A program made the position numbers and the translations under genes. From positions 1 to 53,429 of the forward strand of contig JADHTQ010000027.1 in NCBI GenBank assembly GCA_016784965.1: a stretch of DNA of 53,429 nucleotides, read 5' to 3'. A model generated the notes under the pieces. The model did not search any database and had not been told where the DNA came from. It saw nothing but the letters and a program-made list of their open reading frames with translations. The stretch is from Bacteriovoracaceae bacterium (GTDB lineage Bacteria > Bdellovibrionota > Bacteriovoracia > Bacteriovoracales > Bacteriovoracaceae). How positions within the stretch are numbered: position 1 is the first letter of the stretch; every line of letters begins with the position of its first letter. Below, piece by piece: positions 1 to 53,429 of this stretch.

Positions 1-2
1 GT

Positions 3-104
3 AAGAATATAGACAGGGTGGGGCGCACCCTAAGAGATCGTGGAGATGTGGTTGCTAGACCAATCTTTGAAGCGGTAACCTCTAGCTGTGCATTAGTACA
101 CTAG
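3..104 (+). CDS. tnpB: C-terminal end of a TnpB-like (IS605 OrfB) protein, partial
   Basis: Reading from base 3, an open frame runs 33 codons to TAG at 102-104. It includes the stretch VGRTLRDRGDVVARP and a short Ser/Cys tail. The catalytic RuvC and zinc-ribbon parts would lie left of the window, so the assignment rests on position: the frame ends one base before the GAATC hairpin that marks the right end of IS605-type elements. TnpB is an RNA-guided nuclease that uses an omega RNA made from this same end. Whether the complete gene is intact cannot be seen. An unrelated gene tail is possible but would not explain the hairpin. Confidence 0.5.
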   Translation, partial: KNIDRVGRTLRDRGDVVARPIFEAVTSSCALVH

Positions 105-138
105 GAATCCCCTTCATTTATGGAGGGGAGGACGTCAA
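105..138 (+). ncRNA. Visible 3' scaffold end of an omega RNA (reRNA) of the IS605-type element
   Basis: After GAATC (105-109) the bases CCCCTTCA (109-116) pair with TGGAGGGG (121-128), with one T-G pair, around a TTTA loop. AGGACGTCAA follows. Omega RNAs of TnpB systems end in such a hairpin plus TCAA, and the guide is copied from the flanking DNA. Here the guide would start at 139 (GGCCTAAAGGTTAAAA). The 5' start of the RNA lies inside or upstream of tnpB and cannot be placed. The hairpin is visible; the RNA identity is inferred. Confidence 0.5.
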
Positions 139-226
139 GGCCTAAAGGTTAAAAAGTGAGATAATTGTGTAGTTTTAACACCAAATTGCTTATCCAGAGC
201 TAGTTAATAAGAGGAGTTACAAGATC

Positions 227-1441
227 ATGAAAATTATGGTTATCAACACGGGGAGCTCATCTATCAAATTTCAACTGTTTGATATGGCAAACAATAGCGC
301 TGCAATTGTGGAAGGACTGATTGAGAGGATTGGAGAAGCCAAGGGTAGAATAAAATATAAAAGAGCGAAGCAGGGGGATGAGTACAACAAAGAAGAAGTG
401 TTTAATGATCATAAAGATGGCCTAGAATTAGTTGCTAAATTATTGGTCGATAAGCAGTGGGGTGTGATTGATGATGTTCAAGAGATTGATGCGGTAGGGC
501 ATCGGACGGTGCATGGGGGAGAGAGGTTTAATAAGTCTGTACACATTGATGATAAGGTTATGAATGCCTTAAAAGAGATGATTCCCTTAGCTCCTCTGCA
601 TAACCCGGCCAATATAACTGGAATTGAGGTCGCACAGCAGATTTTCCCTCACGCCAACCAGGTCGCTATCTTTGATACTGCATTTCACCAAACAATGCCA
701 CCAAAGGCCTATAGGTATGCTATTCCTGAAAAGTTGTATAGAGATTCAAATATTAGGCGTTATGGATTTCATGGAACATCACATCTTTATGTTTCCAGGG
801 AGGCCTCCAGCTACCTAAATATACCTATTGAGAAATTTAACTGTATTACAATTCATATTGGAAATGGATGTAGTATGGCAGCAATTGCAGAAGGCAAAAG
901 TGTTGATACGTCCATGGGGATGACTCCTCTTGAGGGTTTAATCATGGGAACTCGTTGTGGAGATATTGATCCGGCAATCCCATATTATCTTGCTACAAAC
1001 AACTCTATGACTATTGAAGACATTAATACTACTTTAAATAAAGAAAGCGGAGTAAAGGGAATAGCCGATAGTAATGATCTGCGCGATATTGAAGAGCGCT
1101 ATATTGCAGGAAATGATGAAAAGGCAAAGCTGGCCATTGAAATGTACGCTTATCGCATAAAAAAATATATTGGCGCTTACTTTGCGGCCTTATCCCGAGT
1201 AGATGCCATTATTTTTACTGCCGGGGTCGGTGAGAATTCTGATATTATCAGGGAGCTGGCTTGTGATAAGCTTGATAATTTGGGAATATGCTTAGACGTT
1301 CAAAAAAACAAGGGTCGCAAAAAAGGTATTTGTGATTTGAGTAAAGACAATACAAAAGTAAAAATTTTAGTTGTTTCTACGAATGAGGAATTAGAAATCG
1401 CCAGACAAACTAGAGACGTCGTACAAGGTACTGTTGGTTAG
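227..1441 (+). CDS. ackA: Acetate kinase
   Basis: This 404-residue protein has the usual length of acetate kinases, which interconvert acetyl phosphate plus ADP and acetate plus ATP in the cytoplasm. Family landmarks appear in order: INTGSSSIKF at the N-terminus, GHRTVHGGERF near residue 90, FDTAFHQTMP, YGFHGTSH, the nucleotide-site stretch HIGNGCSMAAI, GTRCGDIDP and FTAGVGENS near residue 330. The start is fixed by GAGGAG ahead of ATG. No phosphotransacetylase gene lies nearby, so the source of acetyl phosphate is not shown. Its stop overlaps the stop of the next, convergent gene by three bases. It stands alone between an IS end and an unrelated secreted-protein gene. Confidence 0.95.
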   Translation: MKIMVINTGSSSIKFQLFDMANNSAAIVEGLIERIGEAKGRIKYKRAKQGDEYNKEEVFNDHKDGLELVAKLLVDKQWGVIDDVQEIDAVGHRTVHGGERFNKSVHIDDKVMNALKEMIPLAPLHNPANITGIEVAQQIFPHANQVAIFDTAFHQTMPPKAYRYAIPEKLYRDSNIRRYGFHGTSHLYVSREASSYLNIPIEKFNCITIHIGNGCSMAAIAEGKSVDTSMGMTPLEGLIMGTRCGDIDPAIPYYLATNNSMTIEDINTTLNKESGVKGIADSNDLRDIEERYIAGNDEKAKLAIEMYAYRIKKYIGAYFAALSRVDAIIFTAGVGENSDIIRELACDKLDNLGICLDVQKNKGRKKGICDLSKDNTKVKILVVSTNEELEIARQTRDVVQGTVG

Positions 1442-3696
1442 CGCAAAGAATCTGGAAATCGCAAGATATATCTTCTGGAGATAATTTTAAAAATTGATGA
1501 ATCTGATTTGTTGGAAATATCTTCGACTTCATAAAGCCCGTTACTTTCAAGACGCGATATTCTTTGTAGTCTTTCATTTAATATATCGATAAAATTGCCA
1601 ATGGCTGTCTTTTTAACAGCTGATGTGTGTTTTGTAATATTTTTTAAAACTTTTCCCAAACTTGTTTGCTCCAAAGAGGGATATTTAATGGGAAAACTAG
1701 AGGCCACTAGTTGTCTTTTGGTATCTTTATCTAGTTTTTTAAAATCTTTTTTTAACTTCTTTTGTATATTAGAAAAAAATATCTTCTGTTGCCCTGTTAT
1801 ATCTATGTTTTGTCTTTGTTTTTGGAGAATGACTTGGGATGCTTGTTTTGCCAAGGTTTTATTTAGTTTTTGGATTTTTTTTCTTTTTTTACTAAGCCTT
1901 CGAGCATACTTGTCTCCCAATTTTTGGTTGCCTTCATAAAAGGCGTCACTCATCTTTTTTAAAAGACTTACTGTGCTGTTTAGTAAATTTGATTGGGCAA
2001 GCTTACTATATCTGGCTGCAGGAACTTCTGCTTTTTTACAACTGTTTGTTTTTTTACATGAGCAGCTAGCATTTACTTTTAAGTTGGCCCCTGCTCCTTT
2101 AAAGCAAATAGTATCATTCCCTTTGGGGGCTGCATTTGCATTTTCTACTGTAAATTCTGCGAAAATTTCTAACCAATCGGAGATTGTTTTTTTGATTTGG
2201 CTGGTTTGTCCACCAAATCTAGTTCTTAAAGCATTTTCCAAACCTTCGTATTCATCGGCAATATCATCACACATTTTGGCTACATCACTAAAGCCCTTCC
2301 AGACAAAATATGCGAGCATTGAATGGGCACCAAACAAGATTGCCCTGGTTTGAGGTTGCTTAAACATTTTTTTCACTTTCGGCATCATGTCTTTTGCCAA
2401 ATGGATTATTGCCATGGCAATACCTCCACCAGCAACAATTCCTAATTTGTCTAAATCACCAGCACTAAAGGCATGGGCATTTGGAAGCAATATAGACTCT
2501 AATTTATTTAACAAATTATTATTTTGAAAAAGTGCAGTAGGGTCGCCGGTGATACCTTCACAAGTAGTAGCAGGTCCTGGTGGTAAGGTTGATTCGTACA
2601 AGGCAAATGCTGAAGCTGCAGCAAACCCTATCCCTGCAGTTAGTGCCGCGGTTGCTTTTTTTCTGCTGGTTTGTGCCGCTGATCGTACGGCTTCTTTGCA
2701 CGATTTAAGGGAGTCAACTTGAGCGTTGGGGGTGTCACCCATATCACTTTGTTCAAGGGCCTGTTTAAAGCCATTCCAATTGAGCATCTCTTGGGCCAGG
2801 TATGCAAGTCCTGAAAGACCGTATATCCTTACTGACCAGGCTTGGGGACAAGATTTGTAAGCAAGGATTGCAATCATGGATACTGCTACCATTGAAATCA
2901 TTGACATTACCATGAGCCCAGTGATCTTTTTTCCAAGGGTTTTAGACTTTTCGAGTTGTTTGTCTTTGTAAACATTCATCTGGTTAGAAATGCGCTCGGG
3001 GGAGATACCATTTGTTTTCATATCTTCGATTTCACTGTCAGTGAATCCGATTGTCTTTAGAGCATCAATTTCATCATCGCTTAAGTTTACTGAAACATTT
3101 TCTGCAATTTCTGGAAATTGCTCCATTACAGCTACTTGTTGGGCCGGAGTTAGCTCATTGGCCAGTGCCTCTAGTTGTTCTGGGGGAACGTTGTCAGCGA
3201 TTTGTTGCACTTCCTCTGGGGATAATTCATTCAACATATTTTCTAACTGTTCGGGGGGTGTATTTTCAATTAGGTTTGTTAGATCTTCGGGGGGAAGGTC
3301 CAATAACATTTGGGCAGTGGGGGAGTTTTCTTCTTCAACGGTAGCAGGAGGTGATGGTTCAGTGATGACGTTGTCATTTTCGGCAGGGGGAGCCGGCTCA
3401 GTAGTAACGTTATTGGTATCAACTATTGGGGCTGGCTCATCCTCTGAAATTACTTGATCTCCAGGAGGTGGTGGAAAGTCAGCAGGAGGTTGACCATTCA
3501 CCATTGCTTGTCGCAACTGAGTTATTTGGGCATCTGTTAGGGAATCTATAAAATTATCTGAATATCCTTGTCCTTTTAAGAGCTGTCTTTCCATAGGTGT
3601 AACTGGTCGTACGCTTCGAGCATAGCTGTTGTCAACAACACTTAACTGGAGACTTAAAAGACATGTAACTATTAAATAGATTATAAAACGTTTCAC
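1438..3696 (-). CDS. Large exported membrane-associated protein with 12-residue PPEQL-type repeats
   Basis: I do not recognise a named family. The 752-residue protein starts with a signal peptide (about residues 1-26). A Pro/Glu-rich linker (70-130) leads to five exact 12-residue units at residues 135-194 with the pattern PPEQLExMxNEL. These look like the short two-helix repeats seen in MgtE N-domains. Hydrophobic segments follow near residues 258-280 and 350-367, with two more further on. A Lys-rich coiled-coil C-terminal part with a few Cys residues ends the protein. Segments GYSDNFIDSLTDAQI (residue 45) and GFTDSEIEDMKTNGI (residue 217) resemble each other and flank the repeats. Its stop overlaps the stop of ackA. 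An envelope scaffold is possible but not shown. Confidence 0.75.
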   Translation of the reverse strand: MKRFIIYLIVTCLLSLQLSVVDNSYARSVRPVTPMERQLLKGQGYSDNFIDSLTDAQITQLRQAMVNGQPPADFPPPPGDQVISEDEPAPIVDTNNVTTEPAPPAENDNVITEPSPPATVEEENSPTAQMLLDLPPEDLTNLIENTPPEQLENMLNELSPEEVQQIADNVPPEQLEALANELTPAQQVAVMEQFPEIAENVSVNLSDDEIDALKTIGFTDSEIEDMKTNGISPERISNQMNVYKDKQLEKSKTLGKKITGLMVMSMISMVAVSMIAILAYKSCPQAWSVRIYGLSGLAYLAQEMLNWNGFKQALEQSDMGDTPNAQVDSLKSCKEAVRSAAQTSRKKATAALTAGIGFAAASAFALYESTLPPGPATTCEGITGDPTALFQNNNLLNKLESILLPNAHAFSAGDLDKLGIVAGGGIAMAIIHLAKDMMPKVKKMFKQPQTRAILFGAHSMLAYFVWKGFSDVAKMCDDIADEYEGLENALRTRFGGQTSQIKKTISDWLEIFAEFTVENANAAPKGNDTICFKGAGANLKVNASCSCKKTNSCKKAEVPAARYSKLAQSNLLNSTVSLLKKMSDAFYEGNQKLGDKYARRLSKKRKKIQKLNKTLAKQASQVILQKQRQNIDITGQQKIFFSNIQKKLKKDFKKLDKDTKRQLVASSFPIKYPSLEQTSLGKVLKNITKHTSAVKKTAIGNFIDILNERLQRISRLESNGLYEVEDISNKSDSSIFKIISRRYILRFPDSLR

Positions 3697-3788
3697 GGCA
3701 TTTCCTAGGTAAATGAATTATCTAGTAAATTATGATCTAACATAAGTGGAGTGACAAGAAGAAGTGGAAAATTAGCGGGTGATTTATG

Positions 3789-3830
3789 AAGTACGATCTT
3801 CTTTTAAATTAATAAAAAAAGATCGTACTT
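3789..3830. terminator. 12-bp perfect inverted repeat between two reverse-strand genes
   Basis: AAGTACGATCTT at 3789-3800 is repeated as its exact reverse complement at 3819-3830 around an 18-base AT-rich loop. It lies just downstream of the stop of the cysteine-repeat gene (3841) and about 90 bases upstream of the next gene's start at 3696. No strong T-run follows on either strand, so it may be a weak terminator, an mRNA-end stabiliser or an operator. Confidence 0.45.
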
Positions 3831-3840
3831 ATTGATTTAT

Positions 3841-5442
3841 TTAGTTTACTTCAAATCCCGCTCTACTGAGCGCTTTTTCTATCGCATTTAAAGTAACATT
3901 GCGGTTTACAACAATAGCTACAGTGGCACTGCCATCAAAAGATAGATCAATAGATGATCTATCAACTTGGGCATTTATACCAGCTTTTTTAAGCGCCTTT
4001 TGTACCTTTTGTTGTACTTGCTTTATCTTATTTGAATGGGACAGCATAGAGTAGCCAAAGATCATATCTTGAAGCTCAGACAGCTCTACTGAACGAGTTA
4101 CAACTGGTAGGGCAAAGCTTTTAGTTACTGTCTTAACTTTAGTTAGATCTTCATCATCTAGATTTATAGCTTCATCTTCGAGTTCTACATTCAGTTCGAT
4201 CGTTATTTGATAATCTCCGGTAAGCTTAGAAAGTTCAAGCTCTGAAATATCTACAACCACTTTAGTTTGTTCATCAGAGTTTACAAGCTGATAATCATCA
4301 TTTGGCACTACCTTATTCATGAGTTGTTGGCCTTTATGATTGATGATAACTTTAAGTTGCAGCTGTGATGGATTAAAGACTTTTTGAGTTGTGAAATCTA
4401 GGGTTGTACGTTCTAAGTTAACTCGAGTAATGCCACCAGATACTGGTGATAAAGTTTCTGCTTTGTCAGCAAAAGAAACCTGATACTTTACAACGTATCT
4501 ATCTTCGTCTGACCCTTCAATGACATCAATGTTTTTACTCACCATAACAATCACAGGTTGTTCAGATTGATCTTCAACTTCGAGGAGAACTTCACCAAGT
4601 TTTGTTAGATTGATTTGAAAATCAACTTTTAAATTTTCTAAACTATTTTCGAATTCAAATTCAACGTCTGCGGTTAGTTTTTTAACTACTACAGTATATG
4701 GAGTTCTAACAGTTCTGGTACAAGCATAAGTTTCCTCGCGATACCTAGTTACATCTCGACAAACATATTCTTGATATGGAACATCTTCACAATACTGCCT
4801 TGAAGGTTCCCAGTGGCATTCATTTCGGGTAGTGGTGGAGCACTCTTGATCGGTATAAGGAACTCTCTCACAAATTCTTCTTCCAGGAATTGTGTTACAT
4901 ACTCTGCGTCCTGGAGTTGTATTACACACCCTTTCTCCAGGTACAGTACGACAGACCCTTTCTCCTGGAATTCTTCTACAAACTCTTCTACCATTTACCT
5001 GCTCACAAACTCTTTGTGCTTGAGTTCTTTCACAAACTTGTCTTGAAGGCCTATTGTGGCATACTTCTTGACCAGGTTCTCTGTGACACTCCTCCCTGGA
5101 TGGGCCATCGTGGCATTCTCTTCGATATCTTGTGACGTCGCGGCATTCTCGATGAGGAACATCATGGCACACTTCATGGCCTGGTATGTCTTCACATTCT
5201 CTGCGATATTGTGTTTCATAATCACAGACATTTTCAGTATATGGAACTTGACGAGTGCAAGTATCGGGTACCTCTTCTTCATTATAGCGTGTTTCGGTTA
5301 GTACATTTTTCAAAGTTAGTGTTTCACCAGGTTGTCCCTGATAACTAAATTGGGCCGATGAAGCTCCTTCATTGGCGTTGATTGTAAAAGATAATAGCAA
5401 ACATAGCATTGTGATAATATTTGCAAACAGTTTGTTTTTCAC
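3841..5442 (-). CDS. Secreted cysteine-rich protein with exact nine-residue Cys repeats
   Basis: I recognise no family with certainty. The 533-residue protein begins with GTG, preceded by AAGGAG at a six-base spacing, and carries a signal peptide (about 1-23). Residues 60-245 form a cysteine-rich array. Ten consecutive Cys (110, 119, 128, 137, 146, 155, 164, 173, 182, 191) are spaced exactly nine apart in units like RVCNTIPGR, with looser copies on both sides. The mature part has about 20 Cys. From about residue 255 the protein is Cys-free, acidic and predicted beta-rich, ending in a small alpha/beta-looking domain. Regular Arg, Cys and Pro-Gly spacing suggests an extended disulphide-linked or metal-binding rod outside the cytoplasm. 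Function unknown. Confidence 0.8.
   Translation of the reverse strand: MKNKLFANIITMLCLLLSFTINANEGASSAQFSYQGQPGETLTLKNVLTETRYNEEEVPDTCTRQVPYTENVCDYETQYRRECEDIPGHEVCHDVPHRECRDVTRYRRECHDGPSREECHREPGQEVCHNRPSRQVCERTQAQRVCEQVNGRRVCRRIPGERVCRTVPGERVCNTTPGRRVCNTIPGRRICERVPYTDQECSTTTRNECHWEPSRQYCEDVPYQEYVCRDVTRYREETYACTRTVRTPYTVVVKKLTADVEFEFENSLENLKVDFQINLTKLGEVLLEVEDQSEQPVIVMVSKNIDVIEGSDEDRYVVKYQVSFADKAETLSPVSGGITRVNLERTTLDFTTQKVFNPSQLQLKVIINHKGQQLMNKVVPNDDYQLVNSDEQTKVVVDISELELSKLTGDYQITIELNVELEDEAINLDDEDLTKVKTVTKSFALPVVTRSVELSELQDMIFGYSMLSHSNKIKQVQQKVQKALKKAGINAQVDRSSIDLSFDGSATVAIVVNRNVTLNAIEKALSRAGFEVN
4861..5130 (-). repeat. 27-bp periodic coding repeat (nine-residue cysteine units)
   Basis: On the reverse strand about ten in-frame 27-base units encode residues 105-194 of the cysteine-rich protein, with Cys every nine codons. 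Neighbouring units such as PGERVCRTV, PGERVCNTT and PGRRVCNTI are nearly identical, and outer units are more diverged. This suggests growth by slippage or unequal recombination from the centre of the array. Confidence 0.85.
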
Positions 5443-5510
5443 TCGTTTCTCCTTTTAATAGTATTGAAGATATAAATTGACTGTGATTTAGGCATGCAAA
5501 AAGTACTCCA

Positions 5511-5538
5511 CGACGCGCCCGCCCGGTGCTGCGCATCG
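5511..5538. other. GC-rich hairpin in an otherwise AT-rich intergenic region
   Basis: CGACGCGC (5511-5518) can pair with GCGCATCG (5531-5538), including one G-T pair, around a 12-base GC-rich loop. On the reverse strand it lies between rpsU and the start of the cysteine-repeat gene, and a TTTTT run follows about eight bases after the stem. It could be a poor terminator for rpsU or a 5' leader structure. The rest of 5443-5660 shows no gene I can support. Confidence 0.3.
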
Positions 5539-5663
5539 ATGTTCGGTTAATTCGATAGGAAAAAAAATATAACATATTTTAATGCTGGACGCATAGGCAC
5601 TAGTGTCACTTTGACCACATATTTGATGTATAAATGTGTGTCTTTTTGGCCATCCAGGTAGAT

Positions 5664-5689
5664 CTTTAGTTGTGCAAGCACAACTAAAG
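5664..5689. terminator. Inverted repeat immediately downstream of rpsU
   Basis: CTTTAGTTGTGC (5664-5675) and its exact reverse complement (5678-5689) are separated by AA; the innermost pairs cannot form, so about 10-11 pairs are usable. It sits seven bases past the rpsU stop on the reverse strand. No clean T-run follows in the rpsU direction, so its terminator role is inferred from position. Confidence 0.5.
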
Positions 5690-5696
5690 AATTTAA

Positions 5697-5921
5697 TTAA
5701 ATTTTAGATGTTCGATTGTACTTTGCGACAGTCTTTTTTCTACGTTTTTCAGCAGAGGCGGACTTTTCTTTTAGTCTGATGGAAGGTTTTTTGTATTCTT
5801 GACGCTTTCGATACTCACGAATTACACCGAATGACTCACACAGTCTTTTGAATTTTTTCAAAGATCTCTCGAGACCAAACTTATCGTCAATTCTTACCTG
5901 AATAGATGTTTCACGTGCCAT
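5697..5921 (-). CDS. rpsU: 30S ribosomal protein S21
   Basis: The 74-residue, very basic protein shows the S21 pattern: a short beta start (TSIQVRIDDKFGLERSLKKFKR), CESFGVIREYRKRQEYKKPSIRLKEK and a Lys/Arg-rich tail. S21 binds the small ribosomal subunit near the 16S 3' end and takes part in initiation. The start is fixed by GGGGAGGTG a few bases upstream of ATG, one of the stronger ribosome sites in the window. It appears monocistronic, with an inverted repeat directly after the stop. The divergent gene rarA begins 144 bases away. Confidence 0.95.
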   Translation of the reverse strand: MARETSIQVRIDDKFGLERSLKKFKRLCESFGVIREYRKRQEYKKPSIRLKEKSASAEKRRKKTVAKYNRTSKI

Positions 5922-6065
5922 TAATAATCACCTCCCCTTGGGCTCCTTTAATAGGCATAACACTTTGAGAAAAAAGTATAGCAAAAAAGGATTCCTTAAG
6001 CTAGGATGAAGCCACTTTAAAGTCAACCCTTTTTTAATGAATAAAGCGCGAACGAGGCGCACACC

Positions 6066-7376
6066 ATGGTAGATGATGGGCAGATGGGACTTTTTGATAA
6101 CAAGGAACCATCTTGTGTAAAAAATTCAAATAAGCAAAGCACTCCGCTGGCCTATTTGGCAAGGCCCTCTACTTTTGACGAATTTATTGGACAAGCTCAT
6201 ATTTTTAGACGCTACCCATTCTTGAAAAAAAAGAACTTTCCAAGCATCATATTTTGGGGGCCTCCAGGAACTGGAAAAACCACTTTGGCCTATATTATGG
6301 CGCAAAACTGCAATAAGGATATATATAAATTTAATGCAGTATTGGGAGGAGTTAATGAGCTTCGCAAACTGATTAACTCAGCAGTAGAGGTAAAACAGAA
6401 GTATGGTACAGAATCCATTATCTTTATAGATGAAATACATCGCTTCAATAAGGCCCAGCAGGATGCTCTTTTGCCCTATGTAGAAGCTGGAAGCTTTACG
6501 CTAATCGGTGCGACAACCGAAAACCCCAGAAGCTCAGTAAATAGGGCCTTAATCTCCAGAGTTCAAACCATAGAGCTTAAAAAACTTGAAGAAGCTGATA
6601 TTTTGTCAATCCTAAAGAATGTAGTTTCTAAGTTTGAGGTATGTATACCAGAAGAAGTAGTAGTCTTTATTGCCGATTTAAGTAATGGTGATGCAAGGCT
6701 TGGGCTAAATGTGTTAGACATAGTAAAAAGTCTGGCCAAAGAAACTGCAACGAACTTAACTCCAAAACAAATTAAAAATTTAATATTAGAAAATTGTAGG
6801 GACTTTGATCGCAATAAAGATCGCCACTATGATGTTATTTCGGCCTTCATTAAAAGTATGCGCGGAAGTGATCCTCAAGCAGCAATTTTATGGCTAGCCG
6901 TGATGCTTGATGGAGGCGAAGACCCCGTATTTATCGCGAGACGTTTAGTAGTATTTGCCTCAGAAGATGTAGGTAACGCTGATCCGATGGCCTTAAATGT
7001 TGCCACGGCGACACTTCTGGCAGTTTCTAAGATCGGGATGCCAGAGGCCCGCATAAATTTAGCACAAGCCACAACATATTTGGCATCGACGGTTAAAAGC
7101 AATGCAAGCTATATGGCCATCAATAAGGCCTTAGAATATGTTCAAAACCAGCAGACGATCGAAGTTCCAGACCACTTAAAAAATTATCCTCCAAAAGATT
7201 TTACTGGAAAGTACCTTTATCCTCACAATTATCCAGAACATTTTGTTAAGCAAAAGTACACCAAAGGTGACATTCCACAATTTTATAAACCAGATGGAGT
7301 TGGTCGAGAGGAGAATATCCACAAAAGACTAGAGGCGTTATGGGCAAACGCTGGTGATGCGCAGGATAAAAACTAA
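6066..7376 (+). CDS. rarA: Replication-associated recombination protein A (RarA/MgsA AAA+ ATPase)
   Basis: The 436-residue protein is the normal length for RarA, which acts at stalled replication forks. Visible motifs are YLARPSTFDEFIGQ near residue 30, Walker A GPPGTGKTT near 75, Walker B DEIHRFNKAQQDALLP near 120, sensor-like GATTENPRSSVN near 150, and the C-terminal oligomerisation part with GSDPQAAILWLAVMLDGGEDP and FASEDVGNADP. MGLFDN near the N-terminus, at residue 7, resembles the usual beginning, so ATG 6084 is an alternative start; the ribosome site before 6066 is weak. It stands alone between rpsU and the endonuclease gene. Confidence 0.93.
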   Translation: MVDDGQMGLFDNKEPSCVKNSNKQSTPLAYLARPSTFDEFIGQAHIFRRYPFLKKKNFPSIIFWGPPGTGKTTLAYIMAQNCNKDIYKFNAVLGGVNELRKLINSAVEVKQKYGTESIIFIDEIHRFNKAQQDALLPYVEAGSFTLIGATTENPRSSVNRALISRVQTIELKKLEEADILSILKNVVSKFEVCIPEEVVVFIADLSNGDARLGLNVLDIVKSLAKETATNLTPKQIKNLILENCRDFDRNKDRHYDVISAFIKSMRGSDPQAAILWLAVMLDGGEDPVFIARRLVVFASEDVGNADPMALNVATATLLAVSKIGMPEARINLAQATTYLASTVKSNASYMAINKALEYVQNQQTIEVPDHLKNYPPKDFTGKYLYPHNYPEHFVKQKYTKGDIPQFYKPDGVGREENIHKRLEALWANAGDAQDKN

Positions 7377-7472
7377 TATTAGTTTTGTTAATAAAAAGTA
7401 TTGGCCAAACTGATATTGCTTTTATATTATTCTATTAGGTTTACTAACAACCATTAACTCGAGGTCTAAATT

Positions 7473-8354
7473 TTGACAAAAATCTTAATTTTTTCTTTGG
7501 TTTTTCCCTTACTTTGTATCTCTTCGATTCAAGCAACAATCCACGATTATTACCCAGTATCTTATGCTGACAAGCTAGAAAAAGGAATGATCCAAGATGC
7601 TAAATTGAAACGTGCACTCATTGCGATATGGAGTAAAAAGCATCTCGTTAGACAAGGGTTACGTGATGTATTGACTGACAATTGCCCAGCTGATCTGAGC
7701 GATGATAGCGCAAGCTGTAAGGGTAAAAAAGTTTTAGGTTACTTCAAGGCCCGCAAATACCTTTTTGGACAACTACATCTGAAAGAGGATGAATCGGGAT
7801 ATTTTGTTAGGGGTGTGTATTGCAATAAAAGGTTTACTACTGATGACTTTGGTTCTGAGCGAACTATTGGACCCATGAGCATTCCAAATAGTAATATTCT
7901 AAATTGTGAGCACACTTGGCCGCAAAGTAAGTTTAATAAGCGTAAGTCGACCTCAGCTCAAAAATCAGACCTTCATCACCTATATCCTACTGCATCATTT
8001 GCAAATTCTGAAAGAGCAGATTTTCCCTTTGCGGAAGTTGATGGACATTTCCTTTCTGACTCATGTCAAATTTCCAGTGTTGGTATAGCACTAGATTTTG
8101 TTAAGCGAAGATATATGTTTTTTGAGCCACCTAATCAACATAAAGGTAATGTGGCTAGGGCATTATTTTATTTTTCAGTAGTTTACGACATGAGAATTGA
8201 CAAGGGGCAAGAAGAATACTTGCGCAAATGGCACAGAGATGACCCCGTCGATGAAGAAGAAAGCATTCGCAATAATGCCATTATGAAAATTCAAGGCACC
8301 AGAAATCCTTTCATTGATATTCCAGAGCTAGTAGATAGAGTTAGCGATTTTTAA
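7473..8354 (+). CDS. Secreted endonuclease I (EndA/Dns family)
   Basis: The 293-residue protein begins with TTG, preceded by GAGG at an eight-base spacing, and has a signal peptide (about 1-21, ending IQA). It then matches the endonuclease I family of periplasmic or secreted non-specific nucleases. Landmarks are GVYCNKRFT, the core CEHTWPQSKF near residue 147 with the likely catalytic His, and DLHHLYPTASFANSERADFPF. Cysteines at several conserved places suggest disulphides. A secreted nuclease would help feed on external or prey DNA. It is alone, followed by about 100 bases with a direct repeat before the next operon. Confidence 0.9.
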   Translation: MTKILIFSLVFPLLCISSIQATIHDYYPVSYADKLEKGMIQDAKLKRALIAIWSKKHLVRQGLRDVLTDNCPADLSDDSASCKGKKVLGYFKARKYLFGQLHLKEDESGYFVRGVYCNKRFTTDDFGSERTIGPMSIPNSNILNCEHTWPQSKFNKRKSTSAQKSDLHHLYPTASFANSERADFPFAEVDGHFLSDSCQISSVGIALDFVKRRYMFFEPPNQHKGNVARALFYFSVVYDMRIDKGQEEYLRKWHRDDPVDEEESIRNNAIMKIQGTRNPFIDIPELVDRVSDF

Positions 8355-8365
8355 AAACCCCACTC

Positions 8366-8415
8366 TATAGTGTAGTAGAAAATCTTGCCAAATAACGTCC
8401 ATTTTTATAGTGTAG
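8366..8415 (+). promoter_or_regulatory. Direct repeat TATAGTGTAG upstream of the ferredoxin oxidoreductase operon
   Basis: TATAGTGTAG occurs at 8366-8375 and again at 8406-8415, exactly 40 bases apart, about four helical turns. The second copy includes a -10-like TATAGT, with TTGCCA (8385-8390) as a possible -35 at a short 15-base spacing. The repeat may be an operator pair or a duplicated promoter for the seven-gene operon starting at 8456. Confidence 0.4.
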
Positions 8416-8455
8416 CCATCTTAAGTGTTTTCAATAATTTCAAGGAGGCCTTTTT

Positions 8456-8683
8456 GTGACTAACGATGATAAAGATATTCCACGAGTGGAAATAATCCCC
8501 GAAGAATGTAAGGGATGCGAACTTTGTGTTACTCAATGCCCAAAAGATTGTTTGTACATGTCTGATAAGATCAATCAATTCGGATACAATGTTGCGTGCT
8601 ACACAGGGGAATCATGCACTGGGTGCGGAATTTGTTTTTATGCTTGCCCCGAACCAGGAACAATAAAAGTTTTTAAAAAATAA
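8456..8683 (+). CDS. 2-oxoacid:ferredoxin oxidoreductase, ferredoxin-like (delta) subunit
   Basis: The 75-residue protein contains two 4Fe-4S motifs, [12 protein letters not shown] near residue 20 and [12 protein letters not shown] near residue 59. This is the usual form of the small KorD/VorD-type subunit that passes electrons from the thiamine enzyme. The start is GTG, with a strong AAGGAGG seven bases upstream. It is the first gene of a seven-gene operon and lies 11 bases before the alpha subunit. A stand-alone ferredoxin is possible, but order and spacing favour a subunit. Confidence 0.9.
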
Positions 8684-8694
8684 GGGAGAAAGTG

Positions 8695-9753
8695 ATGAAA
8701 AGAGAATTTATAAAAGGAAATGATGCAATCGCCAAGGCAGCACTGCTGGCCGGTTGTACTCAGTACTACGGTTACCCCATTACTCCCTCTAGTGAAATAA
8801 TTCACACTGTAGCAAGAGTTTTCCCTAAAGCCGGAGCTAGCTTTGTACAAGCCGAAAGTGAGTTGGCTGCCATAAACATGGTTTACGGTGCTGCCACTAC
8901 TGGACAGAGAATTATGACAGCATCATCTAGCCCTGGAATTAGTCTCAAGCAAGAAGGGGTATCATACATGGCGTCTGCGGAACTTCCATGTGTGGTGGTA
9001 GATATCATGAGAGCAGGCCCAGGTCTTGGTAACATCTGGCCTGAGCAAAGTGATTATGACCAAGTGGTAAAAGGTGGCGGACACGGTAGTTATAAAACAC
9101 CAGTTTTAGCACCAAATTGTCCACAAGAAATGTGCGATCATACGATCTTGGCCTTTGAGCTTGCAGATAAGTATCGAACTCCTGTTTACGTTTTGGCCGA
9201 TGCCTACATGGGGCAGGTAATGGAACCAGTTACATTTCCTAGCGAAGTCGCCAAAGTGGAAAAAAAAGATTGGGCGTTATATGCAGATAAAGACAGCAAG
9301 CACAACCTCGTAACTTCAATTCAAATGAATACTATAGAGATGGAAAAGGTGAACATTAGATTGCAAAAGAAGTACCAAGAGATTGTTGCAAATGAAGTAC
9401 GTTTTGAAGAATACTGCATGGACGATGCAGAGATGGCATTGGTCTCTTATGGAATCGCTTCTAGAATTTCACGAAGTGTAGTGGATGAATTAAGAGAAAC
9501 TGGACTGAAGGTTGGTCTTCTAAGGCCAATTACCCTTTATCCATTTCCAACTTTGCGGATACAAGAGCTTAGTAAAAGAATTAAAGTTTTTGCTGCAATC
9601 GAACTATCAAATGGCCAGATGGTAGATGATGTTAAGTTAGCAGTTAATGGAGCCTGTCCTGTCGAGTACTATGGGAGAATGGGAGGAGCAGTTCCCACCC
9701 ACGAAGAAGTCGTTTCTCAGGTTAAGGGATTTTATAAATTGTATCTAGCTTAA
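8695..9753 (+). CDS. 2-oxoacid:ferredoxin oxidoreductase, alpha subunit
   Basis: This 352-residue subunit resembles KorA/VorA, which carries the pyrimidine-binding domain of the thiamine diphosphate site. Near the N-terminus are GNDAIAKAALLAGC and YYGYPITPSSEI, followed by QAESELAAINMVYGAA and a TASSSPGISLKQEG stretch. The C-terminal part (from about 240) is the transketolase-C-like domain. ATG 8695 is chosen over GTG 8692 because the GGGAGA site is better spaced. The enzyme oxidatively decarboxylates a 2-oxoacid to acyl-CoA and reduces ferredoxin. 2-Oxoglutarate, branched-chain or other substrates cannot be told apart by eye. Confidence 0.9.
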   Translation: MKREFIKGNDAIAKAALLAGCTQYYGYPITPSSEIIHTVARVFPKAGASFVQAESELAAINMVYGAATTGQRIMTASSSPGISLKQEGVSYMASAELPCVVVDIMRAGPGLGNIWPEQSDYDQVVKGGGHGSYKTPVLAPNCPQEMCDHTILAFELADKYRTPVYVLADAYMGQVMEPVTFPSEVAKVEKKDWALYADKDSKHNLVTSIQMNTIEMEKVNIRLQKKYQEIVANEVRFEEYCMDDAEMALVSYGIASRISRSVVDELRETGLKVGLLRPITLYPFPTLRIQELSKRIKVFAAIELSNGQMVDDVKLAVNGACPVEYYGRMGGAVPTHEEVVSQVKGFYKLYLA

Positions 9754-9774
9754 AACTTAAATTGGAGAAAAAAG

Positions 9775-11211
9775 ATGGGAAAAATATTACAAAAACCAAC
9801 AGGATTCTATGATAAGTTTGTTAGAAAGCCTGGTACATATGATCAAGTAACTCATTACTGCCCCGGCTGTGGACACGGACGTATCCATAAATTAATTGCC
9901 GAGGCCATGCAAAATTTAGAAATTGGTGACCAAACGGTTTTTATCTCTCCAGTTGGTTGCTCGGTATTTGCCTACTACTACTTCGATTGTGGAAATATTC
10001 AATCAGCACATGGTAGAGCACCCGCTGTTGGCACCGGAGTCGCAAGAAGTAACCCTCACGCTATAACCATCAGCTATCAAGGTGACGGTGATTTGGGTGC
10101 AATTGGTACTTCTGAAATTATCCATGCTGCCAATCGAGGCGAGCGGATGACAATCATTTTTGTTAATAATGGAATTTATGGGATGACCGGAGGCCAAATG
10201 GCCCCCACAACATTACCAGGACAAATTACTAGTACAACTCCATATGGGCGTGATGCAGCAACAACAGGGCTGCCAATGAAAATGTGTGAAATTATCTCTC
10301 AATTAGATGCCCCAGTATATGTTGAAAGAACGGCAGTGACAGACGCCAAGGGCATTATGAAAACAAAAAGAGCGATCACGAAAGCTTTAAAGTCACAGAA
10401 AGAGGGCTATGGATTTTCATTTGTCGAGATTTTGTCAGCTTGTCCTATCGGTTGGAAAATGTCTGCCAATGACTCCATAAAAAGAATTGAAGAGGAGATG
10501 ATTCCATATTTTCCGCTAAAAACTTTTAAAGATGAAATTGCAGATAGAACTCCCAGGCCAGTAGTACCTGTAGCACCTTCTCAGGAGGATGTGTTAAAAG
10601 CATTAGGTCATGATCAAAAAGAGGAAATACTATTTAAAAATGACAAAAAATTTATAGATGATTTTACTACTCAAAAGGTTAGAATCGCAGGTTTTGGCGG
10701 CCAAGGTGTTTTGATGGCCGGTACAACGCTTGGCATGCTGGGAATGGAACTAGGATTGGATGTAACATGGTTGCCGTCTTATGGTCCAGAAATGAGAGGT
10801 GGCACCGCCAATTGTCACGTGGTTTTATCCAATAAAGAAGTTGGATCTCCTGTTGTTGAGTCACCAAATGTTCTAATTGCGATGAATGAACCGTCTCTTG
10901 TGGAATTTGAGCCGAGTGTAACACCTGGAGGTTTGGTAATTGTAAACTCTTCAGTTGTAGTCGGAAAATGTAAAAGAAGTGATGTGACGGTTTTAGAAAT
11001 TCCCATGACAGAGATTGCAGACTCATGTGGCCTCAAGGCCGCTGCCAATATGGCTTCTATAAGTGCATATCTGGCTTTTTCAAAAGTAATAGAAAAAGAT
11101 CAACTGGTGACTTTAATTAAGGCCAAGTTTAAGAAAAAATCTTTGATCGAGCAAAACGTAGCCGTTATCGAAGCAGCATACAAATATGTGAGTGATCATG
11201 TTAGGGGCTAA
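9775..11211 (+). CDS. 2-oxoacid:ferredoxin oxidoreductase, fused beta and gamma subunits
   Basis: The 478-residue protein joins two subunits. Residues 1 to about 290 are the beta, thiamine diphosphate-binding part, with HYCPGCGHGRIHK near residue 28 and GDGDLGAIGTSE leading to VNNGIYGMTGGQ. From about residue 300, VRIAGFGGQGVLMAGTTLG, PSYGPEMRGGTANC and EPSLVEFEPSV mark the gamma part. Beta-gamma fusion is known in some VorB/KorB-type enzymes. GGAGA precedes ATG. Its 3' end overlaps the alcohol dehydrogenase start by 14 bases, which suggests coupled translation. Confidence 0.9.
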   Translation: MGKILQKPTGFYDKFVRKPGTYDQVTHYCPGCGHGRIHKLIAEAMQNLEIGDQTVFISPVGCSVFAYYYFDCGNIQSAHGRAPAVGTGVARSNPHAITISYQGDGDLGAIGTSEIIHAANRGERMTIIFVNNGIYGMTGGQMAPTTLPGQITSTTPYGRDAATTGLPMKMCEIISQLDAPVYVERTAVTDAKGIMKTKRAITKALKSQKEGYGFSFVEILSACPIGWKMSANDSIKRIEEEMIPYFPLKTFKDEIADRTPRPVVPVAPSQEDVLKALGHDQKEEILFKNDKKFIDDFTTQKVRIAGFGGQGVLMAGTTLGMLGMELGLDVTWLPSYGPEMRGGTANCHVVLSNKEVGSPVVESPNVLIAMNEPSLVEFEPSVTPGGLVIVNSSVVVGKCKRSDVTVLEIPMTEIADSCGLKAAANMASISAYLAFSKVIEKDQLVTLIKAKFKKKSLIEQNVAVIEAAYKYVSDHVRG

Positions 11212-12361
11212 CATAACTCTAAATTGGCCTTCGACCATAGAGTTTGGAGAAGGCAAATTAGAAAGACTAATAGAGCATCTAAAGGACAACAAAAGAGTTT
11301 TCTTTTTAGTTGATCAACATATTGTCGGCAAGATTGATCCTATTACTTCTAAACTCAAAAGTATGGGGATATCTACACAAGTATCCACTGAGATAGTGCC
11401 CGAGCCTCCACTTGAAGCTTTAGAACAGCTACTTGAGCCAGTTAGAAGTTTTGCACCTGATGCTATTGTAGGTGTAGGGGGAGGATCAACTCTCGATTTG
11501 GCCAAACTGGTAGCGGTCTTGTTTGACGGCTCTCAAAATGTTATGGATATTATTGGTGTTGGATTGGTCAAAGACAGAAAGGTAAAGCTAATTACAGTTT
11601 CTACCACCTCAGGAACTGGCAGTGAAGTGACCCCGATTGCAGTTTTAACAGATGTTCAGCAAAAGCTAAAAAAGGGAGTCGTTAGCCAATTTTTAATTCC
11701 AGATGTGGCAATTGTAGATCCACTATTAACTTTAAGTGTTCCCAAATCTATTACTGCAGCAACTGGAATGGATGCCATAGTTCATTGTATTGAAGCTTAT
11801 ACAAACCGTTTTGCACATCACATAATTGATAATATTGCCCTAGAGGGAATTAGATTACTTTCTAAAAATTTAGAAAGTGCTGTAAAAACTGGCGATGATA
11901 AACAGGCAAGAAGTGCATGTGCTCTTGGTAGCATGTATGGAGGCATGTGTCTTGGGCCTGTGAATACTGCAGCCGTACACGCAATGGCCTATCCTTTGGG
12001 AGGAGAGTTTAAAATTTCTCATGGCGTTTCAAATTCAGTACTTCTGCCATTTGTCATGATCTATAATCTTCCAAGCTGTACTGCAAAGTATGCCAATATT
12101 GCCAAGGCCATTGGGGTAGAGCGCAAAGCAGGGGAGACAGACGAGACTGTGGCCATGAATGGAATTTTGAGATTAAGAGAGATCGCACTTAATTGTGAAA
12201 TTCCCTCAAATATAAAAATGTTGGATGTTCCAGAAGATGCTATTGATTCCATGGCTCATAGTGCGTTAAAAGTTACAAGGCTTATGGCAAATAACCCCAG
12301 AGAAATTGATTTTGATAGCGCTAAAGAAATTTATACTAAGGCTTACAAAGGGATTTTATAA
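11198..12361 (+). CDS. Iron-containing (group III) alcohol dehydrogenase
   Basis: The 387-residue protein is a Fe-ADH family member: GVGGGSTLDLAK binds NAD(P), TTSGTGSEVTP follows, and the metal site is visible as GMDAIVHCIEAY (Asp and His) and HAMAYPLGGEFKISHG (first and last His). The middle His of the usual HAMAHPLG is Tyr here. Such enzymes reduce aldehydes to alcohols or the reverse. ATG 11198 is used; GTG 11192 in the same frame is possible, and neither has a clear ribosome site, consistent with coupling to the overlapping upstream gene. Together with the next gene it could convert an acid or aldehyde to an alcohol. Confidence 0.88.
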   Translation: MLGANITLNWPSTIEFGEGKLERLIEHLKDNKRVFFLVDQHIVGKIDPITSKLKSMGISTQVSTEIVPEPPLEALEQLLEPVRSFAPDAIVGVGGGSTLDLAKLVAVLFDGSQNVMDIIGVGLVKDRKVKLITVSTTSGTGSEVTPIAVLTDVQQKLKKGVVSQFLIPDVAIVDPLLTLSVPKSITAATGMDAIVHCIEAYTNRFAHHIIDNIALEGIRLLSKNLESAVKTGDDKQARSACALGSMYGGMCLGPVNTAAVHAMAYPLGGEFKISHGVSNSVLLPFVMIYNLPSCTAKYANIAKAIGVERKAGETDETVAMNGILRLREIALNCEIPSNIKMLDVPEDAIDSMAHSALKVTRLMANNPREIDFDSAKEIYTKAYKGIL

Positions 12362-14092
12362 ATGAAGGGTTTTTTTAATAAAATTTTATATATAGATCTA
12401 TCAAATGAGTCTTTTCATTATCAAGATATTACGGATGATCTTTTAGGTCGTTGTTTAGGTGGAAAAGGTCTTGGGGCCCATCTTCTTATGAAAGAAAATG
12501 AGCAGGGAGTAGATCCGCTGTCTAAAGACAATGTGTTCATTATTGCTACTGGACCAATTACTGGCACTATGGCCTGGAGTCAATCACGCTTTGGAGCCTA
12601 TACAAAAAGCCCAGCCACTGGTGGTTTTGGTGAATCCTATTGTGGTGGTTCACTGGCACCTAAAATAAAAGGCTGTGGAGTAGATGCCATTGTCATCAAG
12701 GGAGGAGCATCTAAGCTAAGTTACCTGGCCATTGATGAAAGTGGAGTGAAGTTTTGTGATGCAACTGCCATCTTACAAGCTGAGACATTTGAAAGTGAAG
12801 ACTATATTTTAAAGGATGCACCAAAAGGTGCAGGAGCGATGGTCATAGGTCCTGCCGGTGAGAACCTAGTTCGTTTTGCTTGCATCAAGTCTGACAAGTG
12901 GAGGTCACTGGGCCGTGGTGGACTGGGAGCTGTTTGGGGAGCTAAAAACCTAAAAGGTATTTCGTTTTCCGGCAAAAAAAAATGTGAGATTGCCAATCAG
13001 GATCTGTTGAAAAAGTTTGTGAAAATTATCTCTCAAAAAGGCAAAGAAAGTCCGGTAACCGCCTTATACCAAAAACTAGGCACCCCCATGCAAGTAAAGG
13101 TCATGAATGCCAAAAAAGGTTTTCCAACCCGTTACTGGCAAAAGGGATACTTTGATGGGTGGGAAAAACTTTCTGCTGATTATATGCAAGAAAATTTTGA
13201 GGTTAGTCAGCACCCATGCCCAACTTGTTTTTTACGATGTACGAAACACTCAGTTGTAAAAAATGGAAGACATAAGGGGCTGGAGCTTGAGGGACCAGAG
13301 TTTGAAACTATCTATGCTTTGGGAGGCCTGAGTGAAATAGACTCATTAGAAGAGGTCGCCTGGCTAAATGTTCTTTGTGACAAACTTGGAATTGATACTA
13401 TGAGTGCTGGTAATATTGCCGCCTTTGCAGTCGAGGCCCATAAGGCCTCTAAAATTGATTTTGAGATCGATTATAACCAACCAGATCGAATCGCAGAACT
13501 TTTTGGCCTAATTTCAAAAGGTGAAGGCGTAGGTAAGATTTTTCAAAAAGGTATTAAAGAAGCTTCAAAAGAACTCGGTCTTGAAGATATAGCTATTCAC
13601 GTGAAAGGGTTAGAGCCTGCCGGATTTGATCCACGAGTGCTAAAGGGAATGGGATTATCTTATGCAACTTCGGCCAGAGGTGCTTGTCACTTGCGTGGAA
13701 CATTTTATAAAGCAGAACTATCAGGCATGATGGACCCAGATCAAATTAAGGGCAAGGCCAAACTACTAATTGATTTTGAAGATCGTGCAGCAATTTTTGA
13801 TAGTATGGTCCTTTGTCGCTTTTTTAGAGATTATATTTTGTGGGATGAGCTACTAATGCTTATCGAGGCAACAACTGGGAAAATTTATACTAAGGAGCAA
13901 CTTGCTGATCTGGCCAATGAGACCACCAACCTTACGCGCAGGTATAATCATCGCGAAGGATTGGATAGCTCGACGGACACGTTACCTAAGCGTTTTTTAA
14001 CTGAGGCAACAAAAGAGGGGGCAACCATGTCCCGGGAAGATTTAGATATGATGATCAAAGAATATAATGAACTTAGGTCAAAAAATATTTAA
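12362..14092 (+). CDS. Aldehyde:ferredoxin oxidoreductase (tungsten/molybdenum pterin enzyme)
   Basis: The 576-residue protein has the size and order of AOR-family enzymes. Residues 1-210 form the pterin-binding domain (LGGKGLGAHLL, ATGPITGT, SPATGGFGESYCGG). Iron-sulphur ligands appear as CPTCFLRC near residue 285 and a distal Cys in VLCRFF near 484. The family interconverts aldehydes and carboxylic acids with ferredoxin. ATG directly follows the alcohol dehydrogenase stop, with AAGGGA upstream. No molybdopterin or tungstate uptake genes are in the window. The specific aldehyde is unknown; linkage to a 2-oxoacid oxidoreductase suggests aldehydes or acids from amino acid or hydroxyacid breakdown. 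Confidence 0.9.
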   Translation: MKGFFNKILYIDLSNESFHYQDITDDLLGRCLGGKGLGAHLLMKENEQGVDPLSKDNVFIIATGPITGTMAWSQSRFGAYTKSPATGGFGESYCGGSLAPKIKGCGVDAIVIKGGASKLSYLAIDESGVKFCDATAILQAETFESEDYILKDAPKGAGAMVIGPAGENLVRFACIKSDKWRSLGRGGLGAVWGAKNLKGISFSGKKKCEIANQDLLKKFVKIISQKGKESPVTALYQKLGTPMQVKVMNAKKGFPTRYWQKGYFDGWEKLSADYMQENFEVSQHPCPTCFLRCTKHSVVKNGRHKGLELEGPEFETIYALGGLSEIDSLEEVAWLNVLCDKLGIDTMSAGNIAAFAVEAHKASKIDFEIDYNQPDRIAELFGLISKGEGVGKIFQKGIKEASKELGLEDIAIHVKGLEPAGFDPRVLKGMGLSYATSARGACHLRGTFYKAELSGMMDPDQIKGKAKLLIDFEDRAAIFDSMVLCRFFRDYILWDELLMLIEATTGKIYTKEQLADLANETTNLTRRYNHREGLDSSTDTLPKRFLTEATKEGATMSREDLDMMIKEYNELRSKNI

Positions 14093-14102
14093 GAGGCAAA
14101 AA

Positions 14103-15053
14103 ATGAAGATTGTAATTTTAGACGGACATACTGTTAATCCTGGAGATTTGGATTGGAAACCACTTGAAAAAATTGGTGATGTTGCTGTTTATCCTAGAAC
14201 CAGCAGCGACCAGGTTCTAGAGAGATCAATGGATGCCGAAATAATTATTACTAGTAAAGTTATAATAGATAAGGACATAATCAACAAACTGCCAAAGCTG
14301 CGTTATGTTGGGGTTATTGCCACTGGTTTTAATGTAGTAGATATAGAAGCTGCCCGCCAAAAAAATATCGTAGTAACCAATGTAGCAGCTTACAGCACCT
14401 CATCGGTTGTGCAGTTAGTTTTTGCTCACATTCTAGAGTTGGCCAGAAGAGTTGGACATCACGACCAGTCAGTAAAAAGTGGCCAGTGGTCAAAGGCTTC
14501 TGACTTTTGCTACTGGGATTTTCCACAGGTTGGGCTGGATAAGAAGGCCTTGGGTATTATAGGATTTGGCAATATTGGGCAAAGTGTGGCCGCTGTTGGC
14601 AGCAGTTTTGGAATGAAGATTATTGCACATGACAATTTTATAGATAAATCCAAGCACTCAGATGTTGAGTTTGTCGAGCTAGATTCTATTTTTAAAAGAA
14701 GCGACTTTTTGAGTATTCATTGTCCACTTACTGATGAGACGAAGAACTTGATAAACAAAGATAATCTTATAAAAATGAAAAAGACCGCCTACCTCATTAA
14801 TACAAGTAGAGGACCTGTAGTAAATGAACTGGACTTGGCTTGGGCCTTAAATACTGGAGAAATTGCAGGTGCTGGACTTGACGTTTTACAAGTGGAGCCA
14901 CCGGGTGATAACCCACTGTTTAAGGCCAAAAATTGTTATATCACTCCTCATATCGGGTGGGCCTGTTTTGAAGCGAGGTCTTTGTTGATTGAACTTACTG
15001 CTTCGAATGTAGACGCATTTTTAGCAGGTGACCCCATCAATGTAGTAAATTGA
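14103..15053 (+). CDS. D-2-hydroxyacid dehydrogenase (glycerate/hydroxypyruvate reductase-like)
   Basis: The start is placed at ATG 14103, because AGAGG lies six bases upstream and MKIVILDGHTVNPGD is a typical beginning; this gives 316 residues. The NAD site GFGNIGQSVA is near residue 155, and the catalytic Arg (NTSRGPVVNE), Glu (DVLQVEPP) and His (TPHIGWACFEAR) are all present. These enzymes interconvert 2-oxoacids and D-2-hydroxyacids. It lies between the AOR and LarA-like genes and ends in TGATG, sharing one base with the next start. It would supply 2-oxoacid to the ferredoxin oxidoreductase or drain it. The substrate is not decidable from sequence. Confidence 0.9.
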   Translation: MKIVILDGHTVNPGDLDWKPLEKIGDVAVYPRTSSDQVLERSMDAEIIITSKVIIDKDIINKLPKLRYVGVIATGFNVVDIEAARQKNIVVTNVAAYSTSSVVQLVFAHILELARRVGHHDQSVKSGQWSKASDFCYWDFPQVGLDKKALGIIGFGNIGQSVAAVGSSFGMKIIAHDNFIDKSKHSDVEFVELDSIFKRSDFLSIHCPLTDETKNLINKDNLIKMKKTAYLINTSRGPVVNELDLAWALNTGEIAGAGLDVLQVEPPGDNPLFKAKNCYITPHIGWACFEARSLLIELTASNVDAFLAGDPINVVN

Positions 15054-16222
15054 TGATCGATAAACTAGTAAAGATTAAACAAAATTTCCCTAATCATGCC
15101 ATAGATGACGTTCTATTGTACTTGCAAGATTTACTTAAAAATTCGAAGTTAAACATACTACCTGGTAGTAAAATTGCTATAGCAGTTGGAAGTCGAGGAA
15201 TCAACAACCTGCCTCTTATTGTCAAAACCCTGGGAGAATGGTTGGTTGATCTTGGCGCCCATCCTTTTGTTGTGCCTGCTATGGGCAGTCATGGTGGGGC
15301 TACAGCTTTAGGACAAGTTGAAATTTTAAACTCTTTAGGAATTGATGAAAAGGCGATGGGCATGCCTATCTGCTCTTCTATGAAGGTTGTTGAATTAGAG
15401 CAAGAGGGTACTGAGTTTAAGGCATATATGGATGAGCAAGCATATTTGTCTGATGGAGTTATTCTAATTAATAGAATTAAGCCACACACCGATTTTAAGT
15501 CTGACTTTGAAAGTGGCCTGGTTAAAATGGCAACCATTGGCCTTGGAAACCATAAACAGGCCCAAGCAATTCATCGCTTAGGGGTTGAGGGCCTAAAAAA
15601 TGTTATGCCCCAGATTGCAAAAATAGTTTTTGATAGCGAAAAAATTATAATGGGTGTGGGCATTGTAGAAGATGGAAATGATGAAACAGCAGTTATAAAG
15701 TGTTTACCAACATCAAAGATTTTTATTGAGGAGCCACTTTTGTTGAAGAAGGCCAAGGACTATATGCCATCTCTGCCCACAGATGAAATAGATATTTTGA
15801 TTGTAGATCAGATTGGAAAAAACATTAGTGGCACAGGCCTTGATCCAAACATTATAGGAAGAATAAAAATATTAGGTGAGTTGGAACCAAAGCGGCCAAA
15901 AATTAAAATTATCATAGTTGATGATGTTACTGCCGAGTCCCACGGCAATGCAATAGGAATTGGTTTGGCCGATATTATTACTAAAAAGCTATACGATAAG
16001 ATTAATTATCAAGCCATGTATGAAAATGTTTTAACGAGTACTTTCATTGAAAGGGCCAAGGTTCCATTGGTAGCAAATGATTTAAATGAAGCTTTCAAGA
16101 TCGCAAAGTCTGTCTGTGGACTAGTAGAAGAGAGCAAACTACGAGTTGTAAGAATTAACAACACACTTGATCTAAGTGAGGTAGAGGTTTCAAAAAGTAT
16201 TTTGGAGTCTATGTCTAATTGA
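15053..16222 (+). CDS. LarA-like (lactate racemase N-domain, DUF2088) protein
   Basis: The 389-residue protein shows the family features PAMGSHGGAT near residue 80, NRIKPHTDFKSDFESGLVKM near 140 and IGLGNHKQAQAIH. The family includes LarA, a nickel-pincer 2-hydroxyacid racemase, and many homologues of unknown substrate. ATG 15053 overlaps the upstream TGA; TTG 15050 is an alternative. It is the last gene of the operon and is followed by a GC-rich terminator. Next to a D-2-hydroxyacid dehydrogenase, racemisation or epimerisation of a 2-hydroxyacid is the natural guess. No larB, larC or larE cofactor genes are present here. A non-nickel role is possible. Confidence 0.75.
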   Translation: MIDKLVKIKQNFPNHAIDDVLLYLQDLLKNSKLNILPGSKIAIAVGSRGINNLPLIVKTLGEWLVDLGAHPFVVPAMGSHGGATALGQVEILNSLGIDEKAMGMPICSSMKVVELEQEGTEFKAYMDEQAYLSDGVILINRIKPHTDFKSDFESGLVKMATIGLGNHKQAQAIHRLGVEGLKNVMPQIAKIVFDSEKIIMGVGIVEDGNDETAVIKCLPTSKIFIEEPLLLKKAKDYMPSLPTDEIDILIVDQIGKNISGTGLDPNIIGRIKILGELEPKRPKIKIIIVDDVTAESHGNAIGIGLADIITKKLYDKINYQAMYENVLTSTFIERAKVPLVANDLNEAFKIAKSVCGLVEESKLRVVRINNTLDLSEVEVSKSILESMSN

Positions 16223-16291
16223 ATTTTTCTTTACATTTATACTGCTCTAAAGGGTGCGGTAGTGGCGCGCCGGGTCACTGTAATTTGTACA

Positions 16292-16320
16292 GCGCACGGC
16301 GCGGTGCGCCTTGTTTATTT
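16292..16320 (+). terminator. Rho-independent terminator of the ferredoxin/hydroxyacid operon
   Basis: GCGCAC (16292-16297) pairs with GTGCGC (16304-16309) around GGCGCG, and C TTGTTTATTT follows. It lies 70 bases past the LarA-like stop. The stem is strikingly GC-rich for this genome. A GGCGCGCC palindrome sits just upstream at 16264-16271. Confidence 0.65.
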
Positions 16321-16371
16321 CTGTGTAGTGTCATATTTGAGCCCTAGTTTGAAAACAACCTGGAGAAAATT

Positions 16372-17880
16372 ATGCACCACGCAAAGTATAAATTAGTACT
16401 CACACTTTTCTTAATAGTTTTAATGAACACGGCTATTGGTGCACCGAGTCAACCTTTGCCGCAATACGTCATGTTGGCGTTTGATGGTTCAAAGTCACAT
16501 AATATGTGGAACAAAACCCTTGATTTTAGTAAACGGATGAAAAGAGACAAAAATTTAAATATTAAATTTACTTATTTCATAAGTGGCGTCTATTTTCTAA
16601 CTAGAGGCAAAAGAAAATTGTATGATCCACCAAAGCACAGGGCGGGAGCGTCAGCGATTGGTTTTGCAAAAACTAAAGAAAGTATTGGTCAGAGGGTCAA
16701 CTACTTAAATGAAGCACTGATGGATGGCCATGAAATAGCATCTCATGCAAATGGTCACTTCGATGGATCATCTTGGTCTCAATCGGACTGGGAGTCAGAG
16801 TTTAATTATTTTGAAGATCTTCTTTTTAATTTTGATGTTAACAATGAAATTAATAATGTTTCCCTAGATTTAGATAAGTCACAAATTATAGGTTTTAGGG
16901 CACCTCTGCTTGGTGTTTCTAGAGGCCTTTGGCCTGCACTCAAGCAATTTGGGTTTCGCTATGATACAAGTAAAGTGCGCGGAGAAGTTTATTGGCCAGA
17001 AATTTATCCAGCTAGTGGTGCATGGAACTTTCCTTTGGCCAGTTTTAAAATTGCAGGTACTGGTAAGAGAACACTTTCAATGGACTACAATTTTTATGTG
17101 GCTCAATCAAAAGCAAAAAAAGAGCGCGATCCAAGTAAGTTGAGGCGTTTTCAATCTCAAATGTATGAAACTTATATTAACTATTTCAAGAAAAATTACA
17201 ATGGTAAAAGGGCCCCGATCCACATTGGTCACCATTTCTCGCTTTGGAACAATGGAATTTATTGGAGAGCAATGAAAGACTTTGCAGTTGCCGTTTGCGG
17301 GCTGCCACAGGTACGGTGTGCAACCTATAAAGAACTTGCTGATTATATGGATAATCACGGTCAAGAGCATCTAAATGCTAATAAATCAAATGCACCTTCA
17401 TATCCTCTACCAAAAGCTTTACCGAAACTTACTAGAAAGCCTGAGTTTTCTCGCCCGCTTGAGATTTCTGCAAGTATGAAGTCACGTGGAGATGAAGTTT
17501 ATGCAGTGTTGTCAGGGCAAGATAAAGCTTGGTTGCAAGATAAAGTACGCTATCAATGGGAAGTTAATGACACAATAGTTTCTTTAAAGCAACGTATTAA
17601 ACTATCTAAGATTGATTTGCTTAAGCAAAGTCCACGTGCAATTTTGGCACTGTCTGTTAAAAAAGGTGGCCACGAGATTTTGCGAGTAACCAAAAGAGTT
17701 GTAAGAAATATGCTAATGAATATTGGTTCTAAGGCCTATACACACTTCACACTTTCTAATGACACCCTTGAGGATCAAATGCTTAAGGGGGATCACGTCG
17801 GTGCACACATGCACGAAGGTGAGTTTGATGTGGTACAAGACTTTCTTGAACAAGATGAAGCATTCACAATCGATATTTAA
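16372..17880 (+). CDS. Exported polysaccharide-deacetylase-fold (NodB-like) protein
   Basis: The 502-residue protein has a signal peptide (about 1-24), then a NodB-like domain to about residue 330. MLAFDGSKS stands at the first motif, where the family usually has F-D-D; HEIASHANGH near residue 122 gives the HxxxH metal motif; GFRAPLLGVS is the Arg-Pro motif; and PIHIGHHFSLWNNG supplies the late His. The second Asp of motif 1 is Gly, so a metal ligand may be missing. The C-terminal 150 residues look beta-rich and are of unknown role. CTGGAG precedes ATG. A periplasmic role on peptidoglycan or another amino-sugar polymer fits the family, but activity is uncertain. Confidence 0.8.
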   Translation: MHHAKYKLVLTLFLIVLMNTAIGAPSQPLPQYVMLAFDGSKSHNMWNKTLDFSKRMKRDKNLNIKFTYFISGVYFLTRGKRKLYDPPKHRAGASAIGFAKTKESIGQRVNYLNEALMDGHEIASHANGHFDGSSWSQSDWESEFNYFEDLLFNFDVNNEINNVSLDLDKSQIIGFRAPLLGVSRGLWPALKQFGFRYDTSKVRGEVYWPEIYPASGAWNFPLASFKIAGTGKRTLSMDYNFYVAQSKAKKERDPSKLRRFQSQMYETYINYFKKNYNGKRAPIHIGHHFSLWNNGIYWRAMKDFAVAVCGLPQVRCATYKELADYMDNHGQEHLNANKSNAPSYPLPKALPKLTRKPEFSRPLEISASMKSRGDEVYAVLSGQDKAWLQDKVRYQWEVNDTIVSLKQRIKLSKIDLLKQSPRAILALSVKKGGHEILRVTKRVVRNMLMNIGSKAYTHFTLSNDTLEDQMLKGDHVGAHMHEGEFDVVQDFLEQDEAFTIDI

Positions 17881-18055
17881 AAAACTGTGGTTCGCTTTGA
17901 TACCATTTAAAATCACTTAGATGTAAGTTTTCATTTTTCTTCCTATCATTTTATAGTGATGGCCTTGTAAGTATAATCTGCTTTCTAAAAAGTTAATTTT
18001 ATGATTACTTTAAATAGAGAATTTAAAGTTTATTTTTTAGACAAGGAGTGTACTT

Positions 18056-18850
18056 ATGAGAAAATCGTTACTTTTGGTTTGTTTGGCTTTAATGTTTTCA
18101 ACTATTGCTGTTGCAAGAGAAGTCAGGTTGCGTCTTGAATATAATGATCAGCAATACCGAGCGCGCAGGGGAGAGCTGAGTACTATTTATTTAAAGCGCG
18201 ATATTAGAAGAAAAATTGAAGCAGAAGGGTTAAACATTAACTTAAATAGGGCCAGTATAGATCGAATAACGATGTTGGCAAAAAGCAGAAAAGGGAATGC
18301 CTCGGCTTGGCTGCAAGTGGGACAAGACAGTAGCCTAGAGGAAAATGTTCCCGGTAACCCCGGTGACTTTCGCAGTACTGATCGCAGGACTTTTCATCGC
18401 GTTCATTTGTACAATGACAGTGAATTCTCTAGAGGTAAATGGCAAGTTAAGATAAGTGGAAATGTGAAAGTTCGTGGCATTGTAGTTTTGTTAGATATCA
18501 GGCGACCTGCTGGACCAGTATTTAGATGGCAGGGTCTTGGATCTCATAATGCGAGGATTTATAAGTCCCCAGTAAATTATGATGTTAATAAGCTTGTTAG
18601 CTCTGTCAAAATTGTTGGGGAGAAGGGAAAGACAAAGGTTTATGCTGTGACTGTAACCTTTGATGACGGCTCTACTGTACGCTTAAATAGTTTAGAAGGT
18701 CATATGAAAAAACAAAGTAAAGAGCAGTACTTGGAATATCCTAGAATGGTTAGAAAGATTAAAGTAGAGACAAAATCACCTTCTCCATTTAAAATGGGAC
18801 GCTTTAGAATTGAAGTTTTGACTGCTACTGGCGGTTATGATTCTTTTTAA
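18056..18850 (+). CDS. Secreted beta-rich protein of unknown function
   Basis: I do not recognise it. The 264-residue protein has a clear signal peptide (about 1-20, ending AVA) and AAGGAG before ATG. The mature part is basic, with alternating polar and hydrophobic residues, so it is probably a beta-sandwich or repeats of strands. There are no Cys residues in the mature part. The second half contains two lookalike strand blocks (VYAVTVTFDDGSTVRLNS and FRIEVLTATGG). A 175-base gap separates it from the deacetylase-like gene. An envelope-associated binding protein is possible. Confidence 0.75.
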   Translation: MRKSLLLVCLALMFSTIAVAREVRLRLEYNDQQYRARRGELSTIYLKRDIRRKIEAEGLNINLNRASIDRITMLAKSRKGNASAWLQVGQDSSLEENVPGNPGDFRSTDRRTFHRVHLYNDSEFSRGKWQVKISGNVKVRGIVVLLDIRRPAGPVFRWQGLGSHNARIYKSPVNYDVNKLVSSVKIVGEKGKTKVYAVTVTFDDGSTVRLNSLEGHMKKQSKEQYLEYPRMVRKIKVETKSPSPFKMGRFRIEVLTATGGYDSF

Positions 18851-19083
18851 TTAAAGCTTGGATAAGATCAGCTAGATCTTCTTAGGGCACGTGCATTTTA
18901 TAAATCTAACAATACCGTTCATTTAGCAACATTTATGCATATCAATTCTGGTAAAGATAATAAGAAAGTTCTTATAAATTATTTAGAATTCTTAATAGTT
19001 TCTTAATCACCACCTAATATCGAAAGTGTATAAGTTTCAATACAGCTAATTAAGTATAACGTAAGAAATTAGGAGTTATTGAA

Positions 19084-19392
19084 ATGATTAAAAAGAGTTC
19101 TAAGGTTTTTGTAGTTTGCTATTTTGTAGGATATGTGTTTTTAGCAGGACAAATTCTTTATGCAAAAACACCAAGTGCTTTTAAGGGTAGTTTGGGAACA
19201 TTGACACCGGGTGCTTATGCAAGGGATGATATTGCAAAAAAAGAGGTTGAGAGTGTGACTCCACAAGCTAAAAATTGGAATGGGGAATCTGGAAGTCGTG
19301 CAGTTGCAAGTGATCCAAATTCAGATTATCAAAGCGATCAAATCGACAATATCGAGAAAATTAATAAAAGAAAAGATTCTTCAATTCTGTAG
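19084..19392 (+). CDS. Small exported protein of unknown function
   Basis: The 102-residue protein has an N-terminal signal or anchor segment (about 7-27) followed by a polar, probably disordered region rich in Ser, Asn, Asp and Lys. TTAGGAG lies at a good distance from ATG, which supports translation. No family is recognised. The 233 bases upstream (18851-19083) hold no other gene and no clear promoter. The convergent DUF4438 gene begins 16 bases past its stop, and no obvious terminator separates them. Confidence 0.6.
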   Translation: MIKKSSKVFVVCYFVGYVFLAGQILYAKTPSAFKGSLGTLTPGAYARDDIAKKEVESVTPQAKNWNGESGSRAVASDPNSDYQSDQIDNIEKINKRKDSSIL

Positions 19393-19408
19393 AGTAAAAG
19401 ATCTAAAG

Positions 19409-20302
19409 TTATTTTCTATAGCTTCCTATCTTTAAATATTTTCCAATATTTGCACTAGGGGATATTTTGGGAGCAATTTGACCCAACTTGGAAGTCATTA
19501 TGGTTTGGCAACCAGGCCCGTGACCTGCAAGATAAGAATCTCCGTGAATAATTACTCCAATTGAAACAGCACCTTGACAATAAGACCACCCCTGGGTTGA
19601 GTCGTGGTCGATAATTGCTACGATGTCTCCGAGCCGTAATTTATCTAGACCATGCAACTTATTTGCTTTTTTATCACTAGTTTGAATGTCATAATCTCCG
19701 TGATAGGGTTGGTTACTGCCAAGACCCGATCCCATTACTGCTGCGGGTACGGTTGCGGCTACTGGGATTTCCAGCTTATTTTTAACCTTTTTAACATTCA
19801 TTTTTTTAAAAAGACTGGGGGCCAAAGAAAAGATTTTTACTTCGCTGAACTCTTCAATTTCTAGACCAACTCCGTGGGAGGTAATCATAATTTTATCATC
19901 ATAGGTAAGAGCATCTAGGGTTTTATGATCAAAGTCAATGATGACATGTTGACATCCACCATGGTGACCTGTGACAATCCCTTTTTTGTTTTTTGCCTTG
20001 CCTGAAATTATGACAGCTTCATTTCCAATACAAGAATATACATTATAGCCGGTATTTTTTGTGCTGTAGTTTTTGCCTCGCTCAAGGCCTGGCTCCATAG
20101 TCGATGATACTGCTGGCTCCAGATGATCCGAAATTAACTTATTGGCCAGATCTCCTACCTTAAAATTTAAATTGATACCACCAACTCCGGGGACAATGCG
20201 GTTTATACCATCATAACAAATCTCCCATCCGAAGCCATAAGGGGGCATAATAGAGCCTTGTAGTTTAAATTTTGCCAGTTTATTTTCGTTAATTTTAATC
20301 AT
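19409..20302 (-). CDS. DUF4438 family protein
   Basis: The 297-residue protein resembles the DUF4438 family (a Thermotoga member has a solved structure, as I recall). It has many Gly-rich turns and conserved His and Asp stretches: VTGHHGGCQHVIIDF near residue 110, ITSHGVGLEIE, MGSGLGSNQPYHGDYDIQT near 190, IDHDSTQGWSYCQGAVSIG and SYLAGHGPGCQTIMTS near the C-terminus. The clustered His, Asp and Cys suggest a metal-binding or catalytic site, but no reaction is known to me. It is the last gene of the reverse-strand phosphonate operon, 32 bases after the GYF-TerB gene. Its start has AAGGAGC upstream. Confidence 0.7.
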   Translation of the reverse strand: MIKINENKLAKFKLQGSIMPPYGFGWEICYDGINRIVPGVGGINLNFKVGDLANKLISDHLEPAVSSTMEPGLERGKNYSTKNTGYNVYSCIGNEAVIISGKAKNKKGIVTGHHGGCQHVIIDFDHKTLDALTYDDKIMITSHGVGLEIEEFSEVKIFSLAPSLFKKMNVKKVKNKLEIPVAATVPAAVMGSGLGSNQPYHGDYDIQTSDKKANKLHGLDKLRLGDIVAIIDHDSTQGWSYCQGAVSIGVIIHGDSYLAGHGPGCQTIMTSKLGQIAPKISPSANIGKYLKIGSYRK

Positions 20303-20334
20303 GATTGCTCCTTAAAATTATTTTTAGAGTTTGT

Positions 20335-21048
20335 CTATTTAAGAATATCTGCCAATTTTTGTGAGGCGAGGGCAGGGTTGTCTTTTTTTAGTTGTTTAAA
20401 GATCATAGTTAGAAGTCGTACTTCAGCACTTGCTAGATGTCCATCAGCTTTTGCCATATCTACAAAAAATAAAAAGTCGTCATAAGTGAAAGTTTCATCA
20501 ATTAAAGAAATGGGAGGAGGGGATTCTCCTTTTAAAAAGGAGATCATTTCATTTAATACTTTTTTGCTGATGTTATTTTCTTCGCAAAAAGAGTTTAAAA
20601 AACTAAGCTCATCCTCGTCTAACTTTCCGTCGGCCAGTGCCATGGCCACTGCAAACTTCAAAATCTTTTCTTTTGGATTGCTTTTTTTGGCAAATACTTC
20701 TTTTAAAGTGGTGTGTTGTTTACCCGGATGGCTTCTTAGTTGTGCACTACTTGTTATCTTTTTTGCTTTATAGAATTTATAAAGTTGTGCTTTAGTGTAT
20801 GGACCATAAAACTTCTTATCCTTCACAACATGCCACTTTTTATCTGCAAGGGGTGTAGGAGCAACGTCCTTGGGTTTACTCTCTTTAGAAGGAGTAATGT
20901 CTTTTTTAGTACGTTTGCTCAAATTTTTAGTGAGTAGGTCCTGTTGTGTAGTGTTATCAAAGTCTAACAAAGAGAGTTCAGGTGTTACTGAAGTGGTCTT
21001 TTTATTAACTTGTTCTAATTGATGATCTAAGAGGAATTTAAATGCCAT
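20335..21048 (-). CDS. GYF-like plus TerB-like domain protein
   Basis: The 237-residue cytoplasmic protein has a disordered basic N-terminal third, then a GYF-like domain near residues 70-120 (WHVVKDKKFYGPYTKAQLYKFYKA), then a TerB-like helical domain from about 125. The TerB part carries the paired acidic motif twice, as ADGKLDEDE and ADGHLASAE. TerB domains are linked to tellurite-resistance-type stress complexes near membranes, and GYF domains bind proline-rich or membrane partners. It is cotranscribed with an AIM24 protein 11 bases upstream. A scaffold or sensor role at the membrane is a guess. Confidence 0.75.
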   Translation of the reverse strand: MAFKFLLDHQLEQVNKKTTSVTPELSLLDFDNTTQQDLLTKNLSKRTKKDITPSKESKPKDVAPTPLADKKWHVVKDKKFYGPYTKAQLYKFYKAKKITSSAQLRSHPGKQHTTLKEVFAKKSNPKEKILKFAVAMALADGKLDEDELSFLNSFCEENNISKKVLNEMISFLKGESPPPISLIDETFTYDDFLFFVDMAKADGHLASAEVRLLTMIFKQLKKDNPALASQKLADILK

Positions 21049-21059
21049 AATTCTCCCAA

Positions 21060-21848
21060 TTAATCTGAAAAGATGCTAGAAATTGCTGATACGGCATCCA
21101 CTTCACCTCTTCTAGATCCTCCAGAGGTGGGTGCGTGCTTAACAATTCTATCTGCAAAACGAGAAAATGGAAGTGATTGAATCCAAGCATATCCAGTTCC
21201 AGTTAAGTTTGCCAAAAATAATCCCTCTCCACCAAAAAACATTGATTTCAAATTGCCAGCTCGTTGAATATCATAATTGATACCTTTGGTAAATGCTACG
21301 ATACATCCAGGATCAATGGCCAATGAATTTCCTTCAAGCTTTACCATATGGATTGCACCACCTGCGTGAATAAAGGCCTTACCATCACCTTCGAGTTTTT
21401 GCAAAATGAAGCCTTCCCCGCCAAAGAATCCCGCTCCAATTTTTTTTGTGAACTCAACGGAAATTTTTGTACCTAAAGCAGCACATAAAAAAGCATCTCG
21501 TTGGCAAATAATTTTTCCCATTACTTTTTTAAAATCTATGGGAATAATTTTGCCAGGATATGGAGCGGCAAAATATACTTTCTTTTTACCACGACCCTCA
21601 TTTGTAAAGTGGGTTAAAAATAGTGATTCATTGGTCAAAAGCCTCTGACCTGCATTTAGCAGCTTAGACATTAGTCCCTTGTCGGTGTTAGAGCCATCTC
21701 CCATTTTTGCTTCAAAGTTAATTCCCTCTTCCATAAACATCATACTACCGGCTTCAGCAATAACTGTTTCTCCAGGGTCTAGTTCAATTTCAATGTATTG
21801 AACATCGTCGCCATATACACAGTAATCTATAACATCACTTTTCATCAA
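21060..21848 (-). CDS. AIM24 family (TIGR00266-like) protein
   Basis: The 262-residue protein matches the AIM24/DUF124 pattern of Gly-rich beta-helix-like repeats: [23 protein letters not shown] near the N-terminus, [37 protein letters not shown] and [24 protein letters not shown]. The typical paired FFGGEG motifs are both present. Bacterial members are often found with TerB- or TerD-type genes; molecular function is unclear. It starts four bases inside the end of the phosphonopyruvate decarboxylase gene, so translation is likely coupled. This ties it physically to phosphonate biosynthesis. Confidence 0.88.
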
Positions 21849-22981
21849 TTTGCTCCAAAATTGAGATGGTTCATAAAACTTTGCTTATTTTGGGCAGGAG
21901 TTGATTTTGGCCTGCCAAGATTTTCTCGTGCTCCAGTTTGCACTACCACTTCAAGAAGTGCGGGACCTGGTGTTTGGTAAAAGTCGGGGAGGATTTTGGT
22001 TAGCTCACCTTTACTTGAAGCCTTATATACTTTCTGGTATCCCGCCCCTTTGGCGACTTCTTGGAAATTGAGGAAAAAACCAACCGTCGGCTGGCCTCCA
22101 ACAGAGTCATGGGTGCCGTTATTGAAAATTATATGTTTAAAATTTTTAGGTGCAAGATCCCCGATAATTCCAAGACCCCCCATATGCATTATCGCCGCAC
22201 CATCTCCGTCATAACAAAAGATTTGTTTGTCTGGCTTATTTAAGGCCACTCCTAAAGCAATTTGTGACACATGTCCCATAGAACCAACATTTAAAAAATC
22301 CTGACAAGGTTGTTCTTTTCTCATTCGGTACTCATACAATTCGCGGGAGATTTTGCCTGTAGTAGATAAAACTATATCTTTATCTGTATGTAAAAAATCG
22401 GTAATGATTCCAATTGCAATCTCTCTTTTTAAAATGGCCAAAGAAGATTTTTTACTCTGTAGTTTGTATTTTGCAAATGTACCCTTTTTTACCACTAAGG
22501 CATATGGCCTTGAAGTTTCTTTCATCAGTTTAACGGCATCATCAATTACTGCTTTTGCACTCTCAATGTCTTCTGGCAATACTTTATACGGGATCTCCAT
22601 TGTATCAAGTAGGGCAGTAGTTATTTTTCCCTGCTTTTTATGTTGAGGTTCGTCGTGGACCCCGGGTTCACCTCGCCAACCAATTAACAGCAACATGGGA
22701 ATACCATAAACTTCAGGATCTGTTAGAGACGCCAGAGGATTGATTGCATTGCCGATTCCAGAGTTTTGCATATATACCAGAGGTATTTGGGAGGTGGCCA
22801 AATATGAGCCAGTTGCCAGGGCAATGGCATTTCCTTCATTGGCGGCGATTATGTGATTAAGCTTAGTAGTGTTATCTGTAGTATATGCGCAGAAGTCTTT
22901 TAAAAGTGAGTCTGGAACTCCTGTAAAAAAATTAATGTCATAATTGCCAAGAAGGTCAAAAAATTGCTTACAATTAACCAC
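21845..22981 (-). CDS. Phosphonopyruvate decarboxylase
   Basis: The 378-residue thiamine diphosphate enzyme converts phosphonopyruvate to phosphonoacetaldehyde, the step that pulls phosphonate synthesis forward. Features: [14 protein letters not shown] near residue 18, [16 protein letters not shown] with the catalytic Glu, [15 protein letters not shown], and the cofactor motif [13 protein letters not shown] leading to [14 protein letters not shown]. It is 11 bases downstream of the PEP mutase gene. The combination and order make assignment to this family rather than sulfopyruvate decarboxylase very likely. The next enzyme (2-aminoethylphosphonate transaminase) is not beside it. Confidence 0.92.
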
Positions 22982-22992
22982 GGTTTGATCCT

Positions 22993-24294
22993 TTAGATAG
23001 TTTCAGGAATTAAAGTAATAATTTCTTTAATTGGCATACAGGCTTCAGAGGCCTCAAAACATCTCTTATGGGTTAGAATCGATTGAGCTGTTTTTTGCAT
23101 GGCCGGAAAAGCACTTCTTAGTAGATGGTTAGCATATATTACAATTTTTACGCCAGCATCAATTAGCTCATCTTCTGTAATTGTAGAGTAAGTAGAGGGG
23201 ACAACCACTAGTGGTACTTTTGTATCAAATTTTTTGTACTCATTACAAAATGCTAAGATTTCTTGAGGAGTTTTTTCTTTACTATGAATCATTATGCCAT
23301 CTGCACCTGCTTCAATATAGGACCGTGCTCTAGTGAGAGCATCTTCTAAACCAGTTTTTAGAATCAGACTTTCAATTCTAGCAATAATCATGAAGTCCTC
23401 AGTTACCTGCGCTTGTTTACCCTTAGAAATTTTGTGGGAAAAATCAGAAATTGTGTCTTGTTTTTGTTTTGCATCTGTTCCAAATAAAGAATTTCTTTTG
23501 GCACCAATTTTGTCCTCAATAATCACTGCAGACACTCCGAGGCGCTCAAGAGTTCTTACTGTAAAGGTGAAGTGTTCTGTAAGTCCCCCGTTATCGGCAT
23601 CAACAACCATGGGTTTAGTTGTTACTTCTAAAATTTGGTCAATGGTGCTTACTCTTGATGAAATATCCACGGCAGATGTATCTGGTTTGCCCTTGGACGT
23701 TGAATCGGTCAAACTGCTCTCCCACATTCCATCAAATTCTCGCAATTCATCGTTTATCTCAAGGTGGGTATTTTCAGCAATCAGACCCGTTAATCCATTA
23801 TGCACTTCTAAAATTCTAACCAGAGGTTTAGCATTTATCAGACGTCTTAGAGATTTCATTCGCATATCGGGAGTAGTGCCAAACTTTCTGACCGTTTGTG
23901 TGAGGTGAGTCGAAGAGAGTTCTGTGGTATATTCAGGCTCTATCAACTCGCCGCCCCACTGCTTGAGGGTTTCGATGACATTTTTTCTGACCCCACTAAG
24001 TGGCCCTGTTTTCCAATCTGTGCCATGGATAACATAATTGGGCCTTAGGCTTTCTAAATTATTTGTATACTCAACAGTGTCTTGAGGGATAACCTCTTTC
24101 ACGCCGCGAATATTTAACATAATTTCCCGTCTTTGTTCATAGGTCAAAAGGGGAAGTCTTCTATACTTAGCAATAGCCGAATCGGTTAGTACACCGACTG
24201 TAACCTCTCCTAGCTCTCTTGCAACATTGATAATATTTAGATGGCCACCGTGGATGAAGTCTGCTGCCATGCCGACGTAAACTTTTTTTGACAT
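22993..24294 (-). CDS. Cytidylyltransferase-phosphoenolpyruvate mutase fusion
   Basis: The 433-residue protein has two parts. Residues 1 to about 135 form a small nucleotidyltransferase with HGGH at 15-18 and GTDWKTG near 91. Residues from about 150 are a PEP mutase with DADNGG at 232-237 and the signature EDKIGAKRNS at 260-269. PEP mutase converts phosphoenolpyruvate to phosphonopyruvate, forming the C-P bond. The fused transferase suggests that the product is activated with CTP for transfer to a lipid or polysaccharide; such fusions are known. AGAGGA precedes ATG. It is first in a five-gene reverse operon and diverges from metH across 150 bases. Confidence 0.93.
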   Translation of the reverse strand: MSKKVYVGMAADFIHGGHLNIINVARELGEVTVGVLTDSAIAKYRRLPLLTYEQRREIMLNIRGVKEVIPQDTVEYTNNLESLRPNYVIHGTDWKTGPLSGVRKNVIETLKQWGGELIEPEYTTELSSTHLTQTVRKFGTTPDMRMKSLRRLINAKPLVRILEVHNGLTGLIAENTHLEINDELREFDGMWESSLTDSTSKGKPDTSAVDISSRVSTIDQILEVTTKPMVVDADNGGLTEHFTFTVRTLERLGVSAVIIEDKIGAKRNSLFGTDAKQKQDTISDFSHKISKGKQAQVTEDFMIIARIESLILKTGLEDALTRARSYIEAGADGIMIHSKEKTPQEILAFCNEYKKFDTKVPLVVVPSTYSTITEDELIDAGVKIVIYANHLLRSAFPAMQKTAQSILTHKRCFEASEACMPIKEIITLIPETI

Positions 24295-24332
24295 ATAAAG
24301 TTCCTCTTTTTTGTTGTTTTGTGCTAGCCGTT

Positions 24333-24360
24333 ATTGTAAATAAATCTCCCCAAAGGCCAA
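24333..24360 (-). promoter_or_regulatory. Possible sigma-70 promoter of the phosphonate operon
   Basis: On the reverse strand TTGGCC (24355-24360) and TACAAT (24333-24338) are separated by 16 bases and lie about 40 bases upstream of the PEP mutase ATG. TACAAT matches five of six -10 positions; the -35 matches four. Plausible but unproven. Confidence 0.4.
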
Positions 24361-24444
24361 ATTATTCAATATACTAGCAAATCTCTATGTTAATCATAAA
24401 AGATAACGTAATAATTATGTCTTATCAAAGAAAATGGTGGTTAT

Positions 24445-27400
24445 ATGCACAGAAAAGATAGAATTGTCAGACTTAATAAGCTCTTGGATGAGAGGATCCT
24501 CGTTTTAGATGGTGCACTGGGGACAATGGTACAGAGCAAAAACCTCACAGCTTCAGATTTTGGAGGAGTTCAACTTGAGGGGTTCAATGAAAATTTATCA
24601 ATTGTTAGGCCCGAGATTGTAGAAGAGATACACAATGCTTACTTAGATGCAGGATCTGATATTATTGAGACCAATACTTTTGGTGCAACGCCTATAGTGC
24701 TAGCTGAATACGATAAGGCACACAGTTGTTATGAGATAAATCTAATTGGGGCCCAGATTGCCCGCTCATGTGCTGACAAGTATACAAAAATGAATCCCGC
24801 CAAACCGCGATTTGTAGCTGGCTCTATGGGGCCCACAACTAAGGCCATTTCTGTTACGGGGGGCGTAACATTTTCAGAGTTGATCGACAATTACCACCAG
24901 CAAGCATTGGGACTATATGATGGGGGTATAGATTATTTTCTGATTGAAACAAGCAATGATACCAGAAATGTAAAAGCGGCCATTATTGCAATTACAAATT
25001 TGCTAGAAGACAAAGAGGATAAAATTCCAATAGCAGTGTCTGCAACTATTGAACAAAATGGAACAATGCTTGCGGGCCAAGATGTTGAATCCTTAATTGT
25101 CTCACTCGAACACATAGACCTTTTATATATAGGACTAAATTGTGCCACAGGGCCTGATTTAATGACTGAACATATAAGAAGTATGAGCAAATTAAGTAAC
25201 ACTCGCATAGCATGTGTCCCAAATGCTGGTTTGCCAGATGAAGACGGCAACTACCTCGATTCTCCAATGGCAATTGCCACTGCTTTGTCAAAATTTATAG
25301 AGCAGGGGTGGATTAACTTATTGGGAGGGTGTTGTGGTACGACACCTGATTATATTGCTGCCATTTCAGAGGTTATTGGTAAAAACAAACCCCGCAAAAT
25401 TGAGCCAAAACTAAAATCCTGTCTTTCAGGTATCAATATGTTGGAAATTACTAACGAAAAAAGGCCAATTATGGTTGGCGAAAGAACCAATGTAATTGGT
25501 TCAAAAAAGTTTCGCAATCTCATCACCAGTGGTGAATTTGATATGGCTTCCGATATTGCCAAAGAACAAATTAAAATGGGGGCAGAGATTATAGATATTT
25601 GTTTGTCCAATCCTGATAGCAATGAATATGAGGACATGAAACAATTCCTAGAATTTATTTCAAAGAAAGTAAAAGTTCCTTTAATGATCGACTCTATGGA
25701 TGAGCGTGTAGTTGATATGGCCCTAAGTTACTCTCAGGGCAAAGCAATAATTAATTCTATCAATCTAGAAGAAGGAGAAAAAAGGTTTGAAAAGATTGCA
25801 CCATTGACCAAAAAATATGGTGCGGCTTTGGTTATAGGCACTATAGATGAAGACCCTAAGCAGGGCATGGCCTTAACTGCCAAGCGAAAACTGCAGATTG
25901 CTAAGCGCTCTCATTCCTTGCTAACAAAAAAGTATGGACTCAAAGAAGAGGACTTATACTTTGATCCCTTGGTGTTTCCTTGTGCAACCGGAGATTCAAA
26001 TTACGTCGGGTCAGCCGCTGAGACCATCAAAGGTATTGAGCTGATTAAGCAAAGTTTTCCAAAAGTTAAGACTGTTTTAGGGTTATCAAATGTTTCTTTT
26101 GGTCTTCCGATGTCGGGAAGAGAGGTTTTAAACTCGGTATTTCTATACCATTGCACCAAAGCCGGTCTTGATTTGGCAATTGTTAACTCCCAAAAAGTAA
26201 AACGCTTTTCCACCTTAACCCAAGAAGAAATACGTTTGGCCGAGGACCTACTGTTTAATAGAGTACTTGATCCGATTACGCCATTTGTTTCTTATTATAG
26301 AGATAAAGTTGTAGAAAAAAAGCAACCCCAAGAGGACTTACCAGTTGAGCAAAGAATTTCTAGTTATGTTGTTGAAGGCCTTAAGGTTAAGTTAACCCAA
26401 GACTTAGATGAATTGTTAAAAAAAATGAAACCGATAGATGTTATTAATGGACCTTTGATGGATGGAATGAAAGAGGTCGGTAAGCTTTTTAGCTCTAATA
26501 AGTTAATCGTTGCCGAAGTTTTACAATCTGCAGAGGTTATGAAGGCATCTGTAGATCATCTCCAACCATTTATGCAAAGTGATGAAAGTGCCTTTAAGGG
26601 AACCTTTTTGCTTGCGACAGTTAAAGGGGACGTACATGATATTGGTAAAAACTTAGTTGATATAATTTTTTCAAATAACGGCTTTAAAGTTATCAACTTG
26701 GGAATAAAGATAAGTTCTGCCGAGTTAATAAAGGCGGTAGAGCAACATCGTCCAGATGTCATTGGACTTTCTGGGTTATTGGTAAAATCGGCACATCAAA
26801 TGGCCGACACTGCCAGTGACTTGGCCTTAACGGGCATAGACATCCCCATGATTATCGGAGGGGCAGCACTTTCAAAGAACTTTACATATAAACAAGTTTT
26901 ACCCGCCTACAAAGGTGGAGAAGTTTTGTATGCAAAAGATGCCATGGAGGGATTGGAGTTAGCAAATACTATTATGAGTGAAGAGAAATTTAACCTTTAT
27001 AAGGAAAAATTTAAAGACGAACGATATAAATTTGTAGACTCTAAGGCATCGGATAATGAGGTTGAGGTTGAAAGCATTGGGCGTTCTCCACAAATTATAG
27101 TTTCCACTGATTTGCCAATGGCACCTGACTATCAAAAGCATGTAATAAAAAACACACCTATTGAGACTATTTTTAAGTATATAAATCCCAAGATGCTTTA
27201 TAGCAAACATTTAGGCATAGATGGAAAAATTGCCCAATACTTGATGGATGAGAGATTTGACAAAGTAAAAGAATTTCCACAAGGCCAAAAGGCCCTTGAA
27301 ATATACGATGAAATCAAAAGAATTAAGGCCATGTATGCACATTCACACCTCAATCCTTCGGCTGTTTATCAGTACTTTAAATGTAATAGTGATAAAAACA

Positions 27401-27936
27401 CAATAGAACTATATCACCATCAAAGTGGCGAAGTGATCAATACATTTTGTTTTCCAAGGCAACTTAAGGCAGATGGAATTTGTTTGTCTGATTTTGTTGC
27501 CCCAAAAGATCATGGTGTTGTCGATAATATGGGAATGTTTATTGTAACAGTTGGTAAAAATATAATTGAGGAAGTGCAAAGACTAAAAGTTGATGGGAAA
27601 TACTTTCAGTCGCATGTACTGCAGGCCTTGGCTATTGAACTGGCTGAAGCCTACGCCGAATACCTACATAGTAAAATGCGCCAGTGGTGGGGATATGCTG
27701 ACCCCGTAGATGCTACCATGCTTGATCTATTTCAGGCCAAGTATCGAGGAAGAAGGTTTTCTGTAGGGTATGCAGCTTGCCCTAACATGGAAGATCAGAC
27801 CAAGATTTTTCAACTACTAGATCCAAGTCACAGCATTGGAGTTAGTTTGACTGAAAGTTATATGATGGACCCTGAAGCAAGTGTGTCGGCACTTGTTTTT
27901 CACCATCCAGAGGCCAAGTATTTTAGCGTAACTTAA
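24445..27936 (+). CDS. metH: Cobalamin-dependent methionine synthase
   Basis: The 1163-residue protein has all four MetH modules. The homocysteine domain (1-320) has DGALGTMVQ and zinc Cys in LNCATGPD and GGCCGTTPDY. The folate domain (330-620) starts VGERTNVIGSKKF. The cobalamin cap and B12 domain (about 650-890) has DVHDIGKNLV with the axial His near residue 730. The activation domain (about 920-1163) has MRQWWGYADP and YRGRRFSVGYAACPNMED. It methylates homocysteine using methyltetrahydrofolate. It is a little shorter than the E. coli enzyme, with nothing missing that I can see. No cobalamin riboswitch fits in the 150-base upstream gap. A RecD2-like gene follows 16 bases later. Confidence 0.97.
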   Translation: MHRKDRIVRLNKLLDERILVLDGALGTMVQSKNLTASDFGGVQLEGFNENLSIVRPEIVEEIHNAYLDAGSDIIETNTFGATPIVLAEYDKAHSCYEINLIGAQIARSCADKYTKMNPAKPRFVAGSMGPTTKAISVTGGVTFSELIDNYHQQALGLYDGGIDYFLIETSNDTRNVKAAIIAITNLLEDKEDKIPIAVSATIEQNGTMLAGQDVESLIVSLEHIDLLYIGLNCATGPDLMTEHIRSMSKLSNTRIACVPNAGLPDEDGNYLDSPMAIATALSKFIEQGWINLLGGCCGTTPDYIAAISEVIGKNKPRKIEPKLKSCLSGINMLEITNEKRPIMVGERTNVIGSKKFRNLITSGEFDMASDIAKEQIKMGAEIIDICLSNPDSNEYEDMKQFLEFISKKVKVPLMIDSMDERVVDMALSYSQGKAIINSINLEEGEKRFEKIAPLTKKYGAALVIGTIDEDPKQGMALTAKRKLQIAKRSHSLLTKKYGLKEEDLYFDPLVFPCATGDSNYVGSAAETIKGIELIKQSFPKVKTVLGLSNVSFGLPMSGREVLNSVFLYHCTKAGLDLAIVNSQKVKRFSTLTQEEIRLAEDLLFNRVLDPITPFVSYYRDKVVEKKQPQEDLPVEQRISSYVVEGLKVKLTQDLDELLKKMKPIDVINGPLMDGMKEVGKLFSSNKLIVAEVLQSAEVMKASVDHLQPFMQSDESAFKGTFLLATVKGDVHDIGKNLVDIIFSNNGFKVINLGIKISSAELIKAVEQHRPDVIGLSGLLVKSAHQMADTASDLALTGIDIPMIIGGAALSKNFTYKQVLPAYKGGEVLYAKDAMEGLELANTIMSEEKFNLYKEKFKDERYKFVDSKASDNEVEVESIGRSPQIIVSTDLPMAPDYQKHVIKNTPIETIFKYINPKMLYSKHLGIDGKIAQYLMDERFDKVKEFPQGQKALEIYDEIKRIKAMYAHSHLNPSAVYQYFKCNSDKNTIELYHHQSGEVINTFCFPRQLKADGICLSDFVAPKDHGVVDNMGMFIVTVGKNIIEEVQRLKVDGKYFQSHVLQALAIELAEAYAEYLHSKMRQWWGYADPVDATMLDLFQAKYRGRRFSVGYAACPNMEDQTKIFQLLDPSHSIGVSLTESYMMDPEASVSALVFHHPEAKYFSVT

Positions 27937-27952
27937 AAAAAGGCCAAAAGAT

Positions 27953-30472
27953 ATGACTGCTGGCAATCAAATTGAAGAAAAAGTTTCAGGAATTGTCAAT
28001 AGGATAACTTTTCATAATCAAGAGAGTGGTTGGTCTGTGCTTAAGGTCTCCGCATTTGATTCTTACCACGATTTAGTTACTGTTACTATTCATCAATGCA
28101 AGGTGTTTGCTGGTGCCACCATGGATTTTTTTGGTGAGTGGACTGAGCACCCCAAGTTTGGCAGACAGTTTAAGGCCTCTTCGGCCATTGAAAAAAAACC
28201 TGCATCTTCTGCCGCTTTAGAAAAGTATTTAGGCTCAGGTTTAATTGCAGGGGTTGGTCCCAAAACTGCCAAAAAGATTGTCAAATATTTTGGCAAAGAA
28301 ACCTTAGATGTTTTTGAACAACGCATTGACCGCTTAGTCGAAGTAGAAGGGATTGCTAAAAAAAAATTAAACACTATCTCTGGTGCCTGGGAAGAACATA
28401 GGGCGATCAGTAAAGTTATGATGTTTCTTCAGACCCACGGAATTAGCACACTCTTTGCAGTTAAAATTTTTAAAAAATATGGAAATAAGGCCATTGAGGT
28501 CGTTTCTGACAACCCATATGTGCTAGAAAAAGATTTCTATGGGATCGGCTTTTTTTCAGCTGATAAAGTAGCACTTAGTATGGGGACGGCCCAAGATGCA
28601 CCCAAACGAGTATCAGCAGCAATACGTCATGTTTTGTCTGCAAGTCGTGAGGATGGACATTGTTACCTAACGGTCCAACAAATTATCTCCAATGTAAATC
28701 AACTTTTATCCTTAGAATTAGACAAACAAATTAGTGGTCTGCTCACTGAACTTTATGACAAAAAAGAGTTAATGCTTAGAAGGTTAAAGGGGGAGAGCAA
28801 TAAGCTTTGTTACTATTCAAAAAGCTTGTTTTATGACGAAGCTTATGTGGGTAAGAGAGTAAAACAGTTTGTGGGCACGAAAGTGGAAGTAGATGTTGCA
28901 CGTGTGAATAACTGGATGCAAAGATATTGTGAGGAAAAAAAGTTAACTCTGAGTGATGAGCAAAAAGATGCAGTGGCCAACATTGTTAAACACCCTTTTT
29001 CTATTTTAACAGGTGGCCCTGGGTGTGGAAAAACCACGACCACTAAAACATTAGTAGCGCTTTTAATGGCCATGAAAAAAACTGTGCTGCTGGCGGCACC
29101 AACGGGAAGGGCCTCTCAGCGAATGGGGGAAGTGATTGGAGTGGCTGCTCAGACGATTCACAGGCTATTGGTTTGGAATCCGGCTACGGGAGGATTTAAA
29201 AAGAACGAAGAAGACCCATTAGAATGCGATGTAATTATCATTGATGAAAGTTCTATGTTGGACATTTCTCTAAGTGCTAGTTTATTTCGCGCGATTGCCC
29301 CTCACTGCCAGGTCGTCTTTATAGGGGATGCAGATCAACTGCCTTCAGTTGGGGCAGGGAATGTACTTAAGGATTTAATTGAATGTGGCTCGGTGCCAGT
29401 ATTTAAGCTTACAAAAATTTTCAGGCAAGCTGGGGAGTCTTCAATCATTAAATTCGCCCACCAAATAAACCTTGGTGATAAGCCCAAAATTGAATCTCCC
29501 ATAAAATATCCTAACCTTTGGCAAGACAAGGTTGATTGCTTGTTTGTTGACTCAGATGAGCTAACAATGGAGCAAAGCAAGTTTGTTACTAGGGCCAAAC
29601 AATTTATTGATAAGGCAAAATTGACTCATGATAAATCAGTAATCATTGATCACTTAGATGCTTTTCAAGATGTTCAGTATAGTGAGGAGGAACTCTATTT
29701 TGAAACCATTTCGGCGCAAGAGTTGGAGGGGAAGAAGTTTAAAAGTTTGATGATTCCCAAAAAGTTTTCTCATGTTGATTTGTCCAAACTCTCAAATACT
29801 CAAACAGTAGTAGAGCAGTTACAAGAAGTATTAAAAAAAGTTCATCCATGGTCTTCAATAAATTACGGGCTAAATGCAACCTCTATGCTCAGCAAAATTT
29901 ATACAGAATCTATTCCTAAGTATATGGGCAAAGACCTTGAAATTCAGATTCTCTCCCCAATGACCAGAGGAAGCCTAGGTACTGCCAACTTAAATAGATT
30001 GATTCAAACCAAGCTTAACCCTGCAGGCCTCGGCAAGGCACAATTAACAATCGGTCAAAAAATACTACGTGTTGGAGATCGAGTTATACAAAAAAGAAAT
30101 AACTATGACCTAAAAGTGTTTAATGGCGATATTGGAAAAATTGAAAGTATTGATTCTGAAAATTTACGGCTGGTTGTTACTTTTGTAGATAATGCAAATA
30201 AGCGTGAGGTCATCTATGAAAGAGAGACTTTAAGTGAGCTGGAGTTAGCATACGCAATTACCATTCATAAGTCTCAAGGAAGTGAATTTGACGTGGTTAT
30301 TCTTCCCATTATGACTCAACATTATAAAATGCTTTTTAGGAATCTTATCTATACTGGACTAACTCGTGCAAAGAAGATGGCAATTTTTATAGGTACTAGG
30401 AAGGCCTTGAACTTAGCTGTTAGAACTAATGATAATAGACAGCGCCAAACAGCTTTAAAAGAACTGGTATAG
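27953..30472 (+). CDS. recD2: RecD2-like superfamily 1 helicase
   Basis: The 839-residue protein begins with an OB-like domain and helix-hairpin-helix segments (YLGSGLIAGVGPKTAKKIVKYFG near residue 90) as in RecD2, which lacks RecBC partners. Helicase motifs: Walker A GGPGCGKTTTTKT near 354, GRASQRM, DESSMLD for motif II, GDADQLPSVGAGNVL for motif III, KIFRQAGESSIIKFAHQIN for motif IV, and AYAITIHKSQGSEFDVV near the C-terminus. Between motif IV and QILSPMTRG there is an insert of about 80-100 residues more than I expect for the family. It acts in DNA repair and replication. It sits just after metH without an evident promoter of its own. Confidence 0.9.
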   Translation: MTAGNQIEEKVSGIVNRITFHNQESGWSVLKVSAFDSYHDLVTVTIHQCKVFAGATMDFFGEWTEHPKFGRQFKASSAIEKKPASSAALEKYLGSGLIAGVGPKTAKKIVKYFGKETLDVFEQRIDRLVEVEGIAKKKLNTISGAWEEHRAISKVMMFLQTHGISTLFAVKIFKKYGNKAIEVVSDNPYVLEKDFYGIGFFSADKVALSMGTAQDAPKRVSAAIRHVLSASREDGHCYLTVQQIISNVNQLLSLELDKQISGLLTELYDKKELMLRRLKGESNKLCYYSKSLFYDEAYVGKRVKQFVGTKVEVDVARVNNWMQRYCEEKKLTLSDEQKDAVANIVKHPFSILTGGPGCGKTTTTKTLVALLMAMKKTVLLAAPTGRASQRMGEVIGVAAQTIHRLLVWNPATGGFKKNEEDPLECDVIIIDESSMLDISLSASLFRAIAPHCQVVFIGDADQLPSVGAGNVLKDLIECGSVPVFKLTKIFRQAGESSIIKFAHQINLGDKPKIESPIKYPNLWQDKVDCLFVDSDELTMEQSKFVTRAKQFIDKAKLTHDKSVIIDHLDAFQDVQYSEEELYFETISAQELEGKKFKSLMIPKKFSHVDLSKLSNTQTVVEQLQEVLKKVHPWSSINYGLNATSMLSKIYTESIPKYMGKDLEIQILSPMTRGSLGTANLNRLIQTKLNPAGLGKAQLTIGQKILRVGDRVIQKRNNYDLKVFNGDIGKIESIDSENLRLVVTFVDNANKREVIYERETLSELELAYAITIHKSQGSEFDVVILPIMTQHYKMLFRNLIYTGLTRAKKMAIFIGTRKALNLAVRTNDNRQRQTALKELV

Positions 30473-30480
30473 GGACTAAT

Positions 30481-31254
30481 TTATTCTTTTTTCTTTTTAC
30501 CTTTTTTCTTCTTCTTTTTTCCACCTTTGAGCTTTAAAAGTACAAGTAAAATGGCTACGGCAATTGCACCATAGATCATGTAAGAGGTAGAGTCAGAGCT
30601 AGCGCCAGCACCGCCACGTCCTTTTCTTTGAGATCCTAAGTCAAATTTCTGATCAACATCAGGGACAAAAGTACTGCCTAAGAGGTCAGCGTCTTTACGT
30701 TTTCCTTTATATTTAAAGTCACCTTTAGCTTTTTGTCTAAAGACTTTAAGTGATGCTACCATTTTATCAAAGAGTGGCTTATAGGCGCCATAGTGATCTT
30801 TAGAGCATGAAAATGTGACAGCAACACCCAAGTCTGCTTTAACTGTCGCAAGGTAACGAGTATAAAAGCCCGGGACTTCACTTGCCAGATGTAAGGAGTC
30901 AACCCATGGGTGCTTACTAATGTCTTCAGCTTTTGTATACTTTGGTTCTGAAACTTGAACCTTGCCTCCAGGCAACGTGAAGGTTTTTACTTTTTTAAGA
31001 TATGCTTTATATAGATCTAAGGAATCTTGAGATCCACGAATTTTTGCAGCAAGTATGATAATTGCCTCTTTTCTTCGCTGGACATTTTGGCTCTGGCATA
31101 CCCACTCTGTTCCTTCTAAGGCACACTCCCACCCAGGTGGTAGCTCAAACTCGCAATATTGACTGGTAAACTTCTTTGCATGCAAAGAAAGGGTCAGGCC
31201 AAACGTGAGTATTCCAATTAACAAAAATTTTATGAAAGAATTAAAGATAATCAT
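30481..31254 (-). CDS. Exported single-span protein with a lysine-only cytoplasmic tail
   Basis: No family is firmly recognised. The 257-residue protein has a signal peptide (about 1-26), an outward domain of about 150 residues beginning CEFELPPGWECALEG with paired Cys, a Gly/Ser-rich linker, one transmembrane helix near residues 221-241 (YMIYGAIAVAILLVLLKL), and a C-terminal tail made almost only of Lys and Gly. The outward domain faintly resembles PsbP/DUF1795-type folds. The tail may bind nucleic acid or acidic lipid on the inner face. The convergent recD2-like gene ends eight bases away. Confidence 0.7.
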   Translation of the reverse strand: MIIFNSFIKFLLIGILTFGLTLSLHAKKFTSQYCEFELPPGWECALEGTEWVCQSQNVQRRKEAIIILAAKIRGSQDSLDLYKAYLKKVKTFTLPGGKVQVSEPKYTKAEDISKHPWVDSLHLASEVPGFYTRYLATVKADLGVAVTFSCSKDHYGAYKPLFDKMVASLKVFRQKAKGDFKYKGKRKDADLLGSTFVPDVDQKFDLGSQRKGRGGAGASSDSTSYMIYGAIAVAILLVLLKLKGGKKKKKKGKKKKE

Positions 31255-31292
31255 TATTCAAAATCCTTTTAGGTCATTAATTATATTAGTTT

Positions 31293-31320
31293 ATTATACC
31301 TTAACCACGTAAAGTTACAA
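31293..31320 (-). promoter_or_regulatory. Probable sigma-70 promoter for the lysine-tailed membrane protein
   Basis: On the reverse strand TTGTAA (31315-31320) lies 16 bases before a perfect TATAAT (31293-31298), giving a leader of about 30 bases to the ATG ending at 31254. The -10 is consensus and the -35 is partial. Confidence 0.5.
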
Positions 31321-31391
31321 AAACTTTATTGATTATTTCTTGAGGGAATAAGCGATCTATTTTGTCAAAGATTTCAATGATTGATAATAGA

Positions 31392-32591
31392 CTAATAACC
31401 TCTGGCGGTCAGATCTTTTTTTATGGGTATATCTCGATATTTTTTTACAATTTTTACAATGGACCAACTACCGCCAACATCATGCACTATCCCTGAAGCT
31501 ATCAGTAGATTGCCCCCTAAGAAGTTATTCTTGTATATATCAATTTTCATTCCTTTGTGAACATCATTGGATATCCCGGCATCTATTTTTACAAATTTCC
31601 CTCTTGGTGATACCTTAATAACGGTCGCTTCAATATTGTATTCTTTAAATGCTTCAATTTTTTGTTTTGTCTTTGAAGTACCACCAGACTGCCATGAAAT
31701 GCTTAGATCTACTCCGAATCCTTGGTCAGTTGAGACCCCATAAAAGGCATAATTTCCTGCCACTTTTATTTTAAAGCGCTTATTAGAAAACATGATACCG
31801 GCATATGCAGAAGCCAGACCTCGATTTATGCTATTAAAAAGATAAGTTGATCCTGTCAACATTTGTGGCTTGTTGTTTGGATCATCACTATACTCATCAC
31901 TAGAAAGTGTATAGATGCCATCTACTCCTGCAAGAAAGGTAAATGATGCTAGAGTGTATGCATTTTCTGCCTTATAGACTATTTCATGAGAGAGTGAATT
32001 TGGCGGCATTTTATAACCTACCATTGCTGTGAGGTAATCGTTATAAGATAGTTGATAGCTCAAAATTGCACCGGCCAATATCTCTGAGCCAGAATCTCCA
32101 AGTTCAAGATCACTTGATGATCCTCCAGAGCTTCCAAAATTATTTTCATAGAGAGTTTTGCGATATTTAAAAAGTGCAGCATAGTAGAGGTCTCCTACCG
32201 CATCAAAAGAATACTTAAATTGCCCCCATAGAGATTCAAAGCCAGAGTTTGATGTGATTGCTCCAGAAGATGAAGTGGAGGTGATACTTCTATATCCGAT
32301 ACCAACATTGATTTCTAGGTTGGTATTTATACCGTAAAATAAATTGAATGCTCCATCCACTTTAGAGTATGCCTCTTCCATTTGCATATCTACTTGATCT
32401 CCATTTAAGTCATAATGTCCGGTAGTTTGAAAATAATTTCCAGAAAGTTGTATTTTGGTGGCCTTTTCAGGCATGGTCTTTGCGATTGGGGTGTAAATGT
32501 TTTTATCGCGCAATATTTTTGCATAACTGTTAGGTGCAACAAAATAGCAAGTCAATGATACCAGGAGTATCGTCCATTTCTGTGTTTGCAT
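31392..32591 (-). CDS. Probable outer-membrane beta-barrel protein with a C-terminal SH3-like domain
   Basis: The 399-residue protein has a signal peptide (about 1-24) and then many amphipathic strands typical of outer-membrane barrels (for example TNLEINVGIGYRSITS and FKIKVAGNYAFYGVS), to about residue 315. The last 80 residues change character: VIKVSPRGKFVKIDAGISNDVHKGMKIDIY looks like the small barrel domain found at the end of FlgT-like and other envelope proteins. It follows a kinase-like gene ten bases upstream, and the two are probably cotranscribed. Transport or adhesion role unknown. Confidence 0.65.
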   Translation of the reverse strand: MQTQKWTILLVSLTCYFVAPNSYAKILRDKNIYTPIAKTMPEKATKIQLSGNYFQTTGHYDLNGDQVDMQMEEAYSKVDGAFNLFYGINTNLEINVGIGYRSITSTSSSGAITSNSGFESLWGQFKYSFDAVGDLYYAALFKYRKTLYENNFGSSGGSSSDLELGDSGSEILAGAILSYQLSYNDYLTAMVGYKMPPNSLSHEIVYKAENAYTLASFTFLAGVDGIYTLSSDEYSDDPNNKPQMLTGSTYLFNSINRGLASAYAGIMFSNKRFKIKVAGNYAFYGVSTDQGFGVDLSISWQSGGTSKTKQKIEAFKEYNIEATVIKVSPRGKFVKIDAGISNDVHKGMKIDIYKNNFLGGNLLIASGIVHDVGGSWSIVKIVKKYRDIPIKKDLTARGY

Positions 32592-32601
32592 AATTTATTC
32601 C

Positions 32602-33369
32602 CTATGCAGCCTGAGGCGTATTGTTTTCACTTGTATCCGTGGAGATAAACTTTGGCGGTAAAAATATTTCATTAATCCAATAGTTTTCCTCAATCCTAAA
32701 ATTAAAAGTTCCTCCCATATTATCACACAAAGAGGCGATCGAGGCTATTCCAATTCCATCTAGGTGGCCACTACTTTGTAGTGATTTATCAATATTTATA
32801 ATCTCCTGAATTTTTTCTTCCACAGTTTGAGAGTCACTACTTAGGTTAAATATTTTATTTTTAACTACAATACTTAGGCCTTTGCTTTGATAATCAAATG
32901 ACATTTCAGCAAAATCTGTATGGACTTCAGAAATATTTTTAATAATGTTGGTTAAAATTCTATAAAATGATGAGTAGTGTACTAAGCAATTCTCTTTTGT
33001 AATTAGTTCCTGGTCAGGAGATATTTTACCTTTATATATAATTTTATAATCGATTTTTTTAGGGCCCCAAAAATTATTGGTCATGTTTTGTATGCCATCT
33101 TTTATATACTCAAATGATACATATTCTTGTATCCCCTCCAGGTTTTGATGGAATTGCTGAAAATGGTTTTGAATTAAAGATTGCATTAGGTTGATCTCTT
33201 TTTTCAGCATTTGGCAATCTTTGATACTTATTTGTGTATTAGTACTAATTCTGTTTTCTAAAAATAGGTTTAAGTTGTGAGTTTGGTTGATAAGATCGTG
33301 GAAAAAATATCGATCTTTTTCATTGCTGGCAAATTTTAACTTAAAACGCTCTAGTGCTTTTACTGACAT
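32602..33369 (-). CDS. Cytoplasmic histidine-kinase-like protein without sensor domain
   Basis: The 255-residue protein lacks membrane segments and input domains. YFFHDLINQTHNL (His 24) looks like a phospho-acceptor H-box or a Spo0B-like helix. TNIIKNISEV is a weak N-box near residue 150. SGHLDGIGIASIASLCDNMGGTF near residue 210 resembles the G-box end of a HATPase domain. It is either a short histidine kinase or a phosphotransfer/anti-kinase relative. It is ten bases upstream of the beta-barrel gene, so it may regulate or be coregulated with it. No response regulator gene is adjacent. Kinase activity cannot be judged by eye. Confidence 0.6.
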   Translation of the reverse strand: MSVKALERFKLKFASNEKDRYFFHDLINQTHNLNLFLENRISTNTQISIKDCQMLKKEINLMQSLIQNHFQQFHQNLEGIQEYVSFEYIKDGIQNMTNNFWGPKKIDYKIIYKGKISPDQELITKENCLVHYSSFYRILTNIIKNISEVHTDFAEMSFDYQSKGLSIVVKNKIFNLSSDSQTVEEKIQEIINIDKSLQSSGHLDGIGIASIASLCDNMGGTFNFRIEENYWINEIFLPPKFISTDTSENNTPQAA

Positions 33370-33457
33370 AATACCCTAATATTTTAATAAACAATATTCT
33401 AGCTAATTTTAGAATCGTCGCCAGGAAGTGATAACTTTATCAGTTTAGGTATATTAA

Positions 33458-34237
33458 CTATTTCTGGGGAAATTTTGCCCATCTTGGATCACTACTTGGT
33501 AATGATTTGTCCCAAGTATTATTTTTTGTAGACATAAAATGAATGGCCTGTTCTTTGTGATTGTTTGTATTTTGCTCAGTAAACAGAAGATTTTTTACCC
33601 TTTGAGCTATGAATGAACAAGGTGAAATACATTCAATGTCCAAAATTTGCTCGATGTAACTTGAAATCAAGGGGTAGTGGGTACAACCAAGAATTAAATG
33701 AGATAAATTTAAGGGTTTCAATGGTTCTAATTCTGCCTTAATTTCAGCATTTATTTGTTCAGTCATTCCTTTGTAGAAAGCTAGCTCAACGAGTTGGGCC
33801 AGGTTTTTTGATTTGTGTAAAAAGATTAAATTATCGGGATCAGCTTTCTTTTTAAGGTCTAAAAACTTCTGTGAATTGCCGGTTTGGTGAGTTGTAATTA
33901 CCGCAATTTTGCCATGAGCTGGAGGTGTTTTCATGTGGTGTACAATATTTAAATATGGCTCAACTCCGACAAAAGAAGTCGGGTAAGATTGTCTAAGTTC
34001 CTTGATTCCCCAAGCCGTTGCCGTGTTGCAGGCCACAACTATTAAATTAACTTTCTTTGCGATAAGAATTTTTGTTAGTTGGTGACATCTTTGCTGAATT
34101 ACTTTAGGACTCTGGTTTCCGTAGGGTGCATATGCATCATCAGAAATGTAAAATAGCTCAGCGCTTGGCAGGACTTTAGAGACCTCATCTAGGATACTTA
34201 GGCCACCAATACCTGAGTCAAAAAAACCAATTTTCAT
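33458..34237 (-). CDS. murI: Glutamate racemase
   Basis: The 259-residue protein makes D-glutamate for peptidoglycan. Visible are FDSGIGGLSIL near the start, DDAYAPYGNQS, the first catalytic Cys in VACNTATAWG near residue 70, and the second in LILGCTHYPLI near residue 180. Length and motifs are standard. It is transcribed away from the pullulanase gene, from which it is separated by 66 bases, and an extended -10 promoter lies just upstream. The 88-base gap to the kinase-like gene suggests separate transcription. Confidence 0.95.
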   Translation of the reverse strand: MKIGFFDSGIGGLSILDEVSKVLPSAELFYISDDAYAPYGNQSPKVIQQRCHQLTKILIAKKVNLIVVACNTATAWGIKELRQSYPTSFVGVEPYLNIVHHMKTPPAHGKIAVITTHQTGNSQKFLDLKKKADPDNLIFLHKSKNLAQLVELAFYKGMTEQINAEIKAELEPLKPLNLSHLILGCTHYPLISSYIEQILDIECISPCSFIAQRVKNLLFTEQNTNNHKEQAIHFMSTKNNTWDKSLPSSDPRWAKFPQK

Positions 34238-34267
34238 AATATTTGCTCGAATTTATCTCATTTTTGA

Positions 34268-34276
34268 ATTATAACA
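34268..34276 (-). promoter_or_regulatory. Extended -10 promoter for murI
   Basis: On the reverse strand TGTTATAAT gives a consensus -10 with the upstream TG of extended promoters, about 30 bases from the murI ATG. No good -35 is seen, as is common for this type. A forward pair TTGAAT (34264) and TAGTAT (34287), 17 bases apart, may serve pullulanase. Confidence 0.45.
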
Positions 34277-34303
34277 ACAAGATTGATAGTATAGTGTGGA
34301 GAG

Positions 34304-37036
34304 ATGATGAATACAATTAAATTTGTCTGGATAACAGGTATTGATACCTTTAAGGTCGTATTGGCCAATGAGGAGCAGCTTTCAACAGAGTTGGAGGTTA
34401 TAAGCTCTGGTGGCGCAATGATTCTTGACAAAATCACTCAGGACGGGCGCTTTGTTTATATTACTTCCCAGAACCAGCTAGATTTTAGAGATAACTATTA
34501 TATTCAACACGGCCAAGAGCACATATATGCCTATTTCACAAAAGAAGTATTGAATGAGTACTTTCGGTATGAGGGCCATGACCTTGGTGTTGTATACTCA
34601 CAAGACCGCATTGATATAACCATTTGGTCCCCTCCTGCCACCGCCATAGATTTTTTATTATTTGATAAACTTGATCCAGAAAAATTGTTAAATAGTTATA
34701 GTTTGATAAGGCAAGATCAAGGGATCTATAAATTGACCATCAAGCTTGATGAGGTGGAAGAAGTTGACGATTTTCATAAATACTTATACCAGTTAGAGGT
34801 CACAGCACACGGAAAAAAACGTTTGGCATTAGATCCATATGCCAAATCAATGAATGCTTTTGTTCCCCAGACAAAACAGGTAGCAAAAGCAGCAATTATT
34901 GACCAAAACCGTGCTACACCTGAGGGATTTCCAGAGAGTAAAATTGATAATGCAAAAATTTTAAAGGATCAAATGAGTTTTATCGGGTACGAAATGCATG
35001 TACGAGATTTTACAATTGATCCAAAACTTGATGTACCCGATAAAATTAAAGGAACTTATCAAGCCGTCACAAAAAAGATTGGGCACCTAAAAAACCTGGG
35101 CATCTCTCATGTGCAGCTATTGCCCATTCAATCTTGCTATACTACTGATGAAACTAATCGCAGCTATCAATCAGAGACGGTAGAGACAGACCTCATCAAT
35201 TATAATTGGGGGTATGATGCTCATCACTACTTTATACCAGAAGGGTGGTACTCAACGGATCCATTTGATCCAGCTAAAAGAATTATTGAACTAAAAGAGA
35301 TGATTGAAGCACTCCATCAAAATGATATCGGAGTGATTATGGATGTGGTTTACAACCATACCTATAAGGCAGCAATTTTTGAGCATTTGGCCCCAGGGTG
35401 TTATTTGCGGATGAGCGAAGAAGGCATTATTTCCAAGGGCACAGGCGCTGGAGAAAGCTTGGAATCTAGAACTTTCATGGTGAAGCGATTAATAATTGAT
35501 TCCTTGAAGTACTATTGCACTGAATTTCATGTTAATGGTTTTCGATTTGATTTAATGAGTTTTTTAGATCATCAAACAATGAAAGAGATTCGGGCAGAGT
35601 TAGGTGATGATGTAATCCTTTATGGTGAGGGTTGGGACTTAACTGATCTACCTAGACAAGAAGCTACAACTAAGATTAATTTTCCTCCAAACATAAGTCT
35701 AGGCATCTTCAACGATACAACCAGAGACAGTTTAATAGGAAACGCAAAGGAGCGTGGCTTTGTACAGGGGCAATACAATTTGGGAGCGAAAGTAAGAAGC
35801 GGAATTATTGCTGGAATTAAGAATTACTCAGCTGACTACAACGGCGATGGTCATACAGATGTTTTGCTAGACAAAGAGTTATACCATTTATTTGCTTTAG
35901 AACCGTCAAATACAATAAACTATGTTAGTTGCCACGACGGCTTTACTCTTTGGGATAAAATTAATTACACCATACATACCGAAATCCACTTTAGGAAAAA
36001 ACTAATAAAGCTGGCTTTGGCCATGTTGCTTACATCCCAGGGAAAAGTGGTACTTGAAGGTGGAGTAGAGATTGGCCGAAGTAAACCTTTGGCACCTAAT
36101 GATCCGACTAAAGATCGAGCTCATACTTCATCTTCTATAAATGAAGAAAGTGGCATAAATTATTTTCATGAAAATTCCTATAGATCCCCAGATTTTACAA
36201 ATATGTTTAGGTGGCCTAGAAACAAGGATTTTGCAGACCTTTTTGATTATGTAAAAGGGTTAATAAAATTGCGCAAGAATTTAAAATGTTTGAGATACAC
36301 AAACGCTGAGTTTATCAAAAAAGGGCTACGTTTTATCTGTGAGGCCATACCCAATACTGAAAATTTTGCGATTGATCCCAAGTCTCGCCATAAAGATTGG
36401 AGTAATGTTGAAACTCTTAATATTCATTTTTTGGGAGGACCTGCAAACTCCAAACGCTACCTTTTTATTGACCAGCTGGAAGTAAAAAGCGATAGGTACA
36501 TTACATTTGATCGCTTTGGGCGGTCAAGTTTTACAATTTCTGCGCAGGAGTTAGAGCAACTTAAGGCATCTGTCCAATTTAATGAGATAAAGGTTAGACT
36601 AACACCATCATTTGATGATTTAAATGGGTCAGCACCCTATCATAGTGATCAAGGCTTTAGCACAATTGTGCCTGCAGCTGTAAATCTTTCAACAAATCTT
36701 ACGACAATAGATTTATCTATCATGGATAATGCTGCAGGAAAACAGGAGTTGCAGTTTAACGAATTTATAGCATTTACTCTCGACAATACCCTGGAGCAAA
36801 TTGATGAACAAAACGACTTAGAGGCAAACTATCAAAAGGTGCTTGTAATTCATAATTCCTCAAAAAGTTATATCGAACTTGAGATACAAGATTTAGTGGA
36901 TTTTGCTTGTCACCATATTCTTGTAGACAATCAAGACGCTGGTGTTATCCCTTTGACATCAAGTGCAGTTACTGTTTTTAGTAAAAGTATCAAGGTGCCT
37001 GGCAAGACTTCTTCTGTAATAGGTCTTTTTAACTAG
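34304..37036 (+). CDS. Type I pullulanase / GH13 debranching enzyme
   Basis: The 910-residue protein lacks a signal peptide, so it should act in the cytoplasm on alpha-1,6 branches of glycogen or taken-up glucans. After two beta-rich N-terminal domains (about 1-210, CBM-like), the GH13 barrel shows YEMHVRDFT, YNWGYDAHHYF, DVVYNH, GFRFDLM with the nucleophile near 415, YGEGWD with the acid/base near 441, and VSCHDGF near 543. The YNWGYD motif is the usual sign of pullulanases. The C-terminal 200 residues form beta domains. ATG 34304 or 34307 can be used; GGAGAG is adjacent. No glycogen synthase genes are nearby. Confidence 0.92.
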   Translation: MMNTIKFVWITGIDTFKVVLANEEQLSTELEVISSGGAMILDKITQDGRFVYITSQNQLDFRDNYYIQHGQEHIYAYFTKEVLNEYFRYEGHDLGVVYSQDRIDITIWSPPATAIDFLLFDKLDPEKLLNSYSLIRQDQGIYKLTIKLDEVEEVDDFHKYLYQLEVTAHGKKRLALDPYAKSMNAFVPQTKQVAKAAIIDQNRATPEGFPESKIDNAKILKDQMSFIGYEMHVRDFTIDPKLDVPDKIKGTYQAVTKKIGHLKNLGISHVQLLPIQSCYTTDETNRSYQSETVETDLINYNWGYDAHHYFIPEGWYSTDPFDPAKRIIELKEMIEALHQNDIGVIMDVVYNHTYKAAIFEHLAPGCYLRMSEEGIISKGTGAGESLESRTFMVKRLIIDSLKYYCTEFHVNGFRFDLMSFLDHQTMKEIRAELGDDVILYGEGWDLTDLPRQEATTKINFPPNISLGIFNDTTRDSLIGNAKERGFVQGQYNLGAKVRSGIIAGIKNYSADYNGDGHTDVLLDKELYHLFALEPSNTINYVSCHDGFTLWDKINYTIHTEIHFRKKLIKLALAMLLTSQGKVVLEGGVEIGRSKPLAPNDPTKDRAHTSSSINEESGINYFHENSYRSPDFTNMFRWPRNKDFADLFDYVKGLIKLRKNLKCLRYTNAEFIKKGLRFICEAIPNTENFAIDPKSRHKDWSNVETLNIHFLGGPANSKRYLFIDQLEVKSDRYITFDRFGRSSFTISAQELEQLKASVQFNEIKVRLTPSFDDLNGSAPYHSDQGFSTIVPAAVNLSTNLTTIDLSIMDNAAGKQELQFNEFIAFTLDNTLEQIDEQNDLEANYQKVLVIHNSSKSYIELEIQDLVDFACHHILVDNQDAGVIPLTSSAVTVFSKSIKVPGKTSSVIGLFN

Positions 37037-37095
37037 CACATATATTGATCCAGGTTTATAATTGATATGTTTAGTTATCTTTATGGAGGATACAT

Positions 37096-37461
37096 ATGTT
37101 GAGGATCGCTGTACTTATGTTGGCCATTGTAATGAGCAACACACTTTATGGATCTTATGATGATGAATTTCAAATAAAAGCAGAAATTTTTTGCTCACAA
37201 ATATCAGAGGAACCAGCTTTTGAATATGAGCAAAACTTTACCCAACAGTTTATCAAAAATGTGCCATATGAATTTCTGGTATCCATTTTTAAAAATTATT
37301 ACGAAGATTATGGTCGCTGTACAGGTTTTGAATACTCTAGTCAGGATAGAACCGGTAAATTCATTTTTTCAACAGAGTCACAACAACAAATCAATTTTTT
37401 AGTATGGCTTAAAGTGGTTGATGAGCAATATCTGATTGATAGCTTTTTATATAAACTATAA
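37096..37461 (+). CDS. Small exported protein, possibly NTF2/DUF3887-like
   Basis: The 121-residue protein has a signal peptide (about 1-18) and GGAGGA five bases before ATG. The mature part contains FTQQFIKNVPYEFLVSIFKNYYEDYGRC, which resembles the small helix-strand domain seen at the N-terminus of some serine hydrolases (DUF3887-like). Two Cys may pair. A palindromic simple repeat follows the stop by about 25 bases. Family assignment is weak. Confidence 0.6.
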   Translation: MLRIAVLMLAIVMSNTLYGSYDDEFQIKAEIFCSQISEEPAFEYEQNFTQQFIKNVPYEFLVSIFKNYYEDYGRCTGFEYSSQDRTGKFIFSTESQQQINFLVWLKVVDEQYLIDSFLYKL

Positions 37462-37485
37462 ATTAATATTTTTTTAGTATCTACC

Positions 37486-37561
37486 CCCAAACCGCAACTG
37501 AAACTGAAACAGCAACCGAAACAGAAACTGTTGCTGTTGCCGTTGCTGTTTTCAGTTTGGG
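37486..37561. repeat. Palindromic array of CTGAAA/CAGCAA hexamers between convergent genes
   Basis: The segment is built from six-base units (ACTGAA, ACAGCA, ACCGAA, ACAGAA), then their complements (TTGCTG, TTGCCG, TTGCTG, TTTTCAG). The outer CCCAAAC (37486-37492) and GTTTGGG (37555-37561) pair. AACTGAAACAGCAAC (37502-37516) pairs with GTTGCTGTTTTCAGTT (37542-37557) with one bulge. It lies between a forward gene end and the reverse rlmN end, so it may act as a two-way terminator as well as being a slippage-prone repeat. Confidence 0.7.
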
Positions 37562-37607
37562 CTAAACCGGCAGCATAAGTTACATGTTATGAAGTATGTG
37601 TTTGATT

Positions 37608-38696
37608 TTATTTGTTTTTGTTAGGTTCTGACCAGGTTCCATTTAGTTGCCCACATGCGGCCAAAATGTCATTCCCCTTACTCTGTCGGATAGTACAAAC
37701 GTATCCTGCCTTAATAAGCTGATCTCGAAACCATAAAATTTTATCTTCTTTAGGTCTTTTAAATTTTGAGTCTGGATATTCATTAAAGGGGATTAGGTTA
37801 ATTTTTGACTTACTTTTATTTAAAAGACGACAGAGTCCTTTAATATCAGATTGTCCATCATTGAAGTCCTTAATAAGTAAGTATTCGTAAGTAATTCTTC
37901 TAAAGGCCTTTAAAGGGATTTTATCGATTGCCTGGAAGAGTCTTTGAAGGTCGTAGCGCTTATTAATCGGCATCAACTCATCTCTAATATCATCGTTGGA
38001 AGCGTGGAGAGATATGGCGATATTTACTGGAGGAAAACTTGCAAGTTTCTCAATTTGTGGAACTAGGCCTGAGGTAGAGAGAGTAATTTTTCTCTGTCCC
38101 AAAGCCGCTCCCTTGCTCTCCATGAAGATTTCAGTTGCTTTTTTTACGTTATCAAAATTATGTAGTGGCTCTCCTTGTCCCATATAAACGATATTGGATA
38201 TTCGTAGATTTTGATCGATATTATCGATTAACCATTTAGAAAGTGCTAAGTATTGACCGATTATTTCATGGGAGCCTAAATGGCGTTTAAAACCCATGGT
38301 GCCTGTGTAGCAAAAGGTGCACCCTATAGCGCAGCCCACTTGTGATGAGATGCACATGGTAAGGCGATCCTTCGAGGGGATAATGACACTTTCTACAGTC
38401 TCACCATCTTTCATCTTTACGATAAATTTTCTAGTTCCATCTTTTGAAAGTCCTACCCACACTACTTCGGGAATATGGTTGTCAAGGTATTGTTCAATAT
38501 GAGCTTTCGTTTTGTTTGAAACATTAGACCAGCAATCTACTTCAAACATATATTTTTTATAACACCATCCAAAAATCTGGTCTGCACTAAATTTTGAAAG
38601 GGAGTTACTAGAAAAATATTCTCTTAACTCGGCCAAGGTAAAAGAAAAAAGTGACGGGGTGTTAGTTTCTAAGTTTTTCTGTCTTTTACTTGTCAT
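37608..38696 (-). CDS. rlmN: 23S rRNA (adenine-2503-C2) methyltransferase RlmN
   Basis: The 362-residue radical-SAM enzyme methylates A2503 of 23S rRNA and some tRNAs. The iron-sulphur motif is in SSQVGCAIGCTFCYTG near residue 123. MGQGEPLHNFDNV near 172 and the C-terminal CTIRQSKGNDILAACGQL, with the catalytic Cys, are typical. Length is normal. It faces the hexamer repeat at its 3' end and has a gap of about 140 bases to the divergent nuclease-like gene. Confidence 0.95.
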   Translation of the reverse strand: MTSKRQKNLETNTPSLFSFTLAELREYFSSNSLSKFSADQIFGWCYKKYMFEVDCWSNVSNKTKAHIEQYLDNHIPEVVWVGLSKDGTRKFIVKMKDGETVESVIIPSKDRLTMCISSQVGCAIGCTFCYTGTMGFKRHLGSHEIIGQYLALSKWLIDNIDQNLRISNIVYMGQGEPLHNFDNVKKATEIFMESKGAALGQRKITLSTSGLVPQIEKLASFPPVNIAISLHASNDDIRDELMPINKRYDLQRLFQAIDKIPLKAFRRITYEYLLIKDFNDGQSDIKGLCRLLNKSKSKINLIPFNEYPDSKFKRPKEDKILWFRDQLIKAGYVCTIRQSKGNDILAACGQLNGTWSEPNKNK

Positions 38697-38837
38697 AGTA
38701 GGCCTTCCTGAGTCATGCTAGTATATGTGGATAGTAATTGGCTGTCACCAATAATTTATGAGTTGTAATTAACTATAATCTTAATTACTATTTATGGGTT
38801 TTATTTTTTAAGTGCTTAATAAATTGGGAGATAACAG

Positions 38838-39665
38838 ATGTTAAAAAAGTCCTTAGTAGTTAGTGTTTTACTCTTGATTGTTGCATTTCCAATGCTGGAC
38901 TCATATGCTGGCAGGTATACTATTCCAAGAGATAGGGATGTTTTGATGAACTTTGGCAATTATGGCCAGAAATACCTTAATCCTCAAAGAATCAACATAT
39001 TAGTCTGGAATGTTTTTAAAGGTAAAAAACAGACATGGAGAGAAGATTACTTTGAACTTTTAAAGGACAAAGATATTGCAATCTTGCAAGAAGCATATTT
39101 AAGCGACTTGATGCTGCGAGTATTTGATGACCTCACCTGGGGTTATAAAATGGCAGTTTCTTTTATTAAAAATGAAAACAATATAGCAACTGGTGTTGCT
39201 ACGGCTTCAATAGCATCTCCTATAAACAGTTTTTTTAAAAGGAGTCCCGGGAGAGAACCAGTAGTTAAAACGCCTAAAATGACATTATTTACAGAGTATA
39301 AGCTAAAGGGGATGAAAAAGACCTTAATGGTCGTTAACATTCATGCATTAAATGTTGTTTCTTTAGGTACTTTCAAAAAGCAAATTAAAGCGATTATCCC
39401 AATTGTTGCTGCTCATAACGGTCCATTGATATGGGCGGGAGACTTTAATACTTGGTTAGGTTCAAAAGTTTCATACCTTTTGGACGCAATAGCAAAATTG
39501 GGTCTAAAAGAGGTGCATTTTGCTCCAGATGATAGAACTGTTATACAAGGTTTAAAAATTGACTATATCTTTACCAAGGGACTAAATATTTTAAGTTCGA
39601 AGGTTTATGGAAGTGTTCGAGGTTCTGATCATAAGGCAATGAGTGCCATTGTTTCCGTAAATTGA
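38838..39665 (+). CDS. Exported endonuclease/exonuclease/phosphatase family protein
   Basis: The 275-residue protein has a signal peptide (about 1-24) and the EEP fold order: ILVWNVFKG near residue 50, the metal Glu in IAILQEAYLS, WAGDFNTWLG near 199, and the terminal IDYIFTK and GSDHKAMSAIV with the catalytic Asp-His. It could cleave nucleic acid or phosphodiesters outside the cytoplasm. GGGAG precedes ATG. It is a single gene, divergent from rlmN. The substrate is not decidable. Confidence 0.85.
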   Translation: MLKKSLVVSVLLLIVAFPMLDSYAGRYTIPRDRDVLMNFGNYGQKYLNPQRINILVWNVFKGKKQTWREDYFELLKDKDIAILQEAYLSDLMLRVFDDLTWGYKMAVSFIKNENNIATGVATASIASPINSFFKRSPGREPVVKTPKMTLFTEYKLKGMKKTLMVVNIHALNVVSLGTFKKQIKAIIPIVAAHNGPLIWAGDFNTWLGSKVSYLLDAIAKLGLKEVHFAPDDRTVIQGLKIDYIFTKGLNILSSKVYGSVRGSDHKAMSAIVSVN

Positions 39666-39805
39666 TATATCACCATTATCATATATTGTTACAAAATTAT
39701 ACGTCACTTAAAAAGTACAAAGCACAATTATTGGCGAGCTTATAAAATGTATGATACAGTTTTTGTTTATGTATCTAAAGTAATTGTCGTGCTAAAGAGG
39801 TAATT

Positions 39806-42800
39806 ATGAGCGTAGCAAAGAAATCTCGGGGAGCGCTAGATCCCCTGATATCTTTATTTAAAAAGGAAAAAGTTGAAACATGGTTTGATATCGGTTTGTT
39901 TTTGGACCGCATTAAGGATAATCGTCAAGAATTTAATTTGCCCAGTACATTCAAAAAATTTAAAACTAGTATCAAGTCCGGAGTTGCATTTATCACTTTT
40001 GACTTTGGGATAGATGGAGTTACCATGGAGATTGCCAAATATGGCAGGGCCCTAGAGCGCATCTATCAGTCACCTGGCGATAAGAGCAAACATAAAATCA
40101 ATATACATTGTCTGGGAGGGATTTTTTTTAAAGAAGCCGATACCATTTTGCCTGAACACTGGGAGAAAAAACTAATTGAAAAGATGGCCGGCTTTGGTGA
40201 GTGGGATGGTTATAAAGAATATTTTCATACCCATTTAAACCGTGGAAGTGCTGAGTATAATCAACTTGCTAAAAAAGTGTGGAACCAAGCAGTGATCATT
40301 AGTTTGGAACTGGGTGAGTATATAGTTGACAATGATATAAAGCTATTGATTCCAGTAAATATTAATGCAAATCCAGGTAATGTTTCTTTGGCCATGAGCT
40401 TGGCAATTGTTTCTGAATTTATGGATATACCTGTGCTGGCAAGTCATCACGATTGTTATTGGGAGGATGGTAAAAGAAAAAGAGACCGCATAAAAATGTC
40501 AGAGCGCACAGGCCTTAGAGATCACTTCTTTTTAAATACTCATCTAGGAGAGGTCTTTTCACCTATTGAAGTGCTGTATCCTTGGGAAGGAAAAAGGTGG
40601 TTTCATACTACAATAAATGCCTTGCAAAAAAAGAGTCTTGTAAAAAAATATGGGTTCAACCAACTAAGTATTGGTCATATGCCTACTTCAATTAAAATGT
40701 CCAAATATAGGCCGGTTAATATCAATGAGATAGAAGATATTTTAAAAAGACTACATTTGGTTTTAAGCGAGGGGCAGAAGCAATTAATATCTCAAGATGC
40801 TTTCAAAATAGATATTAGTGGTCATTGCTACAAGTCTAATGAGGAAAGAGCTCCACTAGTTATTGGTCATCAAGCAGGGCTTAAAATAAATTTGCGAAGG
40901 GGCAACCTGCTTTTTGTCCAGCCCACACGAATTTTAAGCAGAAAAAGTATTGAGACCAATTTTTTATTTATTGATTTACTTCTGCGCAATAGGAAGTTTT
41001 TTAACTTTTTTAACTCTAACCCTAACCTAACAATAACAATACTAATTACAGGACCAGTTGCCAGTGGTCATGAATTATACTTTGAGAGGTTATTGGATGA
41101 CTTCAAGAAGATGCTTGAGGGAACAATAGAAGAGTTTAAAGATAGAATCTTTTTGGCTTGTACTTTCTGTATTGATAATAAAGAAGTCTTAAAGAAAATG
41201 TCTCTTAAAGATTTAGAAGTTAATGAAATCTATTCAGTAGCATCATTAATTTTACTTCCAAGCAAGACTGAAGGTCGTGGATTGCCAATAATTGAGAGCT
41301 GTTCTGCAGGTGTTCCTATCATTTGTAACCGCTACGCTCCTGAACATGTATATGCAGATGTTATCGGTGAGATGTTAGAAGAGTCCAAACGCTTTAGAGT
41401 CTTTGAATTTGCAAATGAAGAGTTTAATGAAGACTTTCTTGACAGAGTTGCAGAAATATTTATCGACCCCAGAAGTTTGAAGGATTTGATCCTTAGAAAT
41501 ATGGAGGTAGTTAAAAAGCGTTACAGTAATAAAATTTTAGTTAAATCGTTTGAACATTTTTTACAAAAACTTTGGCTCAGGTCAAAAGAAGACACAGTCG
41601 TTGAAGCCAACGTTAAGGCAGCGTTTAGGTTACATAATAAAAGAACCAAATACGATGAACAGTTTAGTAAAGTAGTGCTTAGTGAGAACAGAAAGTATAT
41701 CCCGGGTCTAACAATTACAGAATTTATGATATATTTAAAGTCTTTAATTGATCCAAGTTACTTTAGGTTAGAGGAAATGGAATTTAGAGGCAGAATGATG
41801 GCCTTTTCTGAATCACTAGTAAGGATGTACTATCGCAGAAAAAAAGTTGATGAGGAGCAAAGATCTTTTTTTCTAAAGCATGTGGACTATATATTTGAGT
41901 ATTATAGTGGTAAAGATAAGTTAGCGATTGATCACTCCTTAAGTTATAGACACCGTCACAGAAGAAAATATCCATTTAGAAAACTGACTGAGCAAGAATT
42001 GTGTGGAATAATTGGTATAATTTTTCGCGATGTTTTTGACCCCACCTTCCCGCCACATTTGAAAACAAGGACCTTAGGGCACTTTAATAGTCTTAAGGGA
42101 TCGATTATGCAGCTCATAGGAAGCACTAAAGAAAAGTTGGCGATTGATTCAAGTGCCAGGTTACTTGATGATTTAAGATCTAACAAAGAGATTGCCCTTT
42201 TTGTTGGTCATCACTTCAAAGCAGAGATAAATATTTTTGTGCTCAATGTTTTAAGAGAGAGGCTGGGAATATCATTTGACCAAGAATTATCAGAGGAGAT
42301 ATTGCAAAAACGATCATTAGATGGAATTGGCAAAGTTTCTGTATTTGTGCGCAAGGAACCATTGAACGATATTTCTGCAGAATTTTTACTAGAATGGCTA
42401 GAAAAAGATGCCTTTTTAGAAATTAAGCGTTTGTATGAATGTGGTTTATTTGAAATTGTTGAAACGAGTATTCTCGCTTCAGGTATTCACCTTGGACAAT
42501 TGGGAAAACCAGCTTTAAAAGCGCTAGAGAAAATAAAAAACAATGGTGGTATTGTAATCGCTAGTGGTGAAAATAGTTTTATGGTGGACATGATAGATCT
42601 ATCTTCATATCGCTTTGGAAAAGTTAACAATGAGTTAATGGCAAACTTTATGGGAATCAATCTAGGCGAGTCATACATTCAATGGGTTCCAGCGGGCCTT
42701 AAGCCTTCACTTGCATACCCAACTCCAATTCAAACACCTAAAGAATTTTCTGAAGTTATTGAAAGTGACCTGTTTAAAGAGTGTGTCGATAAATTGGGAG

Positions 42801-44017
42801 AGGATGAGGTTTTAAAAGTTTTGCGAGATGATGCAGACAAATTTGGTAACCCCATTAAAGATGAATTAGAAAAATTAGTTGCTTCCAATTTAGATCCAGC
42901 TCATGATCACAATTCTTTGAAGTTTACACAAATTAATGGAATGTATGATGATCAGCTTCCTTGGTCTGGAGCTTTAGCGGAAGTTCATCTAAATGGCGAG
43001 TCTTGGAAATTTGTAACAGCATTTTCGGGTAAAGTGGCCAAAACGGTATTGGAGTTAGTTGATAACTACCAACAAAAAAGCAACGAAGTTGTATCCTTTG
43101 CCTGGAATGGTGGATATATATTAAACAATGAACTTGTAGGAAAGCTTGGCCTTGGGGAAGAATACATCGGTTCCCCTTTAGGGTATCTGTGTATTGATGG
43201 CAAAGTTATTTCGCTTCCGCTTTATAATAAGGCAACTTTTTTAATTGATAAAGAGGGGCAAATTACCATAGAGCGTGTGAATTTAAAAAATGGGCTAAAG
43301 ATAAAATTTGGTGCAAGTTGCCTTGAAATGTCCAGCAAGCAAAGGAACAAGGCAAGTTCTCAAGACCCCATCTACTATGATCTTTTGTTTGCCCAAGAGA
43401 CAATAGCAGCAAAAGATAGGATTATTTATCGCTTTGTTGGAAACATTGTCAGCGAAATTATCACAGATGTTAGTCAACCAGTAGAGATCATTCCTGTGGG
43501 GCTTACTGTCTCATGTCCAAAAACCAAAGCATTAAAAGGGATTAAAGTGGGAAGTGAGGTCGAATATGAGCTTCCAGGCCTTGAGCACATTAAAGATGCA
43601 ATTGAAGCTGGACCGCTGTTGGTTAAATCTTCTAAAGTTTCCATTGATATGGAAATAGAGGGATGGAAAACTGAGCACTCAATAAGCACCCAAGCTGCAC
43701 GCTTGGACTTTTTGGATATGCGAGGCCCAAAAATGGGGGTTGGCATAACTCGGGATAACCGTTTAATACTTATTGCCATAAATGGTAGAATTAGAGAAAG
43801 TGTCGGTGCAACTCATATCGACTTGGCCAACATTTTAAAAAGTTTTGGAGCATACTCGGCGATGGGTTTTGATCCAGGTGGATCAGTCACACTGGTTGTT
43901 CATGGCAAGCAGTTGAATATCTCTCCGTATAATAAAGACTATGAAGATAATGTTTATAGTTTGCCCCCCACACCTCGGATGGTGGGAAACGCGATACTGG
44001 GTATTAATGCCCGATAG
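39806..44017 (+). CDS. Glycosyltransferase fused to C-terminal phosphodiester glycosidase (NAGPA-like)
   Basis: This 1403-residue protein has no signal peptide. Residues 30 to about 570 look like a GT-B glycosyltransferase: NPGNVSLAMSL and SHHDCYWEDGKR near 213 in the N-lobe, and LLPSKTEGRGLPIIESCSAGVPII near 482-505 in the donor lobe, as in GT4 enzymes. Residues about 620-1030 are a helical region I do not recognise. From about 1040 a NAGPA/DUF2233-like domain appears: VSFAWNGGYI, GSPLGYLCIDGKVI, GVGITRDNRLILIAINGR, and a GFDPGGSVTL where the family has a DGGGS-type loop. NAGPA domains cleave sugar-phosphate-sugar diesters. The fusion suggests that one chain makes and trims a glycan. GAGG precedes ATG. 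Its end overlaps the convergent aminotransferase gene by 14 bases. Confidence 0.85.
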   Translation: MSVAKKSRGALDPLISLFKKEKVETWFDIGLFLDRIKDNRQEFNLPSTFKKFKTSIKSGVAFITFDFGIDGVTMEIAKYGRALERIYQSPGDKSKHKINIHCLGGIFFKEADTILPEHWEKKLIEKMAGFGEWDGYKEYFHTHLNRGSAEYNQLAKKVWNQAVIISLELGEYIVDNDIKLLIPVNINANPGNVSLAMSLAIVSEFMDIPVLASHHDCYWEDGKRKRDRIKMSERTGLRDHFFLNTHLGEVFSPIEVLYPWEGKRWFHTTINALQKKSLVKKYGFNQLSIGHMPTSIKMSKYRPVNINEIEDILKRLHLVLSEGQKQLISQDAFKIDISGHCYKSNEERAPLVIGHQAGLKINLRRGNLLFVQPTRILSRKSIETNFLFIDLLLRNRKFFNFFNSNPNLTITILITGPVASGHELYFERLLDDFKKMLEGTIEEFKDRIFLACTFCIDNKEVLKKMSLKDLEVNEIYSVASLILLPSKTEGRGLPIIESCSAGVPIICNRYAPEHVYADVIGEMLEESKRFRVFEFANEEFNEDFLDRVAEIFIDPRSLKDLILRNMEVVKKRYSNKILVKSFEHFLQKLWLRSKEDTVVEANVKAAFRLHNKRTKYDEQFSKVVLSENRKYIPGLTITEFMIYLKSLIDPSYFRLEEMEFRGRMMAFSESLVRMYYRRKKVDEEQRSFFLKHVDYIFEYYSGKDKLAIDHSLSYRHRHRRKYPFRKLTEQELCGIIGIIFRDVFDPTFPPHLKTRTLGHFNSLKGSIMQLIGSTKEKLAIDSSARLLDDLRSNKEIALFVGHHFKAEINIFVLNVLRERLGISFDQELSEEILQKRSLDGIGKVSVFVRKEPLNDISAEFLLEWLEKDAFLEIKRLYECGLFEIVETSILASGIHLGQLGKPALKALEKIKNNGGIVIASGENSFMVDMIDLSSYRFGKVNNELMANFMGINLGESYIQWVPAGLKPSLAYPTPIQTPKEFSEVIESDLFKECVDKLGEDEVLKVLRDDADKFGNPIKDELEKLVASNLDPAHDHNSLKFTQINGMYDDQLPWSGALAEVHLNGESWKFVTAFSGKVAKTVLELVDNYQQKSNEVVSFAWNGGYILNNELVGKLGLGEEYIGSPLGYLCIDGKVISLPLYNKATFLIDKEGQITIERVNLKNGLKIKFGASCLEMSSKQRNKASSQDPIYYDLLFAQETIAAKDRIIYRFVGNIVSEIITDVSQPVEIIPVGLTVSCPKTKALKGIKVGSEVEYELPGLEHIKDAIEAGPLLVKSSKVSIDMEIEGWKTEHSISTQAARLDFLDMRGPKMGVGITRDNRLILIAINGRIRESVGATHIDLANILKSFGAYSAMGFDPGGSVTLVVHGKQLNISPYNKDYEDNVYSLPPTPRMVGNAILGINAR

Positions 44018-45206
44018 TGTTTATGTAGTGATATAGACCCTGTTTGAAAATTACCATTGCCCTTTTTGTCTTATCACAATCTAATACAAAGGCAAAACGT
44101 ACTTCATCTTCTCCCAAACCCTTGGTGTTATAAAATCCATTTGCCGGTGCCAACATAATCGTTTCATTGTTAATGTGAAAGTCAGTCAATAACCATGTCG
44201 CAAACTTTTCCGCATCACGAACTGGCAGTTTCACTATAATATAGAATGCTCCTCCGGGAACATTAAACTGGAGACCTTCAATCTTTTTAAGCTGCGAAAC
44301 AACTAAGTCTCTTCTTTTTTTATATTCGCTCAAAATATCCACAAAGTATTTCTTATCTAAAGTGGTAAAGGGAATGGCCATCATTTGAGAAATAGTTGGT
44401 GGGCACAGTCTGGCCTGAGCAAATGATAGTGCCGCTTGCATTACTTTTTTATTTCTTGAAATGAAGGTTCCAATTCTTGAGCCGCATGAACTAAAACGCT
44501 TTGAAATGCTGTCCATTACTACCACGTGTTCTTTTGCATCTTCAAAGTCTAGAAGGCTTACGTGTTTATCACCACTGAAGATAAATTCTCTATAGACTTC
44601 ATCACTAAATAAAAAGATATTATGTTTTTTAGCAAGAAATATTATTTTTTCCAACTCATCCCGACCATAAACCTTACCTGTTGGGTTATTGGGATTGCAG
44701 ATCATAATTGCTTTAGTTTTGCTGCCAATTTGTTTTTCAATTTCTTGTACTTCAGGCAATTGCCAATCATCTTCAAGGCGAGTAGTTATTGGCCTAATCT
44801 TTACACCAGCAGTGACTGCAAAACCATTGTAGTTTGCATAAAATGGTTCTGGAATTAAAACTTCGTCGCCTGGGTCGAGGCAAACAGTTAGGCCCATAAC
44901 AATTGCTTCACTCCCGCCAACTGTAACTAAAATTTCTTGATTTTTTAATAAAATATTATGTTGGCGATAATACCCAACAAGTGCATCAATATACTCAGGT
45001 AGTCCCTGTGAAGGCCCATATGCCACAATTGGATCTTGATAGTTTTTAAGTATCTCTGTGGATATTTTTGGTGTCTCTATATCAGGTTGACCAATATTAA
45101 AGTGTAACACAGATCTGCCTCTGGCTTTTGCCTGGTCTGCATATGTTGCAAGTTTTCTAATGGGTGAAGAAGGCATGATGCTTCCTCGAATTGAAATGTT
45201 TGACAC
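44004..45206 (-). CDS. Class I/II PLP-dependent aminotransferase (aspartate aminotransferase-like)
   Basis: The 400-residue protein shows the fold-type I order: FNIGQPDIETP near residue 36, VTVGGSEAIVMGL near 98, ICNPNNPTGKVY near 172, SDEVYREFIF near 204, and the cofactor Lys in DSISKRFSSCGSRIG near 236. This is the AspC/PatA-like subgroup. The amino donor is not predictable. It is not the class V type expected for 2-aminoethylphosphonate transaminase. A single gene, with its 3' end running into the large glycosyltransferase gene. Confidence 0.9.
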   Translation of the reverse strand: MSNISIRGSIMPSSPIRKLATYADQAKARGRSVLHFNIGQPDIETPKISTEILKNYQDPIVAYGPSQGLPEYIDALVGYYRQHNILLKNQEILVTVGGSEAIVMGLTVCLDPGDEVLIPEPFYANYNGFAVTAGVKIRPITTRLEDDWQLPEVQEIEKQIGSKTKAIMICNPNNPTGKVYGRDELEKIIFLAKKHNIFLFSDEVYREFIFSGDKHVSLLDFEDAKEHVVVMDSISKRFSSCGSRIGTFISRNKKVMQAALSFAQARLCPPTISQMMAIPFTTLDKKYFVDILSEYKKRRDLVVSQLKKIEGLQFNVPGGAFYIIVKLPVRDAEKFATWLLTDFHINNETIMLAPANGFYNTKGLGEDEVRFAFVLDCDKTKRAMVIFKQGLYHYINTIGH

Positions 45207-45372
45207 GGCGCGTCTCCGGGTTTGTTATAACAGGATGTTACTTACCATAAAAATAAAGATTTGCAACATTTTCCCCTCACAGTATGCGTTAAAAAAAGGT
45301 GCCTGATTTTGTAAACCATTGCTTCGTTTTCCCGAAAAGCAAGATGTCTTTAATTTAAGCTAGGAGTAAATC

Positions 45373-46332
45373 GTGAAGTTAGCAAGTTCATTTCCCTTTA
45401 ATACACTTGTGGCGCAAAGAGAACAGCAGTTTTGTAATCTTCAAACATCCATCATTTTAAATCAGAACTTACAGAGACACTCAAATTTATTGCAATCGAT
45501 AGAGGATTCAAAAAAATTGACAATTAATGGAGAATTTACTTTTGAGTCACTGAATGAGTGTGTTCAAGCAATCGAGAAACATTCATATCGATATACAAAA
45601 CTCCAGTTTATGGAAACGATTCAAAGCATTGCATCGATATTTATGGAGGAGAAATTTTCATATCTTCGAGAAATGATACCACAATTTGGCGATATAATTG
45701 ATAAGTACACATTAAAAGAAGCTGATATAGAGTGGATGAACAATATGTTACATCATACTTTTTCAAAATATGATGAACATATTAATGAACTCAAAACGAT
45801 TGATGAATTCATTCAGCAGATGGTTTATAACCTCTACGGGCAAACCATCAACCACTCCAAGGTTTTACCACCGGTTGACGGTATAGCTGCCGTGGTTTCA
45901 TCAGTAGCATTTTTTGGCACAGGTAATGTCATTGGTAACCTGTTTGCAAGCAATGCATTTGATTCAAATGCAAAGTTGGCCGAAATTCATCAGTGTATGG
46001 AGCATATTATCCATTATGTGGATAAATTTGATTTGATGTTGGATAGAATGCTGGCCAGTGCAGGGGAAATGGATGTGGTTTTTAGGGCAATAAGCGACAA
46101 GCTTGCCATGATGGAAATCAAGCTATACAGGGACTTAGAGGGGAAGTTGACCAATGTAGATGAAGTCTTTCATGAGTATTACTTGAGAGAATTATTTATG
46201 CTCGAACAAATTTATGACAGTCCTTTGCCGCTTTCATTACAACCGCAAACATACAGGGATATGGTAAATAGAATCAACGATGTGGTAGCAGAATATCAGC
46301 CAGCTATGGGGCACTCTCAAATGGCAGCATAG
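45373..46332 (+). CDS. Helical protein of unknown function with a central hydrophobic segment
   Basis: I do not recognise it. The 319-residue protein starts at GTG with AGGAG six bases upstream and has no signal peptide. It is predicted almost all-helical, with long amphipathic stretches either side of a Gly/Ala-rich hydrophobic segment at about residues 168-200 (GIAAVVSSVAFFGTGNVIGNLFA). The layout (helical bundle plus one hydrophobic hairpin) recalls alpha-helical pore-forming proteins, but no signature is visible, so this is only a shape comparison. A hairpin at about 45319-45342 lies in its leader. It is flanked by reverse-strand genes. Confidence 0.7.
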   Translation: MKLASSFPFNTLVAQREQQFCNLQTSIILNQNLQRHSNLLQSIEDSKKLTINGEFTFESLNECVQAIEKHSYRYTKLQFMETIQSIASIFMEEKFSYLREMIPQFGDIIDKYTLKEADIEWMNNMLHHTFSKYDEHINELKTIDEFIQQMVYNLYGQTINHSKVLPPVDGIAAVVSSVAFFGTGNVIGNLFASNAFDSNAKLAEIHQCMEHIIHYVDKFDLMLDRMLASAGEMDVVFRAISDKLAMMEIKLYRDLEGKLTNVDEVFHEYYLRELFMLEQIYDSPLPLSLQPQTYRDMVNRINDVVAEYQPAMGHSQMAA

Positions 46333-46352
46333 CAATGCTTTAGATTTTAAAG

Positions 46353-46997
46353 TTAATGAAATAGATGGTAATTAACGGCCATTAATAGGTTAGTTGACCT
46401 AGATGTTGAGTCCAAGAGGTTTAACACTTCAACATCACTTTTTATACTCCACATTCTGTGTATATAGTACTCAAGTGCAATGAATTGAGTAACGTTAACA
46501 GCAGCTGACATGCCTTGGGGTAGTTTGTAAGTTGTGGTGTCAGTGCCGTTATTTAATTTTAAATTTCCACCACTACCCATGGTCGTTGTAAAGTATAGGC
46601 CAAACCCCAGTTGGATGATCAGGGAATAAAATTTATAACCAATAGGAGCTTTTAGAAAATATTGGATTACTGTGTGTCCTTGATCGACACTGCTTTGGGG
46701 AATGGTGATTGCTGCTTCAGGAGTAAAAAAAAAGTTTGGATAAATGTCGTACCGCAGGCCTGCACTTAAAAATGGAATAAACTCAAGGCCATTTTTTTTA
46801 CCGTCCAAATTTACTTGGAACTTACTTAAGTAGCGGTTTAGTACGCCTAAACCTAGAGAGATGTCCTCGACTCTTTGAAATTTAAGTTTTGAAAAAAAGG
46901 AAGAATCTTTCCTAGGGTTTTTAGCTCCCAGAGATAACTCAGGTAAGGTACATAAACAGATAATTAAAATTGTAAGAAAAAACCTACTTTTTCTCAT
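46353..46997 (-). CDS. Small outer-membrane beta-barrel protein (probable)
   Basis: The 214-residue protein has a signal peptide (about 1-24) and alternating amphipathic strands (FIPFLSAGLRYDIYPNFFFTPEAAITI, YFLKAPIGYKFYSLIIQLGFGLYFTT), and ends with LMAVNYHLFH, an aromatic-ended final strand typical of outer-membrane barrels. It is probably an eight-stranded barrel. No family is named. It is divergent from the HAMP-like gene, with a gap of about 65 bases. Confidence 0.65.
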   Translation of the reverse strand: MRKSRFFLTILIICLCTLPELSLGAKNPRKDSSFFSKLKFQRVEDISLGLGVLNRYLSKFQVNLDGKKNGLEFIPFLSAGLRYDIYPNFFFTPEAAITIPQSSVDQGHTVIQYFLKAPIGYKFYSLIIQLGFGLYFTTTMGSGGNLKLNNGTDTTTYKLPQGMSAAVNVTQFIALEYYIHRMWSIKSDVEVLNLLDSTSRSTNLLMAVNYHLFH

Positions 46998-47062
46998 ATT
47001 ATTTCCTAAAGATTAGATATAATATTGATATAGTTAGTACATTAAAAGTCAGGGAGTGACAA

Positions 47063-47539
47063 ATGCAACGAGACAGAAATGCTAGGATTGTACCTCAGCT
47101 AATGATATACCCTAAGTTTCAATTAACGTTGATATTAATTAATATTTTTATCATTGTCATGACGTTGTCGTTTGTTGCCTATAAAATTATGAACTCTTTT
47201 GATCACATGAGATTATTGGGGATCAAGGCAAACTTTTCAGAAAATCATTCTTATTTTAGGTTCATATCGATGCAAGAGACCTCCATTTTATGGAGCTTTT
47301 TAGTAGTTTCTGGGATCTGCTTACTCGTTTCATCTTTTATTTACTTGATACTTTCCCATAAGCTTGCAGGCCCTATTGTCAGATTAACCAAGTATTTTAC
47401 TGTAATCGCCGATGGGGGACAAGTTGGAACTTTGGCATTTAGAAAAAAGGATTTCTTTTTAGAGTTGCCGAAGGTTATAAATATGGCATTATCTAAAATG
47501 GATTCAGAGAAAGTTTACTACAAAGGCGATGATAAATAG
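47063..47539 (+). CDS. Two-span membrane protein ending in a HAMP-like domain
   Basis: The 158-residue protein has transmembrane helices near residues 20-43 and 74-96 and a short outer loop. HKLAGPIVRLTKYFTVIADGGQ then forms a HAMP-like linker, and about 35 polar residues follow. It stops where a kinase or methyl-acceptor output domain would begin, and no such gene follows, so it may signal by binding a partner. GGGAG precedes ATG. It lies between two reverse-strand genes. Confidence 0.7.
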   Translation: MQRDRNARIVPQLMIYPKFQLTLILINIFIIVMTLSFVAYKIMNSFDHMRLLGIKANFSENHSYFRFISMQETSILWSFLVVSGICLLVSSFIYLILSHKLAGPIVRLTKYFTVIADGGQVGTLAFRKKDFFLELPKVINMALSKMDSEKVYYKGDDK

Positions 47540-47550
47540 AGCTTTCTTCC

Positions 47551-48597
47551 CTAAGATTTCATTGAGCTTTGTTTGCAAATAAACTGCAAAATATCTAAAA
47601 TTGAGGGAAATACTAGGTCAGTAGAGCCCGATAAGTCATATCCACCTTGAATGTGGATTGTGGTTATGCCCTTCATCCAGATTTTATCAGAGATTTTATC
47701 ACCTACCATATAGCTCGCGCTCAGGTCTACGGGAAGATCTTGGCAACTGAGTAAAATCATCCCAGGTCCAGGTTTTCTCAATATTGAATCCTTGTCATAG
47801 GGCCCAGGACCCGATTTATCATAAAATGGACAATACTCCCAACGGTCGATATGGGCATTTTGTTTTGCTAAGAGGTCTTCAATATATAAATGCAAACTTT
47901 TGACATCATCTTCTGTGTATTTATCTCTAGCAATACCAGACTGGTTGGTGATAATGCAGACATACCAATTTAGTTGATTTGCACACTTAATTAAATCAAC
48001 AATGCCATCGCATATACTAATATCTTCAATTTTATAGACATAACCTCTATCTTCATTGATTACACCGTCGCGATCTAGAAAGAGCACTGGCTTGCGTTGG
48101 CCGGTATCTATCGGTGTTTTGGTGTTTTTGGGGACAGGAATCCCTTTTAATGGACAGGTTTTAAGATTGTTAAAAAATTCATTTGGGGCTTGGATATAGT
48201 GGCTTAGTATTTTTCCACTTAAGCAGAATATGCCAGTGGGCGCCAAACCATCATACGTAGAATCGCAGGCCTTAGATATGTTTATAATATTAAAGTCTTG
48301 ATCGATAAAAGCTAATGGCCGACCATCGTTTAGCTGGTATTGAAGCAATGCAGAATCATCTGGCATGGATGATTGAAGATAGTAATCCAAATCAAACACA
48401 ATGTCTTGAATAAGCTCTAAGTATAGATAGTGTGATGATACGGGGTGTGCTGATATAAACGACAATATGGCGCTTTTTGTATCAAAAAATTTGCAATTAT
48501 AGAGACCCTGCAGTTGTAGCTGATCTGTTAATTTTTGGTTGTCAATTTTGCTATCAACTAATGCAATAATAGTGATTTTGCTACTGTTATCTTCCAT
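47551..48597 (-). CDS. HAD-IIIA phosphatase (GmhB-like) with an extra N-terminal domain
   Basis: Residues from about 168 form a GmhB/HisB-N-like phosphatase: LFLDRDGVINED with the nucleophile Asp, ITNQSGIARD, RKPGPGMI and the Asp of VGDKISD. GmhB removes the 7-phosphate in heptose synthesis. The zinc-binding loop of typical GmhB (Cys-x-His and Cys-x-Cys) is degenerate here: CPFYDKSGPG, then DSILRKPGPG. The first 165 residues are extra; they start ITIIALVDSKIDNQKLTDQL, somewhat like a receiver domain, and have several Cys. The combined 348 residues are unusual for the family. The role of the added domain is unknown. Confidence 0.82.
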   Translation of the reverse strand: MEDNSSKITIIALVDSKIDNQKLTDQLQLQGLYNCKFFDTKSAILSFISAHPVSSHYLYLELIQDIVFDLDYYLQSSMPDDSALLQYQLNDGRPLAFIDQDFNIINISKACDSTYDGLAPTGIFCLSGKILSHYIQAPNEFFNNLKTCPLKGIPVPKNTKTPIDTGQRKPVLFLDRDGVINEDRGYVYKIEDISICDGIVDLIKCANQLNWYVCIITNQSGIARDKYTEDDVKSLHLYIEDLLAKQNAHIDRWEYCPFYDKSGPGPYDKDSILRKPGPGMILLSCQDLPVDLSASYMVGDKISDKIWMKGITTIHIQGGYDLSGSTDLVFPSILDILQFICKQSSMKS

Positions 48598-48707
48598 AAG
48601 TTAATTTTATGACTTTTTCCAAAAAGTGTCTTCTATTATGAGCATCTTTTTAGTAGATTATAGTTTTGTGTGAAAATGTGTCTTTTTTCACCCTGCTGGA
48701 GCGCTAT

Positions 48708-49721
48708 ATGAAAAGATATGATGTTTATGGAATAGGAAATGCACTTGTTGACATGGAATTTGAGGTTGATGAGAAGTTTTTGGCCGATATGAACATAGAA
48801 AAAGGCCTGATGACTTTAGTTGATCAAAATAGGCAAGAAGAAATTTTTCGAGAGCTTTCAAACACTGTTCCTAAAATGAGTTGCGGTGGTTCTGCGGCCA
48901 ACACTATAGTTGCAGTTTCTCAGTTTGGTGGAGAATCTTTTTATTCTTGCAAGGTAGCAAATGATGAGGCAGGCCAATTTTACTACAAAGATCTGCTTGG
49001 AGAGGGACCATCTACCAACTTATCTAATGAAAACCAATACTTTGCAGGTAAAACTCAAGAGTTACCTACTGGCAAATGTGTGGTTCTAATTACTCCTGAT
49101 GCTGATCGTACAATGAATACTTATTTGGGAATTACAGAAACATTTTCGGATGACGAGTTAGTTGAGCAAGAGATCAAACTGTCTAAATTTCTCTATATTG
49201 AGGGGTATTTAGTAACATCTCCGACTGGCAGAAAAGCTGCTATTAATGCAAAAAAATTGGCCTCTGAAAACTCAGTAAAGACTGCCTTGACTTTTTCAGA
49301 TCCAGCGATGATACAGTTTTTCAAAGAAGGTCTAGATGAGATGTTGGGAAAAAGTGGTGTAGACCTGTTGTTTTGTAATGAAAATGAAGCCCTGTCTTAT
49401 ACCAACACAGAACGAATTGAAGATGCACTTCCCAAGCTAAAAGCAGTCGCCAAGTCTTTTGCAATAACATTGGGGGACAAAGGGGCCGTACTGTTTGATG
49501 GACAAAAGCAGATTAATATCGAAGGTAATGTGGTTGAGGCAATAGATACAAACGGAGCAGGAGATTTATTTGCGGGAGCATTTTTATACGCTATAACCCA
49601 AGGGAAGACTTTTGAGCAAGCGGGCCAGCTGGCCTGTAATGCTTCAGCAAAACTAGTCACTCAATTTGGGGCAAGGTTACAAAAAAAACAAGTAGAAGCT
49701 ATTTTACAAGATACATTTTAA
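48708..49721 (+). CDS. PfkB-family carbohydrate or nucleoside kinase (adenosine kinase-like)
   Basis: The start is set at ATG 48708, with GGAG six bases upstream, giving 337 residues starting MKRYDVYGIGNALVD. PfkB motifs: SCGGSAANTIVAVSQFGG near residue 63 and DTNGAGDLFAGAFLYA near 280 with the catalytic Asp. The N-terminal VYGIGNALVDMEFEVDE pattern resembles adenosine kinase-type members. It sits 24 bases before asnS and may share a transcript. The exact substrate (adenosine, ribose or other sugar) cannot be fixed by eye. Confidence 0.85.
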   Translation: MKRYDVYGIGNALVDMEFEVDEKFLADMNIEKGLMTLVDQNRQEEIFRELSNTVPKMSCGGSAANTIVAVSQFGGESFYSCKVANDEAGQFYYKDLLGEGPSTNLSNENQYFAGKTQELPTGKCVVLITPDADRTMNTYLGITETFSDDELVEQEIKLSKFLYIEGYLVTSPTGRKAAINAKKLASENSVKTALTFSDPAMIQFFKEGLDEMLGKSGVDLLFCNENEALSYTNTERIEDALPKLKAVAKSFAITLGDKGAVLFDGQKQINIEGNVVEAIDTNGAGDLFAGAFLYAITQGKTFEQAGQLACNASAKLVTQFGARLQKKQVEAILQDTF

Positions 49722-49745
49722 GCTGATGCTTGATGGAGAAGATCG

Positions 49746-51149
49746 ATGAAACAACGATTGCTTATTAAGAGTATTTTAGAAGATAAGATTGTCTCACAGG
49801 AAGCTACTGTAAAGGGGTGGGTGAGAAGTGTAAGGAAAACCAAAAACTTCTCTTTTGTCGTTTTAAACGATGGTTCTACACTAAAAACTCTGCAAGTGAT
49901 TGTTGATAGTCATCTACCCAATTATGAAAATATTTCTACAATGTTGTCAGGGACTTCCGTATCGATTACCGGCAAGTTAGCACCCTCCCAGGGAAAAGGG
50001 CAAAATATTGAGATGCAGGCCCAGTTAGTCGATATTATTGGAACAGTTGATAATACATACCCCCTGCAAAAAAAGGCCACATCGCTGGAATTTCTCAGAG
50101 AGAACGCTCATTTGCGAAGTAGAACAAACACTTTCAATGCTGTTTTTAGAATACGACATCATCTCTCATATGCTACTCATCAGTTTTTTCATGATAGAGG
50201 TTTTTACTACCTTCATACCCCAATCATTACTTCACAAGACTGTGAAGGAGCGGGAGAGATGTTTCGCATTTCCACCTTTGATATGCTAAATCCTCCCAAA
50301 AAGGAAAATGGTGAGATCGACTGGAGTAAAGATTACTTTGGGCAAGAAGCAAACTTAACAGTTAGTGGGCAACTGGCAGCTGAGTGCTACGCATTGGGGA
50401 TGAATGCTGTTTATACTTTTGGACCCACCTTTCGCTCTGAGGATTCCAATACATCCAGGCACCTTGCTGAATTCTGGATGATTGAGCCAGAAGTGGCCTT
50501 TGCAGATTTAGAGGATATGGCAAATCTAAGCAGTGAATATCTAAAATATCTCATTTCACACGTTTTTAAGCATTGCATGGATGAGTTAGAGTTTCTTGCT
50601 AAATTTTACTGTGACAAAGAGGGCAACAAAAATCATCTTGAATCCTTAAGGCATGTGCTTGAAAGTGAATTTGTTAAGATAACCTACACAGAGGCGATAG
50701 ATATTTTACAAAAAAGTGGCAAAAAGTTTGAGTATAGGCCAGACTGGGGAGTAGATCTACAAACGGAGCATGAACGTTATCTAACTGAAAAGCACTTCAA
50801 GCTTCCCGTTATTGTAATGGACTACCCAAAAGACATTAAGGCCTTTTACATGAAACAAAACCCCGATGGAAAAACAGTTCGGGGTATGGACGTTTTAGTG
50901 CCAGGTGTAGGTGAGTTGATGGGAGGCGCGCAAAGAGAGGATGACTATCAGGCCCTTGAAAGGCGCATGGACGAGATGAACATGAATAAAAAAGACTTAT
51001 GGTGGTACTTGGACCTAAGAAAGTTTGGTTCTGCACCTCACGCTGGTTTTGGACTGGGATTTGAGCGAGCGGTGATGTATATTACAGGTATGAGCAACAT
51101 AAGGGACGTTATCGCCTTTCCTCGCTATCCCCAAAATGCGGAGTTTTGA
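49746..51149 (+). CDS. asnS: Asparaginyl-tRNA synthetase
   Basis: The 467-residue protein charges tRNA-Asn. It has an N-terminal OB domain (VKGWVRSVRKTKNFSFVVLNDGS near residue 24) and class II motifs 2 (TFRSEDSNTSRHLAEFWMIEPE near 228) and 3 (GFGLGFERAVMYITGMSNIRDVIAFPR near 436). HFKLPVIVMDYPKDIKAFYMKQN favours Asn over Asp specificity. GGAGAAG precedes ATG. The next gene's start follows the stop after one base, so they are probably cotranscribed. Confidence 0.96.
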   Translation: MKQRLLIKSILEDKIVSQEATVKGWVRSVRKTKNFSFVVLNDGSTLKTLQVIVDSHLPNYENISTMLSGTSVSITGKLAPSQGKGQNIEMQAQLVDIIGTVDNTYPLQKKATSLEFLRENAHLRSRTNTFNAVFRIRHHLSYATHQFFHDRGFYYLHTPIITSQDCEGAGEMFRISTFDMLNPPKKENGEIDWSKDYFGQEANLTVSGQLAAECYALGMNAVYTFGPTFRSEDSNTSRHLAEFWMIEPEVAFADLEDMANLSSEYLKYLISHVFKHCMDELEFLAKFYCDKEGNKNHLESLRHVLESEFVKITYTEAIDILQKSGKKFEYRPDWGVDLQTEHERYLTEKHFKLPVIVMDYPKDIKAFYMKQNPDGKTVRGMDVLVPGVGELMGGAQREDDYQALERRMDEMNMNKKDLWWYLDLRKFGSAPHAGFGLGFERAVMYITGMSNIRDVIAFPRYPQNAEF

Positions 51150-51150
51150 G

Positions 51151-51792
51151 ATGAGTATTGAAAACTTAGAGTACCCCGGTGATATCGAATTTCAAGAATT
51201 TTTAACCAAAGTTGGCTTTGATATGAGTATTTTCGAAATTCGATCATACTTGTTGGGTCTTGTATTGGGGCTTGAAACTGTAGAGCCTTCTTTTGCAGTA
51301 TCTGAGATGTTGCTACTTGACGAAGATACAGAGGAGTACTTTCAATTCGATGATCCACAAGACTCTCATCAATTTAATCACTATATACAGACACTTATTA
51401 CTTTACTTGAATTTTATCGCGTTAATGTAGATATCCCTCCACTTAGCAATTACGCAGATGACTTAAACCTGATGAAGACCATTGAGATGTTTAATCACTT
51501 ATCCTTGAGGCAAGAGGAATTTACTAACTTTTTATCAGGAGTTGGAGAAAGTGGTGTTTTTGATCAAAAGCGAGGTGATGAATTTGAGGAAACGGTGGAT
51601 AGCTTTGAGAAATTTTTGGAGGAGGTGGATAGTTTACAACAGGAATTTTTTGATGAAGTAGACAATCTAGAATCTAAAAGGGATTTGGTCTTAGAGCTTT
51701 TACAAAGAAGTGACGAGCTTTGGGTTAATGGTTATATTGTAATATTTGAGAACCTAAAGCAGCTTAGGAAGAGCAAAATTGCCCTTCACTAG
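51151..51792 (+). CDS. Acidic protein of unknown function
   Basis: The 213-residue start is chosen at ATG 51151, because GGAG lies seven bases upstream inside asnS; ATG 51136 is also in frame. The protein is strongly acidic and probably helical. SYLLGLVLGLETVEPSFAVSEMLL near residue 30 faintly recalls UPF0149/YecA proteins, but without the C-terminal metal motif. A coiled coil with many Glu and Asp occupies about 120-195. Close linkage to asnS and to the membrane-protein gene 14 bases downstream suggests an operon, not a function. Confidence 0.7.
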   Translation: MSIENLEYPGDIEFQEFLTKVGFDMSIFEIRSYLLGLVLGLETVEPSFAVSEMLLLDEDTEEYFQFDDPQDSHQFNHYIQTLITLLEFYRVNVDIPPLSNYADDLNLMKTIEMFNHLSLRQEEFTNFLSGVGESGVFDQKRGDEFEETVDSFEKFLEEVDSLQQEFFDEVDNLESKRDLVLELLQRSDELWVNGYIVIFENLKQLRKSKIALH

Positions 51793-51806
51793 ATTAGGAA
51801 AAAATT

Positions 51807-52541
51807 ATGCAGCAACAAGATAGTAGAGTAGGTGAGCAATTTGAGTCAGAAAGTCCAAAGCAGATGATTTGGAACATCTTGTGCAACATTGTTATTCCAG
51901 TAGTTATTCTAAGTAAATTTAGTGGTGAGGACCACTTGGGGCCTGTATGGGGACTAATTATTGCACTGATGTTTCCCATTTCTTATGGTAGTTACGATCT
52001 AATTGATAAGAAAAAATGGAACTTTGTTTCTATTTTGGGATTGGTAAGTGTTCTGCTTACTGGAGGTTTGGCCCTTTTAAAACTTGATGGTATATGGTTT
52101 GCCGTAAAAGAAGCGGCGATCCCGACTATCATTGGACTTGGTGTAGTAATCTCTTTAAAGACAAAATATTCGTTTGCTAAAGTTATTCTTTATAACCCCA
52201 AAATCTTTAACGTAGATAAGATCAACCAAGTTTTAGAAGAGAAAAATTATCAGAAGCGGTTTGAAATACTTTTGTACCGTTCAACAATGTTGTTTGTTTT
52301 TTCCTTTGTCTTAAGTGCAATACTTAACTTTGTGTTGGCAGTTGTTATATTAAAGAGCCCTTCTGGAACCCCCGAGTTTAACGCCGAACTAGGGAAAATG
52401 ACCGCCCTTAGTTTCCCTGTCATTATGGTGCCTTGTACTGTGGTCTTGATGCTTGCCATTTGGTACTTAATTCATGGAATTAAAGGTATTACAGGCCTCG
52501 ACTTGGAGGGCATTATCAATAATTTTGAAGATAAAAAGTAA
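51807..52541 (+). CDS. VC0807-family membrane protein
   Basis: The 244-residue protein has about six transmembrane helices and shows the VC0807-family pattern: IVIPVVILSKFSGEDHLGP, IALMFPISYGSYDLIDKKKWNFVSILGLVSVLLTGG, FAVKEAAIPTIIGLGVVISLKT. The family's function is unknown; it is related to inner-membrane proteins of the YciB type in style. It is the last gene of the asnS run. Downstream is a 214-base gap with a small inverted repeat. Confidence 0.82.
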   Translation: MQQQDSRVGEQFESESPKQMIWNILCNIVIPVVILSKFSGEDHLGPVWGLIIALMFPISYGSYDLIDKKKWNFVSILGLVSVLLTGGLALLKLDGIWFAVKEAAIPTIIGLGVVISLKTKYSFAKVILYNPKIFNVDKINQVLEEKNYQKRFEILLYRSTMLFVFSFVLSAILNFVLAVVILKSPSGTPEFNAELGKMTALSFPVIMVPCTVVLMLAIWYLIHGIKGITGLDLEGIINNFEDKK

Positions 52542-52654
52542 AATTTTTGGCGTTTAAGTGGTAGCAATTTTTTAGTGTCTAAAAGTCACTGGTTTCAAAA
52601 AGCTGCGACTTAATCATTTATGTATCCCATATAATCAGCAAGTTACATTTACAC

Positions 52655-52680
52655 AATACTGGCACAATGCATGCAGTATT
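52655..52680. promoter_or_regulatory. Inverted repeat AATACTG/CAGTATT upstream of a small secreted-protein gene
   Basis: AATACTG (52655-52661) and its exact reverse complement (52674-52680) flank a 12-base spacer, about 75 bases before the small exported-protein ATG. The symmetric arms at close to two turns suggest an operator or a hairpin. No clear -35/-10 pair is attached. Confidence 0.35.
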
Positions 52681-52755
52681 ATGAGTGTAATAACTTAAAA
52701 TGGAGTTTAGGTTAGTAGCTACGGATATAAATGATCGTAGAACTAAGGAAAAATT

Positions 52756-53076
52756 ATGAAAAAAATTACTATAATTGTTTTACTCTTGTTAGTTGCAAGT
52801 GCCTCTTTTGCCAAAAAGGAAGTAATAATTAATGCTGACGATCTATATTATGGTGTTGCTCAGATGCCCAAAAATGTAACTGTTACCCATGTTGAGACCT
52901 ATAATGGCGCAGTTTATGATGTAGATGCAGCATTTGATTATGATGCCCATAGAGACATCTTTGGAGATAGCGAGACTATTTATTTTGAAGAAATTGCTTA
53001 TTTATACGCCTTACAAGATGAAGATAAAGATGATGAAGGTGAAGTGTATATGGCCCGAAAACCTCACCTATATTAG
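52756..53076 (+). CDS. Small exported acidic protein of unknown function
   Basis: The 106-residue protein has a clear signal peptide (about 1-19, ending SFA) and an acidic, Tyr-rich mature part (IINADDLYYGVAQMP, FDYDAHRDIFGDSE, DEDKDDEGEVY). AAGGA precedes ATG. No family is recognised. The Asp/Glu runs could bind calcium, but there is no standard motif. Confidence 0.65.
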   Translation: MKKITIIVLLLLVASASFAKKEVIINADDLYYGVAQMPKNVTVTHVETYNGAVYDVDAAFDYDAHRDIFGDSETIYFEEIAYLYALQDEDKDDEGEVYMARKPHLY

Positions 53077-53179
53077 CTCTCAAAATTGATGGCCTCAATA
53101 ATCCTTATTTGCCTTTTATTACAGAATCTATGGGGGTTTCACTCTAGTATTTAATGAAAATTTTTTAATGAAAAAGTGC

Positions 53180-53208
53180 TTGACCATTCAGGGTTGTGCA
53201 ACTATTAT
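53180..53208 (+). promoter_or_regulatory. Strong sigma-70 promoter, probably of an rRNA operon
   Basis: TTGACC (53180-53185) and TATTAT (53203-53208) are exactly 17 bases apart, each one base from consensus. The bases after the -10 begin CGC, a GC-rich discriminator like those of stringently controlled promoters. No protein gene starts in the remaining 220 bases, which instead hold a hairpin and a boxA-like sequence. Confidence 0.6.
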
Positions 53209-53243
53209 CGCATGATGCTGGGAGTTCACAAAAAGTTAACGAA

Positions 53244-53302
53244 CTATTGTAGTTTCAATAGGGTGGTTTGTCTGATTGTTATTTCCCTTTTGCTCATTAA
53301 AA
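53244..53302 (+). promoter_or_regulatory. boxB-like hairpin and boxA-like sequence of an rRNA leader
   Basis: CTATTG (53244-53249) pairs with CAATAG (53256-53261) around TAGTTT. After 29 bases TGCTCATTAAAA (53291-53302) matches the rRNA antitermination boxA (TGCTCTTTA) at eight of nine positions. Hairpin, then boxA, downstream of a strong promoter is the order of rRNA leaders. The 16S gene itself would lie past the right edge. Confidence 0.5.
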
Positions 53303-53326
53303 ATTGAATAAAGAACGAAGAGTTTA

Positions 53327-53354
53327 TGTTACATTTTTTTACGAGGATGTAACA
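53327..53354. other. Inverted repeat TGTTACAT/ATGTAACA near the right edge
   Basis: TGTTACAT (53327-53334) and ATGTAACA (53347-53354) form an exact 8-bp inverted repeat with a 12-base spacer. GATGTAAC at 53346-53353 recurs at 53403-53410. It may be a leader stem or a processing or protein site in the presumed rRNA precursor. The other bases of 53077-53429 show no gene. Confidence 0.4.
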
Positions 53355-53429
53355 AAACCAGAGAAGATGAGAAAGAACCTAAGAGTATGTTTTGTTAGGG
53401 TCGATGTAACTAGAAAGTTGCTTTGCTGA

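Follow-up and report, generated by a model that had tools for sequence, protein, structure and literature searches.

A conserved fusion of GT4, DUF89-like and NAGPA-like modules co-occurs with a partner glycosyltransferase: a candidate cytosolic pathway for a soluble glycoside

We analysed a window of 53,429 nucleotides, the whole of the stretch considered here, from a Bacteriovoracaceae bacterium (contig JADHTQ010000027.1). The window carries genes of a fermentative anaerobe. At 39806..44017 (+) lies an intact single open reading frame with an ATG start, encoding a protein of 1403 aa (P0001) in which three modules follow one another: a GT-B glycosyltransferase module of GT4 type (residues ~54-593; 39965..41584, +), a middle module with a fold like that of DUF89/ARMT1 metal-dependent phosphatases (residues ~615-984; 41648..42757, +), and a module like the phosphodiester glycosidase NAGPA (residues ~1033-1403; 42902..44014, +). 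We looked for a signal peptide in the protein and none was visible; nor did it have a clear membrane helix, the highest 19-residue mean hydropathy being 1.69, within the GT domain. Folds were modelled with AF2 in two overlapping parts, residues 1-612 and 592-1403, the input alignments containing 23 and 22 members of the family. The sequence-only reading had proposed a cytoplasmic GT-B and NAGPA-type fusion on one chain without a signal peptide, and the reading frame, the AF2 folds and the hydropathy all bear this out. The protein is best explained as a carbohydrate enzyme of several modules that is soluble and cytoplasmic, an assignment that we favour while giving it somewhat less than even weight.

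A search for the same fusion elsewhere, as that reading had advised, recovered 21 further full-length homologues from several bacterial lineages, 38-55% identical and with the same module order. Because this order recurs in 21 further full-length proteins, the fusion is a true gene rather than a product of chance or misassembly; it is a conserved family spanning several lineages and not a one-off. Each of the three modules falls within a known fold family or is similar to one. In the searchable literature, which omits most subscription journals, we found neither the fusion nor its pairing with the partner gene discussed below described.

The glycosyltransferase module is well modelled (residues 1-612, pLDDT 88, pTM 0.84) and adopts a GT-B fold, scoring Z 21.9 to both 7mi0 and 4xso in comparison with the PDB; its closest structures are GT4 enzymes, HepE, PimB' and BshA among them (Z 20-22). 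The Pfam model Glycos_transf_1 matches residues 469-510 at 24.9 bits, slightly below its cut-off of 26.4. R375, K380 and the two glutamates of the EX7E motif, E489 and E497 (EGRGLPIIE, residues 489-497; 41270..41296, +), are invariant in 23 sequences, and because of this invariance the module is expected to be an active, retaining transferase. Its top NCBIfam match, a weak one at 31 bits, is mannosylglucosylglycerate synthase. Free-standing paralogues of the module have the same best match, again weakly: one of 577 aa and 40% identity is encoded in the host genome (G000:C119, L002), and another GT-only version occurs in a genome from the same class as the Aminicenantes MAG (L044).

The middle module was modelled together with the C-terminal module (residues 592-1403, pLDDT 80, pTM 0.75), the two forming separate domains. 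The earlier reading had described a helical region of about 400 unknown residues here; a region of that size is present, but it is an alpha/beta domain with a recognisable fold, matching At2g17340 (1xfi, Z 18.9), PH1575 (2g8l, Z 17.5) and AF1104 (2ffj, Z 17.0) over 230-294 aligned residues, with a Foldseek E of 1e-6, and the unrelated structures next in the ranking fall to Z ~7. The DUF89/ARMT1 assignment is one of predicted fold only: the module has no Pfam match, and hhalign against nine bona fide DUF89 proteins, taken from related genomes, gave P=0.15, which is not significant. A weak PDB match to alpha-mannosidase IA (E=0.14), spanning residues 611-729, was dismissed as chance.

DUF89 phosphatases depend on two aspartates, Asp623 and Asp659 in PANK4 (PMC9352595). 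The first-strand motif DN(A/C)G is kept in all nine genuine DUF89 proteins, whereas the corresponding site in the fusion family mostly reads as a PGx(Y/F)xK-like sequence, and as VGHHFK in the window's protein. By a mapping that used strand order, not residue-level superposition, DNxG is apparently absent after the first core strand in the 21 aligned fusion members, and the second Asp is unconserved. Because both essential aspartates are apparently missing, the middle module is unlikely to be a conventional phosphatase; if the assignment is true, the DUF89 fold would have been reused within a sugar enzyme.

The C-terminal module is recognised at the sequence level, Pfam NAGPA (PF09992) matching residues 1259-1397 with E=1.2e-16 and 61.8 bits against a cut-off of 25; other family members tested also exceed this cut-off. 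The earlier reading staked its proposal on this region having a NAGPA fold, and the AF2 model has one, superposing on guinea-pig NAGPA (6pku) with Z 23.2 and an rmsd of 2.8 Å over 239 residues. The N-terminal motif is AWNGGY (43100..43117, +), aligned with INGGFF in a secreted NAGPA, and the NGGY, PLxNK and AGP motifs are retained alongside family-specific inserts. The DGG(G/S)S loop is different: as the same reading had noticed in the form FDPGGS, the canonical DGGGS is altered, and DPGGS (residues 1356-1360; 43871..43885, +) is invariant in all aligned members, retaining the Asp, the Gly-Gly and the Ser. Two further changes at conserved positions emerged from alignment to solved NAGPA structures and a secreted NAGPA, namely Lys1309, which aligns with the Arg of the R(T/S)xxG segment in 5h3k, 6pku and 3ohg, and NG in place of DG.

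These substitutions could be taken as signs that the extra modules have lost catalysis, leaving a single-function GT4 enzyme in which the NAGPA and DUF89-like modules serve as large sugar-binding or regulatory domains. Such a protein would fit the three altered NAGPA positions, the apparent loss of the DUF89 Asp-Asn motif in 21/21 aligned members, a degraded free-standing NAGPA-like protein in genome G840 (L042), and the GT-only paralogues, whose existence means that the GT module can stand alone. Conservation runs the other way. Homologues are 44-59% identical to the query in the NAGPA module, against 32-56% in the middle module and 34-49% in the GT module, and since the NAGPA module has the highest identity it is under strong constraint; the number of its positions that do not vary across 15 sequences, over 80, is above expectation for a spacer, and its loop changes are fixed, not decaying. 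We consider a single-function enzyme unlikely, and the NAGPA module looks specialised rather than in decay.

Comparison of neighbourhoods brought out a partner gene: in many genomes a GT4 protein of ~425 aa is encoded beside the fusion. The two are immediate co-directional neighbours in six genomes (G022, G060, G062, G063, G750 and G812), in both gene orders. The host genome has the partner at G000:C49:142998-144269, on another contig than the fusion, and there, as in several other genomes, the two are not shown to be linked. Across two samples, 291 genomes of the host's phylum and 198 genomes of one Bacteroidetes order, the partner accompanies the fusion in 14/14 genomes and occurs in 1/475 of those that lack it (3/3 versus 1/288 in the host's phylum, 11/11 versus 0/187 in the Bacteroidetes order); the combined Fisher p of 3.5e-26 overstates the case, as the genomes are related by descent and not independent, but the pattern nevertheless holds in separate lineages. 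The sole genome with a partner and no fusion (G011) has a stop codon reported within the match. Ten further genomes were first found through similarity to the fusion, one of which (G067) is also counted in the Bacteroidetes sample; nine of the ten have the partner, and in the remaining one (G064) the contig stops soon after the fusion gene. Apart from the partner, no gene near the fusion was found to be conserved across lineages. Genes conserved around the fusion within Bacteroidetes, one of them encoding a HemW-like radical SAM protein, are missing in other lineages, and for this reason we judged their association to be vertical synteny.

The gene trees of fusion and partner are broadly congruent. 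In G812, sampled within the Bacteroidetes order, fusion and partner alike branch outside the main Bacteroidota group, and this suggests joint transfer of the two, a binning error in G812 being an alternative. A patchy and partly horizontal distribution is also what a conflict or defence system modifying a sugar or nucleotide target might show, and the fusion weakly matches a GT4-conflict Pfam model, while a TIR-domain gene adjoins the partner in the host genome. Against this, PADLOC returned no match for either the fusion or the partner, the viral contigs searched did not contain the fusion, and no defence genes were recognised as recurrent beside other copies; we regard a defence role as very improbable.

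The partner is best matched over its full length by the NCBIfam model for mannosylglucosylglycerate synthase (217 and 207 bits). Its scores against this model (NF041101) span 204-217 bits, far below the 640-bit equivalog cut-off. It retains a QxTRxxxRKxIE motif and an EX7E motif, EGFGNAFVE, and donor-site residues of GT4 type are kept in both transferases. Because mannosylglucosylglycerate synthase is the best NCBIfam model for both the partner and the fused GT module, their sequences place both transferases as putative distant relatives of a GT4 branch whose known product is a small soluble glycoside.

We suggest, tentatively and as the reading that we prefer, that the fusion and its partner form a cytosolic two-gene pathway whose product is a soluble glycoside or glycan and in which the NAGPA module has a sugar-1-phosphodiester as its substrate. 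The fusion would work with this one dedicated glycosyltransferase, and the GT4 module and the partner would act in sequence on a small soluble acceptor, each transferring a single sugar from a nucleotide sugar. A sugar-1-phosphodiester bond, either in the product or in the nucleotide-sugar donor, might then be made or broken by the NAGPA module. The animal uncovering enzyme hydrolyses UDP-GlcNAc too (PMC12024695), and a nucleotide sugar is therefore a possible substrate for a cytosolic NAGPA. The DUF89-like module, apparently without catalytic aspartates, may bind a phosphorylated sugar, or hold and position the other modules. The likely product of such a pathway would be a soluble, solute-like glycoside or short glycan made via a phosphodiester intermediate. 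The earlier reading's proposal, that the fusion may build or edit a sugar-phosphodiester glycan, is compatible with the modules, but it takes in neither the phosphatase-like fold of the middle module, nor the partner, nor the spread of the family over several lineages. Some observations weigh against our preferred reading: the fixed changes of the NAGPA module (DPGGS, R to K, DG to NG) allow a different activity or a binding role; the partner lies far under the mannosylglucosylglycerate synthase cut-off; no third gene is conserved nearby; and the two genes lie apart in the host genome.

The same two proteins could instead build the cytoplasmic precursor of a surface or lipid-linked glycan, which the NAGPA module would proofread or trim before export. 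Among the GT module's structural neighbours are many enzymes of cell-wall, LPS or glycolipid synthesis; a phosphonate pathway lies 15 kb away in the host genome, and phosphonate pathways feed surface glycans in some bacteria; and in G022 an MFS transporter is encoded directly downstream. That transporter is a neighbour in one genome only, however, the fusion has no membrane segment, and the neighbourhoods of the pair share no gene for a flippase, polymerase, phosphoglycosyl transferase or other polysaccharide function, so that we think a surface-glycan precursor improbable. Returning to the soluble product, a bolder form of the proposal, on which we place less weight, is that the pair constitutes an undescribed two-gene pathway, mobile by horizontal transfer, that yields a new soluble glycoside or glycan containing a phosphodiester; its cytosolic NAGPA-fold module, with a rebuilt active-site loop, would be a transferase or hydrolase of sugar-1-phosphodiesters. 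Bacterial NAGPA proteins are common, but to our knowledge few of their substrates have been established; a cytosolic NAGPA that shares its chain with a glycosyltransferase and has a single partner enzyme narrows the question of substrate to a pathway that can be expressed and assayed as two proteins.

Set beside known systems, each part of the pair has relatives from which it departs. With the retaining GT4 glycosyltransferases (PimB', BshA, HepE and TreT) the GT module shares the GT-B fold (Z 17-22), the EX7E motif and the Arg/Lys phosphate-binding pair, but it differs in its length of ~540 residues, in carrying insertions and a further helical segment at the N-terminus, and in its identity of 9-16% to the solved structures. 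Mannosylglucosylglycerate synthase (NF041101), the model that links the two transferases, is reached by the partner at about a third of the cut-off score, and shared substrates are not implied. The middle module has in common with the DUF89/ARMT1 phosphatases At2g17340, PH1575 and AF1104 a fold, whereas significant sequence similarity is missing and DN(A/C)G is apparently replaced by a (P/V)Gx(Y/F)xK-like sequence. With NAGPA, the mannose-6-phosphate uncovering enzyme, and with bacterial DUF2233 proteins (PF09992; 6pku, 3ohg and 5h3k), the C-terminal module shares the fold (Z 22.5-23.6) and aligned NGG(F/Y), PLxN, AGP and DxGGS motifs; unlike these it is fused and predicted to be cytoplasmic, has DPGGS for DGGGS, Lys for Arg and NG for DG, and carries two segments specific to the fusion family, ELVGKLGLPExYIGSP and TQAARLDxxDMRGPK. 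To the eukaryotic mannose-6-phosphate pathway as a whole, the fusion bears a fold-level analogy only.

A free-standing NAGPA-like protein is encoded in another of the genomes compared (locus L042, G840:C132:4388-5419); it shares 30% identity with the C-terminal module of the fusion, carries no signal peptide, and has lost both the NGG and the DPGGS motifs, and it looks like a degenerate descendant. At locus L076 of a further genome (8069-10947, G892:C172), a gene for a counterpart of the fusion's first module, consisting of the GT alone, overlaps a different GT4 gene; this second arrangement pairs the fusion-type GT module with another transferase. In the host genome, the gene for the GT4 partner lies immediately downstream of, and overlaps by 4 bases, a gene for a 518-aa TIR-domain protein (locus L073, 10267-11823, minus strand, G000:C49; Pfam TIR_2, E=2e-20). 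Neighbourhood comparison revealed none of the genes of this host cluster adjoining the partner in other genomes.

Within the window, predicted proteins of 319-502 aa (45373-46332, 15050-16222, 16372-17880, and 31392-32591) had no Pfam matches at the thresholds used. The window also encodes acetate kinase, a two-subunit pyruvate:ferredoxin oxidoreductase, an iron alcohol dehydrogenase, and an aldehyde ferredoxin oxidoreductase (227-1441 and 8692-14092, plus strand), a gene set that suggests a fermentative anaerobe as the host. A phosphonate biosynthesis pair (21845-24294, minus strand) lies some 15 kb away from the gene for the three-module fusion and comprises a nucleotidyltransferase-PEP mutase fusion (TIGR02320, 401 bits against a cut-off of 320) and a phosphonopyruvate decarboxylase (TIGR03297, 484 bits against a cut-off of 312). 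This pair is a possible tie to a phosphorus-containing glycan.
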